Part shown: piece by piece, positions 1 through 64,000 of the stretch
How the letters are laid out: the number at the start of each line of letters is the position of its first letter
How positions within the stretch are numbered: position 1 is the first letter of the stretch
Assembly (NCBI RefSeq): GCF_004421105.1
Contig: NZ_CP038033.1
Span: 1,693,659 to 1,757,658 of the forward strand
Direction of reading: 5' to 3'
Length of the DNA stretch: 64,000 nucleotides
From: Nitrosococcus wardiae
GTDB lineage: Bacteria > Pseudomonadota > Gammaproteobacteria > Nitrosococcales > Nitrosococcaceae
Notes under the pieces: generated by a model
Databases searched by the model: none
The model's input: only the letters and a program-made list of their open reading frames with translations
Told to the model about the DNA's origin: nothing
Position numbers and translations under genes: made by a program

Positions 1-904
1 ACTTACACTAGCAAGAAAGGATCTCTTTCGGAGGTTTCTTTCTGAGAATGGTTTTAATGTGCCACGTTCAGGCTCATTTTACTCTTTGCAAGAAGCTATC
101 GACTGGGCATCTACAGTTAATCTGCCTGTCTTTGTAAAACCTATCGATTCCTCGGGAAGTAAAGGCCTGACTTTTGTGAATCATTTGTCAGATCTTGAAA
201 AAGCCTTTGATTACGCACAGTCATTTTCCCGAGAAAAAGTAGTCGTTATTGAAGAGCAAATAGAAAAATCTGGCTACCAAATTGATAGCGATGTTTTCAT
301 GGTGGATGGTAAATTGCAATTTTGGCAGTGGGGTGACCAACATCAGGATCCAGTATGCAACCCCTATGCGCCTATATCATCAAGCTATCCTTCAATAATC
401 GACCACGATATAGGACTAGAAGCGGCGCGCCAAGTTGAGAGACTACTAAACTCTCTTTCCTTTAAAAGAGGCGCATTTAACGTGGAATTTCTAGTAGATA
501 TTAATAAGCGTATTTGGATCCTTGAAATTGGTGCAAGAAACGGCGGGAAGAATATCCCTATAGCTATAAAGTATGCAACGGGTGTAGATCTGATTAAATA
601 TACGGTAGATGCGGCTTTGGGAGAAGACTGCTCAAATCTGTCAAACGCCCCAGTGAAGGGTTTTTGGTCAAACTACACGATTCATTCCAGGGCAACTGGG
701 ACTTTCAAGGATCTCTGGATCTCAAATCGCGCGCAAAATAATATCGTTGAGCAGCATCTCTGGATAAAACCAGGCCAAACAGTAATGAAATACCGTAGCT
801 CTAGTGATACGTTGGGTACTATGATAATGCGTTACGACAGCATGGAGCAAATGCTTGAAATGACAGATAACATGGAAAAGGATGTTCGTGTTATTGTCGA
901 ATAA
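1..904 (+). CDS. ATP-grasp domain protein, 5' end cut by window edge
   Basis: The reading frame is open from base 2 to the stop at 904 (300 residues visible), so the real start lies left of the window. A GTG at 59 is internal: the residues before it (LTLARKDLFRRFLSENGFNV) continue the fold. Visible ATP-grasp signs are the Lys/Gly-rich nucleotide loop KPIDSSGSKG, the IEEQIEKSGYQIDSDVF strand region, and the metal-binding end FLVDINKRIWILEIGARNGG. Such enzymes (carbamoyl-phosphate-synthase-like or D-Ala ligase-like) join a carboxylate to an amine or thiol using ATP. Here it sits 17 bp before a sulfotransferase in a polysaccharide region, so it may modify a sugar or amino-sugar precursor. The substrate cannot be read from sequence. 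Confidence 0.8.
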   Translation, partial: LTLARKDLFRRFLSENGFNVPRSGSFYSLQEAIDWASTVNLPVFVKPIDSSGSKGLTFVNHLSDLEKAFDYAQSFSREKVVVIEEQIEKSGYQIDSDVFMVDGKLQFWQWGDQHQDPVCNPYAPISSSYPSIIDHDIGLEAARQVERLLNSLSFKRGAFNVEFLVDINKRIWILEIGARNGGKNIPIAIKYATGVDLIKYTVDAALGEDCSNLSNAPVKGFWSNYTIHSRATGTFKDLWISNRAQNNIVEQHLWIKPGQTVMKYRSSSDTLGTMIMRYDSMEQMLEMTDNMEKDVRVIVE

Positions 905-921
905 GTAGGGAAGCCTCAAAA

Positions 922-1743
922 ATGCCTAATAGAATGCTAACCAAAGTCGCATTACACGGAGTGCCGCGTTCCGGCACGTCCTGGATAGGTGAAATCCTTA
1001 ACAGCTCCCCTTACACTATCTATCGGTATCAACCATTATTCTCGTATGGTTTAAAGGACTTTTTGACACCTGCTTCTACCAAAGAAGATATTAATGATTT
1101 TTTTGATCTGCTTTATCAAAAAGAGGATGATTTCTTAAACCAAACAAAAAAAAGATCATCTGGGAAATTTCCGGTATTTAAAAAGGAAACCTATACTCAT
1201 ATTGTATATAAAGAGGTTCGGTATATTAATATCCTTTTTAATCTTTTGAGAAAATTAGATGATCTCTATCTGTGTTGTGTCATTCGAAACCCGTTGTCAG
1301 TCATTAATTCCTGGCTAAAAGCACCGCGTGAGTTCAGAGGTGATTTGGGTTGGGATGAGTTGGAAGAGTGGCGCTATGCACTAAAAAAAAATCTGAATAA
1401 GCCAGAGGAATTTAACGGCTATGAAAAATGGAAAGAAGCAGCATTAATATTTCATCGACTAAAAGAGCAATACCCTAATCGAGTCCATATTATGCGGTAT
1501 GAGGATTTTCTTTCAATGCCGATAGAACAAACCAAGTTTTTATATGAATCAATTGGTCTAGAACTCACCGAATCAACGATAGATTTTTTGAGCAAGAGCA
1601 TGAATACAGAAAATTCAGATCCCTACTCCGTATACAGAACTAATCAAAATGATAATAGTTGGAGGATGGAGCTTAATCCGCATATTGCAGAGGGAATTCA
1701 AGCTGATCTTCAAGGCAGTGAGCTTGAAATCTATATTAAATAA
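922..1743 (+). CDS. Sulfotransferase family protein
   Basis: A 273-residue protein opening with the PAPS-binding 5'-phosphosulfate loop (HGVPRSGTSWIGEIL, residues about 10-24), and later the 3'-phosphate binding region around YLCCVIRNPLSVINSWLKAPREF (about 115-137), the R/S pattern of PAPS-dependent sulfotransferases. These move sulfate from PAPS to a hydroxyl on a sugar or other small acceptor in the cytosol. It follows the ATP-grasp gene by 17 bp and is probably co-transcribed. Starts at ATG 922; no other good start is near. The acceptor is unknown. A role in sulfating the surface polysaccharide is inferred from the neighbouring glycosyltransferases. Confidence 0.85.
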   Translation: MPNRMLTKVALHGVPRSGTSWIGEILNSSPYTIYRYQPLFSYGLKDFLTPASTKEDINDFFDLLYQKEDDFLNQTKKRSSGKFPVFKKETYTHIVYKEVRYINILFNLLRKLDDLYLCCVIRNPLSVINSWLKAPREFRGDLGWDELEEWRYALKKNLNKPEEFNGYEKWKEAALIFHRLKEQYPNRVHIMRYEDFLSMPIEQTKFLYESIGLELTESTIDFLSKSMNTENSDPYSVYRTNQNDNSWRMELNPHIAEGIQADLQGSELEIYIK

Positions 1744-1900
1744 ATAGGCGTTTGCCGGACTGTGATATTAATAGAAAATTGGCCTGGCACTCCGAAATGT
1801 TTAATTTATCTACTCTTTAAACTGCCGTATTGGCATTCAAATGGATCTGGGCCTAGAAGGTTTTCTTGGCGGCTAGTGAGTCGTTAGGAGAGAGGGTAAC

Positions 1901-3078
1901 TTGGCAATCATTTATAGAATAAAAAAACGATATTGGGCTTTTCTGAACAAGATAAAGAAGTTTCGGGAGTCTCTAATTAAAATAAGATGTGTGCCTAAAA
2001 ATGTTATTAGCAGCATAGCTATTAGAATAGCTAGAAGAAAGGGCTACTCTCCTTACATGGCGCCTTTAGTATGGAATCGCCTATGTAACGATTTTTTCGA
2101 AAATAAAAGTATTCCTTTTCAAAAAAAAAAATATGGGCTTATAAGCGCGGGTTTTTTAGTGAGCGTATTGTACGATATGGATTGACTGATACGAACTATA
2201 AGTCATTTATCCCGGATTTAGTGTATTTGAAAATGCATCCACTTAATGGTGTATACAGCAAATGGATTGATGACAAATTAACAATGCGATATGTTTTCAG
2301 CCATTATGCTGAGTATATGCCAAAGTATTATTTTGAAATACAAAAAAATAAAATTTTGCGGTTGATTGATTATTCTCATAATTTTAATTCAAAACCAGCT
2401 TTTGATGATGTATTGGACCTTTTGAAAGAAGAAGAATGCTTGGCTTTGAAACCCTGGACAGGTTCGGGCGGTAGAGGCTTTCATAAGCTCTCAGTAAAGG
2501 ATGATCAATTTTATCTTGATAATCATAAAATTACTAAAGATGAAATTAAATCTCTATTTGCAAAGCTCGATAATTACATTGTTACTGAATATGTTAGCTC
2601 CCATGCAGAAATACAAAAAATATATGATGTTACGCCTAATACTCTGCGTCTTATGGTAATTTATGATCAGAGTGATGGCCCGCAGATCACCGGAGCATTC
2701 ATGCGCTTCGGAGTGAAGTCTTCAGGTATGGTGGATAATGCCGGGGCAGGGGGAATTTTTTGTGGCGTAAGATTATCCGATGGAGCGCTATTTAGTCCCA
2801 AACAAGCAGTGAATGGGAATGTTATTAATGTTGAGAATCATCCAGATACGGGGGTGACTATAAAAGGGTATTTACCACATTGGGGTATCATAACCAAAAA
2901 AATGATTGAAATTGGGTACAGCATGCCGCAACTTGTATATACAGGCTATGATATCGTCATAACAAATAATAGTTTTAAATTTATTGAGATAAACTCTCAT
3001 CAGGATTTGCAATACATTCAGCCTTTTTTTCCTCTTATGGAAAACGAATATTGTCGACGTTTTTTTACAATAAGATAA
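1901..3078 (+). pseudogene. Sugar-transfer-associated ATP-grasp protein, frameshifted at an A11 tract
   Basis: Two open frames together make one protein. The first begins at TTG 1901 after a purine-rich AGGAGAGAGGG and runs to 2185. The second contains the conserved body and ends at 3078. The frames meet at eleven A residues (2121-2131). Adding one A there gives an unbroken protein of about 392 residues whose junction reads KKKIWAYKRGFFSERIVRYGL, followed by LVYLKMHPLNGVYSKWIDDK, the typical N-terminal half of sugar-transfer-associated ATP-grasp proteins (PF14397-like). The ATP site KPWTGSGGRGFHKL and the C-terminal IEINSHQDLQYIQPF are intact. This may be a true mutation, a slippage-based on/off switch, or a sequencing error in a homopolymer. 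Function in polysaccharide assembly is inferred from family and neighbours. Confidence 0.75.
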
Positions 3079-3310
3079 AAACTTTAATTAATATATTCAG
3101 GGCGATCATTCATTATCAGAAAAATCGCTTTTCCTCTTCGTACCAGCTGCAAGCCTTGCTGCACATTACGGGACTTATGGCGCCAAGCGCAGTGTCACAG
3201 TACTTATCATTGATGTTTATTATTTATAGATTAATGCTCGCGAGGGATGCCTATGGCTGCCTTCGATACATTCACGGGCTAGTTTTTTGCGAGACGCCTA
3301 GGATATTTTC

Positions 3311-3388
3311 CGTATCGGTGCAGGTGTAGTGGTGATGGCTGGCACAGAAACAAATGGGGTCTATGGAGGCAATCCGCGCCACGTCTGA
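3311..3388 (+). pseudogene. Remnant of a hexapeptide-repeat acetyltransferase C terminus
   Basis: One frame reads RIGAGVVVMAGTETNGVY followed by GGNPRHV and a stop. This is the well-known end of left-handed beta-helix acetyltransferases (IGAGavVmaGtxVPNGVYGGNPAr). A TAG lies four codons upstream in the same frame and no start is available, so only a fossil is left. Parts of the upstream 3160-3300 stretch may belong to the same dead gene in other frames. Such enzymes acetylate sugars, in keeping with the cluster. Confidence 0.65.
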
Positions 3389-3448
3389 AGGCAAACAGCA
3401 ATGGACATCACGAAGAGATAAGTTCCCCATTGGATAACAGACAGTGTG

Positions 3449-3600
3449 ATGAAGATCTGCATTATCGGCATGGGGGTCAGCGGCGGCCTGCTCGCTATCA
3501 AGCTTGCACTGCCGGAAAAGATGTCACTGCTGTCGGCAGGGCTTATATTTTGAAGTAATGCATGAGAACGGACTTTATTGGAGATGACAGGTGGTACTCA
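3449..3600 (+). pseudogene. Remnant of a 2-dehydropantoate 2-reductase-like (PanE/ApbA) gene
   Basis: From ATG 3449 the frame reads MKICIIGMGVSGGLLAIKLA, the Rossmann GxGxxG start of the ketopantoate reductase family. After this the similarity jumps frame: AGKDVTAVGR appears in a second frame and FEVMHENGLYW in a third, before a stop. At least two indels are needed to join them. The family reduces 2-dehydropantoate with NADPH, but this copy cannot be functional. Its presence among polysaccharide genes suggests debris of an earlier insertion. Confidence 0.6.
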
Positions 3601-3841
3601 GTATATCGTTTCTGGCGGCATGCGGGCTACTGTTGCAGGATATCTAGGCGGGTCCGCACAGGAGATAGAGTAGGCTCAGTTGCTGAACTTGACCAGCTGA
3701 TAGGAACGAATTGTCCTTCTCGGGCGACGCACTCTGCGAGTGTATCAAATTACTTAATTACATGATGCAGTATCCAGTTTTGCGTTGTGAGGCGTTCATT
3801 GCTGTTCCGAATTACTAACATACTAGAAAAAGAAGCTAACC

Positions 3842-4993
3842 GTGAGTAGAAATGTTCCGAGCTATGACTTGACTTATTCGGAAGAGCAAGGCCCATGGCT
3901 TGCTCAGCCGGTCCGTATCACGGAACAGGCTTGGCCCACAGATACTGTGCCTGTTGTCAGCATCCTCTGCATCACTTATAACCATGAAAAATTTATTAGC
4001 GAGTGCCTTGATGGCTTCCTCATGCAGAAAACAACCTTTCCTGTTGAGGTATTGATTCATGATGATGCTTCTACCGACGCCACAGCGGACATTATCCGCG
4101 AGTATGAGGGCCAATTTCCCCATATTATTAAGCCCATTTACCAAACTGAGAATCAGTATTCTAAAGGGGTGAAGCCAAATCCAACTTTTAACATTCCAAG
4201 GGCCAAAGGCAAATACATCGCTATCTGCGAAGGGGATGACTATTGGACAGACCCGTTAAAACTGCAAAAGCAGGTAGATTTTTTGGAAGCCAATCCTGAT
4301 TTTTCTATATGCTTTCATAAGGTCAAAATTTTAAAGGATGGTCAATTAATAGATGATTACATTACAAAAGTACCCAGGTTTGAATCTACTCTGCTTGATT
4401 TAGTTGCGGGCAACTATATTCATACTCTTTCCTGTGTTTGTAAAAATCGGGGTTTTGAAGTTCTTGGATCCAACTTTAGATATTCTCCTATAGGTGATTA
4501 TTATTTCCATTGTATGAATGCCCAATATGGAAAAATTTACTATATAAACGAGACCATGGCAGTTTATAGGGCTCATGATCAGTCCGTTTGGTCAAATAAA
4601 AGTTATCTGTATCGCCAGCAGAAAACACAGGAAGCAAGAAAAGTTATCCTAAAAGATTTATCTAAAGATCATGCAGATGCTATTAATGTATTGGCAAAGT
4701 GTCATATTAATACTGCTTATTTTTTATATCGTGACTATCGCGAAGAATTTTCCCTAGAAGATTTAATTATCACTGATTTTCCTGCTTACACACTTCAGTT
4801 AGCCTCCTTACTTTTTGACTCGTATTCAGAAATCAAAGCCAAAGAATCTGAACTTAAAGAAATTAAAGAGAGACAACATAGTTTATCCTTTGTCTTAAAG
4901 CGATTAGTTCTGATTGTGAAGATGAAGTTAAGTAACTTAAAACGGACAGTTAGAGAAAATGTTCGTCACTATTTTATCAGCAACCGTTCTTAA
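3842..4993 (+). CDS. Glycosyltransferase family 2
   Basis: A 383-residue protein with a GT-A fold near the N terminus: VSILCITYNHEKFISECLDG (about 36-55), the first acidic motif LIHDDASTDATADII, and EGDDYWTDPLKLQKQ carrying the metal-binding DD. The family moves a sugar from a nucleotide sugar to a growing glycan at the cytosolic side of the membrane. The C-terminal third holds a short charged coiled coil (IKAKESELKEIKERQ) and a basic tail, probably for membrane or partner contact. Starts at GTG 3842; the Shine-Dalgarno sequence is weak (AAAGAAG). It stands alone after a decayed stretch. The donor sugar cannot be told. Confidence 0.85.
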   Translation: MSRNVPSYDLTYSEEQGPWLAQPVRITEQAWPTDTVPVVSILCITYNHEKFISECLDGFLMQKTTFPVEVLIHDDASTDATADIIREYEGQFPHIIKPIYQTENQYSKGVKPNPTFNIPRAKGKYIAICEGDDYWTDPLKLQKQVDFLEANPDFSICFHKVKILKDGQLIDDYITKVPRFESTLLDLVAGNYIHTLSCVCKNRGFEVLGSNFRYSPIGDYYFHCMNAQYGKIYYINETMAVYRAHDQSVWSNKSYLYRQQKTQEARKVILKDLSKDHADAINVLAKCHINTAYFLYRDYREEFSLEDLIITDFPAYTLQLASLLFDSYSEIKAKESELKEIKERQHSLSFVLKRLVLIVKMKLSNLKRTVRENVRHYFISNRS

Positions 4994-5223
4994 TTTCTTT
5001 TTTACTTCGCAAGAACAAGCAATATGAACTGATTCCGATAGAAATAGAATTTGATGTTCTTTCAGTTTCCAATCCATAATTAGCGCTATACAGCCAAGAC
5101 AAAATAGTTAGAAAAAATAACCTCCCAAATTAATAGGGGAGGCAGCGAATCACAATTGGAGCTTATGCTCCATGAATATCGCCCACAAAGTTAAGAGCCA
5201 CAAATATTAAATAAAAGTAAGAC

Positions 5224-6288
5224 ATGAAACCGACGATAAGTATCTGTATCCCAGTTTATAATGGCGCTCAATATCTAAGGGCATGCCTAGATAGTGCGCT
5301 TTCCCAAACCTTCAGCGATTTTGAAGTGCTTGTAGTCGACGATCGGTCCTCTGATAATAGCTTGGATATTGCCCACGATTTTGCAGAGCAAGATCCACGT
5401 ATCCGTATTGTCCGTAATAAATTTAATTTAGGTTTGGTTGCAAACTGGAATCGTTGCGTGGAGTTGGCTAAAGGAGAGTGGATCAAGTTTCTTTTTCAGG
5501 ACGACCTGCTTGAGCCTATTTGCTTGGAGCGCATGCTTGCGGAGGCTAACGCCGACACTCCCATTGTGGTATGCCAGCGTGGCTTTCTTTTTGAAGAAAT
5601 GAGTGCAGAAACGCGAGAGGCTTACCTAAGATTTCTCTGGCCTCTGTCTATGGGCGGAGTGTTCGACGAGCGCGGATACATTACTGGAATGGAGTTAGCA
5701 GTGGCGACTCTCAAGCATGTGTGCCTTTCCGCAGGACCCCAGAACTTCATCGGTGAACCCACAGCTGTTATGCTTCACCGTTCCGTATTCGAGCACTTCG
5801 GTTTATTCGAGCCGGTTCTCATTCAGAAGTGCGACCTGGAAATGTGGCTGCGTGTTGGGCTTAATAAGGGGCTTCGATATATTCCAGAGATGCTGGCTCA
5901 CTTCAGGATTCATGGTGGTGCTGCCACGGCTAATAATCGATCCCGCCGCGAGTTCCGCATGTTTTGCTTGGATGGGATAGTGACCAATACTTTGCTTCTT
6001 TATAGCAAGCACTACCAAATCATTCAGCAACTGCTGCGAGAGCGGGGGGAGCTTGGAGCGCAGCGGTGGAAATTGGCGCATCGCATAGAATGGGTTTATC
6101 AGCAGGCGCTAAGGGCAGCAAGGGATCCCAAAAATCCTGATCCTAGCCTGCTAGAAGACTGGAAGGCTACTGCGCAGGCATTTCCTATGCTTACCAGAAC
6201 GCTACGCTCGCGATTGATAACTTGGCAACGAGAGCTGGACCGACACTTATTGTGGCGTTTCCGGTCCCATAGTGCAGTCTCAGATTAG
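5224..6288 (+). CDS. Glycosyltransferase family 2
   Basis: A 354-residue GT-A enzyme: ISICIPVYNGAQYLRACLDS (residues 5-24), VLVVDDRSSDNSLDIA, and KFLFQDDLLEPICLERML with the DD that binds the divalent metal and nucleotide sugar. It lacks membrane segments; the C terminus is basic and probably touches the membrane. ATG 5224 follows a weak AAAGTAAG. The 230 bp before it carry CCTCCC...GGGGAGG, which could form a small hairpin between the two GT2 genes, but without a clear T-run. It is one of six GT2 enzymes here, so the cell-surface glycan is probably complex. The specific linkage is unknown. Confidence 0.88.
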   Translation: MKPTISICIPVYNGAQYLRACLDSALSQTFSDFEVLVVDDRSSDNSLDIAHDFAEQDPRIRIVRNKFNLGLVANWNRCVELAKGEWIKFLFQDDLLEPICLERMLAEANADTPIVVCQRGFLFEEMSAETREAYLRFLWPLSMGGVFDERGYITGMELAVATLKHVCLSAGPQNFIGEPTAVMLHRSVFEHFGLFEPVLIQKCDLEMWLRVGLNKGLRYIPEMLAHFRIHGGAATANNRSRREFRMFCLDGIVTNTLLLYSKHYQIIQQLLRERGELGAQRWKLAHRIEWVYQQALRAARDPKNPDPSLLEDWKATAQAFPMLTRTLRSRLITWQRELDRHLLWRFRSHSAVSD

Positions 6289-6740
6289 AGGCCTGTGTTG
6301 ATCCTCAGTTATTAATGTCGCTGGAGGGCCTTTTCATGGCCATTACAGACGGCAAAGCCTAGGATATGACTGTTTTCGAGTGCTATCTTTTTCCAAAGAT
6401 AGTATCATCGATATACGGACGATATCTGGTATCATCCACTTAATACTTAAGGTATTTTCTTTATGGCCCAACAACGCAAAGATTTAAAGATAAAAAGATT
6501 TGTTAGGAACCTCTTACAACTCTGTGATAGCCCAGATCTAGATTGCTGCCCGTGTTTATCCTAGTACTTAGTTACTTCAAGTAATAGTCTCCAGAAAATT
6601 CTTCGACTACTTCCGGTTAATCTATTCGATCGGTGTGACCTCTTGGCTTTGTTTGCAAGGTGACTCCAAAGCCCAAAGTCCCGCCTTCTAAGACAAGTTT
6701 AAAATCCTTAATCTATGGGGACAGTAGTGGACTAAATAAT
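6289..6740. other. About 450 bp without a supported gene
   Basis: AT-rich spacer between two GT2 genes. It holds only a 33-codon open frame (6463-6564, ending CCPCLS), which has a poor ribosome site and no recognisable family, and short repeats of the kind GATAGTATCATCGATA / GATATCTGGTATCATCC. A GTG at 6660 is in frame with the next gene, but the extra 27 residues do not look like part of the GT fold. Confidence 0.4.
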
Positions 6741-7529
6741 ATGGCCTTGGATATTGCTATACAGATAGTCAATTACAAGACAAAGAAATATTTAATAAAA
6801 AGTTTAAAAGATGTTTTTGATGATTTGAGTAATTGTACCTTTACTTATAAGATCAATATACTGGATAACTGTTCTGGTGATGATTTATCCGACTTGGAAC
6901 TGGAATTCAAAGAAAATAAAAACATAGCTTTCTATTATTCTAATAAGAACCTAGGATTTGGAGCTGGACATAATCTCTTAGCTAAAAAAAGTAGTTCGAA
7001 ATATATTTTACTTCTTAACCCTGATATAGAATTTATTGAAGAAGATACGATTAAACGGTTAATGGAGAAGGCTGAGAAGTCGGATGATATAAAAGTAGTG
7101 GGACCAAAACTGATTGGAAAAGACGGGAAAGTTCAAGTTTATGATCATGGAGAATTACATGGCTTTACTGCCTGGGTCATTAATAATGCTGGGAACGCTT
7201 ATTGGAAAGATAGAAGCGTAGAAGGCGAAGTGGCTTGGGTCTCGGGAGCCGTATTTTTAATCAAGAGATCTGCTTTTGAGAAAGTAGGCGGATTTGATGA
7301 AAATTATTTTCTGTATAAAGAAGAAGAAGATTTATGCCTTGGCATTAGAAAGTTAGGCGGCAAAATTATGTATGTACCGGATATTAAGTTAGAGCATTAT
7401 AATTCTGTAGTTGCAAAAAAAGCAAATTTTATGCCGGCTTCAAAAATATATTATGTTAAAAAACATTATAAAAATCCTGTAAAAAGATACCTTTTGGAAC
7501 GTTTGCAAAGGATTTTGTATCCTGATTGA
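6741..7529 (+). CDS. Glycosyltransferase family 2, rhamnosyltransferase-like
   Basis: From ATG 6741 a 262-residue protein begins directly with the GT-A strand MALDIAIQIVNYKTKKYL. It then shows NKNLGFGAGHNLL and YILLLNPDIEF, the NxGFxxGxN and NPD motifs seen in WbbL-type rhamnosyltransferases, and SGAVFLIKRSAFEKVGGFDE followed by the EEEDLCLGIRKLG acceptor-side motif. WbbL-like enzymes use dTDP-L-rhamnose, which the rfbBACD genes at 51.6-55.0 kb could supply; that link is inference. GTG 6660 would add 27 residues that lack family support. Base composition is more AT-rich than the housekeeping part, as expected for transferred surface genes. Confidence 0.85.
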   Translation: MALDIAIQIVNYKTKKYLIKSLKDVFDDLSNCTFTYKINILDNCSGDDLSDLELEFKENKNIAFYYSNKNLGFGAGHNLLAKKSSSKYILLLNPDIEFIEEDTIKRLMEKAEKSDDIKVVGPKLIGKDGKVQVYDHGELHGFTAWVINNAGNAYWKDRSVEGEVAWVSGAVFLIKRSAFEKVGGFDENYFLYKEEEDLCLGIRKLGGKIMYVPDIKLEHYNSVVAKKANFMPASKIYYVKKHYKNPVKRYLLERLQRILYPD

Positions 7530-7622
7530 GATCAACTAGGCGATAGAATGTACGATAGTTTTTACAGGAATGTTGTTGAGAAAATAAGGTTTCTTAAAAC
7601 TTAATTCTTTTCCGTTTATTCA

Positions 7623-9752
7623 ATGAATCAGCTTCCAAAGGAGGATCATTATCAGACATTAGGATGTCCTTCTGTAAGCGTTTTAATGATAGCCTACAAC
7701 AGTGCCCCTTATATTTCTGATGCTATTAAAAGTATTCTCAAACAAACCTTTCAGGAATTTGAGTTTATTATTGTAAATGATGGTAGCACTGACGGCACTA
7801 CAGAATTAATAAGGGAATTTGCTCGTCAAGATCTTCGGATCCGGGCTATAGAAACAGAGAATAGGGGGATTGGCGCAGCCACAAATCGGGGGTTAGTAGA
7901 GTGCCATGGAAGATATATTGCCATTATGGATTCCGATGATATCGCAGAACCTGCGCGTTTGAAGGCCCAAGCTGATTTTCTTGAGTCTCATCCTGATATA
8001 GCAGGCGTTGGCAGCCAATGGTTGATGATCGACACCAAAGGACAGATTGTAGGCCTAGATACTCACCCGACTAAACCTGAGTTAGTGGAAGTGCTGATGT
8101 TTGCTTTTTTCTGTCTGCATCATCCCACTATTATGATCCGTAGGGATGCCCTTCTTGCGGCGGGGGGGTATACAGAGGATCGGGCGTGTTTGGTTCCAGA
8201 TTATGATGTTTTTCTTCGTCTTATCCTATCCGGGTTTAAACTTTCGAATCTTCCCCAGGTGCTATTCCGCTGGCGGCTAAATCCTACTGGAACCACCCGG
8301 GGCAAGGCAAAGGCGCAAACTTTATCTGCCGATTTAGTACGCCGTCATGCATTTCAGTTAATACAACAAAAAGAACCACACCGGGCTGCAATGATTGCAA
8401 CTACAGTGGTCAAGGCTTTTCCTGCAGGCACATGCTTTGATAAAAGAATAAGGAAAGTACTCCCTAACCATTCACCTAATCCTTTAATGCAACATTGGCG
8501 CGCGCTCTCCGAGAATGATACCGCAGGGGGCTTAGAATTTAATGCCATTGAGTGGCTTAATAATGAAGCTGCCAATGTTTCTCAGTTGGCAGATAATCTG
8601 CTACAAAATAACTTTCCTTGGTTGTCGGAACTGGTTAGCAAAAAAGCTGCAAGGCATAGTTCTCCTGTTTCATATTCTTGGGACCTGAGGGGCGGCAAGC
8701 CTGGAGAGAAAGGGCTGCTTAGCGTTTTAATTCCCATTGGAAGTTCTCAAGAGGACTTGCTAGAGCGCCTTTCAAGTGTATTCAATGCTCTATCTGGAAA
8801 AGCTGAGATATTAGTATTTGCTGATTGTGGACAGAAACTCGTTATCGATTTGCCCCCTGCACCTACAGGAATTTGTCTTCGCTTGCTTTATTCGCAGACA
8901 TCCTCTTACCAGTGTCCTTGGCAAGAGGCTTTGGTAGCATCAAAGGGTCGTTATTTAGCCTATCTTGAAGAAAGCTGCCGTTTTGATCCTAATTTTATTG
9001 GCGAGGGATTGTCAGCACTAAGCCAGAATGAGCAAATAAAGGCTGTTTTCGCCCCGGCAACGGAATTTTTTCCGGAAGCCCTTTATAAAGGGAAGCCTAT
9101 TTTTGACCCTGCACCTTCTCCTAAGTGGTCAAAGACTACATTGATTGGTCATCGAAAGATATATCTAAGCGGGTTTATTAACGAACGCTCTCTACTCCAA
9201 AATGTGTGTGTACCTTTGAATGAAGTGGGAGAGCAAGCCCCGCTAGCGTTAGCAATGGAGCTTGCAGTAAGACGGAAGTTTATTGTGCTTCAGGTCCGTA
9301 ATTCTCAGTTTATTCCTGAGATTACATTAGAAAATCGAGTGTTGCAAACGATGAGATCGGGTCTTATTGAATGGTATTTCGATTTTGGGTTAGGAGCGCT
9401 GCCGGCTGAAGAATATTGGGAGAATTTGACTAATGATCAGATTGCCCAAATCGAGAACCAGCTTTCTTCTAGCTGGGTCGCTGGGGGATTGGTCATCTGC
9501 CGACGAAACCAACAGATTATCGAAAACTTTTTCATGAAATATGTGAAAAATGCTGTGCGTTCGCCTCTTTACCGATATTTAATATGCCGCCAGAAGTGGA
9601 AATTTGTACAGAGCTTGTGGAATGAGGGCCAGCCGATAATGGCATTTCAGGCCTCGATCATTATTATAAGTAACTATATGGAAAGAGCTATAAACAAGCT
9701 AATGCGTAGCATGCATATCTACTCCGATAAAAAAATAATAACTCTAGAATAG
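7623..9752 (+). CDS. Large two-part glycosyltransferase family 2 protein
   Basis: A 709-residue protein. The first 250 residues are a normal GT2 domain (VSVLMIAYNSAPYISDAIKS, FIIVNDGSTDGTTELI, IAIMDSDDIAEPARLKAQ with the catalytic-site DSDD). Residues about 360-500 look like a second, divergent GT-A half (LLSVLIPIGSSQEDLLERLS, then LVASKGRYLAYLEESCRFDP where a DD would be expected). The acidic metal pair is missing there, so the second half may be inactive or serve acceptor binding. The last 200 residues are unlike known domains I recognise. It ends 9 bp before the following GT4 gene and is probably in the same transcript. Confidence 0.82.
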   Translation: MNQLPKEDHYQTLGCPSVSVLMIAYNSAPYISDAIKSILKQTFQEFEFIIVNDGSTDGTTELIREFARQDLRIRAIETENRGIGAATNRGLVECHGRYIAIMDSDDIAEPARLKAQADFLESHPDIAGVGSQWLMIDTKGQIVGLDTHPTKPELVEVLMFAFFCLHHPTIMIRRDALLAAGGYTEDRACLVPDYDVFLRLILSGFKLSNLPQVLFRWRLNPTGTTRGKAKAQTLSADLVRRHAFQLIQQKEPHRAAMIATTVVKAFPAGTCFDKRIRKVLPNHSPNPLMQHWRALSENDTAGGLEFNAIEWLNNEAANVSQLADNLLQNNFPWLSELVSKKAARHSSPVSYSWDLRGGKPGEKGLLSVLIPIGSSQEDLLERLSSVFNALSGKAEILVFADCGQKLVIDLPPAPTGICLRLLYSQTSSYQCPWQEALVASKGRYLAYLEESCRFDPNFIGEGLSALSQNEQIKAVFAPATEFFPEALYKGKPIFDPAPSPKWSKTTLIGHRKIYLSGFINERSLLQNVCVPLNEVGEQAPLALAMELAVRRKFIVLQVRNSQFIPEITLENRVLQTMRSGLIEWYFDFGLGALPAEEYWENLTNDQIAQIENQLSSSWVAGGLVICRRNQQIIENFFMKYVKNAVRSPLYRYLICRQKWKFVQSLWNEGQPIMAFQASIIIISNYMERAINKLMRSMHIYSDKKIITLE

Positions 9753-9761
9753 TAGAATGGA

Positions 9762-11102
9762 ATGAAGATCCTACACATATTCCATAATTATAATATTGAT
9801 AATGGAGTAGAGAGGACATCTCTCACTTTATTGAAGGCACTGCGTCCATTGGGAGTTCATTCTCATGCCGTGATCCCTTCACTGGGTGATGTTACAAGGG
9901 AACTAGAAAAAGAGAATTTTCCTTACCATGTTCTCCCCTTACATTGCTGTGGAAGTTCGGTGTGGCGAGCACAAATACGTTTTTTGAGTAATGCCGACGA
10001 ACGTATTAATAAATTAGAAGCATTACTTAGAACGGAAAAATTTGATGTTGTTCATTTAAATACTGGACATTTGTTGGATGGTGCTATTGCCTCGGCCCGA
10101 GTTGGCGTTCCCGTGATTTGGCATATTCATGCGCCATTTGAAGTTGACTTCCAGCGCTATAAAGACTTGATTGGTGAGGAAGGGTATGCATGGATTCTTG
10201 GGGGATTAGGCAGTCAAGTTATTGCCGTTTCCGATGACGTGCGTGAATCACTAGCAGGTTATTTGCGGCCGGAATTAATACAAACCGTTTACAATGGTAT
10301 TGATGTTGAGGAACTAATTGAGCGTTCTAATAAGAAGGGAACAGATATTTATCAAGAACTCGACTTGCCAGAAAATGCAAAGTTAATATTAGGGGTGGGT
10401 CGTATCTCTGAACAGAAAAACTTTTCTGCCTTCGTGCATGTGGCTGAAAGTGTACTCAAGCAACGCGCGGATGTTTTTTTTGCTATTGTTGGGCCTCAGC
10501 AAGATAAGCAATTGGCTGCTGCATTAGAGAATCAAATTCAAACAGCAAAACTATCGGATCGGGTCTTTCTTTTGGGTGCAAGGCAGGATGTGCCCCAGCT
10601 CTTGAAACAAAGCGATGCTTTTTTGTCTACTGCCGCTTATGAAGGACAAGGGCTTGCTGCCCTTGAGGCGATGGCTCTGGAAAGGCCAGTCGTAGCAATG
10701 GCTTGTGTGGGATTGCGCGAATGTATCCGCAATGAAGTAGATGGGATACTGGTACCCCCTGGAGATATAGAAGCTACTGCTTTTGCTATATTACAAGTAC
10801 TAAAAGATTCGAGTTTGGCTTTAAGGCTAGGGGCAGCTGGGCGTTTAGCTGTTCACCAGCGTTTTTCTAATCGTCTTTATGCACAAAAATTTATTGAAAT
10901 AGCCCAGCAGGCAATACTAGACGGTCCTTCTCGGGTTGATTTTGGTGCTCTTGCAGCTATTCATGGATTGCTCCATCAAATTACTCTAGCTCGATCACGC
11001 ATTGTTGAATTAGATCGCCCTAGCTGGAGGTACAGATATGCAAGAGTATTATTAAATAAAGGCTCGATTCTATTACATAAGTTAAAAGAAAAATTAATTT
11101 AA
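9762..11102 (+). CDS. Glycosyltransferase family 4
   Basis: A 446-residue GT-B enzyme. The N-terminal acceptor domain begins MKILHIFHNYNIDNGVERTS with the usual glycine-containing loop; the donor domain has GVGRISEQKNFSAFVHVAE and the EAMALERPVVAMACVGLREC region, where the E-x7-E motif of GT4 appears as EGQGLAALEAM. The extra C-terminal 60 residues are basic and may hold the enzyme to the membrane. ATG 9762 lies 9 bp after the preceding stop. GT4 enzymes retain the anomeric configuration of the nucleotide-sugar donor. Donor and acceptor cannot be assigned. Confidence 0.88.
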   Translation: MKILHIFHNYNIDNGVERTSLTLLKALRPLGVHSHAVIPSLGDVTRELEKENFPYHVLPLHCCGSSVWRAQIRFLSNADERINKLEALLRTEKFDVVHLNTGHLLDGAIASARVGVPVIWHIHAPFEVDFQRYKDLIGEEGYAWILGGLGSQVIAVSDDVRESLAGYLRPELIQTVYNGIDVEELIERSNKKGTDIYQELDLPENAKLILGVGRISEQKNFSAFVHVAESVLKQRADVFFAIVGPQQDKQLAAALENQIQTAKLSDRVFLLGARQDVPQLLKQSDAFLSTAAYEGQGLAALEAMALERPVVAMACVGLRECIRNEVDGILVPPGDIEATAFAILQVLKDSSLALRLGAAGRLAVHQRFSNRLYAQKFIEIAQQAILDGPSRVDFGALAAIHGLLHQITLARSRIVELDRPSWRYRYARVLLNKGSILLHKLKEKLI

Positions 11103-11355
11103 ATTACTATTTTATCCCTTTTCCAAGAGATTATTTCAAAGTTCAAATCGCTGTGTGCTGAATGTTTGCTTAGCTCGACGAAGATACTTTGTTTAGTGTT
11201 TAGTGCAAGATACGAGCTAAAGGCTTTAGCGGCGAAGTCCCTGAGCCGTTGCTCGGTAGAGGAGCATATGACACCAATCTACATTCATCCACTGTAGTTG
11301 TATCTGCTTCTGATAAGTACTGTTTATGAGATTGCTTCTGGGAAAGTAAGGCAAT

Positions 11356-12315
11356 ATGGTCATGTCTAATACGGTGGGTCATCTTATTTCTGTAATAATG
11401 CCCTGCTACAATGGCGCTTGCTATCTTAAGAGAGCAGTAAGTAGCGTCTTAGAGCAGCATTACCAGAATGTTGAGCTTATTGTGATTAACGATGGCTCTA
11501 CCGATAATAGTTTAGAAATTCTTGCAGAAATTAATGATCCTCGGCTAAAAGTCATTTCTCAGCAAAGCCAAGGTGTCTGTGCCGCACGCAATCGGGGTCT
11601 GGCTCTCGCAAGCGGTGAATATATTGCTTTTCTTGATGTCGATGACACCTGGCATCCCGATTGTTTGAACCAGTTATACATGGCATTGCAAGGCGAGCCT
11701 CAAGCAGCGTTAGCTTACTGTGGTTGGCAAAACGTGGGGTTGCCGGGCCACCGTGGAGAACCTTTTGTCCCTCCTGATTATGAAGTACACAATAAGGCGG
11801 AAATTTTACTTGAAGGCTGTCGCTGGCCAATTCACGCCACGCTTACTAAGAAAGAAGAGATTCTTGCAGCAGGTCAATTTGACGAACGTTTCTCTACCTC
11901 TGAAGATTATCTTCTTTGGTTACGGATTGCCACGTTCAGTAAAATTGTTTGTGTACCTGAAGTGCTGGCCTTTTATCATTTTCATTCCGGGCCCCAGGCG
12001 ACTAAGGATGTTGCTGGAACTGCTCTCAGCCGGTGGTCGGTGAAACAAACTTTTTTGCGGGAGCACCCTGAAGTTTTGACCCAACTTGGAAAATGCCGTA
12101 TCCGTGAATTGGCTGATGGTAAATTACTAGAGGAAGGTTATGCTTGCTATTGGCGGAGGGACCTCCAAGCTGCGCATACTATTTTTCGAATGGTCATGAA
12201 ACGAGGTTACGGCTCGTTACGCGATTGGAAATACATGCTTCCTGCCTGGTTTCCTTTGACCTGGTACACTTCGTTAATCGGCTTTCTAGAACGCGAAGAC
12301 GGATCTGCGCCATGA
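11356..12315 (+). CDS. Glycosyltransferase family 2
   Basis: A 319-residue GT-A protein: ISVIMPCYNGACYLKRAVSS, LIVINDGSTDNSLEIL and IAFLDVDDTWHPDCLNQL (the DVDD is the metal/nucleotide site). Start is either ATG 11356 or ATG 11362, two codons later; neither has a strong Shine-Dalgarno. Its TGA overlaps the ATG of the next glycosyltransferase by three bases (ATGA), so the two are translationally coupled and likely act in the same pathway. The 253 bp before it hold no gene. Confidence 0.87.
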   Translation: MVMSNTVGHLISVIMPCYNGACYLKRAVSSVLEQHYQNVELIVINDGSTDNSLEILAEINDPRLKVISQQSQGVCAARNRGLALASGEYIAFLDVDDTWHPDCLNQLYMALQGEPQAALAYCGWQNVGLPGHRGEPFVPPDYEVHNKAEILLEGCRWPIHATLTKKEEILAAGQFDERFSTSEDYLLWLRIATFSKIVCVPEVLAFYHFHSGPQATKDVAGTALSRWSVKQTFLREHPEVLTQLGKCRIRELADGKLLEEGYACYWRRDLQAAHTIFRMVMKRGYGSLRDWKYMLPAWFPLTWYTSLIGFLEREDGSAP

Positions 12316-13235
12316 GTCTACTTATAGCTGCAGTATGCACTTACAATCGATCAGAGTATTTACCTAACTTGATAAAGGCTCTTAGAAGTCAATCTTGCCA
12401 AGTGCCTTTTGAAATTCTGGTTGTAGATAATAATAGTACGGACGATACACCACAAGTGCTGGTTAGCCTAGCCCAGGAGGAAGGAGTAAACTTGCGATTC
12501 TTGCGCGAGATGCAGCAGGGTATCGTCTTTGCCAGAAACCGGGCTATTGAAGAATCTGCTGAGAGCGATTACTTAGTATTTATTGATGATGATGAGATAC
12601 CATTGCCAGGATTCTTGAGAGCCGCAGTTGATGCCCTGGAACGGGAAGGTGCAGATTGTGTGGGAGGGCAAGTTAAAGTAAAATTTGATCCCCATCCAAG
12701 ACCACATTGGTTGACAGACGATTTGCTTGGTTTTCTTGCTGAAATTAATTATGGCTCTCAACCTTTTTGGATTACCAATACTTCAACTCCCATTTGGACT
12801 GCCAATATTGCTTACCGTATGTCGCTATTTCGATCTTTTCCCTCTCTTAGATTTGATTTTCGCTATAATCGAGAAGGCAAAACTACTGGCGGTGGTGAAG
12901 ATGCCATTATGTTTAAAGCTTTACTATCTAGAGGGGCACGAATCCGCTATCGTCCTGATATGGCAGTTGAGCACTTTGTAGAGCCTTGGAAATTAAAGCG
13001 AAGTTATTTTCTAAAATTCCATTATTACGTTGGAGTAAAGTTTGGCCATTATGAAATGCAAGAATACCAGCATAGAATTTTGAATGTGCCGCCTTTTATG
13101 ATAAGGCATGCCCTAAAGCATATAAGCCGTACATTAAATATGTATCTTACAGGTAACTCCGGTGCATTGCGCCAGGCAATGAACGCTACTCATGCTTTGG
13201 GAGCGATCTATGGTTTTATGCGTCGCCAGAGATGA
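12312..13235 (+). CDS. Glycosyltransferase family 2
   Basis: A 307-residue enzyme beginning MSLLIAAVCTYNRSEYLPNL at ATG 12312. The frame is open further left, but the upstream part only overlaps the previous gene in another frame, and ATGA coupling fixes this start. Motifs: ILVVDNNSTDDTPQVL, then YLVFIDDDEIPLPGFLRA with the DDD metal site, and GGGEDAIMFKALLSRGARI for the acceptor side. It belongs to the subgroup of GT2 enzymes with a final YHYYVGVKFGHYE basic helix. Sugar specificity is unknown. Confidence 0.88.
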   Translation: MSLLIAAVCTYNRSEYLPNLIKALRSQSCQVPFEILVVDNNSTDDTPQVLVSLAQEEGVNLRFLREMQQGIVFARNRAIEESAESDYLVFIDDDEIPLPGFLRAAVDALEREGADCVGGQVKVKFDPHPRPHWLTDDLLGFLAEINYGSQPFWITNTSTPIWTANIAYRMSLFRSFPSLRFDFRYNREGKTTGGGEDAIMFKALLSRGARIRYRPDMAVEHFVEPWKLKRSYFLKFHYYVGVKFGHYEMQEYQHRILNVPPFMIRHALKHISRTLNMYLTGNSGALRQAMNATHALGAIYGFMRRQR

Positions 13236-13310
13236 AGTGGCCAGCTTCTATTTGCCAACTTATTAAATGGGAGGAGTTGGCGTTTCTTCCATGGAGAGCA
13301 TCATGTGGGA

Positions 13311-14237
13311 ATGCATTTTACTATTTTGATTTGTACCCACAACCGGGTAGCACTGCTTAACAAAACATTAGCCTCGATCAATCGGGCATACCGTCCTGCA
13401 AATTGTCACATTAGCTTGTTGGTGGTAGCTAATGCTTGTACAGATGATACCCACCATTTTCTTAATGAGTACATTAGAGTAGCATCGTGTAATGGCTGGC
13501 TGCCGCTTGATTGGGTTGCCGAACCTACTCCTGGAAAATCTCATGCGTTGAATTGTGCTATTCCTTTGCTATCTGGTAGTTGGATAGCCTTTGTAGACGA
13601 TGATCACCGAGTGGATACTCATTATTTGGTAGAAATTTGTAATGCGGCTCATATGTTTCCAGAAGCAACACTATTTTGTGGGCGTATTATGCCAGACTGG
13701 CGTGGTCGAGAGCCAAAATGGGTACATGATAACGGTCCTTATCGTATTTATCCTTTGCCGGTGCCCCGATTCGATCATGGCGAGAATTCATTTCATATCC
13801 TAGATGATGGTCCGGTACCAGGAGGGGGGAATCTAATTATAAGGCGTGAAGTCTTCTCACGTATAGGGAGTTTTTCCACAGAGCTTGGCCCTTATGGGCA
13901 TAATTTGCGTGGTGGAGAAGACATCGACTTCGTCTTACGTGCACGGGAGAAGGGTGAGCTTCTTGTCTATGTGCCAGAGATTATTCAATATCATTTTGTT
14001 GATCAAGAACGGTTGAGTCTTCCCTATTTACTACGCAAGAGTTATCAACGCTCATGTACTGGTATGCAGGCGCGGAATGATAAATCCTCTGGGGTGCCGC
14101 TTTATTTATGGCGTAAGCTTTTTACATACTTTCTTCAATGTATTTTTTCGCTCAGTTGGGCACGAACACGCTTTTACTTAGTCCGCCTTGCTGCAGTCTT
14201 GGGTGAAGTTAGTGGTGCTCTAAACCGGAAAATATAA
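13311..14237 (+). CDS. Glycosyltransferase family 2
   Basis: A 308-residue protein from ATG 13311 (GTG 13305 is two codons upstream, with GGAGAG at 13293 spaced well for either). It reads MHFTILICTHNRVALLNKTL, then VVANACTDDTHHFL, WIAFVDDDHRVDTHYLVE (metal site) and GGEDIDFVLRAREKGELLVY. The layout closely follows the preceding gene, so the two probably arose by an old duplication and add neighbouring sugars; this is inference. The gap to the next gene is 13 bp, so it likely shares a transcript with the sulfatase-like gene. Confidence 0.86.
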   Translation: MHFTILICTHNRVALLNKTLASINRAYRPANCHISLLVVANACTDDTHHFLNEYIRVASCNGWLPLDWVAEPTPGKSHALNCAIPLLSGSWIAFVDDDHRVDTHYLVEICNAAHMFPEATLFCGRIMPDWRGREPKWVHDNGPYRIYPLPVPRFDHGENSFHILDDGPVPGGGNLIIRREVFSRIGSFSTELGPYGHNLRGGEDIDFVLRAREKGELLVYVPEIIQYHFVDQERLSLPYLLRKSYQRSCTGMQARNDKSSGVPLYLWRKLFTYFLQCIFSLSWARTRFYLVRLAAVLGEVSGALNRKI

Positions 14238-14250
14238 AAGTAGGTATTCA

Positions 14251-16419
14251 ATGGAAGTAACCGAAGCAATATCCACAGGCGTTATAGCTGCTTTGCTATC
14301 GTCCGCAGCATGGACATTGCTGCTTCTACTCAAGTCATTGAATGATTTCTCCCGTACTGGTCCCCAACTTAAAACAGAAGTTCTTAATTACTATGCTCGA
14401 TATTCTTTGTTTTCCTTAGGACGCCTTGGTCTATGGTCCTGGTTATTGTCTTTTTTTATAGCAAGTAGTGGAGTGCTACTATATGGCTGTGCTAGCATGC
14501 TTTTTAATTTGCGGTTTGATTTATTGTCTGCATGTAGTGCGGCGTTCATTAGCTTAATTGTCATCGTTGCTGGTCGTTTTCTATTTGTATTGTTATATTC
14601 CCCTGCGGTGATTGCTGCTTCCTATCACTATCGGTTAAGTAGGTTATACCCGCTATGGCGGCTGTTGAGTCCTTATCGCCTGCGTATTCTCTTAAATTCT
14701 GTTCTCCTTATAAGCACTACTTTGATAGCTATATCTATCTACAAAGTGGGGAGTCTATTCCAATATTCCTTGTTAGTTGGATCTGCGACAATTATATTTT
14801 CTATGGGGTTGATTAGGTGGTCAGAACAAAGAAGACTAGAGTCCGAGGAATTAAGAAGAAGAAACTCGGAGGCAGAACGTCCCAATATTGTCATGATTGG
14901 CTGTGATACCTTACGATCTGATCGACTTGGCGTGGCTAATTATTGCCGATCATTGACTCCCACTATTGATCAATTTGCTAAAAAGGGATATCAATTTACC
15001 AATTGCTACGTTCCTTGTGCACGAACGGCGCCTAGTTTAATTTCGTGGATGACAGGCATGTGGCCGCATCGCTATGGTGTTCGCGATAACTTTATAAGCG
15101 ATGAAGAAACTTGGATTCCAGCAGAAGGTCTCCCTCGGCTTCTGATTAATGCGGGCTATCGCACTGGTGCCATCAGTGATTGGACAGGAGGCGACCTTGG
15201 TAAGTTTTTACTTGGTTTTGAGCGTCTCGATCTTCCTACCGACCAATGGAATATTAAATATTTGCTTCGTCAAGGACCAAAAGATATCCGATTGTTCTTA
15301 TCTTTGTTTGTTCATAACCCCCTAGGCAAAATTTTCTTGCCTGAAATTTACTACCTTGCTGGTGTCCCACTCACAAGGAAAGTTGGCCGCGATGCGAGAG
15401 AAATGCTTAGTGAATTTGCGGATGATGACAAACCTTTCTTTCTCAATATCTTTATTGCTGCGACACACCCACCATTTGGATCAGAATATCCCTACTACAC
15501 GCTATTTTCTGATCGAGCATATAAGGGGGAATCAAAGTTTGTTATGGCACGACTAACTGATCCATTCGAGATTATTCAACGGCAGGGAGAAGCTAGAGAG
15601 GAGTTTGATCTCGATCAGATCATTGATTTGTATGATGGTTGTGTCAAAAGCTTTGACGATGAAGTGAAGTGTATTCTCGATCATCTCCATGATTGTGGGT
15701 TGAAAGAAAATACAATTGTAGTGATTTATAGCGATCATGGAATGGAATTTTTTGAGCATGAGACTTGGGGACAGGGCAACAGTATATTCAGTGACTTAAG
15801 TTCAAAGGTACCATTTATCATGGTTGATCCCCGTAAGAAGGGAGGCAAGGTGATTCCCGAAGTTGTCCGCTCTGTAGATTTGGTGCCCACCTTACTCGAT
15901 CTAGCAGAGATTAAAAATCCAGGTAGTATGGATGGTGTTTCTCTAGTGCCCTTCATTGAGGGAATGGTTAATATTCCTACACTTCCAGCATTCAACGAAA
16001 CTGGTGTATGGCTTACCGATCTCCCATGTATGCCAAAAGATCACCTTCGTTATCCTCATCTTATGGAGCTACTAGAGGTACCGGACAAGCAAAGCGGTAC
16101 ATTAGCGATCAAGCCAGAGTTTCGCGACTTAATTATTATAGCCAAGGATCGTATGGTTCGTATGGGGCCATGGAAGCTGACTTATCAACCACTCACAAGT
16201 GGTGCTCTTTTTAAACTTTTTAATCTGATATCCGATCCTGACTGTCGCCAGAATGTTTATGATCAATACCCGGAAATTGCAGAGGATCTTAAACAGCGGC
16301 TGATAGCATGGATGCTCGAAGATCCGGTCTATAGAAGATGGCAAGATAAAGCTAATTTAAATGTTTGCTCGCAGGCTTCTCACTCGCAGGCTTCCCAAAT
16401 GATGTCTGGTCATGTTTAA
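14251..16419 (+). CDS. Membrane-anchored sulfatase / phosphotransferase-superfamily protein
   Basis: A 722-residue protein. Residues 1-190 have about five membrane spans. Residues about 210-690 form an alkaline-phosphatase-superfamily domain: RPNIVMIGCDTLRSDRLG (first metal ligands), ARTAPSLISWMTG, ATHPPFG, IVVIYSDHGMEFFEHETWG (DHG metal site) and VPFIMVDPRKKGG. Canonical sulfatases carry C/S-x-P-S-R at the nucleophile; here the segment is CARTAPSLIS with no Arg in place, so the TAPS threonine may be the nucleophile, as in phosphoethanolamine and phosphoglycerol transferases. A membrane transferase decorating the glycan is therefore as likely as a sulfate ester hydrolase. It ends 26 bp before an IS element. 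Confidence 0.8.
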   Translation: MEVTEAISTGVIAALLSSAAWTLLLLLKSLNDFSRTGPQLKTEVLNYYARYSLFSLGRLGLWSWLLSFFIASSGVLLYGCASMLFNLRFDLLSACSAAFISLIVIVAGRFLFVLLYSPAVIAASYHYRLSRLYPLWRLLSPYRLRILLNSVLLISTTLIAISIYKVGSLFQYSLLVGSATIIFSMGLIRWSEQRRLESEELRRRNSEAERPNIVMIGCDTLRSDRLGVANYCRSLTPTIDQFAKKGYQFTNCYVPCARTAPSLISWMTGMWPHRYGVRDNFISDEETWIPAEGLPRLLINAGYRTGAISDWTGGDLGKFLLGFERLDLPTDQWNIKYLLRQGPKDIRLFLSLFVHNPLGKIFLPEIYYLAGVPLTRKVGRDAREMLSEFADDDKPFFLNIFIAATHPPFGSEYPYYTLFSDRAYKGESKFVMARLTDPFEIIQRQGEAREEFDLDQIIDLYDGCVKSFDDEVKCILDHLHDCGLKENTIVVIYSDHGMEFFEHETWGQGNSIFSDLSSKVPFIMVDPRKKGGKVIPEVVRSVDLVPTLLDLAEIKNPGSMDGVSLVPFIEGMVNIPTLPAFNETGVWLTDLPCMPKDHLRYPHLMELLEVPDKQSGTLAIKPEFRDLIIIAKDRMVRMGPWKLTYQPLTSGALFKLFNLISDPDCRQNVYDQYPEIAEDLKQRLIAWMLEDPVYRRWQDKANLNVCSQASHSQASQMMSGHV

Positions 16420-16445
16420 GATTATATTTCATATACCTAGAGGAC

Positions 16446-17417
16446 GCCTCTCACGAATTTTCAGCCTAGGATAATGGTATCGGGGCATGATCGACGCAGA
16501 GGTTGAGTAACCGGGAAGGAAGTTGAGGTCCCCAAAATCGGCGGTTAAAACGGTAATAAAACTCATTGAGGTACGCTTGCCAATAAGCTTTGGAAACGCC
16601 ATGGTCAGTCCCCAGGATAAATCGCTTAAGGTTGGCGATAGCTACATGGACCCAGGGCAGCCACTGACTGGCCTGCTCGGGCGGGGTAACCCGTGGGCAG
16701 TGAATGTGGCAGTCCTGCAAGCGGCCAAGGGCCGGCAAGGCATCGGTAAAGACGGTGTGTTGTGGCCTCAATCGACGTTGGGCAAAGTCAGCGACGTGGG
16801 GGTGGGTCACCTGGCTCACCGCCTCCATCGCCAGAAAGCCCGCGCGCTCACCCCGGTCCTCACAGGCCACCCAAATGGGGGGTTTTCTTTCGGCGCCCCG
16901 GCCGCGCTTTCCCGCACGTTGGCCCCCGACCAGGGCATCATCGAGTTCCCACCACTCGCTCAGCCAATAGAGGCTATCACGATGCCCCATGGCGAGACGC
17001 CACTTGCGCAGCATCCGGTGGGCCGTGGGCCAGGAGATCGCCAGCAGCTTAGACAAACGCAAGGTCGAAATCCCCCCTTTGTCCGAACTTATCCAGTCAA
17101 TCGCCCAAAACCATTTCCTCAAGGGAACCTTCGTGGAATGAAAAATCGTTCCAGCGGTCACCGACACCGGGTGGCGGCAGCCTGCACATGGATACAAAGA
17201 GCGGAGGGTAATCAAGTGCGCCTTATCATGGCCGCACTGCGGGCAAATAAACCCGTTTGGCCATCGTCGTTCGGCCAGAAATTGTGCGCACGCTTCATCG
17301 CTGGGAAAACGGGGTTGCCACTCAAAAAAACTCATGGCCTCAGCCTTCATCACTGTCTCCGCTTTTTGCCATGGTCTCAACTCATTAGACAGAAAGGGCT
17401 GAGAATTGTTTAGAGGC
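16446..17417 (-). mobile_element. IS1595-family (ISXO2-like) insertion sequence, copy 1
   Basis: A 972-bp element with imperfect terminal inverted repeats: the transposase-start end reads GCCTCTAAACAATTCTCAGC and the other end (reverse strand) GCCTCTCACGAATTTTCAGC, about 17 of 22 positions alike. It is almost identical to the inverted copy at 22544-23515. The eight bases outside each end (TAGAGGAC and ATTTATAA on the plus strand) do not match, so no target duplication is visible. It lies 26 bp after the sulfatase-like gene and 71 bp before the next methyltransferase gene. Confidence 0.85.
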
Positions 17418-17419
17418 AT
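16466..17419 (-). CDS. IS1595-family transposase (copy 1)
   Basis: A 317-residue transposase. The N-terminal zinc finger reads CPQCGHDKAHLI...YPCAGCRHP (two CxxC pairs), followed by SVTAGTIFHSTKVPLRKWFWAI, the standard ISXO2 opening. The DDE-type catalytic core follows: ELDDALVGGQRAGKRGRG for the first Asp and the HTVFTDAL second Asp, with C-terminal NLKRFILGTDHGVSKAYWQAYLNEF giving the Glu and the FYYRFNRR end. The longest start lies inside the terminal repeat; the true start may be the internal MKAEAMSFFEW or MSFFEW. Copies 1 and 2 differ at one residue I can see (EWQPRF versus EWQIRF). It looks intact. Confidence 0.9.
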   Translation of the reverse strand: MPLNNSQPFLSNELRPWQKAETVMKAEAMSFFEWQPRFPSDEACAQFLAERRWPNGFICPQCGHDKAHLITLRSLYPCAGCRHPVSVTAGTIFHSTKVPLRKWFWAIDWISSDKGGISTLRLSKLLAISWPTAHRMLRKWRLAMGHRDSLYWLSEWWELDDALVGGQRAGKRGRGAERKPPIWVACEDRGERAGFLAMEAVSQVTHPHVADFAQRRLRPQHTVFTDALPALGRLQDCHIHCPRVTPPEQASQWLPWVHVAIANLKRFILGTDHGVSKAYWQAYLNEFYYRFNRRFWGPQLPSRLLNLCVDHAPIPLS

Positions 17420-17488
17420 TTATAAGAGAGTAAATAAATTGCTATTTAAAAAATCCTAGCGAGATATCTCTCTCGAAGAGAAGGGAAT

Positions 17489-18412
17489 ATGTTTAGTAAA
17501 TTATTTAATTCGCGAGCGTTTAAAAGGTTATCTGAGAAATCTAATTTCATTCAGTGGCTCTATGCTGCCCGCCAACTGCGTTGGGAGCTTAATGCTGGCC
17601 AATATCCTATCTATATAGATTACCCTATAAATCCCATGCCTCGATATGGACATGGTAACCCACCACATAAGTTACTATATGAGCTGTTAAAAAATAATAG
17701 CTTAAAATATGAAGAGACAATAAATAAATTTGCTTTATATAGGGAGTATCTATGTAGTATTTCAATGGAACAACCTATAAATTCTTTCGAGCCATTTTGG
17801 AGAAATGGATGGATAGGAGGAATAGAGGCAGCTGCTCTCTATTGTTTTCCCTGTTTATTGGATTCAAAATTGTATATAGAGATCGGCTCTGGTAATTCTA
17901 CTAAATTCGTTAGAAAAGCAATTCAGCAGAATAACCTTAAAACAAAAATTGTTTCTGTTGATCCTCATCCCAGGGCAGAAATCGATAGTCTCTGCGATGA
18001 GGTTCTACGTAAGCCTTTAGAAGACATAGATATAACACTATTTAACTATTTAAATAGTGGTGATATTTTAATGATCGATGGTTCTCATCGGTGCTTTCAA
18101 AATTCGGATGTCACTGTTTTTTTTCTTGAAATACTTCCAATATTAAAGCCTGGTGTTCTAGTATATATAGATGATATTTATTTACCTTATGACTATCCTT
18201 TAAAATGGAGATGTAGATATTACTCTGAGCAATATTTGTTGGGTACCCTTCTTCTAGCGGATAGCGGTAGGTACGAAGTGATTCTGCCTTGTAAGTTTAT
18301 TAGTAACGATGAGTATTTGAGTAGTCATGTTGATTCGTTTTGGGATAAAATTGGTCTGCCGAAAGGCATAGGTTGTGGTAATGGATTTTGGTTTGCTGTG
18401 AAAACTCACTAA
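17489..18412 (+). CDS. SAM-dependent methyltransferase-like protein (class I)
   Basis: A 307-residue protein. The Rossmann part begins about residue 125: SKLYIEIGSGNSTKFVRKAI is SAM motif I (ExGxGxS), VSVDPHPRAEIDSL the acidic motif II, and ILMIDGSHRCFQNSDVTVFF followed by LKPGVLVYIDDIYLP resembles the Methyltransf_24 group. The first 120 residues are a private N-terminal domain. It may methylate a sugar of the glycan or a lipid carrier; this rests on context. The gene is AT-rich, starts at ATG 17489 after GAAGAGAAGGGAAT, and sits between the IS copies, so it may have moved with them. Confidence 0.75.
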   Translation: MFSKLFNSRAFKRLSEKSNFIQWLYAARQLRWELNAGQYPIYIDYPINPMPRYGHGNPPHKLLYELLKNNSLKYEETINKFALYREYLCSISMEQPINSFEPFWRNGWIGGIEAAALYCFPCLLDSKLYIEIGSGNSTKFVRKAIQQNNLKTKIVSVDPHPRAEIDSLCDEVLRKPLEDIDITLFNYLNSGDILMIDGSHRCFQNSDVTVFFLEILPILKPGVLVYIDDIYLPYDYPLKWRCRYYSEQYLLGTLLLADSGRYEVILPCKFISNDEYLSSHVDSFWDKIGLPKGIGCGNGFWFAVKTH

Positions 18413-18845
18413 GCAGAATTATAGATGTAGAGGCTTAGTTGTGAATTAGCCTATTTATGCCGTATCTCATGTAATGACTTCTGCTTGAAGGGGTTAGGCC
18501 CATAGAGCGCTATCCTTTTATAATGCTCAAAAGCTGTTGAAAAGCCCCTGCTACAAAAGCACTATGTTTCCCAACTCCAGAAAGTGCTTAAAACAGCTAC
18601 TTGTAAAAGATATCAATATTTCGAGGAGCAAAATATTCCTTAAACAATCCTTTTTGAACCCTGCTAAGTATAGCAGCAGCTTGCACTGTGCCCGGAATTA
18701 TTGCTCCAAAAGCGTAGGAAACCTCCTGTTTATCACCACATGGCGAGTTAATGGTATTAATCTCGTGTAAGATTATCTATCCATCGCTGTTACTTCTTGG
18801 ATATATTACTATTACAGATTGGGTCACCACCATAAATTCAAAGTG
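18413..18845. other. About 430 bp without a supported gene
   Basis: AT-rich spacer between a methyltransferase and a sulfotransferase gene. A 77-codon open frame (18537-18770) has no ribosome site or known motif and an odd composition, and is probably chance. A TTG at 18819 is in frame with the next gene but adds only nine residues (GHHHKFKV). No repeats or terminators stand out. Confidence 0.4.
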
Positions 18846-19757
18846 ATGGAACGTCAACAAATAACTAATCTAGTGAACCGCGTGTGGCAAAGGATTCGAC
18901 GAATGGTCGAGACTCCTCCAGTTAAGGAGAGGACTATTGTTCGCGTTGTTAATGCATCTGAAGACAACCCATGTAGACCAGGATTTTTAATTGGGGTTTA
19001 CCGATCGGGAACAACCCTTTTGCGCTTTATTCTAGACAGCCATCCTAATATTGCGGTCCCTCCGGAGACAAACTTTTTAACTACCCTTTCAGAATTTTGG
19101 GATGTGGAATGGAATAGAAAAGGTTTACAGGGTGTCGGTGTAGACGAAGAAATACTCCGCCAACGTTTGCGCCGTTTCGCTGGAAGCATGCTTGACGACT
19201 ACACACGTGCGAAAGGGAAGAGACGCTGGTTTGATAAGACGCCTTCCTATATTGACAGCCTTAATTTCATTGATGCGGTATTTGGAGTGGATACTCAGTA
19301 CATTATGCTCTATCGGCATGGATTGGATGTTGCTGCCTCTTTGGCTACGGTTCATGGAGCCAATGAGTTAGCAGGGCCTGCAATTCGCTACACAGAAGAG
19401 TACGAGCGCTCACCGCGGCTTGCTTTTGTGCGCTATTGGAGAGATCAATGCGAGAAGATGCTTGCCTTTGAAGATGCCCATCATGAGCAATGCTTCCGCG
19501 TGTATTACGAACAGTATGTGACGGAACCGGAATATTACCTTAAGCCTTTATTCAAATTTTTGGGGGAGCAATGGGAATCAGATGTTCTGAACTTCTCGAA
19601 TCAGCCACATGATTTCGGTTTGCAGGACCACAAAGTGGTAGAAACTAAACAATTCAAACCAAGCTTGAACAATTACCGATCATGGCCTCAAGAGGAATTA
19701 GCAGAGGCTCGAGAAATTGCAGGTCCGACATTAGAAAAGCTGGGCTATACTGTCTGA
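18846..19757 (+). CDS. Sulfotransferase family protein
   Basis: A 303-residue protein from ATG 18846. FLIGVYRSGTTLLRFILDSH (about 40-60) is the PAPS 5'-phosphosulfate loop and IMLYRHGLDVAASLATVHG the 3'-phosphate binding motif (Arg...Ser). The family sulfates hydroxyls of glycans, proteins or lipids. It has no membrane span. The TGA stop shares a base with the ATG of the next GT4 gene (TGATG), so the two are coupled. With the other sulfotransferase at 922-1743 it argues for a sulfated surface polysaccharide, an inference that matches the sulfatase-like gene nearby. Confidence 0.85.
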   Translation: MERQQITNLVNRVWQRIRRMVETPPVKERTIVRVVNASEDNPCRPGFLIGVYRSGTTLLRFILDSHPNIAVPPETNFLTTLSEFWDVEWNRKGLQGVGVDEEILRQRLRRFAGSMLDDYTRAKGKRRWFDKTPSYIDSLNFIDAVFGVDTQYIMLYRHGLDVAASLATVHGANELAGPAIRYTEEYERSPRLAFVRYWRDQCEKMLAFEDAHHEQCFRVYYEQYVTEPEYYLKPLFKFLGEQWESDVLNFSNQPHDFGLQDHKVVETKQFKPSLNNYRSWPQEELAEAREIAGPTLEKLGYTV

Positions 19758-20905
19758 TGTTAAGGGCCCAGCCATTAGCAAGGCCTATCCGGATCTTGCA
19801 GCTTGTCCAGGGTTTAGAGATCGGCGGGTTGGAGCAGATGGTGATAACCCTCGTAGAACGGCTGGACCCGGTGCGATTTAAACCTGCTGTATGTTGTTTT
19901 GATGTGCTTGGAGCACTCGTTGTACAACTTACCGCCAAAGATATCCCAGTAGATTTTCTCCCTCGTAAACCAGGCCTCGATCTTTCTTATCCCCTCCGTC
20001 TTGCTCGCTTCTTGCGAAGAAAAAAAATTGACATTTTACATCTTCATAATCCTACGGCACTTTTTTACGGTACACTAGCGGGACGAATTGCACGGACGCC
20101 GGCTATTATTTACACGGAACATGGTCGCGATTTTTCCTCTAGCTGGAAAGTCAAACTGGCCAACCGATGGCTATCAGCGCTAGTCAATGAGGTCGTCGCC
20201 GTCGCAGAAAGAGGTAAAACATACCTTACTTCGGAAGAGGGGTTTGACAGTAGCCGCATCAAGCTTATCTATAATGGGATAGACGCAGATAAGTTTAATA
20301 GCTGGGTATGTCATGACAAACGGAGGGAGATGTTAGCTACTCTCGGCTTGAAACCGGATGACCCTATTGTGGGAGTTGTTGCCCGGCTAGATCCTATCAA
20401 AAACCACGCCAGCTTACTAAAGGCAATGGTGACTGTCTCTCAGCGGGTACCAGGGGCCATGTTACTAGTAATAGGTGATGGTCCACTTCGGCTTGAACTT
20501 GAGCAGCAAGCGCAAGAACTTAGATTAGGAGAAACGGTAAAATTTTTGGGAGCCCGTTCTGATGTGCCTGAGTTGCTCAGCATTCTAGATGTTTTTGTTT
20601 TACCGTCATACAATGAAGGTTTATCGCTTACCCTTATCGAGGCGTGTGCCGTTGGTAAGCCAATTGTTGCTACAGATGTAGGAGGCAACAGTGAAGTAGT
20701 AGAGCATGGGATTAACGGTTTACTCGTACCTTCCGATAACCCTCATGCCCTCGCGAAAGCTATTACTCATATTCTTGCTGATAAAGAGGCGACCCGCCGA
20801 ATGGGGCAAATAGCCCGCGAACGATTTGAAAAGTACTTTACTGCCGATGCAATGGTAGCCAGTTATGAACTGCTATATGATGGCTGTTTTAGTCGTGGTA
20901 AATAG
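19757..20905 (+). CDS. Glycosyltransferase family 4
   Basis: A 382-residue GT-B enzyme. The start at ATG 19757 is fixed by TGATG overlap with the sulfotransferase; the frame is open 25 codons further left but only within that gene. IRILQLVQGLEIGGLEQMVI is the acceptor-side glycine loop (GGLEQ), and PSYNEGLSLTLIEACAVGKP carries the E-x7-E donor-phosphate motif, followed by IVATDVGGNSEVVEHGINGLL. It resembles the PEP-CTERM/EpsH1-associated sugar transferases in style, in keeping with the exosortase-A-type ligase at 23.6 kb, but this finer call is tentative. Confidence 0.88.
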   Translation: MLRAQPLARPIRILQLVQGLEIGGLEQMVITLVERLDPVRFKPAVCCFDVLGALVVQLTAKDIPVDFLPRKPGLDLSYPLRLARFLRRKKIDILHLHNPTALFYGTLAGRIARTPAIIYTEHGRDFSSSWKVKLANRWLSALVNEVVAVAERGKTYLTSEEGFDSSRIKLIYNGIDADKFNSWVCHDKRREMLATLGLKPDDPIVGVVARLDPIKNHASLLKAMVTVSQRVPGAMLLVIGDGPLRLELEQQAQELRLGETVKFLGARSDVPELLSILDVFVLPSYNEGLSLTLIEACAVGKPIVATDVGGNSEVVEHGINGLLVPSDNPHALAKAITHILADKEATRRMGQIARERFEKYFTADAMVASYELLYDGCFSRGK

Positions 20906-21025
20906 GTTTACCTCTCAGGGAGTACTGGGTCGCGTTTCATGCTGTCCTTGAAATTTTAATAAATAAAGGTAGTTCATAAAATTTTTTTATCGCTATGTAG
21001 GGATGGTCAATATCATTGTTTTAAC

Positions 21026-21523
21026 GCCTCTAAACAATTCTCAGCCCTCTCCACGAAGGTTCCCTTGAGGAAATGGTGTTGGGCGGATTGACTGGATAAG
21101 TTCGGACAAAGGGGGGATTTCGGCCTTGCGTTTGTCCAAGCTGCTGGCGATCTCCTGGCCCACGGCCCACCGGATGTTGCGCAAGTGGCGTCTCGCCATG
21201 GGGCATCGTGATAGCCTTTATCGGTTGGGCGAGTGGTGGGAACTCGATGATGCCCTGGTCGGGGGCCAACGTGCGGGAAAGCGCGGTCGGGGCGCCGAAG
21301 GAAAACCCCCCATTTGGGTGGCCTGTGAGGACCGGGGCGAGCGCGCGGGCTTTCTGGCGATGGAGGCGGTGAGCCAGGTGACCCACCCCCACGTCGCTGA
21401 CTTTGCCCAACGTCGATTGAGGCCACAACACACCGTCTTTACCGATGCCTTGCCGGCCCTTGGCCGCTTGCAGGACTGCCACATTCACTGCCCACGGGTT
21501 ACCCCGCCCGAGCAGGCCAGTCA
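21026..21523 (+). mobile_element. Deleted, truncated copy of the IS1595-family element (copy 3)
   Basis: Begins with the same terminal repeat (GCCTCTAAACAATTCTCAGC), then jumps from CAGCCCT directly to CTCCACGAAGGTTCCC. Compared with copy 2 this removes 256 bp (zinc-finger part of the transposase) and shifts the frame. It then follows the element to the sequence GAGCAGGCCAGTCA and stops short, missing the last about 220 bp and the right end. A fragment of the transposase stays open (from 21126) but lacks both ends, so it is dead. Several substitutions relative to copies 1 and 2 show it is older. Confidence 0.8.
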
Positions 21524-21686
21524 TAAGAAAAAGCTTACTTCACGCCGAAAAGCCGCTTAGTATCAATAGGTTAATAATGACTTCCATTGACTCCGCTCCG
21601 GGAACATCCGTCATAACGATGACCTCAAGATAATCTCTTGCCCACAGGTTTTAACCATTATAGCTATTGCCCAAGGAATTTAGAGC

Positions 21687-22508
21687 ATGAACAAAGAGCA
21701 GCTCGAAGAAGAAGTCAAAAAATTCGAATGGATGCACTCCATTGACCTGGAGAACGGTATTATTACCCCTGGAAAATGGCCTCGAAACCCGCATATAGAA
21801 AAAGCCTTCGATAAAATCAATTTTGAAGAAAAAAAAGTATTGGACATAGGAACATGCAATGGCCTTTGGTCGTTCGAAGCAGAAAAAAGAGGGGCATCGG
21901 AAGTTTATTCTATTGATTATCTAATACACGACAACTATTGGTGCACCCCGGCGTATCGATTCGCACATGATACTTTACAATCCAAGGCCATATACAATCC
22001 CGATGTTGATGTATACGATATAGAAAAATTAGGCATTACCGATTTCGATGTTATTATATTTTGTGGTGTTTATTATCATTTGAAAAACCCGCTTCTCGCC
22101 CTCTCTAAAATAAGAAAAATACTCAAAACCGGCGGCCATGTCATCATAGAAGGCCCAATTATCAATGACGATTCCAAACCTATTGCCGGATTTCTCTATA
22201 AAGAAATTGAAAACAAAGACAATTATTTTGGAAGTTGGCATCGAAGCAACTGGTGGGTACCCTCGGGGCGCTGCTTAAGGGAATGGGTGGAATGCTCGCT
22301 TTTCGATATAATCGATGAATTTAGCGGAACCGATCCTTCTTATTTAAATTCCAATTGGTATAAGCTTAAAAGCTTTATAAAAAAAATACTCAACAAAGAA
22401 AAGCCTCATATCAAGCGAACCGTATTGCTAGCTAAAGGCGTCAAGAGGGCAGATAAAAACTACAGCTCAAAGCAAGCGGATAGCGATTTGATCGATTTCT
22501 TTCTTTAA
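21687..22508 (+). CDS. Class I SAM-dependent methyltransferase (DUF1698/CmoB-like fold)
   Basis: A 273-residue protein. KKVLDIGTCNGLWSFEAEKR (about 50-70) is SAM motif I, EVYSIDYL motif II, and DVIIFCGVYYHLKNPLLALS followed by ILKTGGHVIIEGPIIND motifs III and IV. The CGVYYHLKNP segment recalls the DUF1698/CmoB group. It starts at ATG 21687 with AAGGAATT upstream. AT-rich and Lys-rich, unlike the housekeeping part, and set between a dead and a live IS copy, so probably acquired. It likely methylates a sugar or polyprenyl-linked intermediate; the target is not readable. Confidence 0.78.
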   Translation: MNKEQLEEEVKKFEWMHSIDLENGIITPGKWPRNPHIEKAFDKINFEEKKVLDIGTCNGLWSFEAEKRGASEVYSIDYLIHDNYWCTPAYRFAHDTLQSKAIYNPDVDVYDIEKLGITDFDVIIFCGVYYHLKNPLLALSKIRKILKTGGHVIIEGPIINDDSKPIAGFLYKEIENKDNYFGSWHRSNWWVPSGRCLREWVECSLFDIIDEFSGTDPSYLNSNWYKLKSFIKKILNKEKPHIKRTVLLAKGVKRADKNYSSKQADSDLIDFFL

Positions 22509-22541
22509 CCATACCCTAATATTCAATTATTATATATTAAG

Positions 22542-23495
22542 ATGCCTCTAAACAATTCTCAGCCCTTTCTGTCTAATGAGTTGAGACCATGGCAAAAAGC
22601 GGAGACAGTGATGAAGGCTGAGGCCATGAGTTTTTTTGAGTGGCAAATCCGTTTTCCCAGCGATGAAGCGTGCGCACAATTTCTGGCCGAACGACGATGG
22701 CCAAACGGGTTTATTTGCCCGCAGTGCGGCCATGATAAGGCGCACTTGATTACCCTCCGCTCTTTGTATCCATGTGCAGGCTGCCGCCACCCGGTGTCGG
22801 TGACCGCTGGAACGATTTTTCATTCCACGAAGGTTCCCTTGAGGAAATGGTTTTGGGCGATTGACTGGATAAGTTCGGACAAAGGGGGGATTTCGACCTT
22901 GCGTTTGTCTAAGCTGCTGGCGATCTCCTGGCCCACGGCCCACCGGATGCTGCGCAAGTGGCGTCTCGCCATGGGGCATCGTGATAGCCTCTATTGGCTG
23001 AGCGAGTGGTGGGAACTCGATGATGCCCTGGTCGGGGGCCAACGTGCGGGAAAGCGCGGCCGGGGCGCCGAAAGAAAACCCCCCATTTGGGTGGCCTGTG
23101 AGGACCGGGGTGAGCGCGCGGGCTTTCTGGCGATGGAGGCGGTGAGCCAGGTGACCCACCCCCACGTCGCTGACTTTGCCCAACGTCGATTGAGGCCACA
23201 ACACACCGTCTTTACCGATGCCTTGCCGGCCCTTGGCCGCTTGCAGGACTGCCACATTCACTGCCCACGGGTTACCCCGCCCGAGCAGGCCAGTCAGTGG
23301 CTGCCCTGGGTCCATGTAGCTATCGCCAACCTTAAGCGATTTATCCTGGGGACTGACCATGGCGTTTCCAAAGCTTATTGGCAAGCGTACCTCAATGAGT
23401 TTTATTACCGTTTTAACCGCCGATTTTGGGGACCTCAACTTCCTTCCCGGTTACTCAACCTCTGCGTCGATCATGCCCCGATACCATTATCCTAG
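22542..23495 (+). CDS. IS1595-family transposase (copy 2)
   Basis: A 317-residue protein matching copy 1 except for the Ile in EWQIRF. The zinc finger (CPQCGHD...CAGCRHP), the ELDDALVGG, VFTDAL and YLNEFYYRF catalytic-core regions and an unbroken frame all suggest an active enzyme. It cuts and pastes the element using the GCCTCT terminal repeats. The longest start overlaps the left terminal repeat itself; MSFFEW about 28 codons inside is the more usual family start. Confidence 0.9.
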   Translation: MPLNNSQPFLSNELRPWQKAETVMKAEAMSFFEWQIRFPSDEACAQFLAERRWPNGFICPQCGHDKAHLITLRSLYPCAGCRHPVSVTAGTIFHSTKVPLRKWFWAIDWISSDKGGISTLRLSKLLAISWPTAHRMLRKWRLAMGHRDSLYWLSEWWELDDALVGGQRAGKRGRGAERKPPIWVACEDRGERAGFLAMEAVSQVTHPHVADFAQRRLRPQHTVFTDALPALGRLQDCHIHCPRVTPPEQASQWLPWVHVAIANLKRFILGTDHGVSKAYWQAYLNEFYYRFNRRFWGPQLPSRLLNLCVDHAPIPLS

Positions 23496-23515
23496 GCTGA
23501 AAATTCGTGAGAGGC
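22544..23515 (+). mobile_element. IS1595-family (ISXO2-like) insertion sequence, copy 2
   Basis: A 972-bp full copy in the opposite orientation to copy 1, with the same terminal inverted repeats. Flanking 8-mers (ATTAAGAT before, ATTTTGTT after) differ, so no target duplication is seen; exchanged flanks expected from inversion between copies 1 and 2 do not match either. It ends 41 bp before the O-antigen-polymerase-like gene and may influence that gene's transcription. Confidence 0.85.
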
Positions 23516-23556
23516 ATTTTGTTTTATATACAAGCTTTTTAGATGATTAAAGCAGC

Positions 23557-24840
23557 ATGAGAGACCTTGCTGTTTTTTTAGCTGTTTTCGGCACGTTACC
23601 CTTTATCCTTGCCCGACCTTGGGTTGGAATCCTGGTATTGTCGTGGATTGGTTACATGAATCCGCACCGGCTTGCATGGGGATTTGCATACGACTTTCCT
23701 TTTGCGCAAGTCGTTGCAATGACACTGTTTCTAAGCATTCTTTTGTCGAAAGAGCCAAAGCGAATACCATGGACCAGAGAAACAGTGGTGCTTTTGCTGT
23801 TTACTCTATGGATGCTTGTCTCCACCATTGATGCCCAATTCTCATATTTGGCCTGGGAGCAGTGGGACAAGGTCTGGAAGATCCAGCTGATAGTATTCCT
23901 TACTCTGATGTTGATTACTGACAAGCAGAGAATTACTCTGTTGGTCTGGGTAATTGTGTTGTCGATTGGCTTTTATGGGGTAAAGGGAGGGCTCTTCACT
24001 ATCTTCACTGGCGGCTCTTCCAGGGTTTTAGGTCCGCCACAATCTTTTATCGAAACCCGTGGTGCAATCGCACTAGCGCTGAACATGGTTATACCGTTAA
24101 TGCGTTATCTTCAGCTTCAGACACAAAATCCTAGTGCCCGTATGGCCTTTACCTTGGCTATAGGGTTAACGGTATTTGCGGTAGTAGGAACACAATCCCG
24201 CGGTGGGTTGCTTGGCCTGTTGACAATGGGTGCAATGTTGACCTTGAAGACCCGAGGAGCAGCACTATTTGCTGTCTTCGGTGCGGTGGTGTTGGCATTG
24301 GCTTTTTATTTCATGCCAGCCCAGTGGAAAGAGCGTATGGAGATGCTAACTACACCGGAGCAAACTGCACAGCAGGATGCCTCAGCCAGACAGCGAATTG
24401 ATGCCTGGTCTTTTGGCTATTATAAGGCGCTTTCTGAGCCTCTTACAGGAGGAGGTTTCGAGGTCTATGTTGAACACGGGGTAGAAGCCCATAGTATATG
24501 GTTTGAGGTGTTGGGGGAGCAGGGGTTTATTGGTTTTGGGCTCTATCTAGTGCTATGGTTGACCACATGGCGGAGTGCGTCTCGAATCATAAAAATTGTG
24601 GGGAAGCGGCAGGATATCCGCTGGATGAGAGACCTTGCCGCGATGATACAAGCATCTCTTATTGCCTACGCTGCAGGTGGTAGTTTCCTCGGGCTGGCTT
24701 ACTTCGATTTCTTTTACACTTTGATTGCCCTGATAGTGATATGCAAGGTACTGTTGAATAAGGCGTTAGCAGAGGAATCAGCGGAATATTCAACTCCAAT
24801 AGGGAATTATCCGAGACCTGACAATAGAGCTGTCTTATGA
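23557..24840 (+). CDS. O-antigen ligase/polymerase-like protein, exosortase-A-associated type
   Basis: A 427-residue integral membrane protein with about ten spans. The opening MRDLAVFLAVFGTLPFILAR, then WVGILVLSWIGYMNPHRLAW and GLFTIFTGGSSRVLGPPQSF, match what I know of the 'putative O-glycosylation ligase, exosortase A-associated' family (TIGR03097). GTQSRGGLLGL and the loop ending HSIWFEVLGEQGFIG are the Wzy_C-type motifs. Such proteins join or polymerise undecaprenyl-linked glycan repeats at the periplasmic face. No exosortase or PEP-CTERM protein is in the window. The ATG at 24837 of the following, decayed GT4 gene overlaps its stop. Confidence 0.85.
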   Translation: MRDLAVFLAVFGTLPFILARPWVGILVLSWIGYMNPHRLAWGFAYDFPFAQVVAMTLFLSILLSKEPKRIPWTRETVVLLLFTLWMLVSTIDAQFSYLAWEQWDKVWKIQLIVFLTLMLITDKQRITLLVWVIVLSIGFYGVKGGLFTIFTGGSSRVLGPPQSFIETRGAIALALNMVIPLMRYLQLQTQNPSARMAFTLAIGLTVFAVVGTQSRGGLLGLLTMGAMLTLKTRGAALFAVFGAVVLALAFYFMPAQWKERMEMLTTPEQTAQQDASARQRIDAWSFGYYKALSEPLTGGGFEVYVEHGVEAHSIWFEVLGEQGFIGFGLYLVLWLTTWRSASRIIKIVGKRQDIRWMRDLAAMIQASLIAYAAGGSFLGLAYFDFFYTLIALIVICKVLLNKALAEESAEYSTPIGNYPRPDNRAVL

Positions 24841-25351
24841 GTATCCCCGTATCTGTTATTACTTAGGGATACACGAAGACTGGGGTGGTGCAAGCCGTGC
24901 CTTGCTCAATTTTATATTCCGCCTAGATAAAAGAAGGCTTGAACCTTTTAGCTGTGCTAACTAAACCAGGGACACTTGAAGTAAAGCTCAAGGGGCAGGG
25001 AATTGAAACTGTTAGAAGTGAGAAACATGATTGGGACGGTAATCTTTTCAGATTACTAGTTAACGTCGTTCGTAGCACTGCATTCTTGCGCAAGCATAAA
25101 GTGGATCTTATCATATAAACGGGGGTGCCATGGGCTGAAGGCCACCCGAGCTCATCGCGGCTAAGCTTCTGAGAATTCCTGTTCTTATGCACTTTCACAT
25201 TACGACAAAAAAAACCACACCGTACGACCGGTCGAAGCACTGGAGCAGATTTATCTTGAGGCATTGGGAAAAGGGAATTTTAAAACGAATAACAATAGTT
25301 AATCGTTATTGGATATTTTTTACTATGATAATAGGGCCCTTTACCCAATAA
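24837..25351 (+). pseudogene. Decayed glycosyltransferase family 4 gene
   Basis: An ATG overlaps the previous stop (ATGA), as expected of an operon partner, but the frame closes after nine codons. Shifted frames then read YLGIHEDWGGASRALLNF and FRLDKRRLEPF, next LLAVLTKPGTLEVKLKGQGI and FLRKHKVDLII up to a stop, then AAKLLRIPVLMHFHI. Together these are the N-terminal acceptor half of a GT4 enzyme (GG-A-R-ALL-F; V-D-x-I; IP-V-x-H-x-H). At least two frameshifts and two stops are needed to explain it, and the donor half is gone. It was probably co-transcribed with the ligase when intact. Confidence 0.72.
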
Positions 25352-25448
25352 TCAGATTCCGATTACCTGATTATCTTTAATTACGAGACTATCCAGAATA
25401 TTAATATGTGCTTTTTTGCACTGAAAGAGACCATTAGCGAGAACATTC

Positions 25449-26105
25449 ATGGGAGAACTTAACAATAAGAGCCTCACTGAAATCTTGGAAGAAGCTTGGG
25501 CGATAGGTCAGAGCATCAACCTTGAAGATATAGGTTACGGACGTATTCATTGGGGTAATAAAAGAGATATCAAGAATACTCCTGGCTCACACTACTACTT
25601 GCTGGCTGGCTTAGTAAGATTTTTTTCTTTCCGTCGGATTTGTGAGATAGGTACGCATTGTGGAGGGTCAACTCGGGCTATGTATCAAGGTTTTGAAGGC
25701 GATGAAGATACTCTTATAGTGACGTTGGATGTGACGAAGGAAAGTGACAAGTATTTGAAGGATTTCAAAGGCATTGAAAAGATCCGAGGGGACGCCAATC
25801 AGCGGAAGCAGATTGAACAGGTTGTGGAGTTTTTTGGGGGCCAGCCTATTGACTTCCTATTCATTGATGCCGACCATAAATTTGTGCCGACCCTGTTCAA
25901 TTATACGATCTACTCCACATTGCTCCGGCCCAAGCTTGTTTGTCTAGACGACATTACCTTAAATCCAGAGATGCAGCAGGTTTGGTCATATGTGCAGATG
26001 TCGGTCCCGGCAGGAGATGCGGTTAATGTGGCGGAAATCATCCCAGAGGTGCGGCCCGGGAAGCCAGGTTTTGGCTGTGTGTTGATGCGGGACCGGTTTG
26101 ACTGA
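25449..26105 (+). CDS. SAM-dependent methyltransferase-like protein (Methyltransf_24 / cephalosporin-hydroxylase-like)
   Basis: A 218-residue protein. RRICEIGTHCGGSTRAMYQG (about 62-80) is the ExGxxxGxST SAM loop, VTLDVTKESDKYL the acidic loop, and IDFLFIDADHKFVPTLFNYT followed by LRPKLVCLDDITL the D-x-H and DD metal region of the O-methyltransferase-like group. Starts at ATG 25449. It stands 98 bp after the decayed GT4 gene and closes the polysaccharide region. The acceptor is unknown; a role in capping the glycan is inference. Confidence 0.78.
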   Translation: MGELNNKSLTEILEEAWAIGQSINLEDIGYGRIHWGNKRDIKNTPGSHYYLLAGLVRFFSFRRICEIGTHCGGSTRAMYQGFEGDEDTLIVTLDVTKESDKYLKDFKGIEKIRGDANQRKQIEQVVEFFGGQPIDFLFIDADHKFVPTLFNYTIYSTLLRPKLVCLDDITLNPEMQQVWSYVQMSVPAGDAVNVAEIIPEVRPGKPGFGCVLMRDRFD

Positions 26106-26266
26106 AGTAGGAAAGGGAAGCTCTTGGTAAATCATACACGACATTAGCCTGTCACCTTAGGAATCTCAGAAAAATCTCAAATAAGAGTGGTATATGCTTC
26201 TTTACTGTGGCTATTATCTAATCTGTGTATTTTGTTAAATATCCGTATCCATAAAATTTATGAAGG

Positions 26267-29200
26267 TCAATGAAAATTAGCAGAGACAACATTAGACATT
26301 GGACTCATATTATCATTTTTATCAAAAGTAAAGATGGCAACGTAAAAGGAATGAATTGATCTTGATGTAGTAATAGTAATTTTTTGCTTTTTATTTGGCG
26401 TTGGGATAAGATCCGGACCTAGGGCATTAGCTGCCCACCAATTTGTCATTTTTTTATCTGTGGTAGGCGCTTCTGAAATTGGCTTATCACTCCAGACAAT
26501 ATGATAACGATCAGCTTCTAGAGGAGGCGTCCAAGTTAAGGTAATTCTTCTACCTTCAGGAATAGCTTTAAGATCTGAAATAGCTTTAGGTGGTATTAAA
26601 TCAGCTTTTTTATATTCCCGTACAAACTGTACATGGCGACCTTGAAATTGCCCGTTCCATTCAAGAGCATTTGAGTAGACTTTATCTCCTCCATTAATTC
26701 CTTCTTTAACATACTTTTTTAGGTGGTCAAGATATTTTTGTTTCCCAGTATGTAAAAAATACCAGGCTTGAGGATCAGCTAAATTCTGTGCTCCGTAACT
26801 GGAAGATCCTCTTTGTCCTTTATCTGAGTTAACTTGATAAGCAAAGTTACCATAAATATAGTTCCATTCCATAAGGCCTGAGAGAAAATTGAAGGCTTCG
26901 GCATAAGCTTGCCAGTTTTTTCCTTTGACCTCGTTCATAAAAGTGATGATAGTATGGGCTAAATAACCAACCCAGGAAGCTCTATCCGATCTAAAGTCGC
27001 CATTCCACATTCGGCTGATACTGCCGTGTATTGGGCTCTGATTTTTGCGTAATTTATTAATATACTGTTGATATGCATTAATTAATTCCGGATCACCGGT
27101 GATTCGATAAGCTTGTAAGGCATGAGCTAGGGCATGAGCAGTTCCTCGAGTTGAAGGATCAGGATAGGGATCAAGACGGTGCAAAAAAGTTTTTCTAAAC
27201 TCACCTACAAATTTATACCAATCCTTAATCCAGGGGTTTCCTGTAAAATAATAGGCTTCCTCCATATGATAGAACCATGCATGTTGATCATCTCTTGGCT
27301 TTGCGTCTATGTCCGTACCTTCTATAAACGGAGCATCAAAATGTCTTCTAAAATTACCTCCATTAATTTTTCTCCAACTGTATCCTGCATAAGGATTTTC
27401 CGTGAGTTGAAGAAATTTCCAATCTTTATCAAAGCTGTATTGTGCCATCCATTGAGGGCGTACATTAAGTTCACCCATCGCAAATTGTTCTGCGAAGTAA
27501 TAATCACTTGGATTTTCACTAGCGATGAAAGAGCTTACACTGTAAGGCCAGCCGCCACCTTGTGAAGCGCCCCATTTTCTATGGATATCAATAAGAAACT
27601 GATCCCATCCGAAATTGTATTGCGTTGCTTTATCAATGTTAAAATTTGATGATTTGTATTGATAATGGCGTTGGTCGATAGTCGATGTTTTTTTATCAAT
27701 AGGAATAAAGCCATCCATATCAAGAGTAGCACGGGTAGCCTTATACCAGGCTGTAGGAAGAGTAGCAACCGGATGGTACTGAAATGTCTTCGCTAAATTA
27801 ATTAACTCTTCATTTTCAGTATTTGGACCATGAAAAAAGAGCAACATTTCTTTGTAAACATGTTGCATGTCTTCGAGCCAATATAGTCCTGTTTTTGTAA
27901 AGTGTGGAGTAGCTAATTTTTGTTGCCATTGAGCACTCCACTCTGGAAAAAGCTGGAAGGAAAGTTTGTTTTCGCTGTCGATTTCTAAGCCATTGGGCCA
28001 AGTCTGCCAAAAATAGCGCGTCAGCGCAGTTACTCCTTTTTCGGAGTCGCTAACATCGATAAAACCATCAGCAATTTTTCCAGAGGAGAGAGTAGATTTT
28101 GTTTTTTTATCATAAACTTTAAAACTATCATGGGATTCTTGTGCTAGATAAAGTCCATTCTCTCGTGTTCTTTCGTATATAGAGCCATCACCTATTCCAA
28201 GCCGCACCTTAGGATTGTTGTCCAATTTTAATCGAAAATCGATATTCATTGCTTCGAAATATAGAGGCCAGGAGAAGATTTTATTTTTTGCTGAATTTTG
28301 TAATTGATAATCGATTTTTATAAAAGGTTTATTTGCATAAGCAAATATCCTGACAGCAAAGCCGTGAAGGTGTTTTTTGGTATTAAAATATTTTGTCACG
28401 GCTTCTGCTCTAATTACTACTCTTGTGGGGCCAGATTCTTCTATCTCGAAAGCAACATTATTACGAGAGGAATCAAGTTGAACATCATCCGGTAAACGAC
28501 CTAGAAATACACCCCCATTTTTTTGATTTGAATAAATAATTTTTTCTGAATCATCAAACTTATTATCTTGATTTTGATCGAACCAAACCTTATCAAGAAT
28601 ATTGAATTTCTTTTTATCTACTGTAAATTTGATTGGTCCAGTAATAACTGTAATAAGATTACTTGTTTGTTTTACTTTTAAGGGGGTTTTTGTAGTATTA
28701 CCAGCACTATCGTCTTGTAAATAATAGCGAGCAATGCCTGTTCCCTGACCGCTAAAAGCACTTACTGTAGGTTGGAAATTAATCATTAGATGACGAATGC
28801 TATTGTCTCTAGCCCACCAACGATTCACTATGTTGAACTGTGCAGGTATAGTATCACCCGCAGAATCAATTATTCTAAATGCTTTGGTGTTATGGTATTG
28901 ACCTAGGGGAAGGGGAACAACGGTAGTAATGGGATATGATTTGACAACGACACCTGCAGTTTCTTTCACTTGTAATGGAACTCTTAAGGTGCCCTTTTTT
29001 CCAAACAAATCAGTGTCTTCATTAATTTTTCGCGGTGGGAGGTCTTCTCTTCGCGCTAATGCTGGTTGCCCTTTTTTGTCTGGTTTAGAGATTACAGTGT
29101 GTTTTTTGTCACTGGTAGGAGGTGGTGTTTTTTTAGGGGATGGATGCACTGCTGGAGTTTGGCTAGGCTGAGCTTTAGCATTGTTTTCTTCAAGCCTGCG

Positions 29201-29410
29201 ATTTTTTTGGCGTACTTCCTCCTTAAGATCAGCAATTTTTTGCTTTAATATCACTACCTCAGGATGCAATTCCGTGTAATTTAGCAATAGCCTATCTAAT
29301 TTTTCCTCTAATTTATGAATCTTAGAGTTGGAGGCAGCAGAGTTTTCTCCTGAAGCTAAAGTGATAATGGTCAATAGAAAAAAGAAACTTAAATTAAGTG
29401 AGATATGCAC
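26267..29410 (-). CDS. Secreted RIFT-barrel / exo-polysaccharide-lyase-like protein with N-terminal coiled coil
   Basis: A 1047-residue protein. Residues 1-20 are a signal peptide (LNLSFFFLLTIITLASG). Residues about 30-85 form a coiled coil containing LLLNYTELHPEVVILKQKIA, very like the LLxxYTxxHPDVxxL motif of exosortase-A-type chain-length (Wzz/PCP) proteins. A Pro/Lys/Thr linker follows. From about 145 the protein reads YPITTVVPLPLGQYHNT, DSAGDTIPAQFNIVNRWWARD and IRHLMINFQP, the RIFT-barrel start of the exo-rhamnogalacturonan-lyase-like (PcRGLX/YetA-type) family, then a long helical-toroid part rich in aromatic residues, and a final fibronectin-III-like domain (RRITLTWTPPLEADRYHIVW). It may trim the exported polysaccharide in the periplasm; activity is inferred. 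Confidence 0.75.
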   Translation of the reverse strand: MHISLNLSFFFLLTIITLASGENSAASNSKIHKLEEKLDRLLLNYTELHPEVVILKQKIADLKEEVRQKNRRLEENNAKAQPSQTPAVHPSPKKTPPPTSDKKHTVISKPDKKGQPALARREDLPPRKINEDTDLFGKKGTLRVPLQVKETAGVVVKSYPITTVVPLPLGQYHNTKAFRIIDSAGDTIPAQFNIVNRWWARDNSIRHLMINFQPTVSAFSGQGTGIARYYLQDDSAGNTTKTPLKVKQTSNLITVITGPIKFTVDKKKFNILDKVWFDQNQDNKFDDSEKIIYSNQKNGGVFLGRLPDDVQLDSSRNNVAFEIEESGPTRVVIRAEAVTKYFNTKKHLHGFAVRIFAYANKPFIKIDYQLQNSAKNKIFSWPLYFEAMNIDFRLKLDNNPKVRLGIGDGSIYERTRENGLYLAQESHDSFKVYDKKTKSTLSSGKIADGFIDVSDSEKGVTALTRYFWQTWPNGLEIDSENKLSFQLFPEWSAQWQQKLATPHFTKTGLYWLEDMQHVYKEMLLFFHGPNTENEELINLAKTFQYHPVATLPTAWYKATRATLDMDGFIPIDKKTSTIDQRHYQYKSSNFNIDKATQYNFGWDQFLIDIHRKWGASQGGGWPYSVSSFIASENPSDYYFAEQFAMGELNVRPQWMAQYSFDKDWKFLQLTENPYAGYSWRKINGGNFRRHFDAPFIEGTDIDAKPRDDQHAWFYHMEEAYYFTGNPWIKDWYKFVGEFRKTFLHRLDPYPDPSTRGTAHALAHALQAYRITGDPELINAYQQYINKLRKNQSPIHGSISRMWNGDFRSDRASWVGYLAHTIITFMNEVKGKNWQAYAEAFNFLSGLMEWNYIYGNFAYQVNSDKGQRGSSSYGAQNLADPQAWYFLHTGKQKYLDHLKKYVKEGINGGDKVYSNALEWNGQFQGRHVQFVREYKKADLIPPKAISDLKAIPEGRRITLTWTPPLEADRYHIVWSDKPISEAPTTDKKMTNWWAANALGPDLIPTPNKKQKITITTSRSIHSFYVAIFTFDKNDNMSPMSNVVSANFH

Positions 29411-29627
29411 TTTAGTCCTCTTGCCTCAGAAAACGATGGTTAAGAGTAAATCTTTTTAGTTTCTATGAGCATAATCCTTATAGAATAAAGAAATCAAATT
29501 TGTGATGCCAATCGAAGTAGCGCTTGAGGGCAAGAGGGTGTTTTTAAGCAAGTGTTCGTTGTTGCTGGATAAGCTCGAAGCGAAGATTAAGCAAGTTTGT
29601 TCGGATTCGGCTTAGAGGAGGTAGATA

Positions 29628-30416
29628 GTGAAACAATGGGGTCACAGGATGCCGCAGCAGCTGTTGCTTTTCCTTTTTATTATCTTGATGTTCTTGCCGG
29701 AAGCAGAAATTTTAGCTGATCTTCCCGATACTATTAATCGTGTCAAGCATGCCGTGGTTGGGATAGGCACTTATACACCCACCCACCAATCTCAGGCAAG
29801 TTATAGAGGGACAGGGTTCATGGTGGCCGATGGTCGGCATGTAGTCACCAATGCTCATGTCTTACCCTCCTCACTCAATGCCAAGCGCCGTGAACATATC
29901 GCGGTGTTTGTTGGCATTCAAGGAAAAGTACGGCGAGCGGAGAAGGTGGTAGTAGATCATAAACATGATCTCGCCCTACTGAAGATTGATGGAGCGTCTC
30001 TTCCAGCATTCTCCTTAGGTAATGCATCTCGGGTACGTGAAGGTGATTTAGTGGCTTTCACGGGATTTCCCATTGGGCCAGTGTTAGGTTTATATCCGGT
30101 GACGCATCGGGGTATTGTGGCAGCAATTACGCCAATTGCCTCGGCTGGAAGAGTCTTAAGGGATCTTAACCCCCAGCGTATCCAGCATCTCCGTTCTGAG
30201 CCTTTCAAAGTGTTTCAGTTGGATGCTACAGCCTATCCGGGCAATAGTGGTAGCCCAGTCTATGACCCGGACACAGGAAAATTATTAGGCGTAGTAAATA
30301 TGGTGTTTGTCAAGGAAAGCAAAGAAAATATACTCAAGGACCCGAGTGGGATCACTTACGCTATTCCGGTAGATCATCTTCGCACACTGCTTAGTAGGGC
30401 AGGATTAAAACCATAG
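29628..30416 (+). CDS. Secreted trypsin-like serine protease (S1C/DegP-like, no PDZ domain)
   Basis: A 262-residue protein from GTG 29628, fixed by GAGGAGG eight bases upstream. An N-terminal signal peptide (LLLFLFIILMFLPEAEILA) is followed by the chymotrypsin-fold triad: His77 in VVTNAHVLP, Asp114 in HKHDLALLKI and Ser207 in YPGNSGSPVY. It ends at residue 262 with no PDZ domain, unlike DegP/DegS. It should act in the periplasm on damaged or specific proteins. It lies just before the HprK-related cluster and could process a product of it, but a 427-bp gap with its own promoter separates them, so this is only a guess. Confidence 0.88.
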   Translation: MKQWGHRMPQQLLLFLFIILMFLPEAEILADLPDTINRVKHAVVGIGTYTPTHQSQASYRGTGFMVADGRHVVTNAHVLPSSLNAKRREHIAVFVGIQGKVRRAEKVVVDHKHDLALLKIDGASLPAFSLGNASRVREGDLVAFTGFPIGPVLGLYPVTHRGIVAAITPIASAGRVLRDLNPQRIQHLRSEPFKVFQLDATAYPGNSGSPVYDPDTGKLLGVVNMVFVKESKENILKDPSGITYAIPVDHLRTLLSRAGLKP

Positions 30417-30843
30417 ATGAATCTTTTTTCCCAAAATATATTGGCTTTGTCAAAATAATTAACACCTTATTGTAGAATTTTATGCACCACACATGATGTG
30501 GTGATGTCTATAATTAATAATCTAGAATGTTCTTATGGCAATTGGCACTCGAAGGGGCCAATAATGATGATTCCGGGGAGAAGATAATTTGGGTTGTTGA
30601 AAAAGGTTACAACTTTGAAGCCTTATTTAGAATGAGAGCGAATATATAAGATATTGTTTTATTCTTTGGGGTTGCTGTGTTCAAACTGTCAATAGAATTT
30701 GCGAATGGGTGAGTACTGTTGATAGTGATAAAAAAATATGGCATAAAAACAATAACTTATATATTGGCGCATATATTGCATATTGCCTTAGATATTTTAG
30801 ATGCATAATATTCTCAAACCAATTATGAGGGAGATGGAGGGTT
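30417..30843. other. Regulatory spacer before the HprK-related cluster
   Basis: 427 bp without a gene. It contains a perfect 7-bp inverted repeat CACCACA-CATGA-TGTGGTG (30485-30503), a candidate operator or small hairpin, and a good sigma70-type promoter close to the next start (listed separately). AT-rich near the promoter. Nothing else is recognisable. Confidence 0.45.
30783..30811 (+). promoter_or_regulatory. Sigma70-type promoter for the repeat-protein / HprK-related cluster
   Basis: TTGCCT (30783-30788), a 17-bp spacer and TAATAT (30806-30811), with the ATG 33 bp downstream behind GGGAGATGGAGG. Spacing and -10 are near ideal. Predicted by eye only. Confidence 0.55.
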
Positions 30844-31902
30844 ATGATTACCTCTCAAGATAATTCTAAAAAGGACGTTAAAGCTTTGAAGACGGAATCA
30901 CTCCAAGGGCAAGATGAACGTTCTTCTTCCGTCTCAAAACCTCGGCGTACCCTTTTAAAAGGAGCTGCGGCGGTGCCGGTCATTATGACTTTGCCGAGCG
31001 GGGCAGCAGTGGCTATGAGCAGCTACAACTCAGAAGCGTGCATAGCAAAAGATCAACAATTAGCTTGGAACGAGCAGCCCAATTGGCTAGTTGAAAGTAC
31101 GGATACTTGGGTACGTAAGGAGGTGAAGGCTAGACAGCTTCAATCTAATAGCTACTCTGATCCTTTTTGGGTTTACCAGCCTCATGAGGATGTAGATCGT
31201 TGGTTAGATGAGTATGGCAGATACTATTACACCCAAAGTGGTGATCCTGTGGAAGAAGCAGGGATGAGTGATCCTGTGGAAGAAGCAGGGATGAGTGATC
31301 CTGTGGAAGAAGCAGGGATGAGTGATCCTGTGGAAGAAGCAGGGATGGGTAGCCGTGAGGATGCTAGGATAGCATGGGCGCGGCGAGCAAGGGAGGAGGC
31401 AGGGATCTATGTGGAAGGCGCAGGGAATAGTAACCCTGTGAGAAGAGCAAGGAATGATAACCCTGTGAGAAGAGCAAGGAATGATAACCCTATGGAAGGA
31501 GCAGGGAATGGTAATTGTACGGAAGAAGCAGGGATGGGTAGCCGTGAGGATGCTAGGATAGCATGGGCGCGGCGAGCAAGGGAGGAGGCAGGGATCTTTG
31601 TGGAAGGCGCAGGGAATAGTAACCCTGTGAAAGGAGCAGGGAATGGTAATTGTACGGAAGAAGCAGGGAATGGTAATCCTAAGGAAGAAACAGGGATGGG
31701 TGCTCCTATGGAAGAAACAGAGAATGGTAATTATATGATAGGACCAGGGAATAGCAATTTTTTAATAGTGACAGAGGATACTCCCCGCTATGTCATTGCT
31801 CAAGTAGATGAGTCCGGTGCGATAATAGGCTTTGGACCTTCTGACCAATTCAATCATATTACGGGTTCATGTTGGTATTCAGTGAATCCCACTACCATAT
31901 AG
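30844..31902 (+). CDS. Twin-arginine-leader protein built of 9-residue tandem repeats; candidate substrate of the HPr-rel-A system
   Basis: A 352-residue protein. Residues 1-32 are hydrophilic, then PRRTLLKGAAAVPVIMTLPS (33-52) and GAAVAMSS form a twin-arginine-like leader that ends near Cys66. This leader style is typical of small proteins encoded beside HprK-related kinase A genes. Residues about 134-304 are a tandem array of 9-residue units, in DNA 27 bp each: four nearly perfect DPVEEAGMS units, then variants (NPVRRARND, NPMEGAGNG, NCTEEAGMG) and an 'SREDARIAW/ARRAREEAG' segment present twice. The C-terminal 48 residues (RYVIAQVDESGAIIGFGPSD, GSCWYSVNP) are unique. Strong ribosome site. 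Function unknown; I infer an exported peptide or protein modified by the three following gene products. Confidence 0.75.
   Translation: MITSQDNSKKDVKALKTESLQGQDERSSSVSKPRRTLLKGAAAVPVIMTLPSGAAVAMSSYNSEACIAKDQQLAWNEQPNWLVESTDTWVRKEVKARQLQSNSYSDPFWVYQPHEDVDRWLDEYGRYYYTQSGDPVEEAGMSDPVEEAGMSDPVEEAGMSDPVEEAGMGSREDARIAWARRAREEAGIYVEGAGNSNPVRRARNDNPVRRARNDNPMEGAGNGNCTEEAGMGSREDARIAWARRAREEAGIFVEGAGNSNPVKGAGNGNCTEEAGNGNPKEETGMGAPMEETENGNYMIGPGNSNFLIVTEDTPRYVIAQVDESGAIIGFGPSDQFNHITGSCWYSVNPTTI
31243..31755 (+). repeat. 27-bp tandem repeat array, 19 units, in frame
   Basis: Units 31243-31269, 31270-31296, 31297-31323 and 31324-31350 are identical but for the last codons (GATCCTGTGGAAGAAGCAGG core). The array then continues in diverged 27-bp units to 31755. 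Inside it, 31332-31441 and 31521-31630 are 110-bp direct repeats with a single mismatch, offset by 189 bp (exactly seven units), which points to a recent block duplication. There are no spacers, so this is not a CRISPR. Confidence 0.9.
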
Positions 31903-31928
31903 ATGTAGCAAAAATACTTTGAAATATA

Positions 31929-32213
31929 GTGTGCAGATTTATTACCTGGAAAGTACCTGATGAAAGAAGTATTTTTTGTGAATCTTTTGGCAATTATTAT
32001 ATCATTTTCAACCAAAGTTCAGGTGAAACCCATCTTCTCAATGAGCTTGCAGCGGAAGCATTACGAATTTTAGAAATTTATCCGGTGAGTGAAGCGGAGC
32101 TTGCAGATCGTTTGAGGGAAGTCTTTGAAGTCGAACTCGAAGAGCTTCTGCCTCGCATGTCGCGCCTGCTTAAAGAATTTGATAACTTAGGATTAATTGA
32201 ACCCTGCTGCTAG
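31929..32213 (+). CDS. PqqD-family protein of the HPr-rel-A system
   Basis: A 94-residue protein from GTG 31929, 26 bp after the repeat-protein gene. It has the PqqD winged-helix pattern: W-x-VP start, then YYIIFNQSSGETHLLNELAA (SGxTHxLN), EALRILEIYPVSEAELADRL and a final helix. PqqD-like domains are the leader-binding 'RiPP recognition element' of many peptide-modifying systems. TIGRFAM treats this subgroup as the PqqD-related partner of HprK-related kinase A. I infer that it presents the leader of the preceding protein to the kinase. Its stop shares one base with the next start (TAGTG), so translation is coupled. Confidence 0.85.
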   Translation: MCRFITWKVPDERSIFCESFGNYYIIFNQSSGETHLLNELAAEALRILEIYPVSEAELADRLREVFEVELEELLPRMSRLLKEFDNLGLIEPCC

Positions 32214-33133
32214 TGAAGGTTGCTTGTCTAAAGGTTCCCGAACTCAAAGAGCGCCTCTCTGGTGTTGGCCTTTATTTAAAAACAGGACCTTTTATTGTCC
32301 GTTTGCAGGGGCAAATTGGCACCCTGCCGCAAATTATCCGATTACTTTACGCAGACTTCCCTGTCGCCAAAGGTGAAGTGATTGCAGATTTTCATATCTC
32401 TTTAAGAAAACCTGGAAATTTGCGCTATTGGTGGCGGCCTCAAGTATTATTTCAAATTGATGGCCGTATACCTTTCGAACCTTTCCCCCTCAAGCTCGCC
32501 ACACCCCTATTGGAGTGGGGTATGAATTGGTGTATTGCGACTCGGGCCCATCATTACTTAATGCTGCATGCAGGTATTGTAGAGAAAAATGGGCAAGGCA
32601 TTATCTTACCTGCCTATCCAGGATCAGGGAAAAGCACACTTTGTGCTGCATTAATTCACCGTGGCTGGCGATTGCTTTCTGATGAATTCGGATTGGTGAA
32701 TATGGAAGACGGCAGGATAGTCCCTTTACCCCGCCCCATTTCTTTAAAAAATCAATCTATAGCAGTGATCCGGGAGTTTGCGCCGGATGCAGTAATCGGT
32801 CCGTCCTTTCCGAAAACCCGCAAAGGAACTGTTGCTCATCTACGGCCACCGACATCTAGCGTTGAACGGATGGAAGAGACTGTTTCGCCTTCTCTAGTTA
32901 TCTTTCCCCGATATAAAACCGGCGCACCTACTGTTTTAGAGTCCTATTCCCAAGCTTATGCGTTTTTGAAATTGGCTAACAATGCCTTCAATTATGAGGT
33001 GCTTGGTGTAAATGGCTTCAAACTTGTCACGAAAATGATCAGATCATGCCAATGTTATGCCTTATCTTTCGGCGATCTAGATGAAGCTATTGCTAAACTT
33101 GATGCTTTGGTAGCCCCTTCATATGCTGGTTAA
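32213..33133 (+). CDS. HprK-related kinase A
   Basis: A 306-residue protein, GTG start at 32213 overlapping the previous stop. The C-terminal half is an HPr-kinase-like P-loop domain: LPAYPGSGKSTLCAALIHRG with Walker A at 135-142, and WRLLSDEFGLV (154-161) with the acidic Walker B-type residues. VPLPRPISLKN follows as in HprK. No phosphotransferase-system genes are near, so HPr is unlikely to be the substrate. Relatives of HprK phosphorylate lasso-peptide precursors (the paeninodin-type clusters), which is the best precedent for peptide phosphorylation here. The phosphorylated target is not known. Confidence 0.88.
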   Translation: MKVACLKVPELKERLSGVGLYLKTGPFIVRLQGQIGTLPQIIRLLYADFPVAKGEVIADFHISLRKPGNLRYWWRPQVLFQIDGRIPFEPFPLKLATPLLEWGMNWCIATRAHHYLMLHAGIVEKNGQGIILPAYPGSGKSTLCAALIHRGWRLLSDEFGLVNMEDGRIVPLPRPISLKNQSIAVIREFAPDAVIGPSFPKTRKGTVAHLRPPTSSVERMEETVSPSLVIFPRYKTGAPTVLESYSQAYAFLKLANNAFNYEVLGVNGFKLVTKMIRSCQCYALSFGDLDEAIAKLDALVAPSYAG

Positions 33134-34241
33134 GCAGCCTTTGTCGGGCGCGGAGCAACTCCTTCTCAAAGCGCTATGTCAACCAGAAAGTTTGTTTGCC
33201 CTGCAAGTAGGGGAGTGGGATTTATTATTACGTGTGGCTCGCCAAGCCCGTCTCTTGGCCTCCTTGGGAGAGCAGATAGAGCAACGGGCTTTACTTGACC
33301 AATTGCCGTTTAAGGTGGCTGAGCATATGACAGCAGCGCGGGCGCTGGCAAATCAGCGTCAGCGCCAAGTGCTATGGGAAATCAACCGCTTGCAGAGGGC
33401 CTTGACTGATATTCATATTCCTTGTGTCTTACTCAAAGGAGGAGCTTATCTTCTAGCAAAATTGCCGGTTGCCAGAGGCCGCCTACTTGCCGACGTTGAT
33501 CTTTTAGTGCCCAAAACGAATTTAAAAACGGTAGAGTTAACCCTGAAACGAGGGGGTTGGGAGGCCGCTAAAGTTGATGATTATGACCAGCAGTATTATC
33601 GTCGTTGGATGCATGAATTGCCTCCTATGCGGCACCGAGATAGGCAAGTCGAGGTCGATATCCACCATACAATTTTGCCTGTGACCAGTCGTTTGCACCC
33701 TAATCCGGATTTGCTTTTGGACGCTGCACAGTCGATTGAGGGGACGCCCTTTAAAGTTTTGGCACCGGTAGATATGGTGCTTCACAGTGCAACGCATTTG
33801 TTTTATGACTCAGAACTGGATGGTCAATTACGAGATTTAGTCGATCTAGATGGTTTGCTGCGCCACTTCGGCCGTGAATTCAGCTTCTGGGAGAGTCTGG
33901 TACCGCGGGCTATCCAGCTAGAGTTACAAAGACCGCTATTTTATGCACTGCGTTATACGCGGCACTTGCTGGAGACGCCTGTTCCTGCTGATGTTATCCG
34001 GGAGATTGAAAATGAAAAACCTTCGGTACTGGTCTCCTTGGTGATGGATAAATTAGTGCCGCGGGCGTTGTTTCCAGAGCATCCGGATCATCCTCGCTGG
34101 TCTACAGGAGTTGCCTGCTGGTTGCTTTATGTTCGCTCCCATTATCTGCGCATGCCAATGCATTTGTTGATGCCTCATCTGGCTCGCAAAGCTATTGGAC
34201 GTGCCCAGAACAAGTATTTGCACCATCTTAAGACAAACTAA
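33123..34241 (+). CDS. Nucleotidyltransferase family protein (PF14907-like)
   Basis: A 372-residue protein whose ATG lies 11 bp inside the end of the kinase gene. The catalytic signature is LLKGGAYLLAKLPVARGRLL (GG at 106-107) followed by ADVDLLVP (the metal-binding DxD at 124-126) and the third acidic site in RQVEVDIHH. Such proteins transfer a nucleoside monophosphate to a protein, peptide or small molecule. The same trio of PqqD-like, HprK-like and nucleotidyltransferase proteins occurs in tailored lasso-peptide clusters. It ends 17 bp from the convergent rpoH stop. Substrate unknown. Confidence 0.85.
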   Translation: MLVKQPLSGAEQLLLKALCQPESLFALQVGEWDLLLRVARQARLLASLGEQIEQRALLDQLPFKVAEHMTAARALANQRQRQVLWEINRLQRALTDIHIPCVLLKGGAYLLAKLPVARGRLLADVDLLVPKTNLKTVELTLKRGGWEAAKVDDYDQQYYRRWMHELPPMRHRDRQVEVDIHHTILPVTSRLHPNPDLLLDAAQSIEGTPFKVLAPVDMVLHSATHLFYDSELDGQLRDLVDLDGLLRHFGREFSFWESLVPRAIQLELQRPLFYALRYTRHLLETPVPADVIREIENEKPSVLVSLVMDKLVPRALFPEHPDHPRWSTGVACWLLYVRSHYLRMPMHLLMPHLARKAIGRAQNKYLHHLKTN

Positions 34242-34258
34242 TTGGCCGCATTCGTATG

Positions 34259-35122
34259 TTAGTCGTTGAGCATAGAACGCAATTTCTTGATAGCGTTATT
34301 TTCCAACTGGCGGATGCGCTCGGCAGAGATTTGGTATTCCGCTGCCAGTTCGTGCAAGGTGCTTTTGCTTTCTTGAAGCCAACGACGGTGGATAATGGCG
34401 CGGCTCCGAGGGTCCAGCGCTTCCAATGCCTGCTGCAGCCGTTGACCATAATAATGCTCTTGATCCAGCCGCTCCATTTGCCCGGCCGGATCGGTACTGG
34501 GATCAGAAAGATAGGCGATCGGCGCAGGGATATCATCTTCGCTATTTTCAGCGTTGGAGCTCTCAAAGGGAGTGTCTTGGCTGCTTAAGCGCGCTTCCAT
34601 TTCCAAGACCTGCTCAGGGCTGACCCCTAGATCACGGGCAACCTCATCCACCTCTTTTCGATTTAGCCAACCCAAGCGCTTTTTAGCGCTCCGCAAATTA
34701 AAGAATAGTTTGCGCTGGGCTTTGGTGGTTGCTACTTTGACGATACGCCAGTTGCGAAGAATAAATTCATGAATTTCAGCCCGGATCCAATGCACAGCAA
34801 AAGACACCAGACGGACCCCTTGCTCTGGATCGAAACGTTTGACCGCCTTCATGAGGCCAATATTGCCCTCCTGGATTAAATCGGCTAGGGGAAGTCCATA
34901 ACCACTGTATCCTCGAGCAATCCGGACCACGAAACGAAGATGAGAAAGCACCAGCTGCCGGGCTGCGTCTAGATCATGGTGATGTCTAAGCCGAAGGGCA
35001 AGATTGCGTTCCTGGTCTGCGCTTAGTATGGGAATACTATGGACAGTTTGACAGTAGGTATCCAGATCGCCCACAGCCACCGGCACCAAGAAGCCATTAC
35101 TATTGCGTACAGTCAGTTCCAT
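34259..35122 (-). CDS. rpoH: RNA polymerase heat-shock sigma factor sigma-32
   Basis: A 287-residue sigma70-family protein of group 3, matching the length of RpoH (about 284). Region 2: [60 protein letters not shown]. The RpoH box, specific for sigma-32, is the [13 protein letters not shown] segment. Region 4 ends [18 protein letters not shown]. It directs RNA polymerase to chaperone and protease promoters. Its promoter is overlapped by a perfect CIRCE operator, which adds HrcA control unusual for this gene. It lies after ftsY, as in other gammaproteobacteria, but ftsE and ftsX are absent between them. Confidence 0.95.
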
Positions 35123-35154
35123 AAGTTCCCCTTCAGAAAAAAGCTCTTTTTATA

Positions 35155-35181
35155 TTAGCACTCAAATAGTAAGAGTGCTAA
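35155..35181 (-). promoter_or_regulatory. CIRCE operator (HrcA site) over the rpoH promoter
   Basis: TTAGCACTC, nine bases, GAGTGCTAA: a perfect match to the CIRCE consensus (TTAGCACTC-N9-GAGTGCTAA) bound by the HrcA repressor. The nine-base spacer contains the -10 hexamer of the rpoH promoter and the element lies 33 bp before the ATG, so bound HrcA would block polymerase. Confidence 0.92.
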
Positions 35182-35194
35182 TTTTGAGTGTAAA
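35166..35194 (-). promoter_or_regulatory. Sigma70-type rpoH promoter
   Basis: On the minus strand TTTACA (35194-35189), a 17-bp spacer and TACTAT (35171-35166). The -10 sits between the two CIRCE arms. Predicted by eye; no start site data. Confidence 0.6.
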
Positions 35195-35339
35195 TTTATT
35201 GCAAAAGTTTCCTGCCCGTGGCGCACGTTGGCCTTTGAATACCGGCCACAGGGAACAAAAAATTAGACAAGCCTATTTGTGACTAGTTTGCGCTATTAAA
35301 TTCGGCCACCGGAGGAAAATTTCAAAGGTTTAGGCTTCT

Positions 35340-36419
35340 TCATTCTGAAGCGATTTCTTCCTCCCCCTCTTCCGCGGAGGTGGGGGTAAGTAAGGCCGCC
35401 ACGAATTCCTCCGCGTCGAAAGGACGGAGATCGTCGATTCCTTCACCGACGCCGATAAAGCGGATAGGGAGCGCCATCTTCTTAGCAATGGCGAAAATGA
35501 CCCCCCCTTTAGCGGTGCCATCCAACTTGGTGAGGGTAATCCCCGTAAGACCCACGGCTTCATGGAACTGCTTAGCCTGATTGAGGGCATTCTGGCCCGT
35601 TCCGGCATCCACGGTCAGCATTATTTCATGGGGAGCCTGGGGATCTACTTTCCCCATGACCCGTTTAACTTTTTTGAGTTCTTCCATGAGATTGGCCTGG
35701 GTATGCAGGCGGCCTGCAGTATCCGCAACCAGGACATCGATTCCTCGCGCCTGGGCCGATTGTAGGGCATCAAAAATCACCGAGGCAGAATCAGCCCCGC
35801 TGCGCTGGGCAATTACAGGCACCTGGTTACGCTCGCCCCAGGCTTGAAGCTGTTCCACCGCGGCGGCGCGGAAGGTATCGCCTGCAGCTAGCATGACCGA
35901 GCGGCCTTCCGCCTGGAATTTTTTGGCCAGTTTACCGATCGTGGTGGTTTTGCCAACTCCATTGACGCCCACCATGAGAATTACGAAGGGTTTGGTGCCC
36001 TCGGGAATCACCAGGGGGTGGCTAGAGGGCAGCAGCAGCTCTTGCATATTCTCCCTTAAGGCTACCATTAAGGCTGCTGGGTCTTTGAGTTGTTTGCGGG
36101 AGACTCGCACGGTGAGATTATCAATAATGGATTGGGTGGCTTCTACCCCCACATCGGCAACAAGCAATTGGGTTTCAATCTCTTCCAGTAACTCATCGTC
36201 AATGTTTTTTTTGCCCAGCATCAAGTCGGCGATACCGCCAGTCAAGTTGCCGCGGGTGCGACCGAGGCGATTGCGCAGGCGTTTGAACAACCGCCGCTTT
36301 TTCACGGTTTCCGTGCCCCCATTAGCTTTTTCCGGGGTTTCAGCCGTCTCAGGGGCAGGGGTCACCATTTCTGGATCCGGTGCTGGGTTCTTTCCCTTTC
36401 GCTTAAAGAAACTTACCAT
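35340..36419 (-). CDS. ftsY: Signal recognition particle receptor FtsY
   Basis: A 359-residue SRP GTPase. The acidic, variable A part (1-60) is short. The N domain has LMLGKKNIDDELLEEIETQL. The G domain has GVNGVGKTTTIGKLA (G1), LAAGDTFRAAAVEQL (the SRP insertion box DTFRAAA), VLVADTAGRLHTQANLMEEL (G3, DTAGR), ITLTKLDGTAKGG (G4, TKLD) and RFIGVGEGIDDLRPF at the end. It docks ribosome-SRP complexes at the inner membrane through FfH. It is divergent from the M16 peptidase pair across an 80-bp gap. ftsEX do not follow, and 217 bp separate it from rpoH. Confidence 0.96.
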   Translation of the reverse strand: MVSFFKRKGKNPAPDPEMVTPAPETAETPEKANGGTETVKKRRLFKRLRNRLGRTRGNLTGGIADLMLGKKNIDDELLEEIETQLLVADVGVEATQSIIDNLTVRVSRKQLKDPAALMVALRENMQELLLPSSHPLVIPEGTKPFVILMVGVNGVGKTTTIGKLAKKFQAEGRSVMLAAGDTFRAAAVEQLQAWGERNQVPVIAQRSGADSASVIFDALQSAQARGIDVLVADTAGRLHTQANLMEELKKVKRVMGKVDPQAPHEIMLTVDAGTGQNALNQAKQFHEAVGLTGITLTKLDGTAKGGVIFAIAKKMALPIRFIGVGEGIDDLRPFDAEEFVAALLTPTSAEEGEEEIASE

Positions 36420-36499
36420 GGTTGCTACGACTCATTAGGTAATAGTGACTAAATATCCTATCATTATTGCCATTTTGATTAAGAGTAAGAAGGAAAACG

Positions 36500-37879
36500 A
36501 TGACGCCATTCATACGCTTGTTAGGGATCTTTCTGGTCTTGGTGCTGCCGCTGGCGGCTGTGGCCAAAGTGCATGAATTTACCCTGGAGAATGGGTTAAA
36601 GCTCCTGGTTAAGGAAGACCCTCGCGCACCCGTGATGGTTTCCCAAGTGTGGTACAAGGTAGGCTCTAGCTATGAGCACAGTGGGATCACCGGCATTTCT
36701 CATATGCTGGAGCATATGATGTTTAAGGGTACCAAAACCTTGGAGCCTAACCAATTTTCGCAAATTATTTCTGCTAACGGCGGCGAGGAGAATGCCTTTA
36801 CGGGCCGCGATTACACGGCCTATTTTGAGCAAATGGCCAATGACCGAGTGGAAGTGAGCTTCCGCTTGGAGGCTGATCGCATGCGCAATCTGGTGCTCGA
36901 TCCTGAAGAGTTACGCAAGGAAAAGCAGGTGGTGATGGAGGAGCGGCGCATGCGCACGGAAGACAACCCCAATGCCTTGACCTACGAGCGCTTTAACGCC
37001 ACGGCCTTTCTGAGTAGTCCTTATCACCATCCCGTCATTGGCTGGATGAGTGATATCCAACATTATGGGCTAAAGGATTTGCAGGCCTGGTATCAGCAGT
37101 GGTACGCCCCTAACAATGCCACGGTCGTCGTGGTGGGCGATGTGGACCCAGAGGCCATCCATGCTTTGGCCAAAAAATATTTCGGTCCCCTGGAGCCGGA
37201 GACGATCACTCCGCCGAAACCCCAGCAGGAGGTTCCCCAGAATGGCCGTCGGGAGATCTTCGTAAAGACCCCTGCCGAGCTGCCTTATCTGCTGCTAGGT
37301 TGGAAAGTCCCCGTCGTTAAGACTGCTGAAGAGGATTGGGAAGCCTACGCCCTGGAAGTATTGGCAGGAATCCTGGATGGGGGGCGCAGTTCCCGTTTCT
37401 CCAAGGAATTGATCCGGGGTAGTCAAATCGCCACTAGCGTAGGGGTTAGCTACGATCTTTATGCCCGTGCCCAGGACCAGTTCGTGATGGCTGGGGTCCC
37501 GGCCCAGGGGCATAGCATTGCCGAGTTGGAGGAGGCTTTGGGGGCTCAGATCCAGCGCCTGCAAAAAGAGTTAGTAAGCAAAGAGGAACTGGAGCGAATT
37601 AAAAATCAAGTCGTGGCTCATAAGGTCTTTGAGCAGGATTCCATGTTTTTCCAGGCCATGCAGTTGGGTTTATTGGAGACTGTAGGTTTAGATTGGCGGC
37701 TGGCCGATGCCTATGTGGATAGGGTGCGGGCCATCACTGCTAAGCAAGTTCAAGCGGTTGCCCAAAAATATCTGCTGGAGAGCAATTTGACCCGGGCGGA
37801 ATTGATTCCTTTGCCTATTCAGCCGGGAGAAAAATCGCCCCCAACTCAGCCTACAGAGGGAGGCCGCCATGTTTCGTAA
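36500..37879 (+). CDS. M16 family zinc peptidase (catalytic subunit type)
   Basis: A 459-residue protein with a signal peptide (RLLGIFLVLVLPLAAVAK). The inverted zinc motif HxxEH is intact: His68, Glu71 and His72 in GISHMLEHMMFKGT, with the distal Glu supplied in the ENAFTGRDYTAYFEQM region downstream. LTYERFNATAF and LPYLLLGWKVP are typical of the pitrilysin/mitochondrial-processing-peptidase-like family. It probably works in the periplasm with the next, zinc-less paralogue as a heterodimer, as PA0371/PA0372-type pairs do. The two genes overlap by 11 bp. Substrates are unknown. Confidence 0.92.
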   Translation: MTPFIRLLGIFLVLVLPLAAVAKVHEFTLENGLKLLVKEDPRAPVMVSQVWYKVGSSYEHSGITGISHMLEHMMFKGTKTLEPNQFSQIISANGGEENAFTGRDYTAYFEQMANDRVEVSFRLEADRMRNLVLDPEELRKEKQVVMEERRMRTEDNPNALTYERFNATAFLSSPYHHPVIGWMSDIQHYGLKDLQAWYQQWYAPNNATVVVVGDVDPEAIHALAKKYFGPLEPETITPPKPQQEVPQNGRREIFVKTPAELPYLLLGWKVPVVKTAEEDWEAYALEVLAGILDGGRSSRFSKELIRGSQIATSVGVSYDLYARAQDQFVMAGVPAQGHSIAELEEALGAQIQRLQKELVSKEELERIKNQVVAHKVFEQDSMFFQAMQLGLLETVGLDWRLADAYVDRVRAITAKQVQAVAQKYLLESNLTRAELIPLPIQPGEKSPPTQPTEGGRHVS

Positions 37880-39173
37880 TCTGCTTGTTTTAATTCTATG
37901 GGGTATCGCGGGAACGGTTTTGGCGGCCCCTGATATTCAGCACTGGGCTACGGCAAACGGGGCGCGGGTCTATTTTATCCAGGCCAAGGAGCTGCCCATG
38001 GTGGATGTCCAGGTGGTCTTTGATGCCGGTGCGGCTCGGGATGGGGATCAACCAGGATTGGCCCGATTGAGCAACGCTTTATTGCCGGAGGGTGCCGGTG
38101 ACCTGGATGCCGATGCTATCGCCGAGCGTTTCGATAGCTTGGGTGCCCAATTTGGCACCCAGGCCGAGCGGGACATGGCGGTAGTGAGTCTACGCAGCCT
38201 GACTCAGCCTGAAATTTTGCAGCCGGCATTGGAAACCATGGCCTTGGTTTTGGCCAAGCCTACCATGCCGACAGTCGCTTTTGAGCGAGAGCGCAAACGC
38301 ATGGAGGCTGCCTTACAAAGGCAGTTGCAGTCGCCGAGCAGTCTTGCCAGCCGAGCCTTTTACCGCCACCTTTACGGGGATTATCCTTATGCTCATCTGC
38401 CTTCTGGGACCGAGGAAGGGCTGGCCAGTCTGAGCCGGGATGACGCCTTAGCTTTTCATCAGCGCCACTATGTGGGTAGCAATGCGGTAGTGGCCATTGT
38501 GGGCGCCCTGGACCGTACTCAGGCCGAACAGGTAGCGGAGCAGGTGATAGGTGATTTGCCCGCCGGAAAGCCGGCGCCAACTCTCCCTCCTGTACCTAGA
38601 ATCAAAGAATCGAGTAGGGAGGTCATGACTTATCCTTCCACCCAGACCACGGTCATCCTGGGTACGATAGGTCTGCGCCGTGGCGATCCTGATTATTTCC
38701 CCTTATATGTGGGGAACCATGTATTGGGTGGCAGCGGCCTGGTATCACGGATCAGCGTAGAACTACGGGAAAAGCGGGGCCTGACCTATAGCGCCTATAG
38801 CTATTTTAGCCCCATGCGTCGCCGGGGTCCCTATATTTTGGCGTTACAGACCCGCAATGAGCAGGCGGAAGAAGCATTGCAGGTGCTGCGCAACACCTTG
38901 AAAGGCTTTATGGCCACCGGACCCAGTGAGGAGGAACTCCAGCTTGCCAAGCAAAATATTACGGGGGGGTTCCCACTGCGAATCGACAGTAATGGGGAAA
39001 AGGCCCAGTATCTTGCCATGATCGGCTTCTATCGATTGCCGCTGGATTATTTGGAAACCTTTACTTCCCAGGTGGAAGCGGTCACGGGGGCCCAGATCCG
39101 GGAGGCCTTTCAGAAAAGAGTCAATCTAGACAAGATGGTCACGGTCATGGTGGGCGGTGCCGCCGAAGAGTAG
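37869..39173 (+). CDS. M16 family peptidase homologue lacking the zinc motif
   Basis: A 434-residue protein with a signal peptide (RNLLVLILWGIAGTVLAA). Where the partner has HxxEH it reads ARLSNALLPEGAGDLDADAI, so it cannot bind zinc; such subunits provide the substrate chamber (C-type M16B). LRSLTQPEILQPALETM, GTEEGLASLSRDDALAFHQR and VELREKRGLTYSAYSYFSPM, the R/Y substrate-binding stretch, are conserved. Starts 11 bp inside the catalytic subunit gene and ends overlapping rsmD by 17 bp, so the three form an operon. Confidence 0.9.
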   Translation: MFRNLLVLILWGIAGTVLAAPDIQHWATANGARVYFIQAKELPMVDVQVVFDAGAARDGDQPGLARLSNALLPEGAGDLDADAIAERFDSLGAQFGTQAERDMAVVSLRSLTQPEILQPALETMALVLAKPTMPTVAFERERKRMEAALQRQLQSPSSLASRAFYRHLYGDYPYAHLPSGTEEGLASLSRDDALAFHQRHYVGSNAVVAIVGALDRTQAEQVAEQVIGDLPAGKPAPTLPPVPRIKESSREVMTYPSTQTTVILGTIGLRRGDPDYFPLYVGNHVLGGSGLVSRISVELREKRGLTYSAYSYFSPMRRRGPYILALQTRNEQAEEALQVLRNTLKGFMATGPSEEELQLAKQNITGGFPLRIDSNGEKAQYLAMIGFYRLPLDYLETFTSQVEAVTGAQIREAFQKRVNLDKMVTVMVGGAAEE

Positions 39174-39741
39174 ATCCGGAGTCTCCCGAGCCCGAGGCCA
39201 AGTTCGGATTATTGGTGGTCTCTGGCGCGGTCGGAAACTCATCTTTTCCGCTCGCCCAGGGCTGCGTCCTACCCCCGATCGGGTTCGGGAGACCTTATTT
39301 AATTGGCTTCAGCCGGTAATTAGGGGGGCTCGCTGTTTGGATCTATTTGCAGGTAGTGGTGCCCTAGGTTTGGAGGCCAGTTCCCGGGGAGCGGCGCAAG
39401 TGGTCATGGTGGAGAAAGATCCGCGGGTCTATCGGGAAATTTGTGCTCAGGTGGCGCGACTTGCTGCTAAGGGGATAGAAGTGGTCGCCAGTGACGCCTT
39501 GGCTTATCTCTGTAGTCCTGCTCAAAGTTTTGATATTGCTTTTTTAGATCCTCCCTTTGAGAGTGGGTTATTAGGACCCTGCTGCGAGCACTTGGAACGC
39601 GGCGGTTGGCTGACCCTTGGTGCCTACATTTATCTGGAGGCCCGAGGGCGGGGGGGAGTACCACCTTTGCCTGCTAGCTGGAAGTTGGTGCACAGCAAAC
39701 AGGCCGGGGAAGTGGGGTATTATTTGGCTCGCCGAAGTTAA
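39157..39741 (+). CDS. rsmD: 16S rRNA (guanine(966)-N2)-methyltransferase RsmD
   Basis: A 194-residue protein from GTG 39157, overlapping the M16 gene. GLWRGRKLIFSARPGLRPTP, DRVRETLFNWLQP are the standard N-terminal RsmD motifs; CLDLFAGSGALGLEASSRGA is SAM motif I, and FDIAFLDPPF carries the N/D-PP-F/Y catalytic tetrapeptide. It methylates the exocyclic amine of G966 in 16S rRNA during 30S assembly. The order ftsY, M16 pair, rsmD matches Pseudomonas. Length is normal for the family. Confidence 0.95.
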   Translation: MPPKSRSGVSRARGQVRIIGGLWRGRKLIFSARPGLRPTPDRVRETLFNWLQPVIRGARCLDLFAGSGALGLEASSRGAAQVVMVEKDPRVYREICAQVARLAAKGIEVVASDALAYLCSPAQSFDIAFLDPPFESGLLGPCCEHLERGGWLTLGAYIYLEARGRGGVPPLPASWKLVHSKQAGEVGYYLARRS

Positions 39742-39765
39742 ACTCAGCTGATTCAAGAACGCTAA

Positions 39766-40251
<486 letters not shown>

Positions 40252-40285
40252 AATATTTATAATTGAGTATTTTAGTCAGGAATAA

Positions 40286-40543
<258 letters not shown>

Positions 40544-40611
40544 CTTAAAGTCTTTCTGATAGCTGAACTTTTTTGCAATAAGTACCTATGAATAAAATAT
40601 GAGGTGTTTTA

Positions 40612-40712
40612 GGAGCGAGCCGGAGGTGGTTCCGCAAATCCGTTTTTCCTCCCTGAAAAAAGGGTTTGTGGGGACTTCCCTGTCCCCTGGCTCCACGCCA
40701 CCGGCTCGCTCC
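40612..40712. repeat. Cloverleaf-like inverted-repeat element with two inner hairpins
   Basis: The outer arms GGAGCGAGCCGG and CCGGCTCGCTCC pair over 12 bp and, with one mismatch and a bulge, extend to about 17. Inside, CAAATCCG-TTTTTC / GAAAAA-AGGGTTTG (40635-40668) forms a 13-pair hairpin with loop CTCCCT, and GGGGAC / GTCCCC (40670-40687) a 6-bp hairpin with loop TTCCCT. Both loops share TCCCT. Confidence 0.7.
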
Positions 40713-40774
40713 AGGAATACTGCAAAACTTTTACTGAGATACTTATACGGTTAGCCTGGATAGATCATTTAAAC

Positions 40775-40897
40775 TCACCACAGAAGCACGAAGAACGCAA
40801 AGAACTCAAAAACTTAAATAGGTTTAGATAACCTCAATTTCTCTCAACTGACTGAGCTTCCCTCACCTTTGTGTCTTGGTGGTGAAAAATCCAGGTT
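40775..40897 (-). repeat. Dispersed MITE-like repeat, copy A
   Basis: Read on the minus strand it begins CCTGGATTTTTCACCACC, then AAGACACAAAGG, contains CAGTTGAGAGAAATT, and ends TTCGTGCTTCTGTGGTGA. It matches copy B (51436-51621) along its length and copy C (57135-57470) at both ends. The ends are imperfect inverted repeats built on TCACCAC.AAG.CAC.AAG. Confidence 0.7.
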
Positions 40898-40950
40898 AAT
40901 TCTATTCGCGTTTATTGGCGTGCATTCGTGGCTAAAAGCCGAATCGAGAT

Positions 40951-41814
40951 TTAATCGTCTGCTAGCTGGTCGATGGCCTCCCTATCTTCTGTCTCCAGTT
41001 GAACCTTGACCGCTCCCATACTGCTTTGCACGCTGGCGATCTTGCTAGCTCCGGGGATAGGCAGGACATGCTCTCCTTTTTGTAATAGCCAAGCCAGCGT
41101 AATTTGATAGGGTGAGGCCTGGTATTTTTCACTAAGAGCTTGAAATAAAGGTTGGGTAGCTAAACGCTCGTGGTGACGCCGCCCTCCGACAGGGCTATAA
41201 GGAATATAGCTGATGCCTCGGTTTTGGCACAGATCCACCAGTCCACTCTGGAAATCCTGCTTGTGGAAAGGGTGACAGCGATTTTGTACTGCGGCAATGG
41301 GAACTTGACTCAAAGCCAGTTCCAATTGCCGGGAATCAATATTGGAGAGCCCTAAGTGCCGGATTTTGCCTTCCTCCTTGAGCCGGATCAACATCCCCAG
41401 GGACTCCTCAAAGGGGATGTTGGGATCAGGCGCATGGAGATAATAGAGGTCGATAATTTCGCAGTGGAGATCTTGCAAGCTTTGTTCGCAGGAAGTGCGT
41501 AGCCATTCAGGATGGGCATCAACGACCCATTCTCCGCGAGGGCGCCGGAGGCCTCCCTTGGTGGCAACCAATACTTCATTACGCACCCCAAGTGGGGTCA
41601 GGGTGGAATGGATAAGGCGCTCGTTATGACCTAGTTCTCCATCATCAAGACAGTAGACATTCGCGGTATCGATAAAATTGCCACCGTTTTCCACAAATGC
41701 TCGAATGACCTCCATGGCGTTCTTTTTCTCCGGCCGCCCGGCAATGGAAAGAGGCATGGCTCCAAGGCCGATGGCATAAAGTTGATAGCCTGTCCCGTCA
41801 AGCTCTCTTTTCAT
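40951..41814 (-). CDS. Aldo/keto reductase family protein
   Basis: A 287-residue TIM-barrel oxidoreductase. The catalytic Asp and Tyr lie in GGNFIDTANVY (D, Y), the Lys in EVLVATKGG and the His in IDLYYLHAPDPNIP. IRHLGLSNIDSRQLELAL and the NADP-phosphate site LPIPGASKIASVQSSM complete the family pattern. It reduces aldehydes or ketones with NADPH; the natural substrate is unknown. Alone on the minus strand, inserted in an otherwise conserved coaD-ferredoxin-ggt block, with repeats at its 3' side. Starts at ATG 41814 with GGGAGATTTTC upstream. Confidence 0.92.
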   Translation of the reverse strand: MKRELDGTGYQLYAIGLGAMPLSIAGRPEKKNAMEVIRAFVENGGNFIDTANVYCLDDGELGHNERLIHSTLTPLGVRNEVLVATKGGLRRPRGEWVVDAHPEWLRTSCEQSLQDLHCEIIDLYYLHAPDPNIPFEESLGMLIRLKEEGKIRHLGLSNIDSRQLELALSQVPIAAVQNRCHPFHKQDFQSGLVDLCQNRGISYIPYSPVGGRRHHERLATQPLFQALSEKYQASPYQITLAWLLQKGEHVLPIPGASKIASVQSSMGAVKVQLETEDREAIDQLADD

Positions 41815-41943
41815 GAAAATCTCCCTAGATGGAAAGCGTTAGGTTTACCGGAAATATAGACACTTGAGTTTTCCATGGTATGGTGGATAGCTCTTAGCCT
41901 TATATCACTTGTTTAATATTCTAACGTGCTTTTACAGATAACC

Positions 41944-43617
41944 ATGACAATCTTCCTCCGTATCGCAGTTCTTGCTTTTCTGGTTGTGGGGAGTGGTTTA
42001 GCTGTTGCCCAGAACCCCCCCCCTGCAGCGGCTATCGCCAGTGCCCATCCCCTCGCTACTAGTGCAGGGCATGGGGTGCTGGAGGCGGGGGGGAATGCGT
42101 TTGATGCGGCCGTGGCAGTAAGCGCAGCCCTGGCGGTGGTAGAACCTTATAGCTCCGGGCTGGGAGGGGGAGGATTCTGGCTGCTCCATCGTGCCGAGGA
42201 TAATGTCGAAATCATGATTGACGGCCGAGAACGGGCTCCCCTTGCAGCCACTTCTCAAATGTATCTTGATGAAACAGGTAAATTGATTGACCGGGCCTCT
42301 ATCGATGGGCCATTAGCAGCAGCAATCCCTGGTCTACCAGCAGCACTGGCCTATCTGTCAGAGCATTATGGCCGTTTATCCCTTGCCAAAACTCTAGCCC
42401 CTGCCATTGGCTATGCCAACGAGGGTTTTGAGGTAGATGAGCCTTACCGCCGCCAGGTGACCTTTCGGCTTCCTGTGCTTAGGCGCTGGCCCGCTGCCAG
42501 TCGGGTATTTTTGAGTAATGGAAAAGTGCCCATGCTAGGGGAGCGGATTAAACAACCTGCCTTGGCGGCTACCCTAGAAGCTCTGGCTGCACAGGGGGCG
42601 GCAGGTTTTTACCAAGGATCGGTGGCAGAAGCCTTAGTCGATGGTGTGAGAGCCGCTGGGGGTATTTGGCGCTTGGAAGATTTAGCCCAATATCAGGTCG
42701 TGGAGAGGGAACCGGTGCGGGGTAAGTACCGGGGGTTCAACATTATTTCTGCAAGTCCTCCTTCTTCTGGGGGCGTCGCTTTGCTGACCATGTTAAATAT
42801 CCTCGCCCAGGAGGATCTCTCCACCTTCTCAGAGACGACTCGTGCCCATTTCATTATCGAAGCCATGCGCCGCGCTTACCGGGATCGGGCCCGGTACTTA
42901 GGGGACCCAGATTTTGTAGATATTCCAGTGGAAAAGTTAATCCATCCTTATTATGGCGCCGGATTGCGGGCCGGCATCCGCCTCGACCGGGTAACTCCCA
43001 GCGCCCATCTCCCCGGTATTGGAAACCAGGAATCCGGACGACATACCACGCATTTTTCTATTATGGATCGGGAGGGGAATTGGGTTGCCGCCACCTTGAG
43101 TATCAACTATCCTTTTGGTTCCGGTTTCATGCCTCCTGGTACGGGGGTCTTACTCAACGATGAGATGGACGACTTTGCGGCTGCCCCCGGCGTACCCAAT
43201 GTCTATGGCCTGATTGGCAATCAAGCCAATGCTATTGCCCCTGGGAAAAGACCTTTATCTAGCATGACCCCTACCTTCGTGGAGGACGAACGCGGCGTAT
43301 TGGTATTGGGAACGCCTGGGGGCAGCCGTATTATCACCATGGTGTTGCTTGGCATTCTGAACCATGTGGAGGGGAGAGATTTAACCCACTTAGTATCGCA
43401 ACCCCGTTTTCACCACCAATATTTCCCCGATGAGGTGCAATATGAACCCCAAGCCTTTGATAAAGCCCAGATTCGACGCTTGCAGGCTTTGGGACATCGC
43501 CTGACACCCTATGAGCGACGGTGGGGGAATATGCAAGCCCTGTTTTGGGATCGGCTTCGGAACCGGGTTGAGGCAGCCAGTGATCCCAGGGGAGTGGGGC
43601 AGGCGGTCGTTCGTTAA
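41944..43617 (+). CDS. ggt: Gamma-glutamyltransferase / glutathione hydrolase
   Basis: A 557-residue precursor from ATG 41944 with a signal peptide (TIFLRIAVLAFLVVGSGLAVAQ); GTG 41926 is six codons upstream and less likely. AGGNAFDAAVAVSAALAVVE and SSGLGGGGFWLLH are the large-subunit motifs. The autocatalytic cleavage site and nucleophile Thr lie in GRHTTHFSIMDREGNW, and LNDEMDDFAA and GKRPLSSMTPT in the small subunit bind the gamma-glutamyl group. It acts in the periplasm on glutathione and gamma-glutamyl amides, releasing Glu and Cys-Gly. Neighbour of the ferredoxin as in Pseudomonas. Confidence 0.95.
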   Translation: MTIFLRIAVLAFLVVGSGLAVAQNPPPAAAIASAHPLATSAGHGVLEAGGNAFDAAVAVSAALAVVEPYSSGLGGGGFWLLHRAEDNVEIMIDGRERAPLAATSQMYLDETGKLIDRASIDGPLAAAIPGLPAALAYLSEHYGRLSLAKTLAPAIGYANEGFEVDEPYRRQVTFRLPVLRRWPAASRVFLSNGKVPMLGERIKQPALAATLEALAAQGAAGFYQGSVAEALVDGVRAAGGIWRLEDLAQYQVVEREPVRGKYRGFNIISASPPSSGGVALLTMLNILAQEDLSTFSETTRAHFIIEAMRRAYRDRARYLGDPDFVDIPVEKLIHPYYGAGLRAGIRLDRVTPSAHLPGIGNQESGRHTTHFSIMDREGNWVAATLSINYPFGSGFMPPGTGVLLNDEMDDFAAAPGVPNVYGLIGNQANAIAPGKRPLSSMTPTFVEDERGVLVLGTPGGSRIITMVLLGILNHVEGRDLTHLVSQPRFHHQYFPDEVQYEPQAFDKAQIRRLQALGHRLTPYERRWGNMQALFWDRLRNRVEAASDPRGVGQAVVR

Positions 43618-43686
43618 GAGCCGGAAATAGATGCTGATTCAAGGGTATCCATCGCTGCTTGTTAATTTTCTTATAAATAAAATACT

Positions 43687-43718
43687 TAGCCGCGAATTAA
43701 CGCCTATGAACGCAAATA
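43687..43718. repeat. Short dispersed repeat shared with 40902-40930
   Basis: TTAGCCGCGAATTAACGCCT and ATGAACGCAAAT here resemble the reverse complement of 40902-40930 (TTAGCCACGAATGCACGCCA, ATAAACGCGAAT). Similar AGCCACGAAT.CACG sequences are dispersed in many environmental bacterial genomes. It lies between convergent ggt and the IF-2B-like gene. Confidence 0.4.
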
Positions 43719-43788
43719 TTTCAATAGCTTAAAGACAGACAAGCGTTGAGCCGCCAGAAAATAATTCAAGGTAATTTTTTATAAGCGG

Positions 43789-44673
43789 TTATTCGCGTGC
43801 ATTATTGTAAAAAGGAAGTTTACTCGCCTGGCGGTAAATTCCCTGCTCGGTGATATAGGCACTGATCAAATTTGGGGGCGTAATATCAAAATAAATATTG
43901 CGCAGGGTTATTCCGGGCGGGGATTCAAGGGCCAATTCTTCCGGTGCTTTTTCCTCTAACTGAGCCTGGGTCGGCGAAGCAGATACCCGCTTAAAGGTTT
44001 CGCTGGCCACATAAAAAGGAATATTTTGGTGGCGGGCGGCCAAAGCGAGCAGCAAGGTACCGGCTTTGTTGATCACGGAGCCGTCCTTGAGCAGGGTGTC
44101 TGCGCCCACCACAACCCCCTTGGCCTTTCCTACAAAGAGCCCCATCTGGGCGTCGGTAATCAAGGTAGTAGCAATTCCCCATTCGGACAGCTTTCTGGCT
44201 AGTCTACAGCCTTCCAGGAGCGGCCGAGATTCGGTAATAATGGCGTCCACCCCTTGATCTTTCAATAGCTTAAAAGAAGCCACCACCGTAGAGCTGAGGC
44301 TGTGGGTCATCACCGTCGCGCCCCTACCCACCAGCGCTGCTGTTTGCCGGGCGATGGCCGTGACCGCCTGCTGGGATTGATCCTGTAATTGCTGGGCAAG
44401 GGCCACTATTTTTGGACGCAGGCTGACCACCTCTTCCTGGGGGAAACGAGAGAGGAGGGATTGCCAGCGCCCCACTAGATTTTGGACGGGGGCGATACTG
44501 GGTCGGATTTGCCGGAACTGGTCTGCAAGGAGATTTAATTCGGCGATAAGGTCGCCACAGGTTGTGGCCGGGCTGGTTTGTGCTCGTTCAGCCAGCAAGG
44601 CGAGACTGCGCCGGGCCAATTCGCTGGCCCCATGTTCCCGATCCTCGGCAAGGATTTTTATCTCATCTTTCAT
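43789..44673 (-). CDS. eIF-2B alpha / MtnA / ribose-1,5-bisphosphate isomerase family protein
   Basis: A 294-residue protein from ATG 44673, which overlaps the Nudix gene's stop (ATGA). It has the IF-2B fold: KDEIKILAEDREHGASELAR start, GATVMTHSLSSTVVASFKLL, ITESRPLLEGCRLARKLSEW and VVVGADTLLKDGSVINKAGT. In the isomerases of this family a catalytic Cys follows the His (THC) and an Asp lies in GAD. Here the Asp is present but Cys is Ser (THS), so normal aldose-ketose phosphate isomerisation is doubtful. The tie to a Nudix hydrolase suggests a joint task in sugar or nucleotide phosphate salvage. Confidence 0.85.
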   Translation of the reverse strand: MKDEIKILAEDREHGASELARRSLALLAERAQTSPATTCGDLIAELNLLADQFRQIRPSIAPVQNLVGRWQSLLSRFPQEEVVSLRPKIVALAQQLQDQSQQAVTAIARQTAALVGRGATVMTHSLSSTVVASFKLLKDQGVDAIITESRPLLEGCRLARKLSEWGIATTLITDAQMGLFVGKAKGVVVGADTLLKDGSVINKAGTLLLALAARHQNIPFYVASETFKRVSASPTQAQLEEKAPEELALESPPGITLRNIYFDITPPNLISAYITEQGIYRQASKLPFYNNARE

Positions 44674-45083
44674 AGTGGATAGACTTGAGCAAGGGCAGGA
44701 ACGGTGGAATAATCGGATAATGCTGAGAGGGCTACCCAGCATAACCTGGTGTTTTCCCAATTTAGACGGATGGTCTCGGGATGCTCAACCAGGAACAGGA
44801 AAGGGTGAACTTTCCACAGTACCGGCGAATCAGGGTCATCCACAGAGAGTGGCGGGCCACTCTTGAGCAGGGTAACGTCTGCTCCCTTTAGTCCAGTTTC
44901 TTCTTGGATCTCACGGAGAGCCTGCGCTAGGGGGGTGGGATCTTCTAAATAGCCGCTAATCCCTGACCAGCGTCCCTGATAGCTGCCCACTCGTTGGCTG
45001 CGGCGAACCAACAATATCTTGCCTTGATGTTCCAGAAAAACAGTGACAACTTGGCGGATGGGTTTGGGAGTAGGTGGTTTCAT
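44670..45083 (-). CDS. Nudix hydrolase with divergent Nudix box
   Basis: A 137-residue Nudix-fold protein. RQVVTVFLEHQGKILLVRRS is the first strand and WSGISGYLEDPTPLAQALRE, IQEETGL the Nudix box. The core REIQEETGL is intact and can bind metal, but one residue is missing between the Gly and the Arg compared with GX5EX7REUXEEXGU and the first Glu is not in place. These enzymes split nucleoside diphosphates linked to another moiety. The gene is coupled to the IF-2B-like gene by a four-base overlap and lies 42 bp after ppc, so ppc may share its transcript. Confidence 0.88.
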   Translation of the reverse strand: MKPPTPKPIRQVVTVFLEHQGKILLVRRSQRVGSYQGRWSGISGYLEDPTPLAQALREIQEETGLKGADVTLLKSGPPLSVDDPDSPVLWKVHPFLFLVEHPETIRLNWENTRLCWVALSALSDYSTVPALAQVYPL

Positions 45084-45125
45084 CGCCCTGCTGGATTAGT
45101 CCGGATAATCCATGAACAATTCGGG

Positions 45126-48002
45126 TTAGCCGGTGTTGCGCATCCCTGCGGCAATAGCATTGATAGAACGCAGCAAGGGATCAAGCCAAGCTTGGCGTTC
45201 TACGGGGGTGAGCATGGGGTCACGGGTGCGCTTGAGGAGAGTAAGTTGGATATGGTTGAGGGGGTCCAGGTACGGATCCCGACGCCTCAGGGACAAGGCC
45301 AAGGAGGGGTTTTCCTCCAGCAGCGTGTGAGCTCCCACAATATGGAGTACTTGCGTCACTGTGCGCTGATATTCGGCACTGAGCATGGCAAAGATCCGCT
45401 CTCCCGTTTCAGGATCGAGACACAAATCGGCGTATTGTTGGGCGATGCGCAGCTCGGCCTTAGCCAAAGACATTTGGATATTGCTCAGCATGGCCCGAAA
45501 ATAGGGCCAGTTTTGGTACATGGCCTGGAGTTTTGCGAGGCGATCGGGAGCGCCGGCCCGCCATTGCTCCAAGGCGCTGCCGATACCGTACCAAGCAGGG
45601 AAAGTATGGCGGGCTTGGGCCCAACCAAAGACCCAGGCAATGGCCCGTACTGAGGCCTTGGAGCGATCACCCTTTTTCCGGTGGGAGGGCCGGGAGCCAA
45701 TGTTCAAAAGCCCAATTTCATTGACGGGAGTGGCTTCGTAGAAATAATCTTGGAAACCAGGGGTTTCTTCTGTTAGTGCCCGGTAGGCTCGCTCGCCAGC
45801 TTCGGCTAAAAAATCCATGACCCCGAGATAGTCGCGCTTTTCCTCTTGGGGGGGCTGGACGAGGCAAGCGCTTGCCTTAATCAAGCCGCTTATTCCCATG
45901 TCTAGCTCATAAATGGCAGTCTCGGTGTTGCTGTACCGAGAGGAGAGAACTTCGCCTTGCTCCGTGAATTTGATTTGACCGTGGACCGTACCTCGAGGTT
46001 GGGACAGGATAGCGTCGAAGGTGGGACCGCCACCACGGCCAATGGTCCCCCCCCGGCCATGGAAGATGCGGCAATCTACATCCCGGTCGCTCGTCAGGAC
46101 AGTAACCTTATTTTGTGCTTCATATAGTTTCCAGGAGGAGGCCAGAATTCCCCCATCCTTACAAGAATCTGAGTAGCCAATCATAACCTCTTGCTGGTTA
46201 CCAGAGGCCTGGAGTAGGGCTTGATAACTGGGATCATCGAGCAAGGCAGTCATTACAGGCTCGATATGTTCCAAATCCTCGATAGTTTCAAACAAGGGGG
46301 AGATCTGTAGGTCGCAATGCCATTGACCCTGCTGGTGTTTAGCCAAGCCGGCAAGATGACCTAGGAACATGACCTCTAGGACATGACTGGCGGCATGGGT
46401 CATGGAAATCACGTAGGCACCAAAGACCCGGGGGCTGACCTCCCGGCGCATTTGGGCCATGACATCAAACACTTCAAGGGTTTCGCGAGTAGGGGGAGTC
46501 AGTTGTTCCCGGTCAATGGGGACTCCTTCTTCACGGGCGAGCTGTTCGGAAAGCAGCTGTTGACGTTCGATCTCCGAAAGATCAAGGTAGGTGGGGTGGA
46601 GCCCTGCCTGCTTTACTAATTCAGCAACTGCTTCCGTATGAGAGCGGGATTCCTGGCGAACATCTAGTTTAAGGAGGTAAAAACCAAAGCTTTCTACCAG
46701 GCGAATCAGATCTTGCAGTTCCCCTGCTGCAATATTGCCATCACCATGGCTGATAAGGCTGTCACGAAGGAGGTAAAGATCTTGAAGGAATTGATCCTCA
46801 GAGGGATACCCCACACCACTGGGGGGGCTGAGCCCGCTCTCTGGCTTAAGATGTAGTTCCACTGCCCGTAAATTATCTAGCAGGCGGTAGTGCATTAGGT
46901 AGAGCTTGCGCCGGTAAGGTTCGTGACTAAAGCGAGTAGGATTGCCAAGGAAGGTCTCAGGGCAGTCACTAAGATCCCGATTAATACTGTCTATCAGGGC
47001 TGTGGAGGGTTGGATGAGGGGAATGGAGTGAGTCAGGATGCGCGTCAATTCCGAAATGCGCTCGAGGTAATGCTGCAATGCCATCCGCATTTGCAAGCGC
47101 ACTGCCATGGCAGTGGTCTCCGGTTTGACATTGGGATTGCCGTCTCGATCTCCTCCAATCCAGGATCCAAAGTGCAAAAAGCTGGGGACTCGGATCCTTG
47201 TATTCTCGGAGAGATCATCCCCATAGACTTTATCAATGGCTTCTTCCAGTTGGCGATAGGTTTCGGGGACTGCTTGGAATAAGCTGACTTTAAAGTAAAA
47301 CAGGCCATTAATGATTTCGTCTCGAACCTGGGGTCGGTGAGCCCGTACTTCATCAGTTTTCCAGAGGACTTGAATCTGTCGTTCTAGCTGACGGTGCAGC
47401 GCTTCTTCCTCGCGCTGGCTCAGTCGAGCCTCGTCCAAAAGTTTGTTGGTGAGAAAGATCTTGCGGAGGTGTTCCATTACTGTGCGCCGCTTGGCCTCAG
47501 TAGGATGGGCAGTAATAACAGGAATATAAGCCAGACTATCTAGCAGAATTTGAAGTTGCTCAGGTCCGACTCCAGCATTTCGTACCTCCTGTAGGGTTTC
47601 CTCAAATGAACCCCGCCAAAGAGGTCCCCCCGCATCAATACGGCGTTGCCGCTGGCGGTGTTGGTAAGCCTCCTCGGCAATGTTTGCGAGACTGAAGTAG
47701 ATGCTGAATGCCCGCACCACTTGGGTAATTGTCTCTACATCTAGCTTGCTGATAAGACGCAGCAGCTGGATTCGTTTCTCTGGATTCTCTTTTTTGCGCA
47801 GGTTGATATAGCCTTTACGCAAAGCCTCCACAGCGGCGAATATTTTTTCCCCTGATTGGGCTTGGATGACTTGGCCCAGTAGGTTGCCAAAAAGCTTGAC
47901 TCGGGCACGCAATTCCTTATCGCGCCAGGAAGTAGCATGTTTGGCTTGCTCTGAGGGCGCAGAAGTTATTGGCGCGGGTTGGGCTTCAGAGGTCTGTTTC
48001 AT
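45126..48002 (-). CDS. ppc: Phosphoenolpyruvate carboxylase
   Basis: A 958-residue enzyme from ATG 48002 (a GTG four codons upstream is possible). Catalytic His in YIPVITAHPTEAKRRTVMEH, the phosphate site FHGRGGTIGRGGGP, GYSDSCKDGGILAS, FGSWIGGDRDGNPNV, and the C-terminal MRNTG that is always last. It adds bicarbonate to PEP to give oxaloacetate, refilling the citric-acid cycle. It lies in one direction with glgA upstream (100 bp, with an 11-bp inverted repeat between) and the Nudix/IF-2B pair downstream. Confidence 0.97.
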   Translation of the reverse strand: MKQTSEAQPAPITSAPSEQAKHATSWRDKELRARVKLFGNLLGQVIQAQSGEKIFAAVEALRKGYINLRKKENPEKRIQLLRLISKLDVETITQVVRAFSIYFSLANIAEEAYQHRQRQRRIDAGGPLWRGSFEETLQEVRNAGVGPEQLQILLDSLAYIPVITAHPTEAKRRTVMEHLRKIFLTNKLLDEARLSQREEEALHRQLERQIQVLWKTDEVRAHRPQVRDEIINGLFYFKVSLFQAVPETYRQLEEAIDKVYGDDLSENTRIRVPSFLHFGSWIGGDRDGNPNVKPETTAMAVRLQMRMALQHYLERISELTRILTHSIPLIQPSTALIDSINRDLSDCPETFLGNPTRFSHEPYRRKLYLMHYRLLDNLRAVELHLKPESGLSPPSGVGYPSEDQFLQDLYLLRDSLISHGDGNIAAGELQDLIRLVESFGFYLLKLDVRQESRSHTEAVAELVKQAGLHPTYLDLSEIERQQLLSEQLAREEGVPIDREQLTPPTRETLEVFDVMAQMRREVSPRVFGAYVISMTHAASHVLEVMFLGHLAGLAKHQQGQWHCDLQISPLFETIEDLEHIEPVMTALLDDPSYQALLQASGNQQEVMIGYSDSCKDGGILASSWKLYEAQNKVTVLTSDRDVDCRIFHGRGGTIGRGGGPTFDAILSQPRGTVHGQIKFTEQGEVLSSRYSNTETAIYELDMGISGLIKASACLVQPPQEEKRDYLGVMDFLAEAGERAYRALTEETPGFQDYFYEATPVNEIGLLNIGSRPSHRKKGDRSKASVRAIAWVFGWAQARHTFPAWYGIGSALEQWRAGAPDRLAKLQAMYQNWPYFRAMLSNIQMSLAKAELRIAQQYADLCLDPETGERIFAMLSAEYQRTVTQVLHIVGAHTLLEENPSLALSLRRRDPYLDPLNHIQLTLLKRTRDPMLTPVERQAWLDPLLRSINAIAAGMRNTG

Positions 48003-48039
48003 AATGGATATCACTATAGCCTATGTAGCTTGGTCTGGC

Positions 48040-48074
48040 GCATCTGGCCTCATGGGGTATCATAGGCCAGATGC
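48040..48074. repeat. Perfect 11-bp inverted repeat between glgA and ppc
   Basis: GCATCTGGCCT (48040-48050), a 13-base loop, AGGCCAGATGC (48064-48074). The stem is strong in RNA but no T-run follows on either strand, so it may be a processing or attenuator hairpin or a protein site rather than a factor-independent terminator. Confidence 0.6.
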
Positions 48075-48101
48075 ACCCCTATTTATACTTTGGCATGGGG
48101 C

Positions 48102-49550
48102 TTAACTTGGGACGAGCCGGCGATAAAGGTTGAGATAGGCCTTAGCACTGGCTTGCCAGCTAAAGTCCTGTTCCATGCCGGTCAGGGCGAGTTGGCGCCA
48201 TAAGCTGCGCTGATTATACAAAGTCAATGCCCGTTGGATGGTAGCAAGCAGCCTGGAGGGGGTAGGCTCTGTAAAGATAAAGCCTGTGGCCCGTCCCCGG
48301 CGGAGGTTTTCTTCGGTTGCGTCTACCACGGTATCGGAAAGACCACCAGTGCAGCGCACAATCGGCACAGTACCATAACGTAAGGCGTAAAGTTGGGTCA
48401 GGCCGCAGGGCTCAAAGCGAGAGGGCATGAGGAAGATATCAGCGCCAGCTTGGATACCATGGGCGAGCCGTTCGTCATAGTGGATGGATAACCCCATTTG
48501 CTGGGGGTAGCGGGAAGCAAGTTGTCGCAGGGCATTCTCATAGTCTTCATCGCCTTGGCCTAAAAAAACCACTTGAATCTTTTCAGAGAGTAGCTCAGGT
48601 AAGGCCCTGAGGATAAGGTCAATTCCTTTTTGTTCTACTAACCGCCCGACAAAACCCAGCAAGGGGATAGTTTCGTCTTCAAGTAAGCCATAGTGGCGCT
48701 GCAGTGCCAACTTGTTAAAAGCTTTATGGGGCCAACAGCTTTGGTTATAGGGTTTTTCGAGGAAAGAATCGTGGGCTGGGTCCCAATGTTGATAATCCGC
48801 GCCATTGAGAATGCCAGTAAGGCGTTCTGTCCGCCTGCGAAGCACGCCGTCCAGGCCGCACCCAAACTCTGGGGTCAGGATTTCCTGGGCATAGGTAGGG
48901 CTGACAGTGGTAAGCCAATCGGCAAACACCAGTCCCCCCTTGATAAAGGAAAATTGATGGTGAAATTCTAAAGCATCCGGTGACCACCACCTCGGGGGCA
49001 GTTTTAAGGCTTTGAACTGCTGGCGCGGGAATACTCCTTGGTAAGAGAGATTATGAATAGTGAATAGGGTTGCAGGTCGGTTTTTTGCTTGGGTGAGAAG
49101 CGGAGGCAGCAACCCTGTTTGCCAATCATTACAGTGGATGATATCAGGTTGTCGACCCAATGCTGGATGATTCGCAAAGGCAACAATAGCTTGGCAGAAA
49201 GTGGCAAAACGTGCGGCATTATCTGGCCAATCTTGGCCGTTCTCGTCTACATAAGGATTACCTGGCCGGTCAAAGTGTTCAGGACTGTCTACCAACCAGA
49301 TTGGGTTTGGCCCCTCGGGGAGTTGGCTTTTTAAGATACGAACGGGCTCTGGTGCTGAGGGAATCTGCAAACAGGCCACTTCTGTCAAGTTTTCAAGACG
49401 AGTTTTGCAGGCAGGGTAGGCTGGTAGGATAATGCCTACATCCTGCCCTAGATGGGCGAGCTCCACCGGCAAGGTGCCGGCAACATCAGCCAAACCGCCA
49501 GTTTTAATTAGAGGATGGACTTCACTGCTTGCAAAAAGAATTTTATACAC
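48102..49550 (-). CDS. glgA: Glycogen synthase (ADP-glucose type, GT5)
   Basis: A 482-residue enzyme. I place the start at GTG 49550 because VYKILFASSEVHPLIKTGGL is the usual GlgA N terminus and CGAGGCATCAAA gives a spaced ribosome site; a TTG seven codons further up is less likely. IKTGGLADVAGTLP is the ADP-glucose-binding KxGGL motif, and FVGRLVEQKGIDLILRALP and PCGLTQLYALRYGTVPIVR the GT-B donor site with the Glu/Cys pattern. It elongates alpha-1,4-glucan. No other glycogen genes are near. Confidence 0.95.
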   Translation of the reverse strand: MYKILFASSEVHPLIKTGGLADVAGTLPVELAHLGQDVGIILPAYPACKTRLENLTEVACLQIPSAPEPVRILKSQLPEGPNPIWLVDSPEHFDRPGNPYVDENGQDWPDNAARFATFCQAIVAFANHPALGRQPDIIHCNDWQTGLLPPLLTQAKNRPATLFTIHNLSYQGVFPRQQFKALKLPPRWWSPDALEFHHQFSFIKGGLVFADWLTTVSPTYAQEILTPEFGCGLDGVLRRRTERLTGILNGADYQHWDPAHDSFLEKPYNQSCWPHKAFNKLALQRHYGLLEDETIPLLGFVGRLVEQKGIDLILRALPELLSEKIQVVFLGQGDEDYENALRQLASRYPQQMGLSIHYDERLAHGIQAGADIFLMPSRFEPCGLTQLYALRYGTVPIVRCTGGLSDTVVDATEENLRRGRATGFIFTEPTPSRLLATIQRALTLYNQRSLWRQLALTGMEQDFSWQASAKAYLNLYRRLVPS

Positions 49551-49962
49551 TTTGATGCCTCGAAAGATCAAAAAGCTTATTCGGCCACAAGGTGTATGCC
49601 ATTAACATTAGACAGATTATTTTTAATATTTTTGTTTTTAAAAATGGAAAATTAAGCTTAAGGTATAGCGATTATACTCGCACCAGGAGGCTAGTTTTTT
49701 AGGCAAATACAAATTGCCTGTAAAACTAGGCATATGTTTTCAACAAAAGCTCATCAGTATACCAAAATTTAATGTCATGTGCTAACCCAAGCATTTAGAA
49801 TGCCTGCGCTGGCAGGCTGCTACATTAGCTAGATGCTATATATTTTATATTCCAGAGTGGGTCTTGCTTCCTACTGAGCGAACAGGTGAGGATTCTGAGA
49901 AAGGCGAGCTTAATCAGGCTACAGATTCCTTATGGTCTTTATCGTTGCCAGGCGAGGTTGAT
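49551..49962. other. About 410-bp spacer between glgA and zwf
   Basis: Divergent upstream regions of glgA (minus) and zwf (plus). It holds an imperfect inverted repeat at 49691-49729, CTAGTTTT-TT-AGGCAA / TTGCCT-GT-AAAACTAG, possibly a regulator site. A TTG at 49864 is in frame with zwf, but the added 33 residues are not part of the family. No gene is supported. Confidence 0.45.
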
Positions 49963-51435
49963 ATGCTCGAATCGTGTACCTTCGTAATTTTCGGTGCTAC
50001 CGGTAATCTAAGCCGTAATAAGCTATTACCTGCGCTCTATCATTTGGAGGTGGAGCAACAATTGCCCAATAAAATGGCAATTGTCGGTCTTGGACGTCAA
50101 GATTGGAATATTGAGCACTGGCGTCAATGGGTGGCTGAAGAGATCGAATCCAAGGCGAGGGGCGGATTAGATAAGGCGATTTTAGCCCGTTTTCAACAAC
50201 GGCTGTATTATTTTCAGGGAGATCTTACGGAAGGGAACACCTACCATCAGCTTAGGGCCTACCTGGAAGGAGAATCTCAGGCCTTTCCTGGCAATATAGT
50301 GTTCTATATGTCCATTCGCCCAGCAGAATTCGGAGTGGTTTCCGATAATCTAGGGATGGTGGGCCTTAACTCAGAAAAAGATGGTTGGCGGCGGTTGGTG
50401 GTGGAAAAACCTTTTGGCTATGATCTGGAAAGTGCCGAAAGCCTGGAAACTCGGCTGCATCGATGTTTTGCCGAGCGTCAAATCTTTCGCATCGACCATT
50501 ACTTGGGGAAGGGAACGGTGCAGAATGTGTTTGTTTTCCGCTTTGCTAATTTGATGCTTGAACCCCTCTGGAACCGTAATTATATTGATCACATTCAAAT
50601 CACCCATGCGGAAACACGGGGGCTTGAGGGGCGGGCAGGGTATTACGAAGGGACCGGTGCCTTACGAGATATGATCCAAAGTCACCTTCTACAGATGCTT
50701 GCCCTCGTGGCAATGGAACCGCCGCCGAGTATGGATCCAGAATCCTTGCGGGATGAGAAAGTCAAGGTATTAAAGTCCATCCGCCCTATTCCTGCAAGTG
50801 CTGTCAATGCTCATGCTTTTCGGGCTCAGTATGCACCCGGCACCCTCCAGAATGAAAAAGTGCTAGGCTATTTGGACGAAAAAGGGGTCGCCGAGGATAG
50901 TACGACGGAGACTTATGCGGCCCTCAAGCTTTATATCGATAATTGGCGCTGGCGTGGTGTGCCGTTTTATTTGCGCACGGGCAAACGGATGGCCACCACC
51001 ACCTCCCAGATCTCGATCCGTTTTAAACATGTGCCTCAACAGCTATTTCGCCAAACCCCCATCCATCGCATCGAACCCAATTGGCTCTTGCTCGGTATCC
51101 AACCTAATGAGTGCCTACGGCTTGAATTACAGGTTAAAGAGCCAGGGCTGGAAATGCGGGCCTACACCACGACCCTGGATGCCGCCTACTGCAGTCAAGG
51201 GGAAATTAAATTGGATGCCTATGAGGCGCTGCTTTTGGATGTCATTGAGGGGGACAATTCTCTATTTTTGCGTTATGACGAAGTGCGCTGGGCCTGGCGG
51301 GTGGTTGATCCCATCCTTAAGGTGTGGGCAAGTGAGCGGGAGTTTATCCATAGTTATGGGGCGGGCAGTTGGGGACCGTCTGAAACCTCGCGCCTGTTTG
51401 ACCGTGATGACCAACGCTGGCGGAATACTCTTTAG
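49963..51435 (+). CDS. zwf: Glucose-6-phosphate 1-dehydrogenase
   Basis: A 490-residue enzyme; ATG 49963 is chosen because GGCGAGGTTGAT gives a good ribosome site and [20 protein letters not shown] is the NADP-binding N terminus (GxxGxL). The substrate-site motif [20 protein letters not shown] is intact, as are [16 protein letters not shown] and [11 protein letters not shown]. It makes 6-phosphogluconolactone and NADPH. Its TAG stop coincides with the first bases of dispersed repeat copy B. The usual partners pgl and gnd are not in the window. Confidence 0.96.
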
Positions 51436-51621
51436 CCTGGATTCTTCACCACTAAGACACAAAGGACGCGAAGATAGAAGAATCTAAGTCAGTTGAGAGA
51501 GATTACGGGAGATATTCCTTAGTTATATAGAGGTTAATAAAGCCAACGATTTTAATCTATTTTAAGGTTTTGATTTCTTTATGCCCTTCGTGCCTTTGTG
51601 GTGATCTCATGAATTATACGG
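51436..51621 (+). repeat. Dispersed MITE-like repeat, copy B
   Basis: Starts CCTGGATTCTTCACCACTAA at the zwf stop codon, contains CAGTTGAGAGAGATTA and a run ending CTTCGTGCCTTTGTGGTGAT, CTCATGAATTATACGG. It is the inverted counterpart of copy A (40775-40897) and shares both ends with copy C. It fills most of the zwf-rfbB gap. Confidence 0.7.
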
Positions 51622-51638
51622 GTTAGAGATAAAAGTCT

Positions 51639-52715
51639 ATGACGCAACAAACACTTCTGATCACAGGGGGGGCTGGTTTTATCGGCTCTGCCGTAGTACG
51701 GCATTTCATTGAAAACACAAACCAAAAGGTGATTAATGTGGATAAACTCACCTATGCCGGTAATGTGGAGTCCTTGGAATCTATCGCCTCCCATCCCCGC
51801 TATGAATTTGTTCATGCCGATATCTGTGATGGGGAGGCGATGGCGCAGTTATTTGCCCAATATCGGCCCCATGCCGTGCTGCACTTGGCTGCCGAATCCC
51901 ATGTGGATCGCTCCATTGATAGTCCGGTGGATTTTATCAATACCAATATTGCAGGGACTTATACCTTACTGGAAACGGCCCTAGATTATTGGCGAAAACT
52001 CGATAAGAGTGCCCAAGCCCAGTTTCGCTTTCACCATATTTCCACCGATGAGGTTTTTGGCTCTTTAGGTGAAACGGGCTTATTTCGGGAAGACTCACCC
52101 TATCAACCCAATTCACCCTATGCAGCGAGCAAAGCCGCTTCTGATCACCTGGTGAGGGCGTGGCATCATACTTACGGATTGCCGGTTTTAATCACAAATT
52201 GTTCCAATAATTATGGCCCTTACCAATTTCCGGAAAAGCTCATTCCCCTTATGGTGCTTAATGGGATTGAGGGTAAACCCCTCCCTATTTATGGCGCGGG
52301 TGACAATGTGCGGGATTGGCTTTTTGTGGAAGACCATGTGCGAGCTTTGCAAATCGTCCTGGCTCAGGGGCAGCCGGGAGAAACCTATAATATTGGTGGC
52401 CATAACGAACAGACCAATATCGAAGTGGTGGGGCTCATTTGTCGGCTGCTTGATGAGTTGCTTCCCGAGTCCCCCCATCGGCCCCATTGTTCTCTCATCA
52501 CTTTTGTGTCGGACCGACCGGGTCATGATCGACGGTATGCTATTGATGCGGGAAAGATCGCCCGTGAATTAGGTTGGAGACCGCGGGAAACCTTCGAGAC
52601 CGGGCTACGCAAGACCCTTCAATGGTATTTGGATAATCAGAATTGGTGTCAGCGGGTACTTGATGGTCGCTATCGTCGAGAGCGTTTGGGCACTAGGGGG
52701 CAAGCCTATGCGTAA
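51639..52715 (+). CDS. rfbB: dTDP-glucose 4,6-dehydratase
   Basis: A 358-residue short-chain-dehydrogenase-fold enzyme: [16 protein letters not shown] (NAD-binding GxxGxxG), [28 protein letters not shown] (the TDE catalytic triplet) and [15 protein letters not shown] (YxxxK). It converts dTDP-glucose to dTDP-4-keto-6-deoxyglucose, step two of dTDP-L-rhamnose synthesis. Four rfb genes follow each other with overlaps or tiny gaps, so they form one operon. Start at ATG 51639 just after repeat copy B. Confidence 0.97.
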
Positions 52716-53586
52716 GGGAATCATTCTTGCTGGGGGGTCAGGGACCCGGTTATATCCCGTCACGCAGCCGGTTTGTAAGCAACTGCTACCTGTCTATGAC
52801 AAGCCAATGATCTACTATCCCCTCTCGGTATTAATGCTAGCGGGTATCCGGCAGATTTTGGTGATTTCCACCCCCCAGGATTTGCCTCGTATCGAACACT
52901 TATTGGGGGATGGTTCCCAATGGGGATTGAGTTTTTCCTATCGGGTGCAGCCTCGGCCCGAGGGAATTGCACAAGCTTTTATCCTTGCCAAAGACTTCAT
53001 TAGGGGGGAGCCTTGTGCCTTGATACTTGGAGACAATATTTTCCATGGGGACGATCTTTCTTTACTGCTTCAAGGGGCCGCCGAGCGGGATTCGGGAGCC
53101 ACAGTATTTGCTTATCCTGTTCATGATCCAGAGCGCTACGGGGTTGTCGAATTTGAAGATGGCCATAAGGTTTTGAGCATTGAGGAAAAACCTGCCGTAC
53201 CCAAATCTCGTTATGCGGTGACAGGGCTGTATTTTTATAATGAGCAAGTGGTGGAAATAGCAGAATCCCTGAATCCCTCAACCCGGGGAGAACTGGAGAT
53301 CACGGATGTTAATCGACATTACTTAAAACAAGGGCAACTATTTGTGGAAGTGATGAGCCGGGGGATGGCTTGGCTTGATACCGGTACCCATGACTCCCTG
53401 TTAGATGCCGCTTTATTCATCCATACCATTGAAAAACGCCAAGGGCTGAAGATTGCTTGTCCCGAAGAGATTGCCTATCGAATGGGCTATATCTGCGATT
53501 CAGAGTTAGAGCGCTTGGCCGGACCGCTGCAAAAAAGCGGTTATGGTGACTATTTGTTGAATTTATTGCGTGAAAAAGTTTATTAA
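52708..53586 (+). CDS. rfbA: Glucose-1-phosphate thymidylyltransferase
   Basis: A 292-residue enzyme from ATG 52708, eight bp inside the end of rfbB; an open frame reaches further left but only within rfb[21 protein letters not shown] carries the nucleotidyltransferase signature GGxGTRL, followed by [32 protein letters not shown] and [20 protein letters not shown] give the metal and sugar sites. It joins dTTP and glucose 1-phosphate, step one of dTDP-rhamnose synthesis. Confidence 0.97.
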
Positions 53587-53592
53587 ATACCC

Positions 53593-54135
53593 ATGAAAGC
53601 TAAGCCAACTAAGCTCCCCGAGGTTTTACTCCTTGAACCCCGTGTCTTTGGTGACAAGCGGGGCTTTTTCTTTGAAAGCTATAACAAGATAGCTTTTGCG
53701 GCAGCTACCGATATTCAGGCCGAGTTTGTACAAGACAATCATTCTTGCTCGGCAAGGCACGTCCTACGAGGTTTACACTACCAGATTCGGCAGCCCCAAG
53801 GTAAATTAGTTCGGGTCGTCGCGGGTGAAGTCTTTGATGTGGCCGTTGATCTACGGCGCAGTTCTCCTAGTTTGGGTCAGTGGGTTGGTTGCCACCTCTC
53901 GGCGGAAAATAAGTGCCAGCTCTGGGTTCCGGAAGGGTTTGCCCACGGTTTTTTGGTATTAAGTGAGTGTGCGGAGTTCTTATATAAGACTACGGACTAC
54001 TATGCCCCGGAGTACGAGCGTTGCATTCGCTGGGACGATCCGGATCTGGCCATAGACTGGCCTTTGGAGGGGGCTCCGTTGGTGTCCCTCAAGGATCAAG
54101 CCGGTGTTGCTTTTAAAGAGGCGGAGCTGTTCTGA
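53593..54135 (+). CDS. rfbC: dTDP-4-dehydrorhamnose 3,5-epimerase
   Basis: A 180-residue cupin-fold enzyme. RVFGDKRGFFFESYN is the N-terminal motif, FVQDNHSCSARHVLRGLHYQ holds the active-site His, and VPEGFAHGFLVLSECAEFLY and TDYYAPEYERCIRWDDPDL complete the site. It epimerises C3 and C5 of the 4-keto sugar. Only 6 bp after rfbA; its TGA shares an A with the rfbD ATG. Confidence 0.96.
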   Translation: MKAKPTKLPEVLLLEPRVFGDKRGFFFESYNKIAFAAATDIQAEFVQDNHSCSARHVLRGLHYQIRQPQGKLVRVVAGEVFDVAVDLRRSSPSLGQWVGCHLSAENKCQLWVPEGFAHGFLVLSECAEFLYKTTDYYAPEYERCIRWDDPDLAIDWPLEGAPLVSLKDQAGVAFKEAELF

Positions 54136-55025
54136 TGAACAATACCCGGAAGCGGATACTTTTACTTGGTGCGAACGGCCAGGTAGGTTGGGAACTGCAG
54201 CGGACATTGGCTTCCTTAGGGGAGGTGATTGCTTTGGGGCGAGATCGTCTCGATCTGGCCCAAGTAGAGAATATTGGCTCTTGCCTTGCCGATATTCAGC
54301 CGGCCTTAATTGTCAATGCAGCGGCTTATACTGCCGTGGACAAGGCAGAAGAGGAACCGGAACAGGCCATGGCCATCAATGGCGATGCCCCTGGAGTTCT
54401 GGCTGAAACAGCGCGCCAACAGGGTGCGGCGCTTATCCATTATTCCACCGACTATGTCTTTGATGGGGAAAGCGCTTCCCCTTATCGGGAGACGGATACT
54501 CCCCGGCCCCTTAATGTATATGGCCAAACCAAATTGGCGGGGGAGGAGGCCATCGCCGCAGTGGGTGGAGCCTATTTGATCTTGCGAACCAGCTGGGTCT
54601 ATGGGTTAAGGGGCCGCAATTTCCTATTGACCATGCAGCGACTTGCCCAGGAGAGAGAACGCCTCAAAGTAGTGGATGACCAATGGGGCACCCCCACCTG
54701 GAGCCGTTTGATAGCAGAAGGAACGGCCCAAATTATTGCCCAGTCCCGAGGTCAGATGCAGGACTATATTCGCCAACAGGCAGGTACTTACCACCTGAGT
54801 TGTGGGGGAAAAACCACCTGGTATGGTTTTGCGCGGATCATTTTGGATCGGTTAGCGCAAAGGACCACGCCGGTGGCGAGGCTGGAGGCTATTCCGACTT
54901 CAGGTTATCCCACCCCAGCCCCGCGCCCTGCCTTCTCTAGTTTAGACAATACCCATGTTCAGGACACCTTTGGGATTCAGTTGCCCGATTGGAAGGAGGC
55001 GCTAGGGCTTGCGCTCTCAGATTGA
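54135..55025 (+). CDS. rfbD: dTDP-4-dehydrorhamnose reductase
   Basis: A 296-residue reductase: ILLLGANGQVGWELQRTLAS (GxxGxxG), VNAAAYTAVDKAEEEPEQAM, HYSTDYVFDGESASPYRETD and YGQTKLAGEEAI (YxxxK), with RTSWVYG. It makes dTDP-L-rhamnose, which the WbbL-like enzyme at 6.7 kb could use. Last gene of the rfbBACD operon; its end is 10 bp from the convergent asparagine synthase gene. Confidence 0.96.
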   Translation: MNNTRKRILLLGANGQVGWELQRTLASLGEVIALGRDRLDLAQVENIGSCLADIQPALIVNAAAYTAVDKAEEEPEQAMAINGDAPGVLAETARQQGAALIHYSTDYVFDGESASPYRETDTPRPLNVYGQTKLAGEEAIAAVGGAYLILRTSWVYGLRGRNFLLTMQRLAQERERLKVVDDQWGTPTWSRLIAEGTAQIIAQSRGQMQDYIRQQAGTYHLSCGGKTTWYGFARIILDRLAQRTTPVARLEAIPTSGYPTPAPRPAFSSLDNTHVQDTFGIQLPDWKEALGLALSD

Positions 55026-55035
55026 CTATCAAGAA

Positions 55036-57048
55036 TTAAGCGACCCAACCTAATTCTTGAGCCCGTTGTCGCGCCAGCGCCGGGATATCCGTAGCAATAA
55101 AATGCTGATGCAGGATTTGCACTCCCAGGAGGTGATTGATGACTGCATCTAGCCGCACTTTAGTGGATATTGGCGTTGCTTCGGCCTCATGTAATTCAAA
55201 CAGGGTGTTAACCCCTTGAACATCTAATAATCCAGCCTGGGCGATGGCCTCCTCGGTAAGATATTTTTGAGCCAATTGGTTCACGGCTGCCCACTTTTGG
55301 GGATCCGTATGGGCAGGTGGCGCCATGAAAGCAAATTTTTCTCGTTCATAAAGTACCTTAGGTAGTAACCCTCGCATGGCCTCCCGCAAGACATACTTTT
55401 CCTTCTGTCCTTTAATCCGCATAGCGGGGGGCAGTTGGGTAGCGAGTTCGGCCAGATGGTGGTCTAGGAAGGGGGGGCGAGCTTCCATGGAGTTGGCCAT
55501 ATCCACCCGGTCTCCCCCCCAGGTGAGGATCTGCCCCTCGAGCATGGTTTTGACCCAAACATACTGGGCCTTGTCCAAAGGATGACGGTCAGCCAGCATA
55601 TCTGCGTCCAGATTCTCCGCGATAGCTTGTCCCGGTTTATAGTTTTCTAGTTGCTCCCGGAACGGAGCGCTCAGCAAGGCGGGGACATGTTCAGCCGCAT
55701 GGAGCCAAGGCTGGAGGCAGCTAGGGGTAAAACCTATCAAGGCGTTCAGGGCCGAGTCTTGGGTTTCGCTCTCGGCCAGCATCGCCCCCCGGAACAGTTG
55801 GTTGCTCTGGGCTAGGCCCTGTTCCCATTGGGCTCGTTCCTGGGGGGAGAGGATATCAAGTCCGTGGAGGAACATATCTCGGCGGAAGGCGGGATAGCCC
55901 CCAAATAGTTCGTCCGAGCCTTCACCGGTGACGACCACTTTATATTGGGCTTGGTGGACATGGCGGCTCATTAGCAGTTTGGCAACCCCGAGGGTGTTGT
56001 AGATAGTTCGCTCGGTATGCCAGAGAGTTTCGGCAAAGTGGTCATAAAGGTGATCGGCCCGCAGCCGGATAATGTCTTGATCAGCCCCTGTTGAGCGCGC
56101 CATTTCCTGGGCGATGGGCGTTTCATCATAATCCGCATCATCAAAACCGATGGTGAAAGCTTTGACGGGTGACTGCTGGATGGCAGCCGAGAGACCTAGG
56201 GCGATGCAGGAGTCAATGCCTCCGGAGAGATAGCACCCTACCGGCACGTCTGCTTCCAGTCGAAGTTGCACGGCCTCGGTAAGCTTTGCCCGGACTCCTT
56301 CAATATAGTGCTCTTCCGGGAGGGAGTCGGGGTGATCCGATAGCCGGGGAAAATCAAGATCCCAGTATTTCTCTTCCCAAACCTGGAAATTCCCCTGTTT
56401 GCGCTCCACAATGACCACATGACCGGGTTTGACTTGATGAATATTCTCGAAGGCGGTACTGCCGGGTACCATGGTTTGCATCAATTGATGAAAGAGGCCT
56501 TCAGGGCTGAAGCGGCGTGGAACTTCAGGATGGGCAAAGAGGGCCTTGAGTTCGGAACCAAACACCAGGGTGCCGTTCACTTGGGTCCAATAGAGGGGTT
56601 TGATACCAAAACGGTCCCGCACGAGCATTAGCCGGTCCCTTTCTTGATCGTAGAGGGCAAAGGCAAACTCTCCCCGCAAGTGGGGTAACATGCCCTGTAG
56701 CCCTAGCCGGGGGTAGAGATGGAGTACCAACTCGGAATCACTCTTGGTTCGAAAGCGGGCACCGCGGGAGGTGAGATCGGCCCGGATTCGCTTGTAATCA
56801 TAAAATTCCCCATTGGTGGTGAGCAGCAACCGACCGTCCTCAGAAGCAAAAGGTTGTTGGCCTCGGTTCTCTTCCAGATCGATAATGGAGAGGCGAGCAT
56901 GACTGAAGCCGATCCCTTGGTTATTGAGGACTTTGTAGCCAAAGCCGTCCGGGCCGCGATGATGCTGAATGGCGGCCATGGCCACTAGAGTTTGGGGATC
57001 GATAGGATGGGAGGGGTTGAGGTGTATGTAACCGGCAATACCACACAT
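55036..57048 (-). CDS. asnB: Asparagine synthase (glutamine-hydrolysing)
   Basis: A 670-residue two-domain amidotransferase. The N-terminal class-II glutaminase begins with the nucleophile Cys2 (MCGIAGYIHLNP) and keeps IQHHRGPDGFGY and TTNGEFYDYKRIR. The synthase domain has VPVGCYLSGGIDSCIALGLS, the PPi-motif SGGxDS, and VVVTGEGSDELFGGYPAFRR. It makes Asn from Asp, ATP and Gln. At 670 residues it is longer than E. coli AsnB (554) and in the range of the surface-glycan-associated AsnB proteins, so a role in amidating a glycan is possible, but the placing next to rfb proves nothing. Confidence 0.92.
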   Translation of the reverse strand: MCGIAGYIHLNPSHPIDPQTLVAMAAIQHHRGPDGFGYKVLNNQGIGFSHARLSIIDLEENRGQQPFASEDGRLLLTTNGEFYDYKRIRADLTSRGARFRTKSDSELVLHLYPRLGLQGMLPHLRGEFAFALYDQERDRLMLVRDRFGIKPLYWTQVNGTLVFGSELKALFAHPEVPRRFSPEGLFHQLMQTMVPGSTAFENIHQVKPGHVVIVERKQGNFQVWEEKYWDLDFPRLSDHPDSLPEEHYIEGVRAKLTEAVQLRLEADVPVGCYLSGGIDSCIALGLSAAIQQSPVKAFTIGFDDADYDETPIAQEMARSTGADQDIIRLRADHLYDHFAETLWHTERTIYNTLGVAKLLMSRHVHQAQYKVVVTGEGSDELFGGYPAFRRDMFLHGLDILSPQERAQWEQGLAQSNQLFRGAMLAESETQDSALNALIGFTPSCLQPWLHAAEHVPALLSAPFREQLENYKPGQAIAENLDADMLADRHPLDKAQYVWVKTMLEGQILTWGGDRVDMANSMEARPPFLDHHLAELATQLPPAMRIKGQKEKYVLREAMRGLLPKVLYEREKFAFMAPPAHTDPQKWAAVNQLAQKYLTEEAIAQAGLLDVQGVNTLFELHEAEATPISTKVRLDAVINHLLGVQILHQHFIATDIPALARQRAQELGWVA

Positions 57049-57467
57049 GGTTTCATTCCTTTTATGGGTTGAGAATCAGTTCCTAGGAGGATGGCAAGCG
57101 GTGACTCCCCAAAAGGGAGTTAAGGAGTTTAGCTCGGATAATTCACGAGCTCACCACAAAGGCACAAAGAACACCAAATTTAAATGAGACCTAAGGCGCT
57201 CGGGGCAGGCGTGACCAGATACGCTGTCAATCCGTCCCTGGAAGCTCGACGTTGGCTTGCCACGCCAGCTGTTCTTGCCTGGCGGGCAAGTCCCCAGCTT
57301 GCCCCTTCCGGGGATGGGCGTTCACCGGTCTGCGTAGGTCCATCGGAACCACGGTCCCGGCTCACCCTTGCCGCCGACGGTCTGGTCACGCTGATCCCAA
57401 GCCCAATGGAATTCTATCTAAATGGGAACCGTTATAAATCATATGTCTTGGTAGTGAAAAATCCAAG
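57049..57467. other. About 420-bp spacer with repeat copy C
   Basis: Lies between the start of asnB and the stop of the carbamoyltransferase-like gene. Most is the dispersed repeat copy C with a GC-rich inserted segment. Open frames across it on both strands are a by-product of that high GC content. No gene is supported. Confidence 0.55.
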
Positions 57468-57470
57468 TTA
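57135..57470 (-). repeat. Dispersed MITE-like repeat, copy C, with a GC-rich insertion
   Basis: Both ends match copies A and B: CGGATAATTCACGAGCTCAC plus CACAAAGGCACAAAGAAC on the left, and on the minus strand AACTTGGATTTTTCACTACC plus AAGACA on the right. Between about 57185 and 57412 lies a GC-rich segment absent from A and B, with a 12-bp stem CTTGCC-A-CGCCAG / CTGGCG-GGCAAG (57256-57290). The right end supplies the TAA stop of the adjoining gene. Confidence 0.65.
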
Positions 57471-58550
57471 GCTTTGCCCTGGGGTATCCATCACCTGATC
57501 GATACGTTGCACCAGGGAAGTCAGTAAAGCCATACGCATAAATACGGCCCCCCGGGCCTGAGCAAAGTACCAATTATGCTCCGTATTGTCCAAATCAGTG
57601 GACAATTCCTCTCCCCGGGCTAAGGGATGGAGAATAATCGCCCCGGGTTTTAGGGGAGAAGACCGGCAAAGCCTTAAGCCTTTTCCAAGCTTTTCAAAGC
57701 TGTCCCCCACCCAAGCGATAGAATTGATATATACCACGTCTAAGATGGGGAGTTCGGGATTGAGATGACGGGCTATCCGGAGGGTAAGACCGGAAAGCTC
57801 GAGCTCCTCCCGCTGATCTTTTGCAAATGCTTCTTCCTGATGGCAGATCACCACCACTTCTTTTATCGCTGGTGCAAATAAGGCTAGGAATAACAGCAGA
57901 CTGCGCACCGTGCGCATGCAACTGGGGACCCCTACGATGCCCACCCTTATCTGGGCCTGGGCAGGGACCTTCGAGGCTATCAACTCAGGTCGCCACTTGA
58001 ACAAGGTATACAGGTCGGCTAGGCCCTGGGTAGGGTGCTCATCGATGCCGTTCCCCGCATTGATAATAGGAATACGCAAGGACTCCAGCATCTTGTAGAC
58101 GGCCTCCTCGCTGCCATCCCGTAGCACGACTAAATCCCCGTAGTTATTGAACATCTCGGCCACGTCGGCTAGGGTTTCCCCCTTGGCGATACCCGTAGTG
58201 GCCGGGTCGGTAATGGACATTACATCGCCGCCTAGTCGATGCCAGGCACTCTCAAATGAAAGCCGGGTACGGGTGCTGGGTTCATAAAAGGCATTGATGA
58301 GGATCTTACCGGTGAGAGGCAATTGCATCCGGGTGGGGGTGGTTTCGTAAAGGGCCGCTAGACGGCTGAGTTGAATGACCTTCTCCCGGTCGAATTGGCG
58401 GGCGCTGAGCACAGGACGGTTAGCCAGATCCACCAAAGGCGCCGGATTTTCTGGAATCTGCTCCATGAGGGCCAAGGGCCGTTCAATGCCGGCCGTATCG
58501 TCCTTGGGCTGTAAAGGCTCCTTTAATAATGGGTTGAATTTCTTCACCAT
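57468..58550 (-). CDS. Aspartate/ornithine carbamoyltransferase family protein
   Basis: A 360-residue protein from ATG 58550 (AAAGGGACA upstream). The carbamoyl-phosphate loop FYEPSTRTRLSFESAWHRLG, the lysine loop TTGIAKGETLADVAEMF, and HPTQGLADLYTLF are complete; the aspartate-side loop is HPLARGEELSTD instead of the common HPLPRxxEI. It is about 50 residues longer than PyrB (311). It may be a biosynthetic aspartate carbamoyltransferase, but its place in an operon with carbamoyl hydrolases suggests a role in catabolic handling of carbamoyl groups. Its start overlaps the end of the small membrane peptide. Confidence 0.85.
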   Translation of the reverse strand: MVKKFNPLLKEPLQPKDDTAGIERPLALMEQIPENPAPLVDLANRPVLSARQFDREKVIQLSRLAALYETTPTRMQLPLTGKILINAFYEPSTRTRLSFESAWHRLGGDVMSITDPATTGIAKGETLADVAEMFNNYGDLVVLRDGSEEAVYKMLESLRIPIINAGNGIDEHPTQGLADLYTLFKWRPELIASKVPAQAQIRVGIVGVPSCMRTVRSLLLFLALFAPAIKEVVVICHQEEAFAKDQREELELSGLTLRIARHLNPELPILDVVYINSIAWVGDSFEKLGKGLRLCRSSPLKPGAIILHPLARGEELSTDLDNTEHNWYFAQARGAVFMRMALLTSLVQRIDQVMDTPGQS

Positions 58551-58666
58551 AATTGTCCCTTTATCCAATCACGAAGCAGCAATACGAGCAAAACTAAAGG
58601 CGCAGCGGAGGTGATGATTAGGGCTGCCGTAACTAACCCAGTCAGCCATTCTGCCGATATTAGCAT
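58544..58666 (-). CDS. 40-residue membrane peptide, likely symporter small accessory protein
   Basis: ATG 58666 to TGA 58544. The sequence begins MLISAEWLTGLVTAALIITS, has one strongly hydrophobic span (residues 8-31) and ends RDWIKGQLW. Its ATG overlaps the stop of the symporter gene (ATGCTAA) and its TGA overlaps the start of the carbamoyltransferase-like gene (ATGGTGA), so it is coupled on both sides, which argues strongly that it is translated. Small one-span peptides are known beside sodium:solute symporters. I infer that it assists or stabilises the symporter. Confidence 0.75.
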   Translation of the reverse strand: MLISAEWLTGLVTAALIITSAAPLVLLVLLLRDWIKGQLW

Positions 58667-60108
58667 GGGGTTTCCTCTTGCGGATGAGCTTCTTGTAATC
58701 TATCCCAGTTAAAATCTCTGGGCCAAAGCCAGGTGCTTAAGAGCACGATAACCATGGACACGAAGGCCCCTACCAGGGCAGCCACATAAAACCCGATGGC
58801 AAAATAACTGGAGAGACCGGCAATGCTACCGAGGGCCATAGCTGCGACTGCTCCCATGGGATTGGTGCGGCGCCAATAGAGCCCTGCGGCAATGGGCCAG
58901 ATGGTGCTGGCCACGAACGCGCCGGTGAAATAGAGCAATTCAGCGAGTGTAGCCAGTCGGGGGACGCATAGCAGCCAAGTCAATATCCCAAGACCGATTA
59001 TGGTGATCACCGTCACTCGGCGGAGTTGCTGACCGGTGGCATGAGGGCGTAAGTGGCGCCGGTAGAGGTCTTCCACCACCAAGATGCTGGTCGCTGCCAA
59101 TAAAGAATCTAAGCTTGATGAAAGGGCTGAGAACACCATAATCAGTACCAGAACTGCGCCAGTGACACCCAGCAATTCTCCGGCAACCATGGGGCCAACC
59201 ATGTCTGCTGCCGGTATATTGAGATCCAGGGCGGGAACCGCTAGGGCAATAAAACCAGCCACGACCGGGATCGGCATCCATAGGATGCCGGCAGTGAAAT
59301 AGGCCTTAAATCCTACTCCTTCTCGAAAGGAAAAAGCGCGGCTCCACCACACGTTAGAGTGGAAAACTTCACCTATCCCAAATAATAGATTATTAAAAAG
59401 AAACATGAGGGCGGCGGGCATCAGAAGATTAAGCAGTTGGGGGCGTTCTTCAATGACTGCGGCATGGATGCGGTCAAAACCTACGTTATCGATGGCGAGC
59501 CAGGCGATAACCACCAGTCCCGATAAAATCAGCAGCGACTGGATAAAATCGGTGCCGATGACGGCGCGAAAGCCTCCCAACAGGGTGTAGCTAACACAGA
59601 TAGTTAAAATAATGGTCATGCCATAGTGATAGGGGATACCCGTTAGAGCATTGATGAGGATACCTCCCGCCATTCCCATGCTCACTAGCCAGCCGAGGCC
59701 GTAAAACAGGGAGATAAGGAGAAACAACCGCCAGGCCGTTTTTCCGTAGCGCAAGCGGATAAAATCACCGCTCGTGTAGCCATTGGGCATGAGTGTGCGG
59801 ATCCGCTTGGCAAGCGGGGCAAACATGAGCAGCCCCACCGCTCCCAGGGAATAGCCCAGCATTCCCCAAATGCCCATCTGGAAGGCCAGCTGGGGGGCGG
59901 CCATGGTGGTATTGCTGGTCACCCAGGTGGCCATGGCGGTGGCAGTACCTAGGGCGAGTCCTACCCTGCGCCCGGCCAGCACATATTCGTCTAGGGCTTT
60001 GGCGTTGCGGCCCCAGAACCAGCCAAGCCAGACCCAAATCACGCTGAGAATGGCTAAAGTGATCCAGCCCAAACGAGGCTCTAGGATAGCGCTGTTAATC
60101 GAATTCAT
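58660..60108 (-). CDS. Sodium:solute symporter family transporter
   Basis: A 482-residue protein with about 13 membrane spans in the LeuT-like SSS pattern. ATAMATWVTSNTTMAAPQLA holds the sodium-site region, LGGFRAVIGTDFIQSLLILS the conserved GGxxAVxxTDxxQ motif of this family, and MVFSALSSSLDSLLAATSIL the SSxxD region of the second sodium site. It should import an organic solute with Na+. The neighbours suggest a ureide, hydantoin or carbamoyl-amino-acid. It overlaps the cysteine hydrolase gene by four bases (ATGA) and the small membrane peptide by seven. Confidence 0.92.
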   Translation of the reverse strand: MNSINSAILEPRLGWITLAILSVIWVWLGWFWGRNAKALDEYVLAGRRVGLALGTATAMATWVTSNTTMAAPQLAFQMGIWGMLGYSLGAVGLLMFAPLAKRIRTLMPNGYTSGDFIRLRYGKTAWRLFLLISLFYGLGWLVSMGMAGGILINALTGIPYHYGMTIILTICVSYTLLGGFRAVIGTDFIQSLLILSGLVVIAWLAIDNVGFDRIHAAVIEERPQLLNLLMPAALMFLFNNLLFGIGEVFHSNVWWSRAFSFREGVGFKAYFTAGILWMPIPVVAGFIALAVPALDLNIPAADMVGPMVAGELLGVTGAVLVLIMVFSALSSSLDSLLAATSILVVEDLYRRHLRPHATGQQLRRVTVITIIGLGILTWLLCVPRLATLAELLYFTGAFVASTIWPIAAGLYWRRTNPMGAVAAMALGSIAGLSSYFAIGFYVAALVGAFVSMVIVLLSTWLWPRDFNWDRLQEAHPQEETPC

Positions 60109-60836
60109 GGGGGTACCACCTGGTTGATTTCTTCAATGGCCTCATGGGTAGACATGACTCGTGCATAACGATCTTTCATAGTTTGTATGGTCGCCTTTTG
60201 CAGTTCAGGAGTAACCGTGGTGCAACCATCCTCGATCAAAGTCGTATAGAAACCGAGATCGCAGGCGTCACGAATAGCTGTGGAGACACATTCATTGCTA
60301 TAGACTCCAGCTACGAATAGGCCCGTAATTCCTAAGTTGCGCAAGACATAGGACAAATTGGTGGAGCTAAAAACGCCGCTGGCGGTTTTATTAATAATGA
60401 TTTCATCTCCTTGGGGAGCGATTTCTGGCAGAAATTCAGCCTCCTTAGAGCCTGGTGGAGCATAGAGTCCTAAGCGTTTATGTTGGGGGCCGCGATCACG
60501 GCCGTCTTTTGTCAAGGACTGGATGCGGGTGTGGATTACCTCCAAGCCATTGGCTCGAAAGGTGTCTTGTAGGCGCCGTACATTCGGTAAGACGATTCGT
60601 TCTAGCTGGTCAAAGTAATAGAATTCGGGGACCTCTTTAGGGACTTGCTCCTTGGGTAAATGGGCAAAAACCCCATAGCCAGGTGCTGCATCCAGATATT
60701 GTAAGTCTACGACCAGCAGCGCGGTGCGGCCCCTTTCTAAGGATTCCACAACGGCAGGGATTTCTGTCACGGTCTCCCGGTAGCTGTCCCGTAATGGATC
60801 AAAACTTTCTTTTGAGGATGAGTTTGGATTGGCCAT
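60105..60836 (-). CDS. Isochorismatase-like cysteine hydrolase
   Basis: A 243-residue protein with the D-K-C triad: Asp in ALLVVDLQYLDA, Lys in IIINKTASGVF and Cys in VYSNECVSTAIRDACDLG. The family includes N-carbamoylsarcosine amidase, ureidoacrylate amidohydrolase (RutB) and nicotinamidase. With a carbamoylase and a carbamoyltransferase in the same operon, hydrolysis of a carbamoyl amide to CO2, ammonia and an amine is the likely reaction; the exact substrate is inference. It follows the carbamoylase gene at 18 bp. Confidence 0.9.
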   Translation of the reverse strand: MANPNSSSKESFDPLRDSYRETVTEIPAVVESLERGRTALLVVDLQYLDAAPGYGVFAHLPKEQVPKEVPEFYYFDQLERIVLPNVRRLQDTFRANGLEVIHTRIQSLTKDGRDRGPQHKRLGLYAPPGSKEAEFLPEIAPQGDEIIINKTASGVFSSTNLSYVLRNLGITGLFVAGVYSNECVSTAIRDACDLGFYTTLIEDGCTTVTPELQKATIQTMKDRYARVMSTHEAIEEINQVVPP

Positions 60837-60854
60837 GATAGTATTAATGAAAGC

Positions 60855-62093
60855 TTAGTGGGCTAGTTGATAGAGCGTATTTAATGCTACGTTTGCTCCG
60901 GTTTCGATATCCTCCCAGGGAGTCCATTCGGCGGGGGAATGACTACGCCCTCCTTGGCTGGGGACAAAAATCATACCTGCCCGGGTAAGAGTTGCCATGA
61001 TTTGGGTATCGTGGGCCGCTCCGCTTGGCATCTGCAAAGGCTCCACTCCAAGATTTCGGGCCGCGTCAAAAATGGCCTCCATGAGGCCTGGGTCACACTT
61101 GACGGGTTCAATCTCACTCAACACTTCAAATTCGAACATGAGCCCTCGGCGACGGGCAATCGCAGAGAGGGCACGGCGGAAGGCATCGGCCAAATCCTTA
61201 AGAATGACCGCCTCGGTGTCCCGCACATCCAGTGAGAATTTGACGCTTCCCGGAACCACATTGGCAGCTCCAGGAAAAATCTCTACCCGACCAATAGTCG
61301 CTACGCTACGAGCACTGCCATTTTCTTCCAGGATCCGGGGGATTTCTCCAGCAAACTCAGCCAGGCCTTGAAAGGCATCCTGGCGCATGTCCATGGGCGT
61401 GGTGCCGGCATGGTTGGCGGTTCCCTTAAGGGTGACCTCCCATTTGAACAAGCCGACAATTCCTTCAACCACACCAATACTGACCCCCTCTCGTTCTAAG
61501 ACGGGGCCCTGCTCAATATGAAGTTCTAGAAAGGCTAGCAGGCTTTCCGGCTTGCGCCGGGCCCGCAGGATATCCGAGGGATTAAGGCCCTGGGCCGTCA
61601 TCGCCTGGGAGAGGCTAATTCCGTCCAGGTCGCGGGCATTGTAAATAGCCTCAGGGGTAAGCTGACCGCAGATGGCCTGAGAGCCTAGCAGGCCACCGAA
61701 ACGCCCTTCCTCATCGGTAAAAGCGGTAGCTTCTACCCCATAGCGCAAAGACAGCCCCAGCTCCTTGAAGCGGCGCAGGCACTCCAGTCCAACCAATACC
61801 CCTAGGGCCCCATCGAGGTGGCCGGCCCCCGGTACCGTATCAATATGGGAGCCGATCATGATGCTGGGGCGCTGACCATCCCAATTGAAGCGGGCATGGA
61901 TATTGGCAGCGCCATCCACATACAGATCTAATCCTGCTTCTTGGATCCGTTTTTGGAGCCATTCGCGGGCAGCTCGGTCACCTTCGCTAAAGGCCATGCG
62001 GTAAAGGCTGTAATTTTCATGCCGGCCAATGCGGGCCAAGGCCTCCACATCCGCTTGAAGCCGCTCGAAGTTTACCCTGAGGGACTTCGCCAT
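60855..62093 (-). CDS. Zn-dependent N-carbamoyl-amino-acid / allantoate amidohydrolase (M20 family)
   Basis: A 412-residue hydantoinase/carbamoylase-family protein. Metal ligands: His in MIGSHIDTVPGAGHLDGALG (H and D), Glu pair in AFTDEEGRFGGLLGSQ, His in LELHIEQGPVLEREGVSIG; the dimerisation part shows TANHAGTTPMDMRQDA and the C-terminal His is in SGAAHDTQIMATL and RSHSPAEWTPW. It splits ureido groups (N-carbamoyl amino acid, beta-ureidopropionate or allantoate) to ammonia, CO2 and the amino acid. Its ATG overlaps the stop of the preceding gene (TAATG). Confidence 0.93.
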   Translation of the reverse strand: MAKSLRVNFERLQADVEALARIGRHENYSLYRMAFSEGDRAAREWLQKRIQEAGLDLYVDGAANIHARFNWDGQRPSIMIGSHIDTVPGAGHLDGALGVLVGLECLRRFKELGLSLRYGVEATAFTDEEGRFGGLLGSQAICGQLTPEAIYNARDLDGISLSQAMTAQGLNPSDILRARRKPESLLAFLELHIEQGPVLEREGVSIGVVEGIVGLFKWEVTLKGTANHAGTTPMDMRQDAFQGLAEFAGEIPRILEENGSARSVATIGRVEIFPGAANVVPGSVKFSLDVRDTEAVILKDLADAFRRALSAIARRRGLMFEFEVLSEIEPVKCDPGLMEAIFDAARNLGVEPLQMPSGAAHDTQIMATLTRAGMIFVPSQGGRSHSPAEWTPWEDIETGANVALNTLYQLAH

Positions 62094-62590
62094 TACTTCG
62101 ACCTCTCTTTTTTACTAGACCGGGCACCAGAGATGATAAGGACTAGGGTAGCAAGGAATACTATGGCCCCAGCAGTAAAGAAAGCAAAAGCGCGCTCGGG
62201 AGGATGGTGCCTGACGGTTACCGCTATTGGGGAACTCCATGGGCTTGTCGGCTGTCCCTGGTTCAGGGCACGGACCCGATAAAAATATTGGCCGTTGTCC
62301 CGTCCGCTAATTAGGGTCGCTTGATCAGGGCCTTGGTAAACTATTGTGGGGTGGGTGAATTCCGTATCATGGGCTTCTTGGAGTTCATAGCTTGAGGCTA
62401 ACAATCCGTTTCCCTGCCATTTTAAATGGTAAAATCCTGCTGTTGCAGTACGGCTGTCAGAGACGAGTTCCGGGACAACGGCAGCCGTTTCAGTTGCCCA
62501 TGCCGATGAGGCTATAGGGAGAAAGACCACAATAACTGAAATAATTAATCTTAATTTTTCCGTGATACTAGCTCGAATCCTCATGATCAT
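62093..62590 (-). CDS. Small secreted fibronectin-III-like membrane protein
   Basis: A 165-residue protein. The N terminus (LRLIISVIVVFLPIASSAWA) is a signal peptide; residues about 45-125 form one fibronectin-III-like domain (GFYHLKWQGNGLLASSYELQ, QYFYRVRALNQGQPTSPWSS); residues about 135-155 are a membrane span (FFTAGAIVFLATLVLIISGA) with a basic tail inside. The domain thus faces the periplasm. It heads the carbamoylase operon and overlaps the next gene by one base. I do not recognise a named family. It could tether or sense the imported compound; this is a guess. Confidence 0.75.
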   Translation of the reverse strand: MIMRIRASITEKLRLIISVIVVFLPIASSAWATETAAVVPELVSDSRTATAGFYHLKWQGNGLLASSYELQEAHDTEFTHPTIVYQGPDQATLISGRDNGQYFYRVRALNQGQPTSPWSSPIAVTVRHHPPERAFAFFTAGAIVFLATLVLIISGARSSKKERSK

Positions 62591-62719
62591 TTACGGCTGT
62601 TTCGGCCCTATTTCTCCTGCCATGTCAGAAGATATGGCGAACGGGCCAGGGGTTGTTGGGTCATCATATCCAAGGCAAATCTTGTTTCATTATACAAGCT
62701 TAGGTCCTAGGTTCCATAA

Positions 62720-64000
62720 ATGGAGAATCAATCCGTTACTGCTCACGACCGATCTCGTAAGTCTGGTGCTAAAAAAGGCGTTTGGATTTTCAGAAAGTTT
62801 GGAATTGTCCCATTTAGGCAGCGGCTGTTCAAATTAGTACAGGCCAAAATAGCCCCCTTAGGGCGCTTCTACTGGGCGCGCCCAAATTCTTTTATCGCAC
62901 TGATCTTAGGGGGATTCTTGATTGTAGCCTTGCCCTTGTCCACCGGGCTAATTATCGCCACTGTGGAAATGGAATATTTGGCGCGCCAAAGTACGGCAGC
63001 TGTTTATAAAAGCGTTCGGGTAACCCAGGGAAGCCGAATTTTGGGACAACAGCTTATTGCGATGGAGCGTGCTGTGAGGCAGTTTCAGGTGTTGAATGAC
63101 CCGGCGCTATATCAGGCCTATATGACTAATCGCAGCAAATTCCAGGATATTCTAGGGCAAATGTTAGAATTACCTCTCAGCGAGGAGCAGCGGCAAGGAT
63201 TTGGCGCACTGGCGCGCAAAGAGAACGAAATTTACGATATTTTGAGGCTTAATATTTTAGATTCCGATGCCAGCAAACAAGCTATCAACCAGTTTCCTGG
63301 TTTGGCACGCCAGGCACAGGCACTGCTAGCGGAGAGTAACCAGTTAGTGGGCGAAGAGGTCAATGCTTTGCAAGAGACGGCACGCAAGGCGAAGGAGTGG
63401 CTTTTTTGGCAAGCATTAATTCTCATTCCTGCGGCAGTGGTCCTGGCCGGTTTGGTTACGGTCTTGATTAGACGGTATTTTCGTCAGTTTGATAACTCTA
63501 TAAGACGCCTGGGTGATGGGGATTTTGAGACCCCTATTGAGGTGATGGGTCCCCGGGATCTGGAAGCACTAGGGCAACAATTGGATTGGTTACGACAACG
63601 CTTGGTCGAGCTAGAAGAAGCTAAAACAAAGTTTCTTCGCCACGTTTCCCACGAACTCAAAACACCTCTGGCCGCCCTGCGGGAAGGGGCGGAATTGCTT
63701 TGTGATCAGGTCACGGGCCGTTTAAATGCGCAGCAATTAGAAGTGGCCCGGATCTTACGTGACAATAGTTTGCGTTTGCAAAAGCTGATTGAGGATATGC
63801 TTAGTTTTAGCCTAGCAGGGAGTAGCCAAATCGAACATGTCCCCGAAGCCGTGCGGCTGGATCAGTTGGTTAAAATCGTGCTATCTGATCACAAGCCCAC
63901 TACTCTATCGAAGCGGGTTAAGCTCATCGCGGATTTGAAGCCGGTGAGGATTTTGGGTGACCGGGAGCGTTTGAAAGTCATTATTGATAATTTAATGTCC
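62720..64000 (+). CDS. Sensor histidine kinase (GlrK/QseE-like), 3' end cut by window edge
   Basis: ATG 62720 to the edge (427 residues visible), no stop reached. A basic N-terminal tail is followed by membrane span 1 (FIALILGGFLIVALPLSTGL, about 57-80), a periplasmic helical domain, span 2 (LFWQALILIPAAVVLAGLVT, about 229-250), HAMP (RRLGDGDFETPIEVMGPRDL) and the dimerisation helix with phospho-acceptor His311 in FLRHVSHELKTPLAALREG. DRERLKVIIDNLMS is the beginning of the ATP-binding N box. The all-helical sensor and layout fit the GlrK/QseE group. Its response regulator should lie right of the window. Confidence 0.88.
   Translation, partial: MENQSVTAHDRSRKSGAKKGVWIFRKFGIVPFRQRLFKLVQAKIAPLGRFYWARPNSFIALILGGFLIVALPLSTGLIIATVEMEYLARQSTAAVYKSVRVTQGSRILGQQLIAMERAVRQFQVLNDPALYQAYMTNRSKFQDILGQMLELPLSEEQRQGFGALARKENEIYDILRLNILDSDASKQAINQFPGLARQAQALLAESNQLVGEEVNALQETARKAKEWLFWQALILIPAAVVLAGLVTVLIRRYFRQFDNSIRRLGDGDFETPIEVMGPRDLEALGQQLDWLRQRLVELEEAKTKFLRHVSHELKTPLAALREGAELLCDQVTGRLNAQQLEVARILRDNSLRLQKLIEDMLSFSLAGSSQIEHVPEAVRLDQLVKIVLSDHKPTTLSKRVKLIADLKPVRILGDRERLKVIIDNLMS

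Follow-up and report, generated by a model that had tools for sequence, protein, structure and literature searches.

A conserved four-gene cassette in Nitrosococcus wardiae with a probable role in leader-guided protein modification and export

Layout and gene products of the cassette

We analyzed a stretch of 64,000 nucleotides from Nitrosococcus wardiae (contig NZ_CP038033.1, positions 1,693,659 to 1,757,658), hereafter called the window. It contains a cassette of four genes encoding a protein with a twin-arginine leader and internal repeats, a PqqD-like protein, an HprK-related kinase A and a PF14907 nucleotidyltransferase (Table 1). The four consecutive open reading frames of the original prediction are all present and the last three overlap, the PqqD-like gene and the kinase gene by 1 base and the kinase gene and the nucleotidyltransferase gene by 11 bases. 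The single promoter proposed for them was not confirmed, as a promoter and terminator scan at the cassette gave only weak, non-distinctive consensus matches.

Table 1. Features of the cassette and its adjoining gene in the window
Feature	Position	Strand	Basis or remarks
Trypsin-like serine peptidase adjoining the cassette	29628..30416	+	PF13365
Putative substrate (precursor) protein, type 2	30844..31902	+	ORF, 352 aa; leader, repeat insert, C-terminal Ser motif
Twin-arginine leader, residues 1-57	30844..31014	+	Leader alignment; whole-genome specificity
Nonapeptide repeat array, residues 133 to about 303	31240..31752	+	27-bp period, 63-aa higher-order unit
Ser346 codon, predicted phospho-acceptor	31879..31881	+	GSCWY-S346-VNPTTI-COOH; sole invariant core residue of type-2 precursors
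PqqD-like protein (RRE), HPr-rel-A type	31929..32213	+	94 aa; TIGR04353, PF05402
HprK-related kinase A	32213..33133	+	306 aa; TIGR04352
NTP_transf_5 nucleotidyltransferase	33123..34241	+	372 aa; PF14907

The PqqD-like protein reaches 55.9 bits with TIGR04353 (cut-off 35) and 31.1 bits with PF05402 (cut-off 23.4), the kinase 406 bits with TIGR04352 (cut-off 200) and the nucleotidyltransferase 197 bits with PF14907 (cut-off 31.2). The kinase and PqqD genes are adjacent and score well above the curated cut-offs, in line with their earlier assignment to the HPr-rel-A system (TIGR04352 HprK_rel_A, TIGR04353 PqqD_rel_X), for which public plasmid records annotate a similar gene string. With the model for HprK proper (TIGR00679) the kinase stays below the cut-off (23 vs 240 bits), and its likeness to solved HprK structures is confined to the P-loop region. 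Landmarks of the kinase are H119, the P-loop residues G137/G139/K140/T142, D157 and E158; H119, K140, D157 and E158 are each found in 109/109 sequences. In the nucleotidyltransferase, K105 G106, D124-x-D126 and D179 are invariant in an alignment of 61 sequences. A PDB sequence search with this enzyme and the PqqD-like protein gave no meaningful match.

The first protein of the cassette has the predicted features of a Tat substrate, namely a twin-arginine motif, a hydrophobic region and an A-x-A site, and TatC is present in the genome. RR is located at residues 34-35, TL.SG at 49-53 and a candidate signal-peptidase site at A55-V-A57; R34, R35, P45, T49, S52 and G53 are the invariant leader residues in the alignment of type-2 precursors (see below). 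Cysteines occur at positions 66 and 343 and within the repeats, so that the predicted leader-bearing protein with a repetitive middle and Cys residues was recovered. The DNA of the repeat array has a 27-bp period (9-residue units), a 189-bp higher-order unit and four identical copies at 31241-31347. The AlphaFold2 model of the precursor is of low confidence (pLDDT 46.7) and informative only for the predicted disorder of the repeats. Comparison with Pfam and NCBIfam revealed no family match, TAT_signal (PF10518) being sub-threshold.

Conservation of the gene set, the leader and the serines

The kinase A trio was found in 41 of the 369 genomes sampled from the class (~11%). Over 110 loci the gene set is nearly invariant, with the PqqD gene at 109/110 and the nucleotidyltransferase gene at 106/106 loci, which establishes the latter as a member of the HPr-rel-A cluster. 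The leader protein is present at 101/103 testable loci (L063 and L067 have no adjacent precursor), precursor lengths range from 74 to 352 aa, and gene order is the same in about 100 loci. That the four-gene set recurs in roughly a hundred further bacterial loci identifies the leader protein as the probable substrate of the enzymes.

The specificity of the leader was analyzed by a whole-genome scan. Of 41 kinase-positive genomes, 36 had a match to the leader profile at the kinase locus, and none of 33 kinase-negative genomes had any (both at E<1e-3); the co-occurrence of leader family and kinase that had been expected is therefore seen. In the genome of the window the precursor (E=2e-12) is the one match at this threshold. 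Two weaker extra matches belong to a HiPIP-like Tat protein and to a 68-aa peptide adjoining a hemN-like gene. Since strong matches occur almost only at the kinase locus, a generic Tat signal was rejected as an explanation of the leader. The enzymes are regularly accompanied by the leader protein, whose leader is specific to the locus; homologous clusters that regularly lack such a protein, which would speak against the original prediction, are therefore not what we find.

It could still be argued that the leader is a Tat signal only and that the trio regulates or quality-checks export instead of decorating the protein; the PqqD-like protein would then serve as a proofreading chaperone, and phosphorylation would be a reversible switch. 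The RR motif and the A-x-A site are consistent with this, as is the basic residue that separates the hydrophobic region from the core (85/105 precursors), and HprK family members can be regulatory. Tat proofreading chaperones of the DmsD/TorD type are cytoplasmic proteins that stay on a twin-arginine leader until the client has matured, which resembles the leader holding proposed for the PqqD-like protein. However, they belong to the TorD family and have a cofactor-loaded client, whereas the cassette encodes a PqqD family protein whose client would be covalently modified. Moreover, the leader profile gives far lower scores to the remaining Tat-like signals of these genomes, and a switch explains neither the obligatory nucleotidyltransferase nor the kinase lineages described below. 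We consider this explanation unlikely.

The precursor cores are of two types, which have the leader in common but not the core motifs. In alignments of 50 type-1 and 16 type-2 precursors, with a mean column identity of 17-18%, the only invariant columns outside the leader are serines, S51/S55 in type 1 (numbered on the precursor of locus L128) and S346 in type 2, the type of the window (numbered on the window precursor). S51/S55 are positioned just after the leader and S346 close to the C-terminus. The C-terminal motif was found in 20/20 cases versus a shuffle mean of 5.4, where the conserved serines had been spotted on the same alignments as tested and the out-of-sample loci number two. In the kinase tree, type-1 and type-2 loci are parted by a single branch (SH-aLRT 99; 0/500 shuffles as low), and according to this tree the kinase lineage tracks the substrate-core type. 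Type-1 substrates have about 200 aa and are predicted to be folded; in the AlphaFold2 model of one of them the core is folded, and the leader and S51/S55 belong to an N-terminal part that is modelled with low confidence and is probably flexible. A fold search with the type-1 core against the PDB gave no significant match.

The repeat array was found only in its own genome when sought by protein search in 59 relatives, and by this comparison the repeats are a lineage-specific insert. Because they are absent from relatives, the repeats were rejected as the modified region. The view of the repeat protein as target thus stands for its conserved leader but not for its repeats, the conserved core feature being the single serine S346. 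The uniqueness of the array, together with four relatives that lack the cassette, might also suggest chance neighbourhood of an unrelated repeat protein and a PqqD-kinase pair. Given the leader-profile match of the precursor, the shared gene order and the conservation of S346, such a coincidence is hardly credible. Judged by sequence comparison, the four genes form a conserved set with a leader specific to it and one or two invariant serines for each type of substrate core. The original interpretation therefore holds for the leader protein as a constant companion of the trio, but the weight given to the repeats and the reading of the last step as nucleotide addition had to be revised.

Known modification systems and the proposed pathway

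Our search for the HPr-rel-A system by name in the literature yielded no paper, and searchable sources gave no named target of HprK-related kinase A enzymes. A family model for an HPr-rel-A substrate was likewise not found, and the tested precursors match no Pfam or NCBIfam model.

RRE, HprK homologue and nucleotidyltransferase are combined in lasso-peptide tailoring (PadeK/ThcoK/SyanK, PsmK-PsmN, BsfK-BsfB1-BsfN) as in the cassette. For the lasso-peptide kinases that have been characterised, the phosphorylated residue is a Ser located C-terminally or at position 3 of the core; their catalytic residues include His-Lys-Asp, and the RRE speeds the kinase (PMC9266682, PMC10368454). The predicted acceptors S346 and S51/S55 mirror these two Ser positions. 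Of the catalytic His-Lys-Asp-Asp of the lasso kinases, the cassette kinase keeps H119, K140 and D157, whereas the fourth residue is Glu158. Some lasso clusters include B1 (RRE), K and N genes (PMC10368454), and the cassette could be regarded as a degenerate or atypical lasso-peptide cluster. However, when the ORFs of 60 aa or more between 26 and 40 kb were inspected, neither a transglutaminase-like B2 protease nor an asparagine-synthetase-like C cyclase was seen; an asparagine-synthase-like gene (55036-57048) lies 21 kb from the cassette in another gene group. The cassette also differs in its long substrates with a Tat-type leader, which in type 1 are predicted folded proteins. With no lasso cyclase or B2 protease next to it, it is therefore very improbable that the cassette is a lasso cluster. 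Long precursors with a signal peptide in the leader's place are found in bufferins and other MNIO-modified RiPPs, where preliminary results indicate that the Sec signal peptide is part of the recognition sequence (PMC12452194). In contrast to the cassette, bufferins depend on MNIO/DUF2063 enzymes with other chemistry and on a Sec instead of a twin-arginine signal.

Taken together, the cassette probably represents a leader-guided protein-modification and export unit, and the biochemical precedents BsfK/BsfB1, PadeK and PsmK/PsmN argue by analogy for this model. In the cytoplasm, the PqqD-like protein would bind the substrate by its twin-arginine leader and present it to the kinase. The kinase would phosphorylate the conserved Ser, which is S346 in the precursor of the window and S51, S55 or both in type-1 precursors. 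The nucleotidyltransferase would then put a sugar or nucleotide on the Ser phosphate, followed by export through Tat and cleavage of the signal at A-x-A. A bolder reading, which we rate as somewhat less likely than not, is that the Tat signal doubles as an RRE leader. While the PqqD-like protein holds the exported protein by this signal, the kinase and the nucleotidyltransferase would add a phosphate and a sugar (or a nucleotide) to one invariant Ser, and proteobacteria, mostly with XrtA/exopolysaccharide systems, would thus have a pathway reserved for the modification of surface proteins.

What the nucleotidyltransferase adds to the phosphate may be a sugar instead of a nucleotide, by analogy with PsmN of pseudomycoidin, whose in vivo product is reported to carry hexoses, the sugar being attached to the phosphate (PMC9266682). 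It is also quite possible, though we lean somewhat away from it, that the enzymes act on the leader protein without attaching a sugar, either because AMP or another nucleotide is transferred onto the phospho-Ser or because the Ser becomes polyphosphorylated by the kinase. In favour of this, the enzyme belongs to a nucleotidyltransferase family (PF14907) and has kept its KG/DxD/D residues; furthermore, lasso kinases can polyphosphorylate, and the results for PsmN are compatible with nucleotidylation before host glycosylation (PMC9266682). The hexoses on the PsmN product speak against it, as does the frequent location of the cassette in polysaccharide loci, which offer a supply of sugar donors. 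The two models diverge solely at the final chemical step, on which the best explanation makes no choice, so that their confidences overlap.

For the HprK-related kinase A trio, the sequence data point to a single substrate family at each locus, to its leader and to a Ser predicted as acceptor. We infer as new that a lasso-type RRE/kinase/nucleotidyltransferase trio serves large exported proteins without lasso machinery. If this is true, lasso-type Ser phosphorylation and glycosylation would reach beyond small peptides to exported proteins that are folded, and a Tat signal would act as a modification leader.

Genomic surroundings and later-found loci

The XrtA exosortase co-occurs with the cassette with an odds ratio of 44.5, a statistic that ignores phylogeny. 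This link to an exosortase/exopolysaccharide system suggests that the modified protein acts on the cell surface or within the polysaccharide matrix, and provides a physiological lead. In 20/65 loci a trypsin-like peptidase lies no more than 7 kb from the cassette, and it possibly has a role in processing the substrate. Its reading as a cassette gene is weakened, because congeners without the cassette keep the peptidase next to rpoH.

A phage collection searched with the Vibrio kinase contained no relative. Two plasmid loci, which were found afterwards, fit the four-gene pattern, and in both records the upstream leader protein is annotated as "hypothetical protein". The later-found Sphingomonas precursor has the sequence TCFLSVQNPRT, which fits the Ser motif.

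Gene content and conservation of the cassette

The ORF listing of the window confirmed the four consecutive genes at the positions named in the original prediction. The PqqD-like and kinase genes have one base in common (32213) and the kinase and nucleotidyltransferase genes overlap by 11 bases (33123-33133). The leader-bearing precursor matched no curated family, and the Pfam Tat-signal model remained sub-threshold. Residues 133-303 form an array of nine-residue units (DNA period 27 bp); four copies are identical in the DNA, where a higher-order unit of 189 bp can also be seen. AlphaFold2 predicted a mostly disordered protein with low confidence, and a protein search of 59 relatives found no counterpart outside its own genome.

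Coordinates of the features discussed (window positions unless a locus handle is given)
Feature	Position	Strand	Remarks
Transposase-like gene	16466-17419	-	317 aa
Stretch between transposase-like genes	17489-22508		5 kb
Transposase-like gene	22542-23495	+	317 aa
Exosortase-A-associated O-glycosylation ligase	23557-24840		TIGR03097, 452 bits
PcRGLX-like protein	26267-29410	-	1047 aa; PF21345
Trypsin-like peptidase	29628-30416		upstream of cassette
Leader-bearing precursor	30844-31902	+	type 2
PqqD-like protein	31929-32213	+	TIGR04353, 55.9 bits (cut-off 35); PF05402
HprK-related kinase A	32213-33133	+	TIGR04352, 406 bits (cut-off 200)
NTP_transf_5 nucleotidyltransferase	33123-34241	+	PF14907, 197 bits (cut-off 31.2)
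Presumed rpoH-type sigma factor	34259-35122		
Precursor tail and PqqD in one frame	L080:141-674		
Peptide with Tat leader	L151:169-375	-	68 aa
Second HprK-related protein, own genome	G000:C1:1603645-1604889 (L153:3146-4390)	-	414 aa
Type-1 core protein	L174:484-1911	+	475 aa

Of the 369 genomes sampled from the class, 41 had the kinase above its cut-off. Scanning GTDB genomes with a kinase alignment gave 80 named loci, which were parsed with 29 loci from the class sample and the window (110 loci, some representing one organism sampled twice, e.g., L034/L128 and L037/L113). A leader-bearing protein, counted with nine variant leaders undetected by the profile and assigned by eye, is present at 101 of the 103 loci with enough flank (missing in L063 and L067). 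Its gene precedes that of PqqD at almost every parsed locus; in L125 and L142 it lies downstream of the kinase. PqqD was found at 109 of 110 loci and the nucleotidyltransferase at all 106 with enough flank. None of the precursors tested matched a Pfam or NCBIfam family. The family of probable substrates is real.

Leader, core types and conserved serines

A profile of a 32-residue leader alignment was searched in 74 whole genomes, 41 kinase-positive and 33 kinase-negative; of the latter, three are congeners and eight have weaker HprK-like matches. Matches with E<1e-3 were found in 36 of the 41 positive genomes, each just upstream of the kinase locus, and in none of the 33 negative genomes; some profile rows come from test-set genomes, which makes the count for positive genomes partly circular but does not affect the negative count or the lack of strong matches elsewhere. 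In the own genome, the best match reached 2e-12 and the second 0.1. Two additional, weaker matches in positive genomes lie away from the kinase locus. One is a HiPIP-like Tat protein; the other, at L151, is a 68-aa Tat-leader peptide (SRRDFLKKTAYVAPVVLTLQAAPSLAA...) of leader-like style, encoded beside a hemN-like gene. The leader is specific to the kinase cassette.

Behind this leader, two core types occur. Type 1 (about 80% of loci) carries C-x-x-S-G-x-x-S-G-N-x-S directly behind the leader and then a folded core containing the motif PGYW. Type-2 precursors, including that of the window, have the same leader and lack the type-1 core. Mean column identity in the alignments is 17-18%. Full conservation is limited to the two arginines plus S51 and S55 (L128 numbering) in 50 type-1 precursors, and to leader residues plus S346 near the C-terminus (window numbering) in 16 type-2 precursors. 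The motif [ACSG]-x-x-S-[LIVFMC] is found within the last 16 residues of 20/20 type-2 precursors, where shuffles averaged 5.4 and peaked at 13 and other parts of the core gave 0.6, and in 1/81 type-1 tails; these counts are optimistic as the motif was defined on the same data. The smallest type-2 precursor (L057, 74 residues) has little beyond SACISCNASLI behind its leader. The modification is predicted to target a single serine.

For one type-1 precursor, AlphaFold2 modelled the core (~65-207) confidently and the N-terminal part with leader and S51/S55 at low confidence; a fold search of the PDB gave no match for the core. The type-1 core is present in 28 of the 41 kinase-positive genomes, in 27 at the kinase locus, and the 33 negative genomes gave two marginal matches only. 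It is largely tied to the kinase system. The one exception is a secreted-looking protein at L174 with the type-1 core (GCTPGYWRQPQHFW...) and without the cassette leader, so this domain also occurs outside the system.

Two more cassettes, one from Sphingomonas parapaucimobilis and one from Vibrio alfacsensis, came out of a later plasmid search with the kinase; in both, the upstream gene is annotated as "hypothetical protein". The Sphingomonas precursor has an RR leader and a C-terminus (TCFLSVQNPRT) that fits the type-2 motif. The Vibrio precursor carries CSITSCMSGNAS behind its RR leader, which makes it a type-1 variant; the annotation of this plasmid stretch shows no PqqD.

In the type-2 loci L079, L097, L057 and L059, the nucleotidyltransferase is located upstream on the opposite strand, not behind the kinase. 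In L080, at the very start of the contig, a type-2-like precursor tail (..AGTCLCSISP..) continues in frame, with no stop codon, into PqqD; this is possibly a precursor-PqqD fusion.

Kinase lineage and predicted chemistry

In a quick tree of 110 kinase rows, one branch (SH-aLRT 99) separates all type-2 from type-1 loci; when substrate-type labels were shuffled, 19.4 changes were needed on average, and a value as low as the observed one occurred in 0 of 500 shuffles. This match shows co-inheritance of kinase and core type. It is compatible with kinase-core specificity but no proof of it, because a cassette inherited as a unit by common descent would yield the same pattern. His119, Lys140, Asp157 and Glu158 of the kinase are each conserved in 109/109 sequences, and its P-loop region can be aligned to HprK structures (E=0.005). 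K105, G106, D124, D126 and D179 of the nucleotidyltransferase are invariant in 61 sequences.

In lasso clusters, the HprK homologues PadeK, ThcoK, SyanK and PsmK phosphorylate a C-terminal Ser, and one or two hexoses on the phospho-Ser are linked to PsmN; BsfK targets core Ser3 and is greatly accelerated by the RRE BsfB1 (PMC8498205, PMC9266682, PMC10368454). Both target positions have a match among the cassette serines (S346-type and S51/S55-type, respectively). The chemistry of the cassette is inferred by analogy; a contact between leader and PqqD and a biological role of the system are likewise inferred. The proposed peptide-modification system is largely supported and can be sharpened to a defined substrate family with one predicted Ser; the repeats of the window precursor, which had been part of the proposal, are incidental.

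The second HprK-related protein of the own genome (L153) looks like a natural PqqD-kinase fusion with an N-terminal PqqD-like part. Its gene adjoins a sugar-transferase-like gene.

Predicted export and genomic setting

Of 105 precursors, 85 have a basic residue behind the hydrophobic stretch, and TatC was found in the own genome. Together with the RR motif and an A-x-A site, these features fit Tat export of the precursor. XrtA/PEP-CTERM exopolysaccharide genes are neighbours at many loci. In the class sample, XrtA exceeded its cut-off in 35/41 kinase-positive versus 38/328 kinase-negative genomes (odds ratio 44.5, from counts in two tables, uncorrected for phylogeny). In the own genome, XrtA is encoded ~49 kb from the cassette.

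The window sits within one 4,022,640-bp contig. Upstream of the cassette lies a stretch rich in glycosyltransferase-like genes, the last being the O-glycosylation ligase. Four relatives (three congeners and one further member of the family) have the trypsin-like peptidase immediately next to the counterpart of the gene downstream of the cassette, which we take to be an rpoH-type sigma factor; the cassette was therefore either gained in the own genome or lost in all four. Among the 59 relatives, no kinase over the cut-off was found besides that of the own genome.

The two transposase-like genes are almost identical, and the stretch between them contains sulfotransferase-, glycosyltransferase- and methyltransferase-like genes (recognised by eye); the whole is possibly a composite element. 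Between the polysaccharide genes and the cassette, a gene of low GC content (37.5%) encodes a secreted-looking protein with a PcRGLX-like central beta-sandwich.
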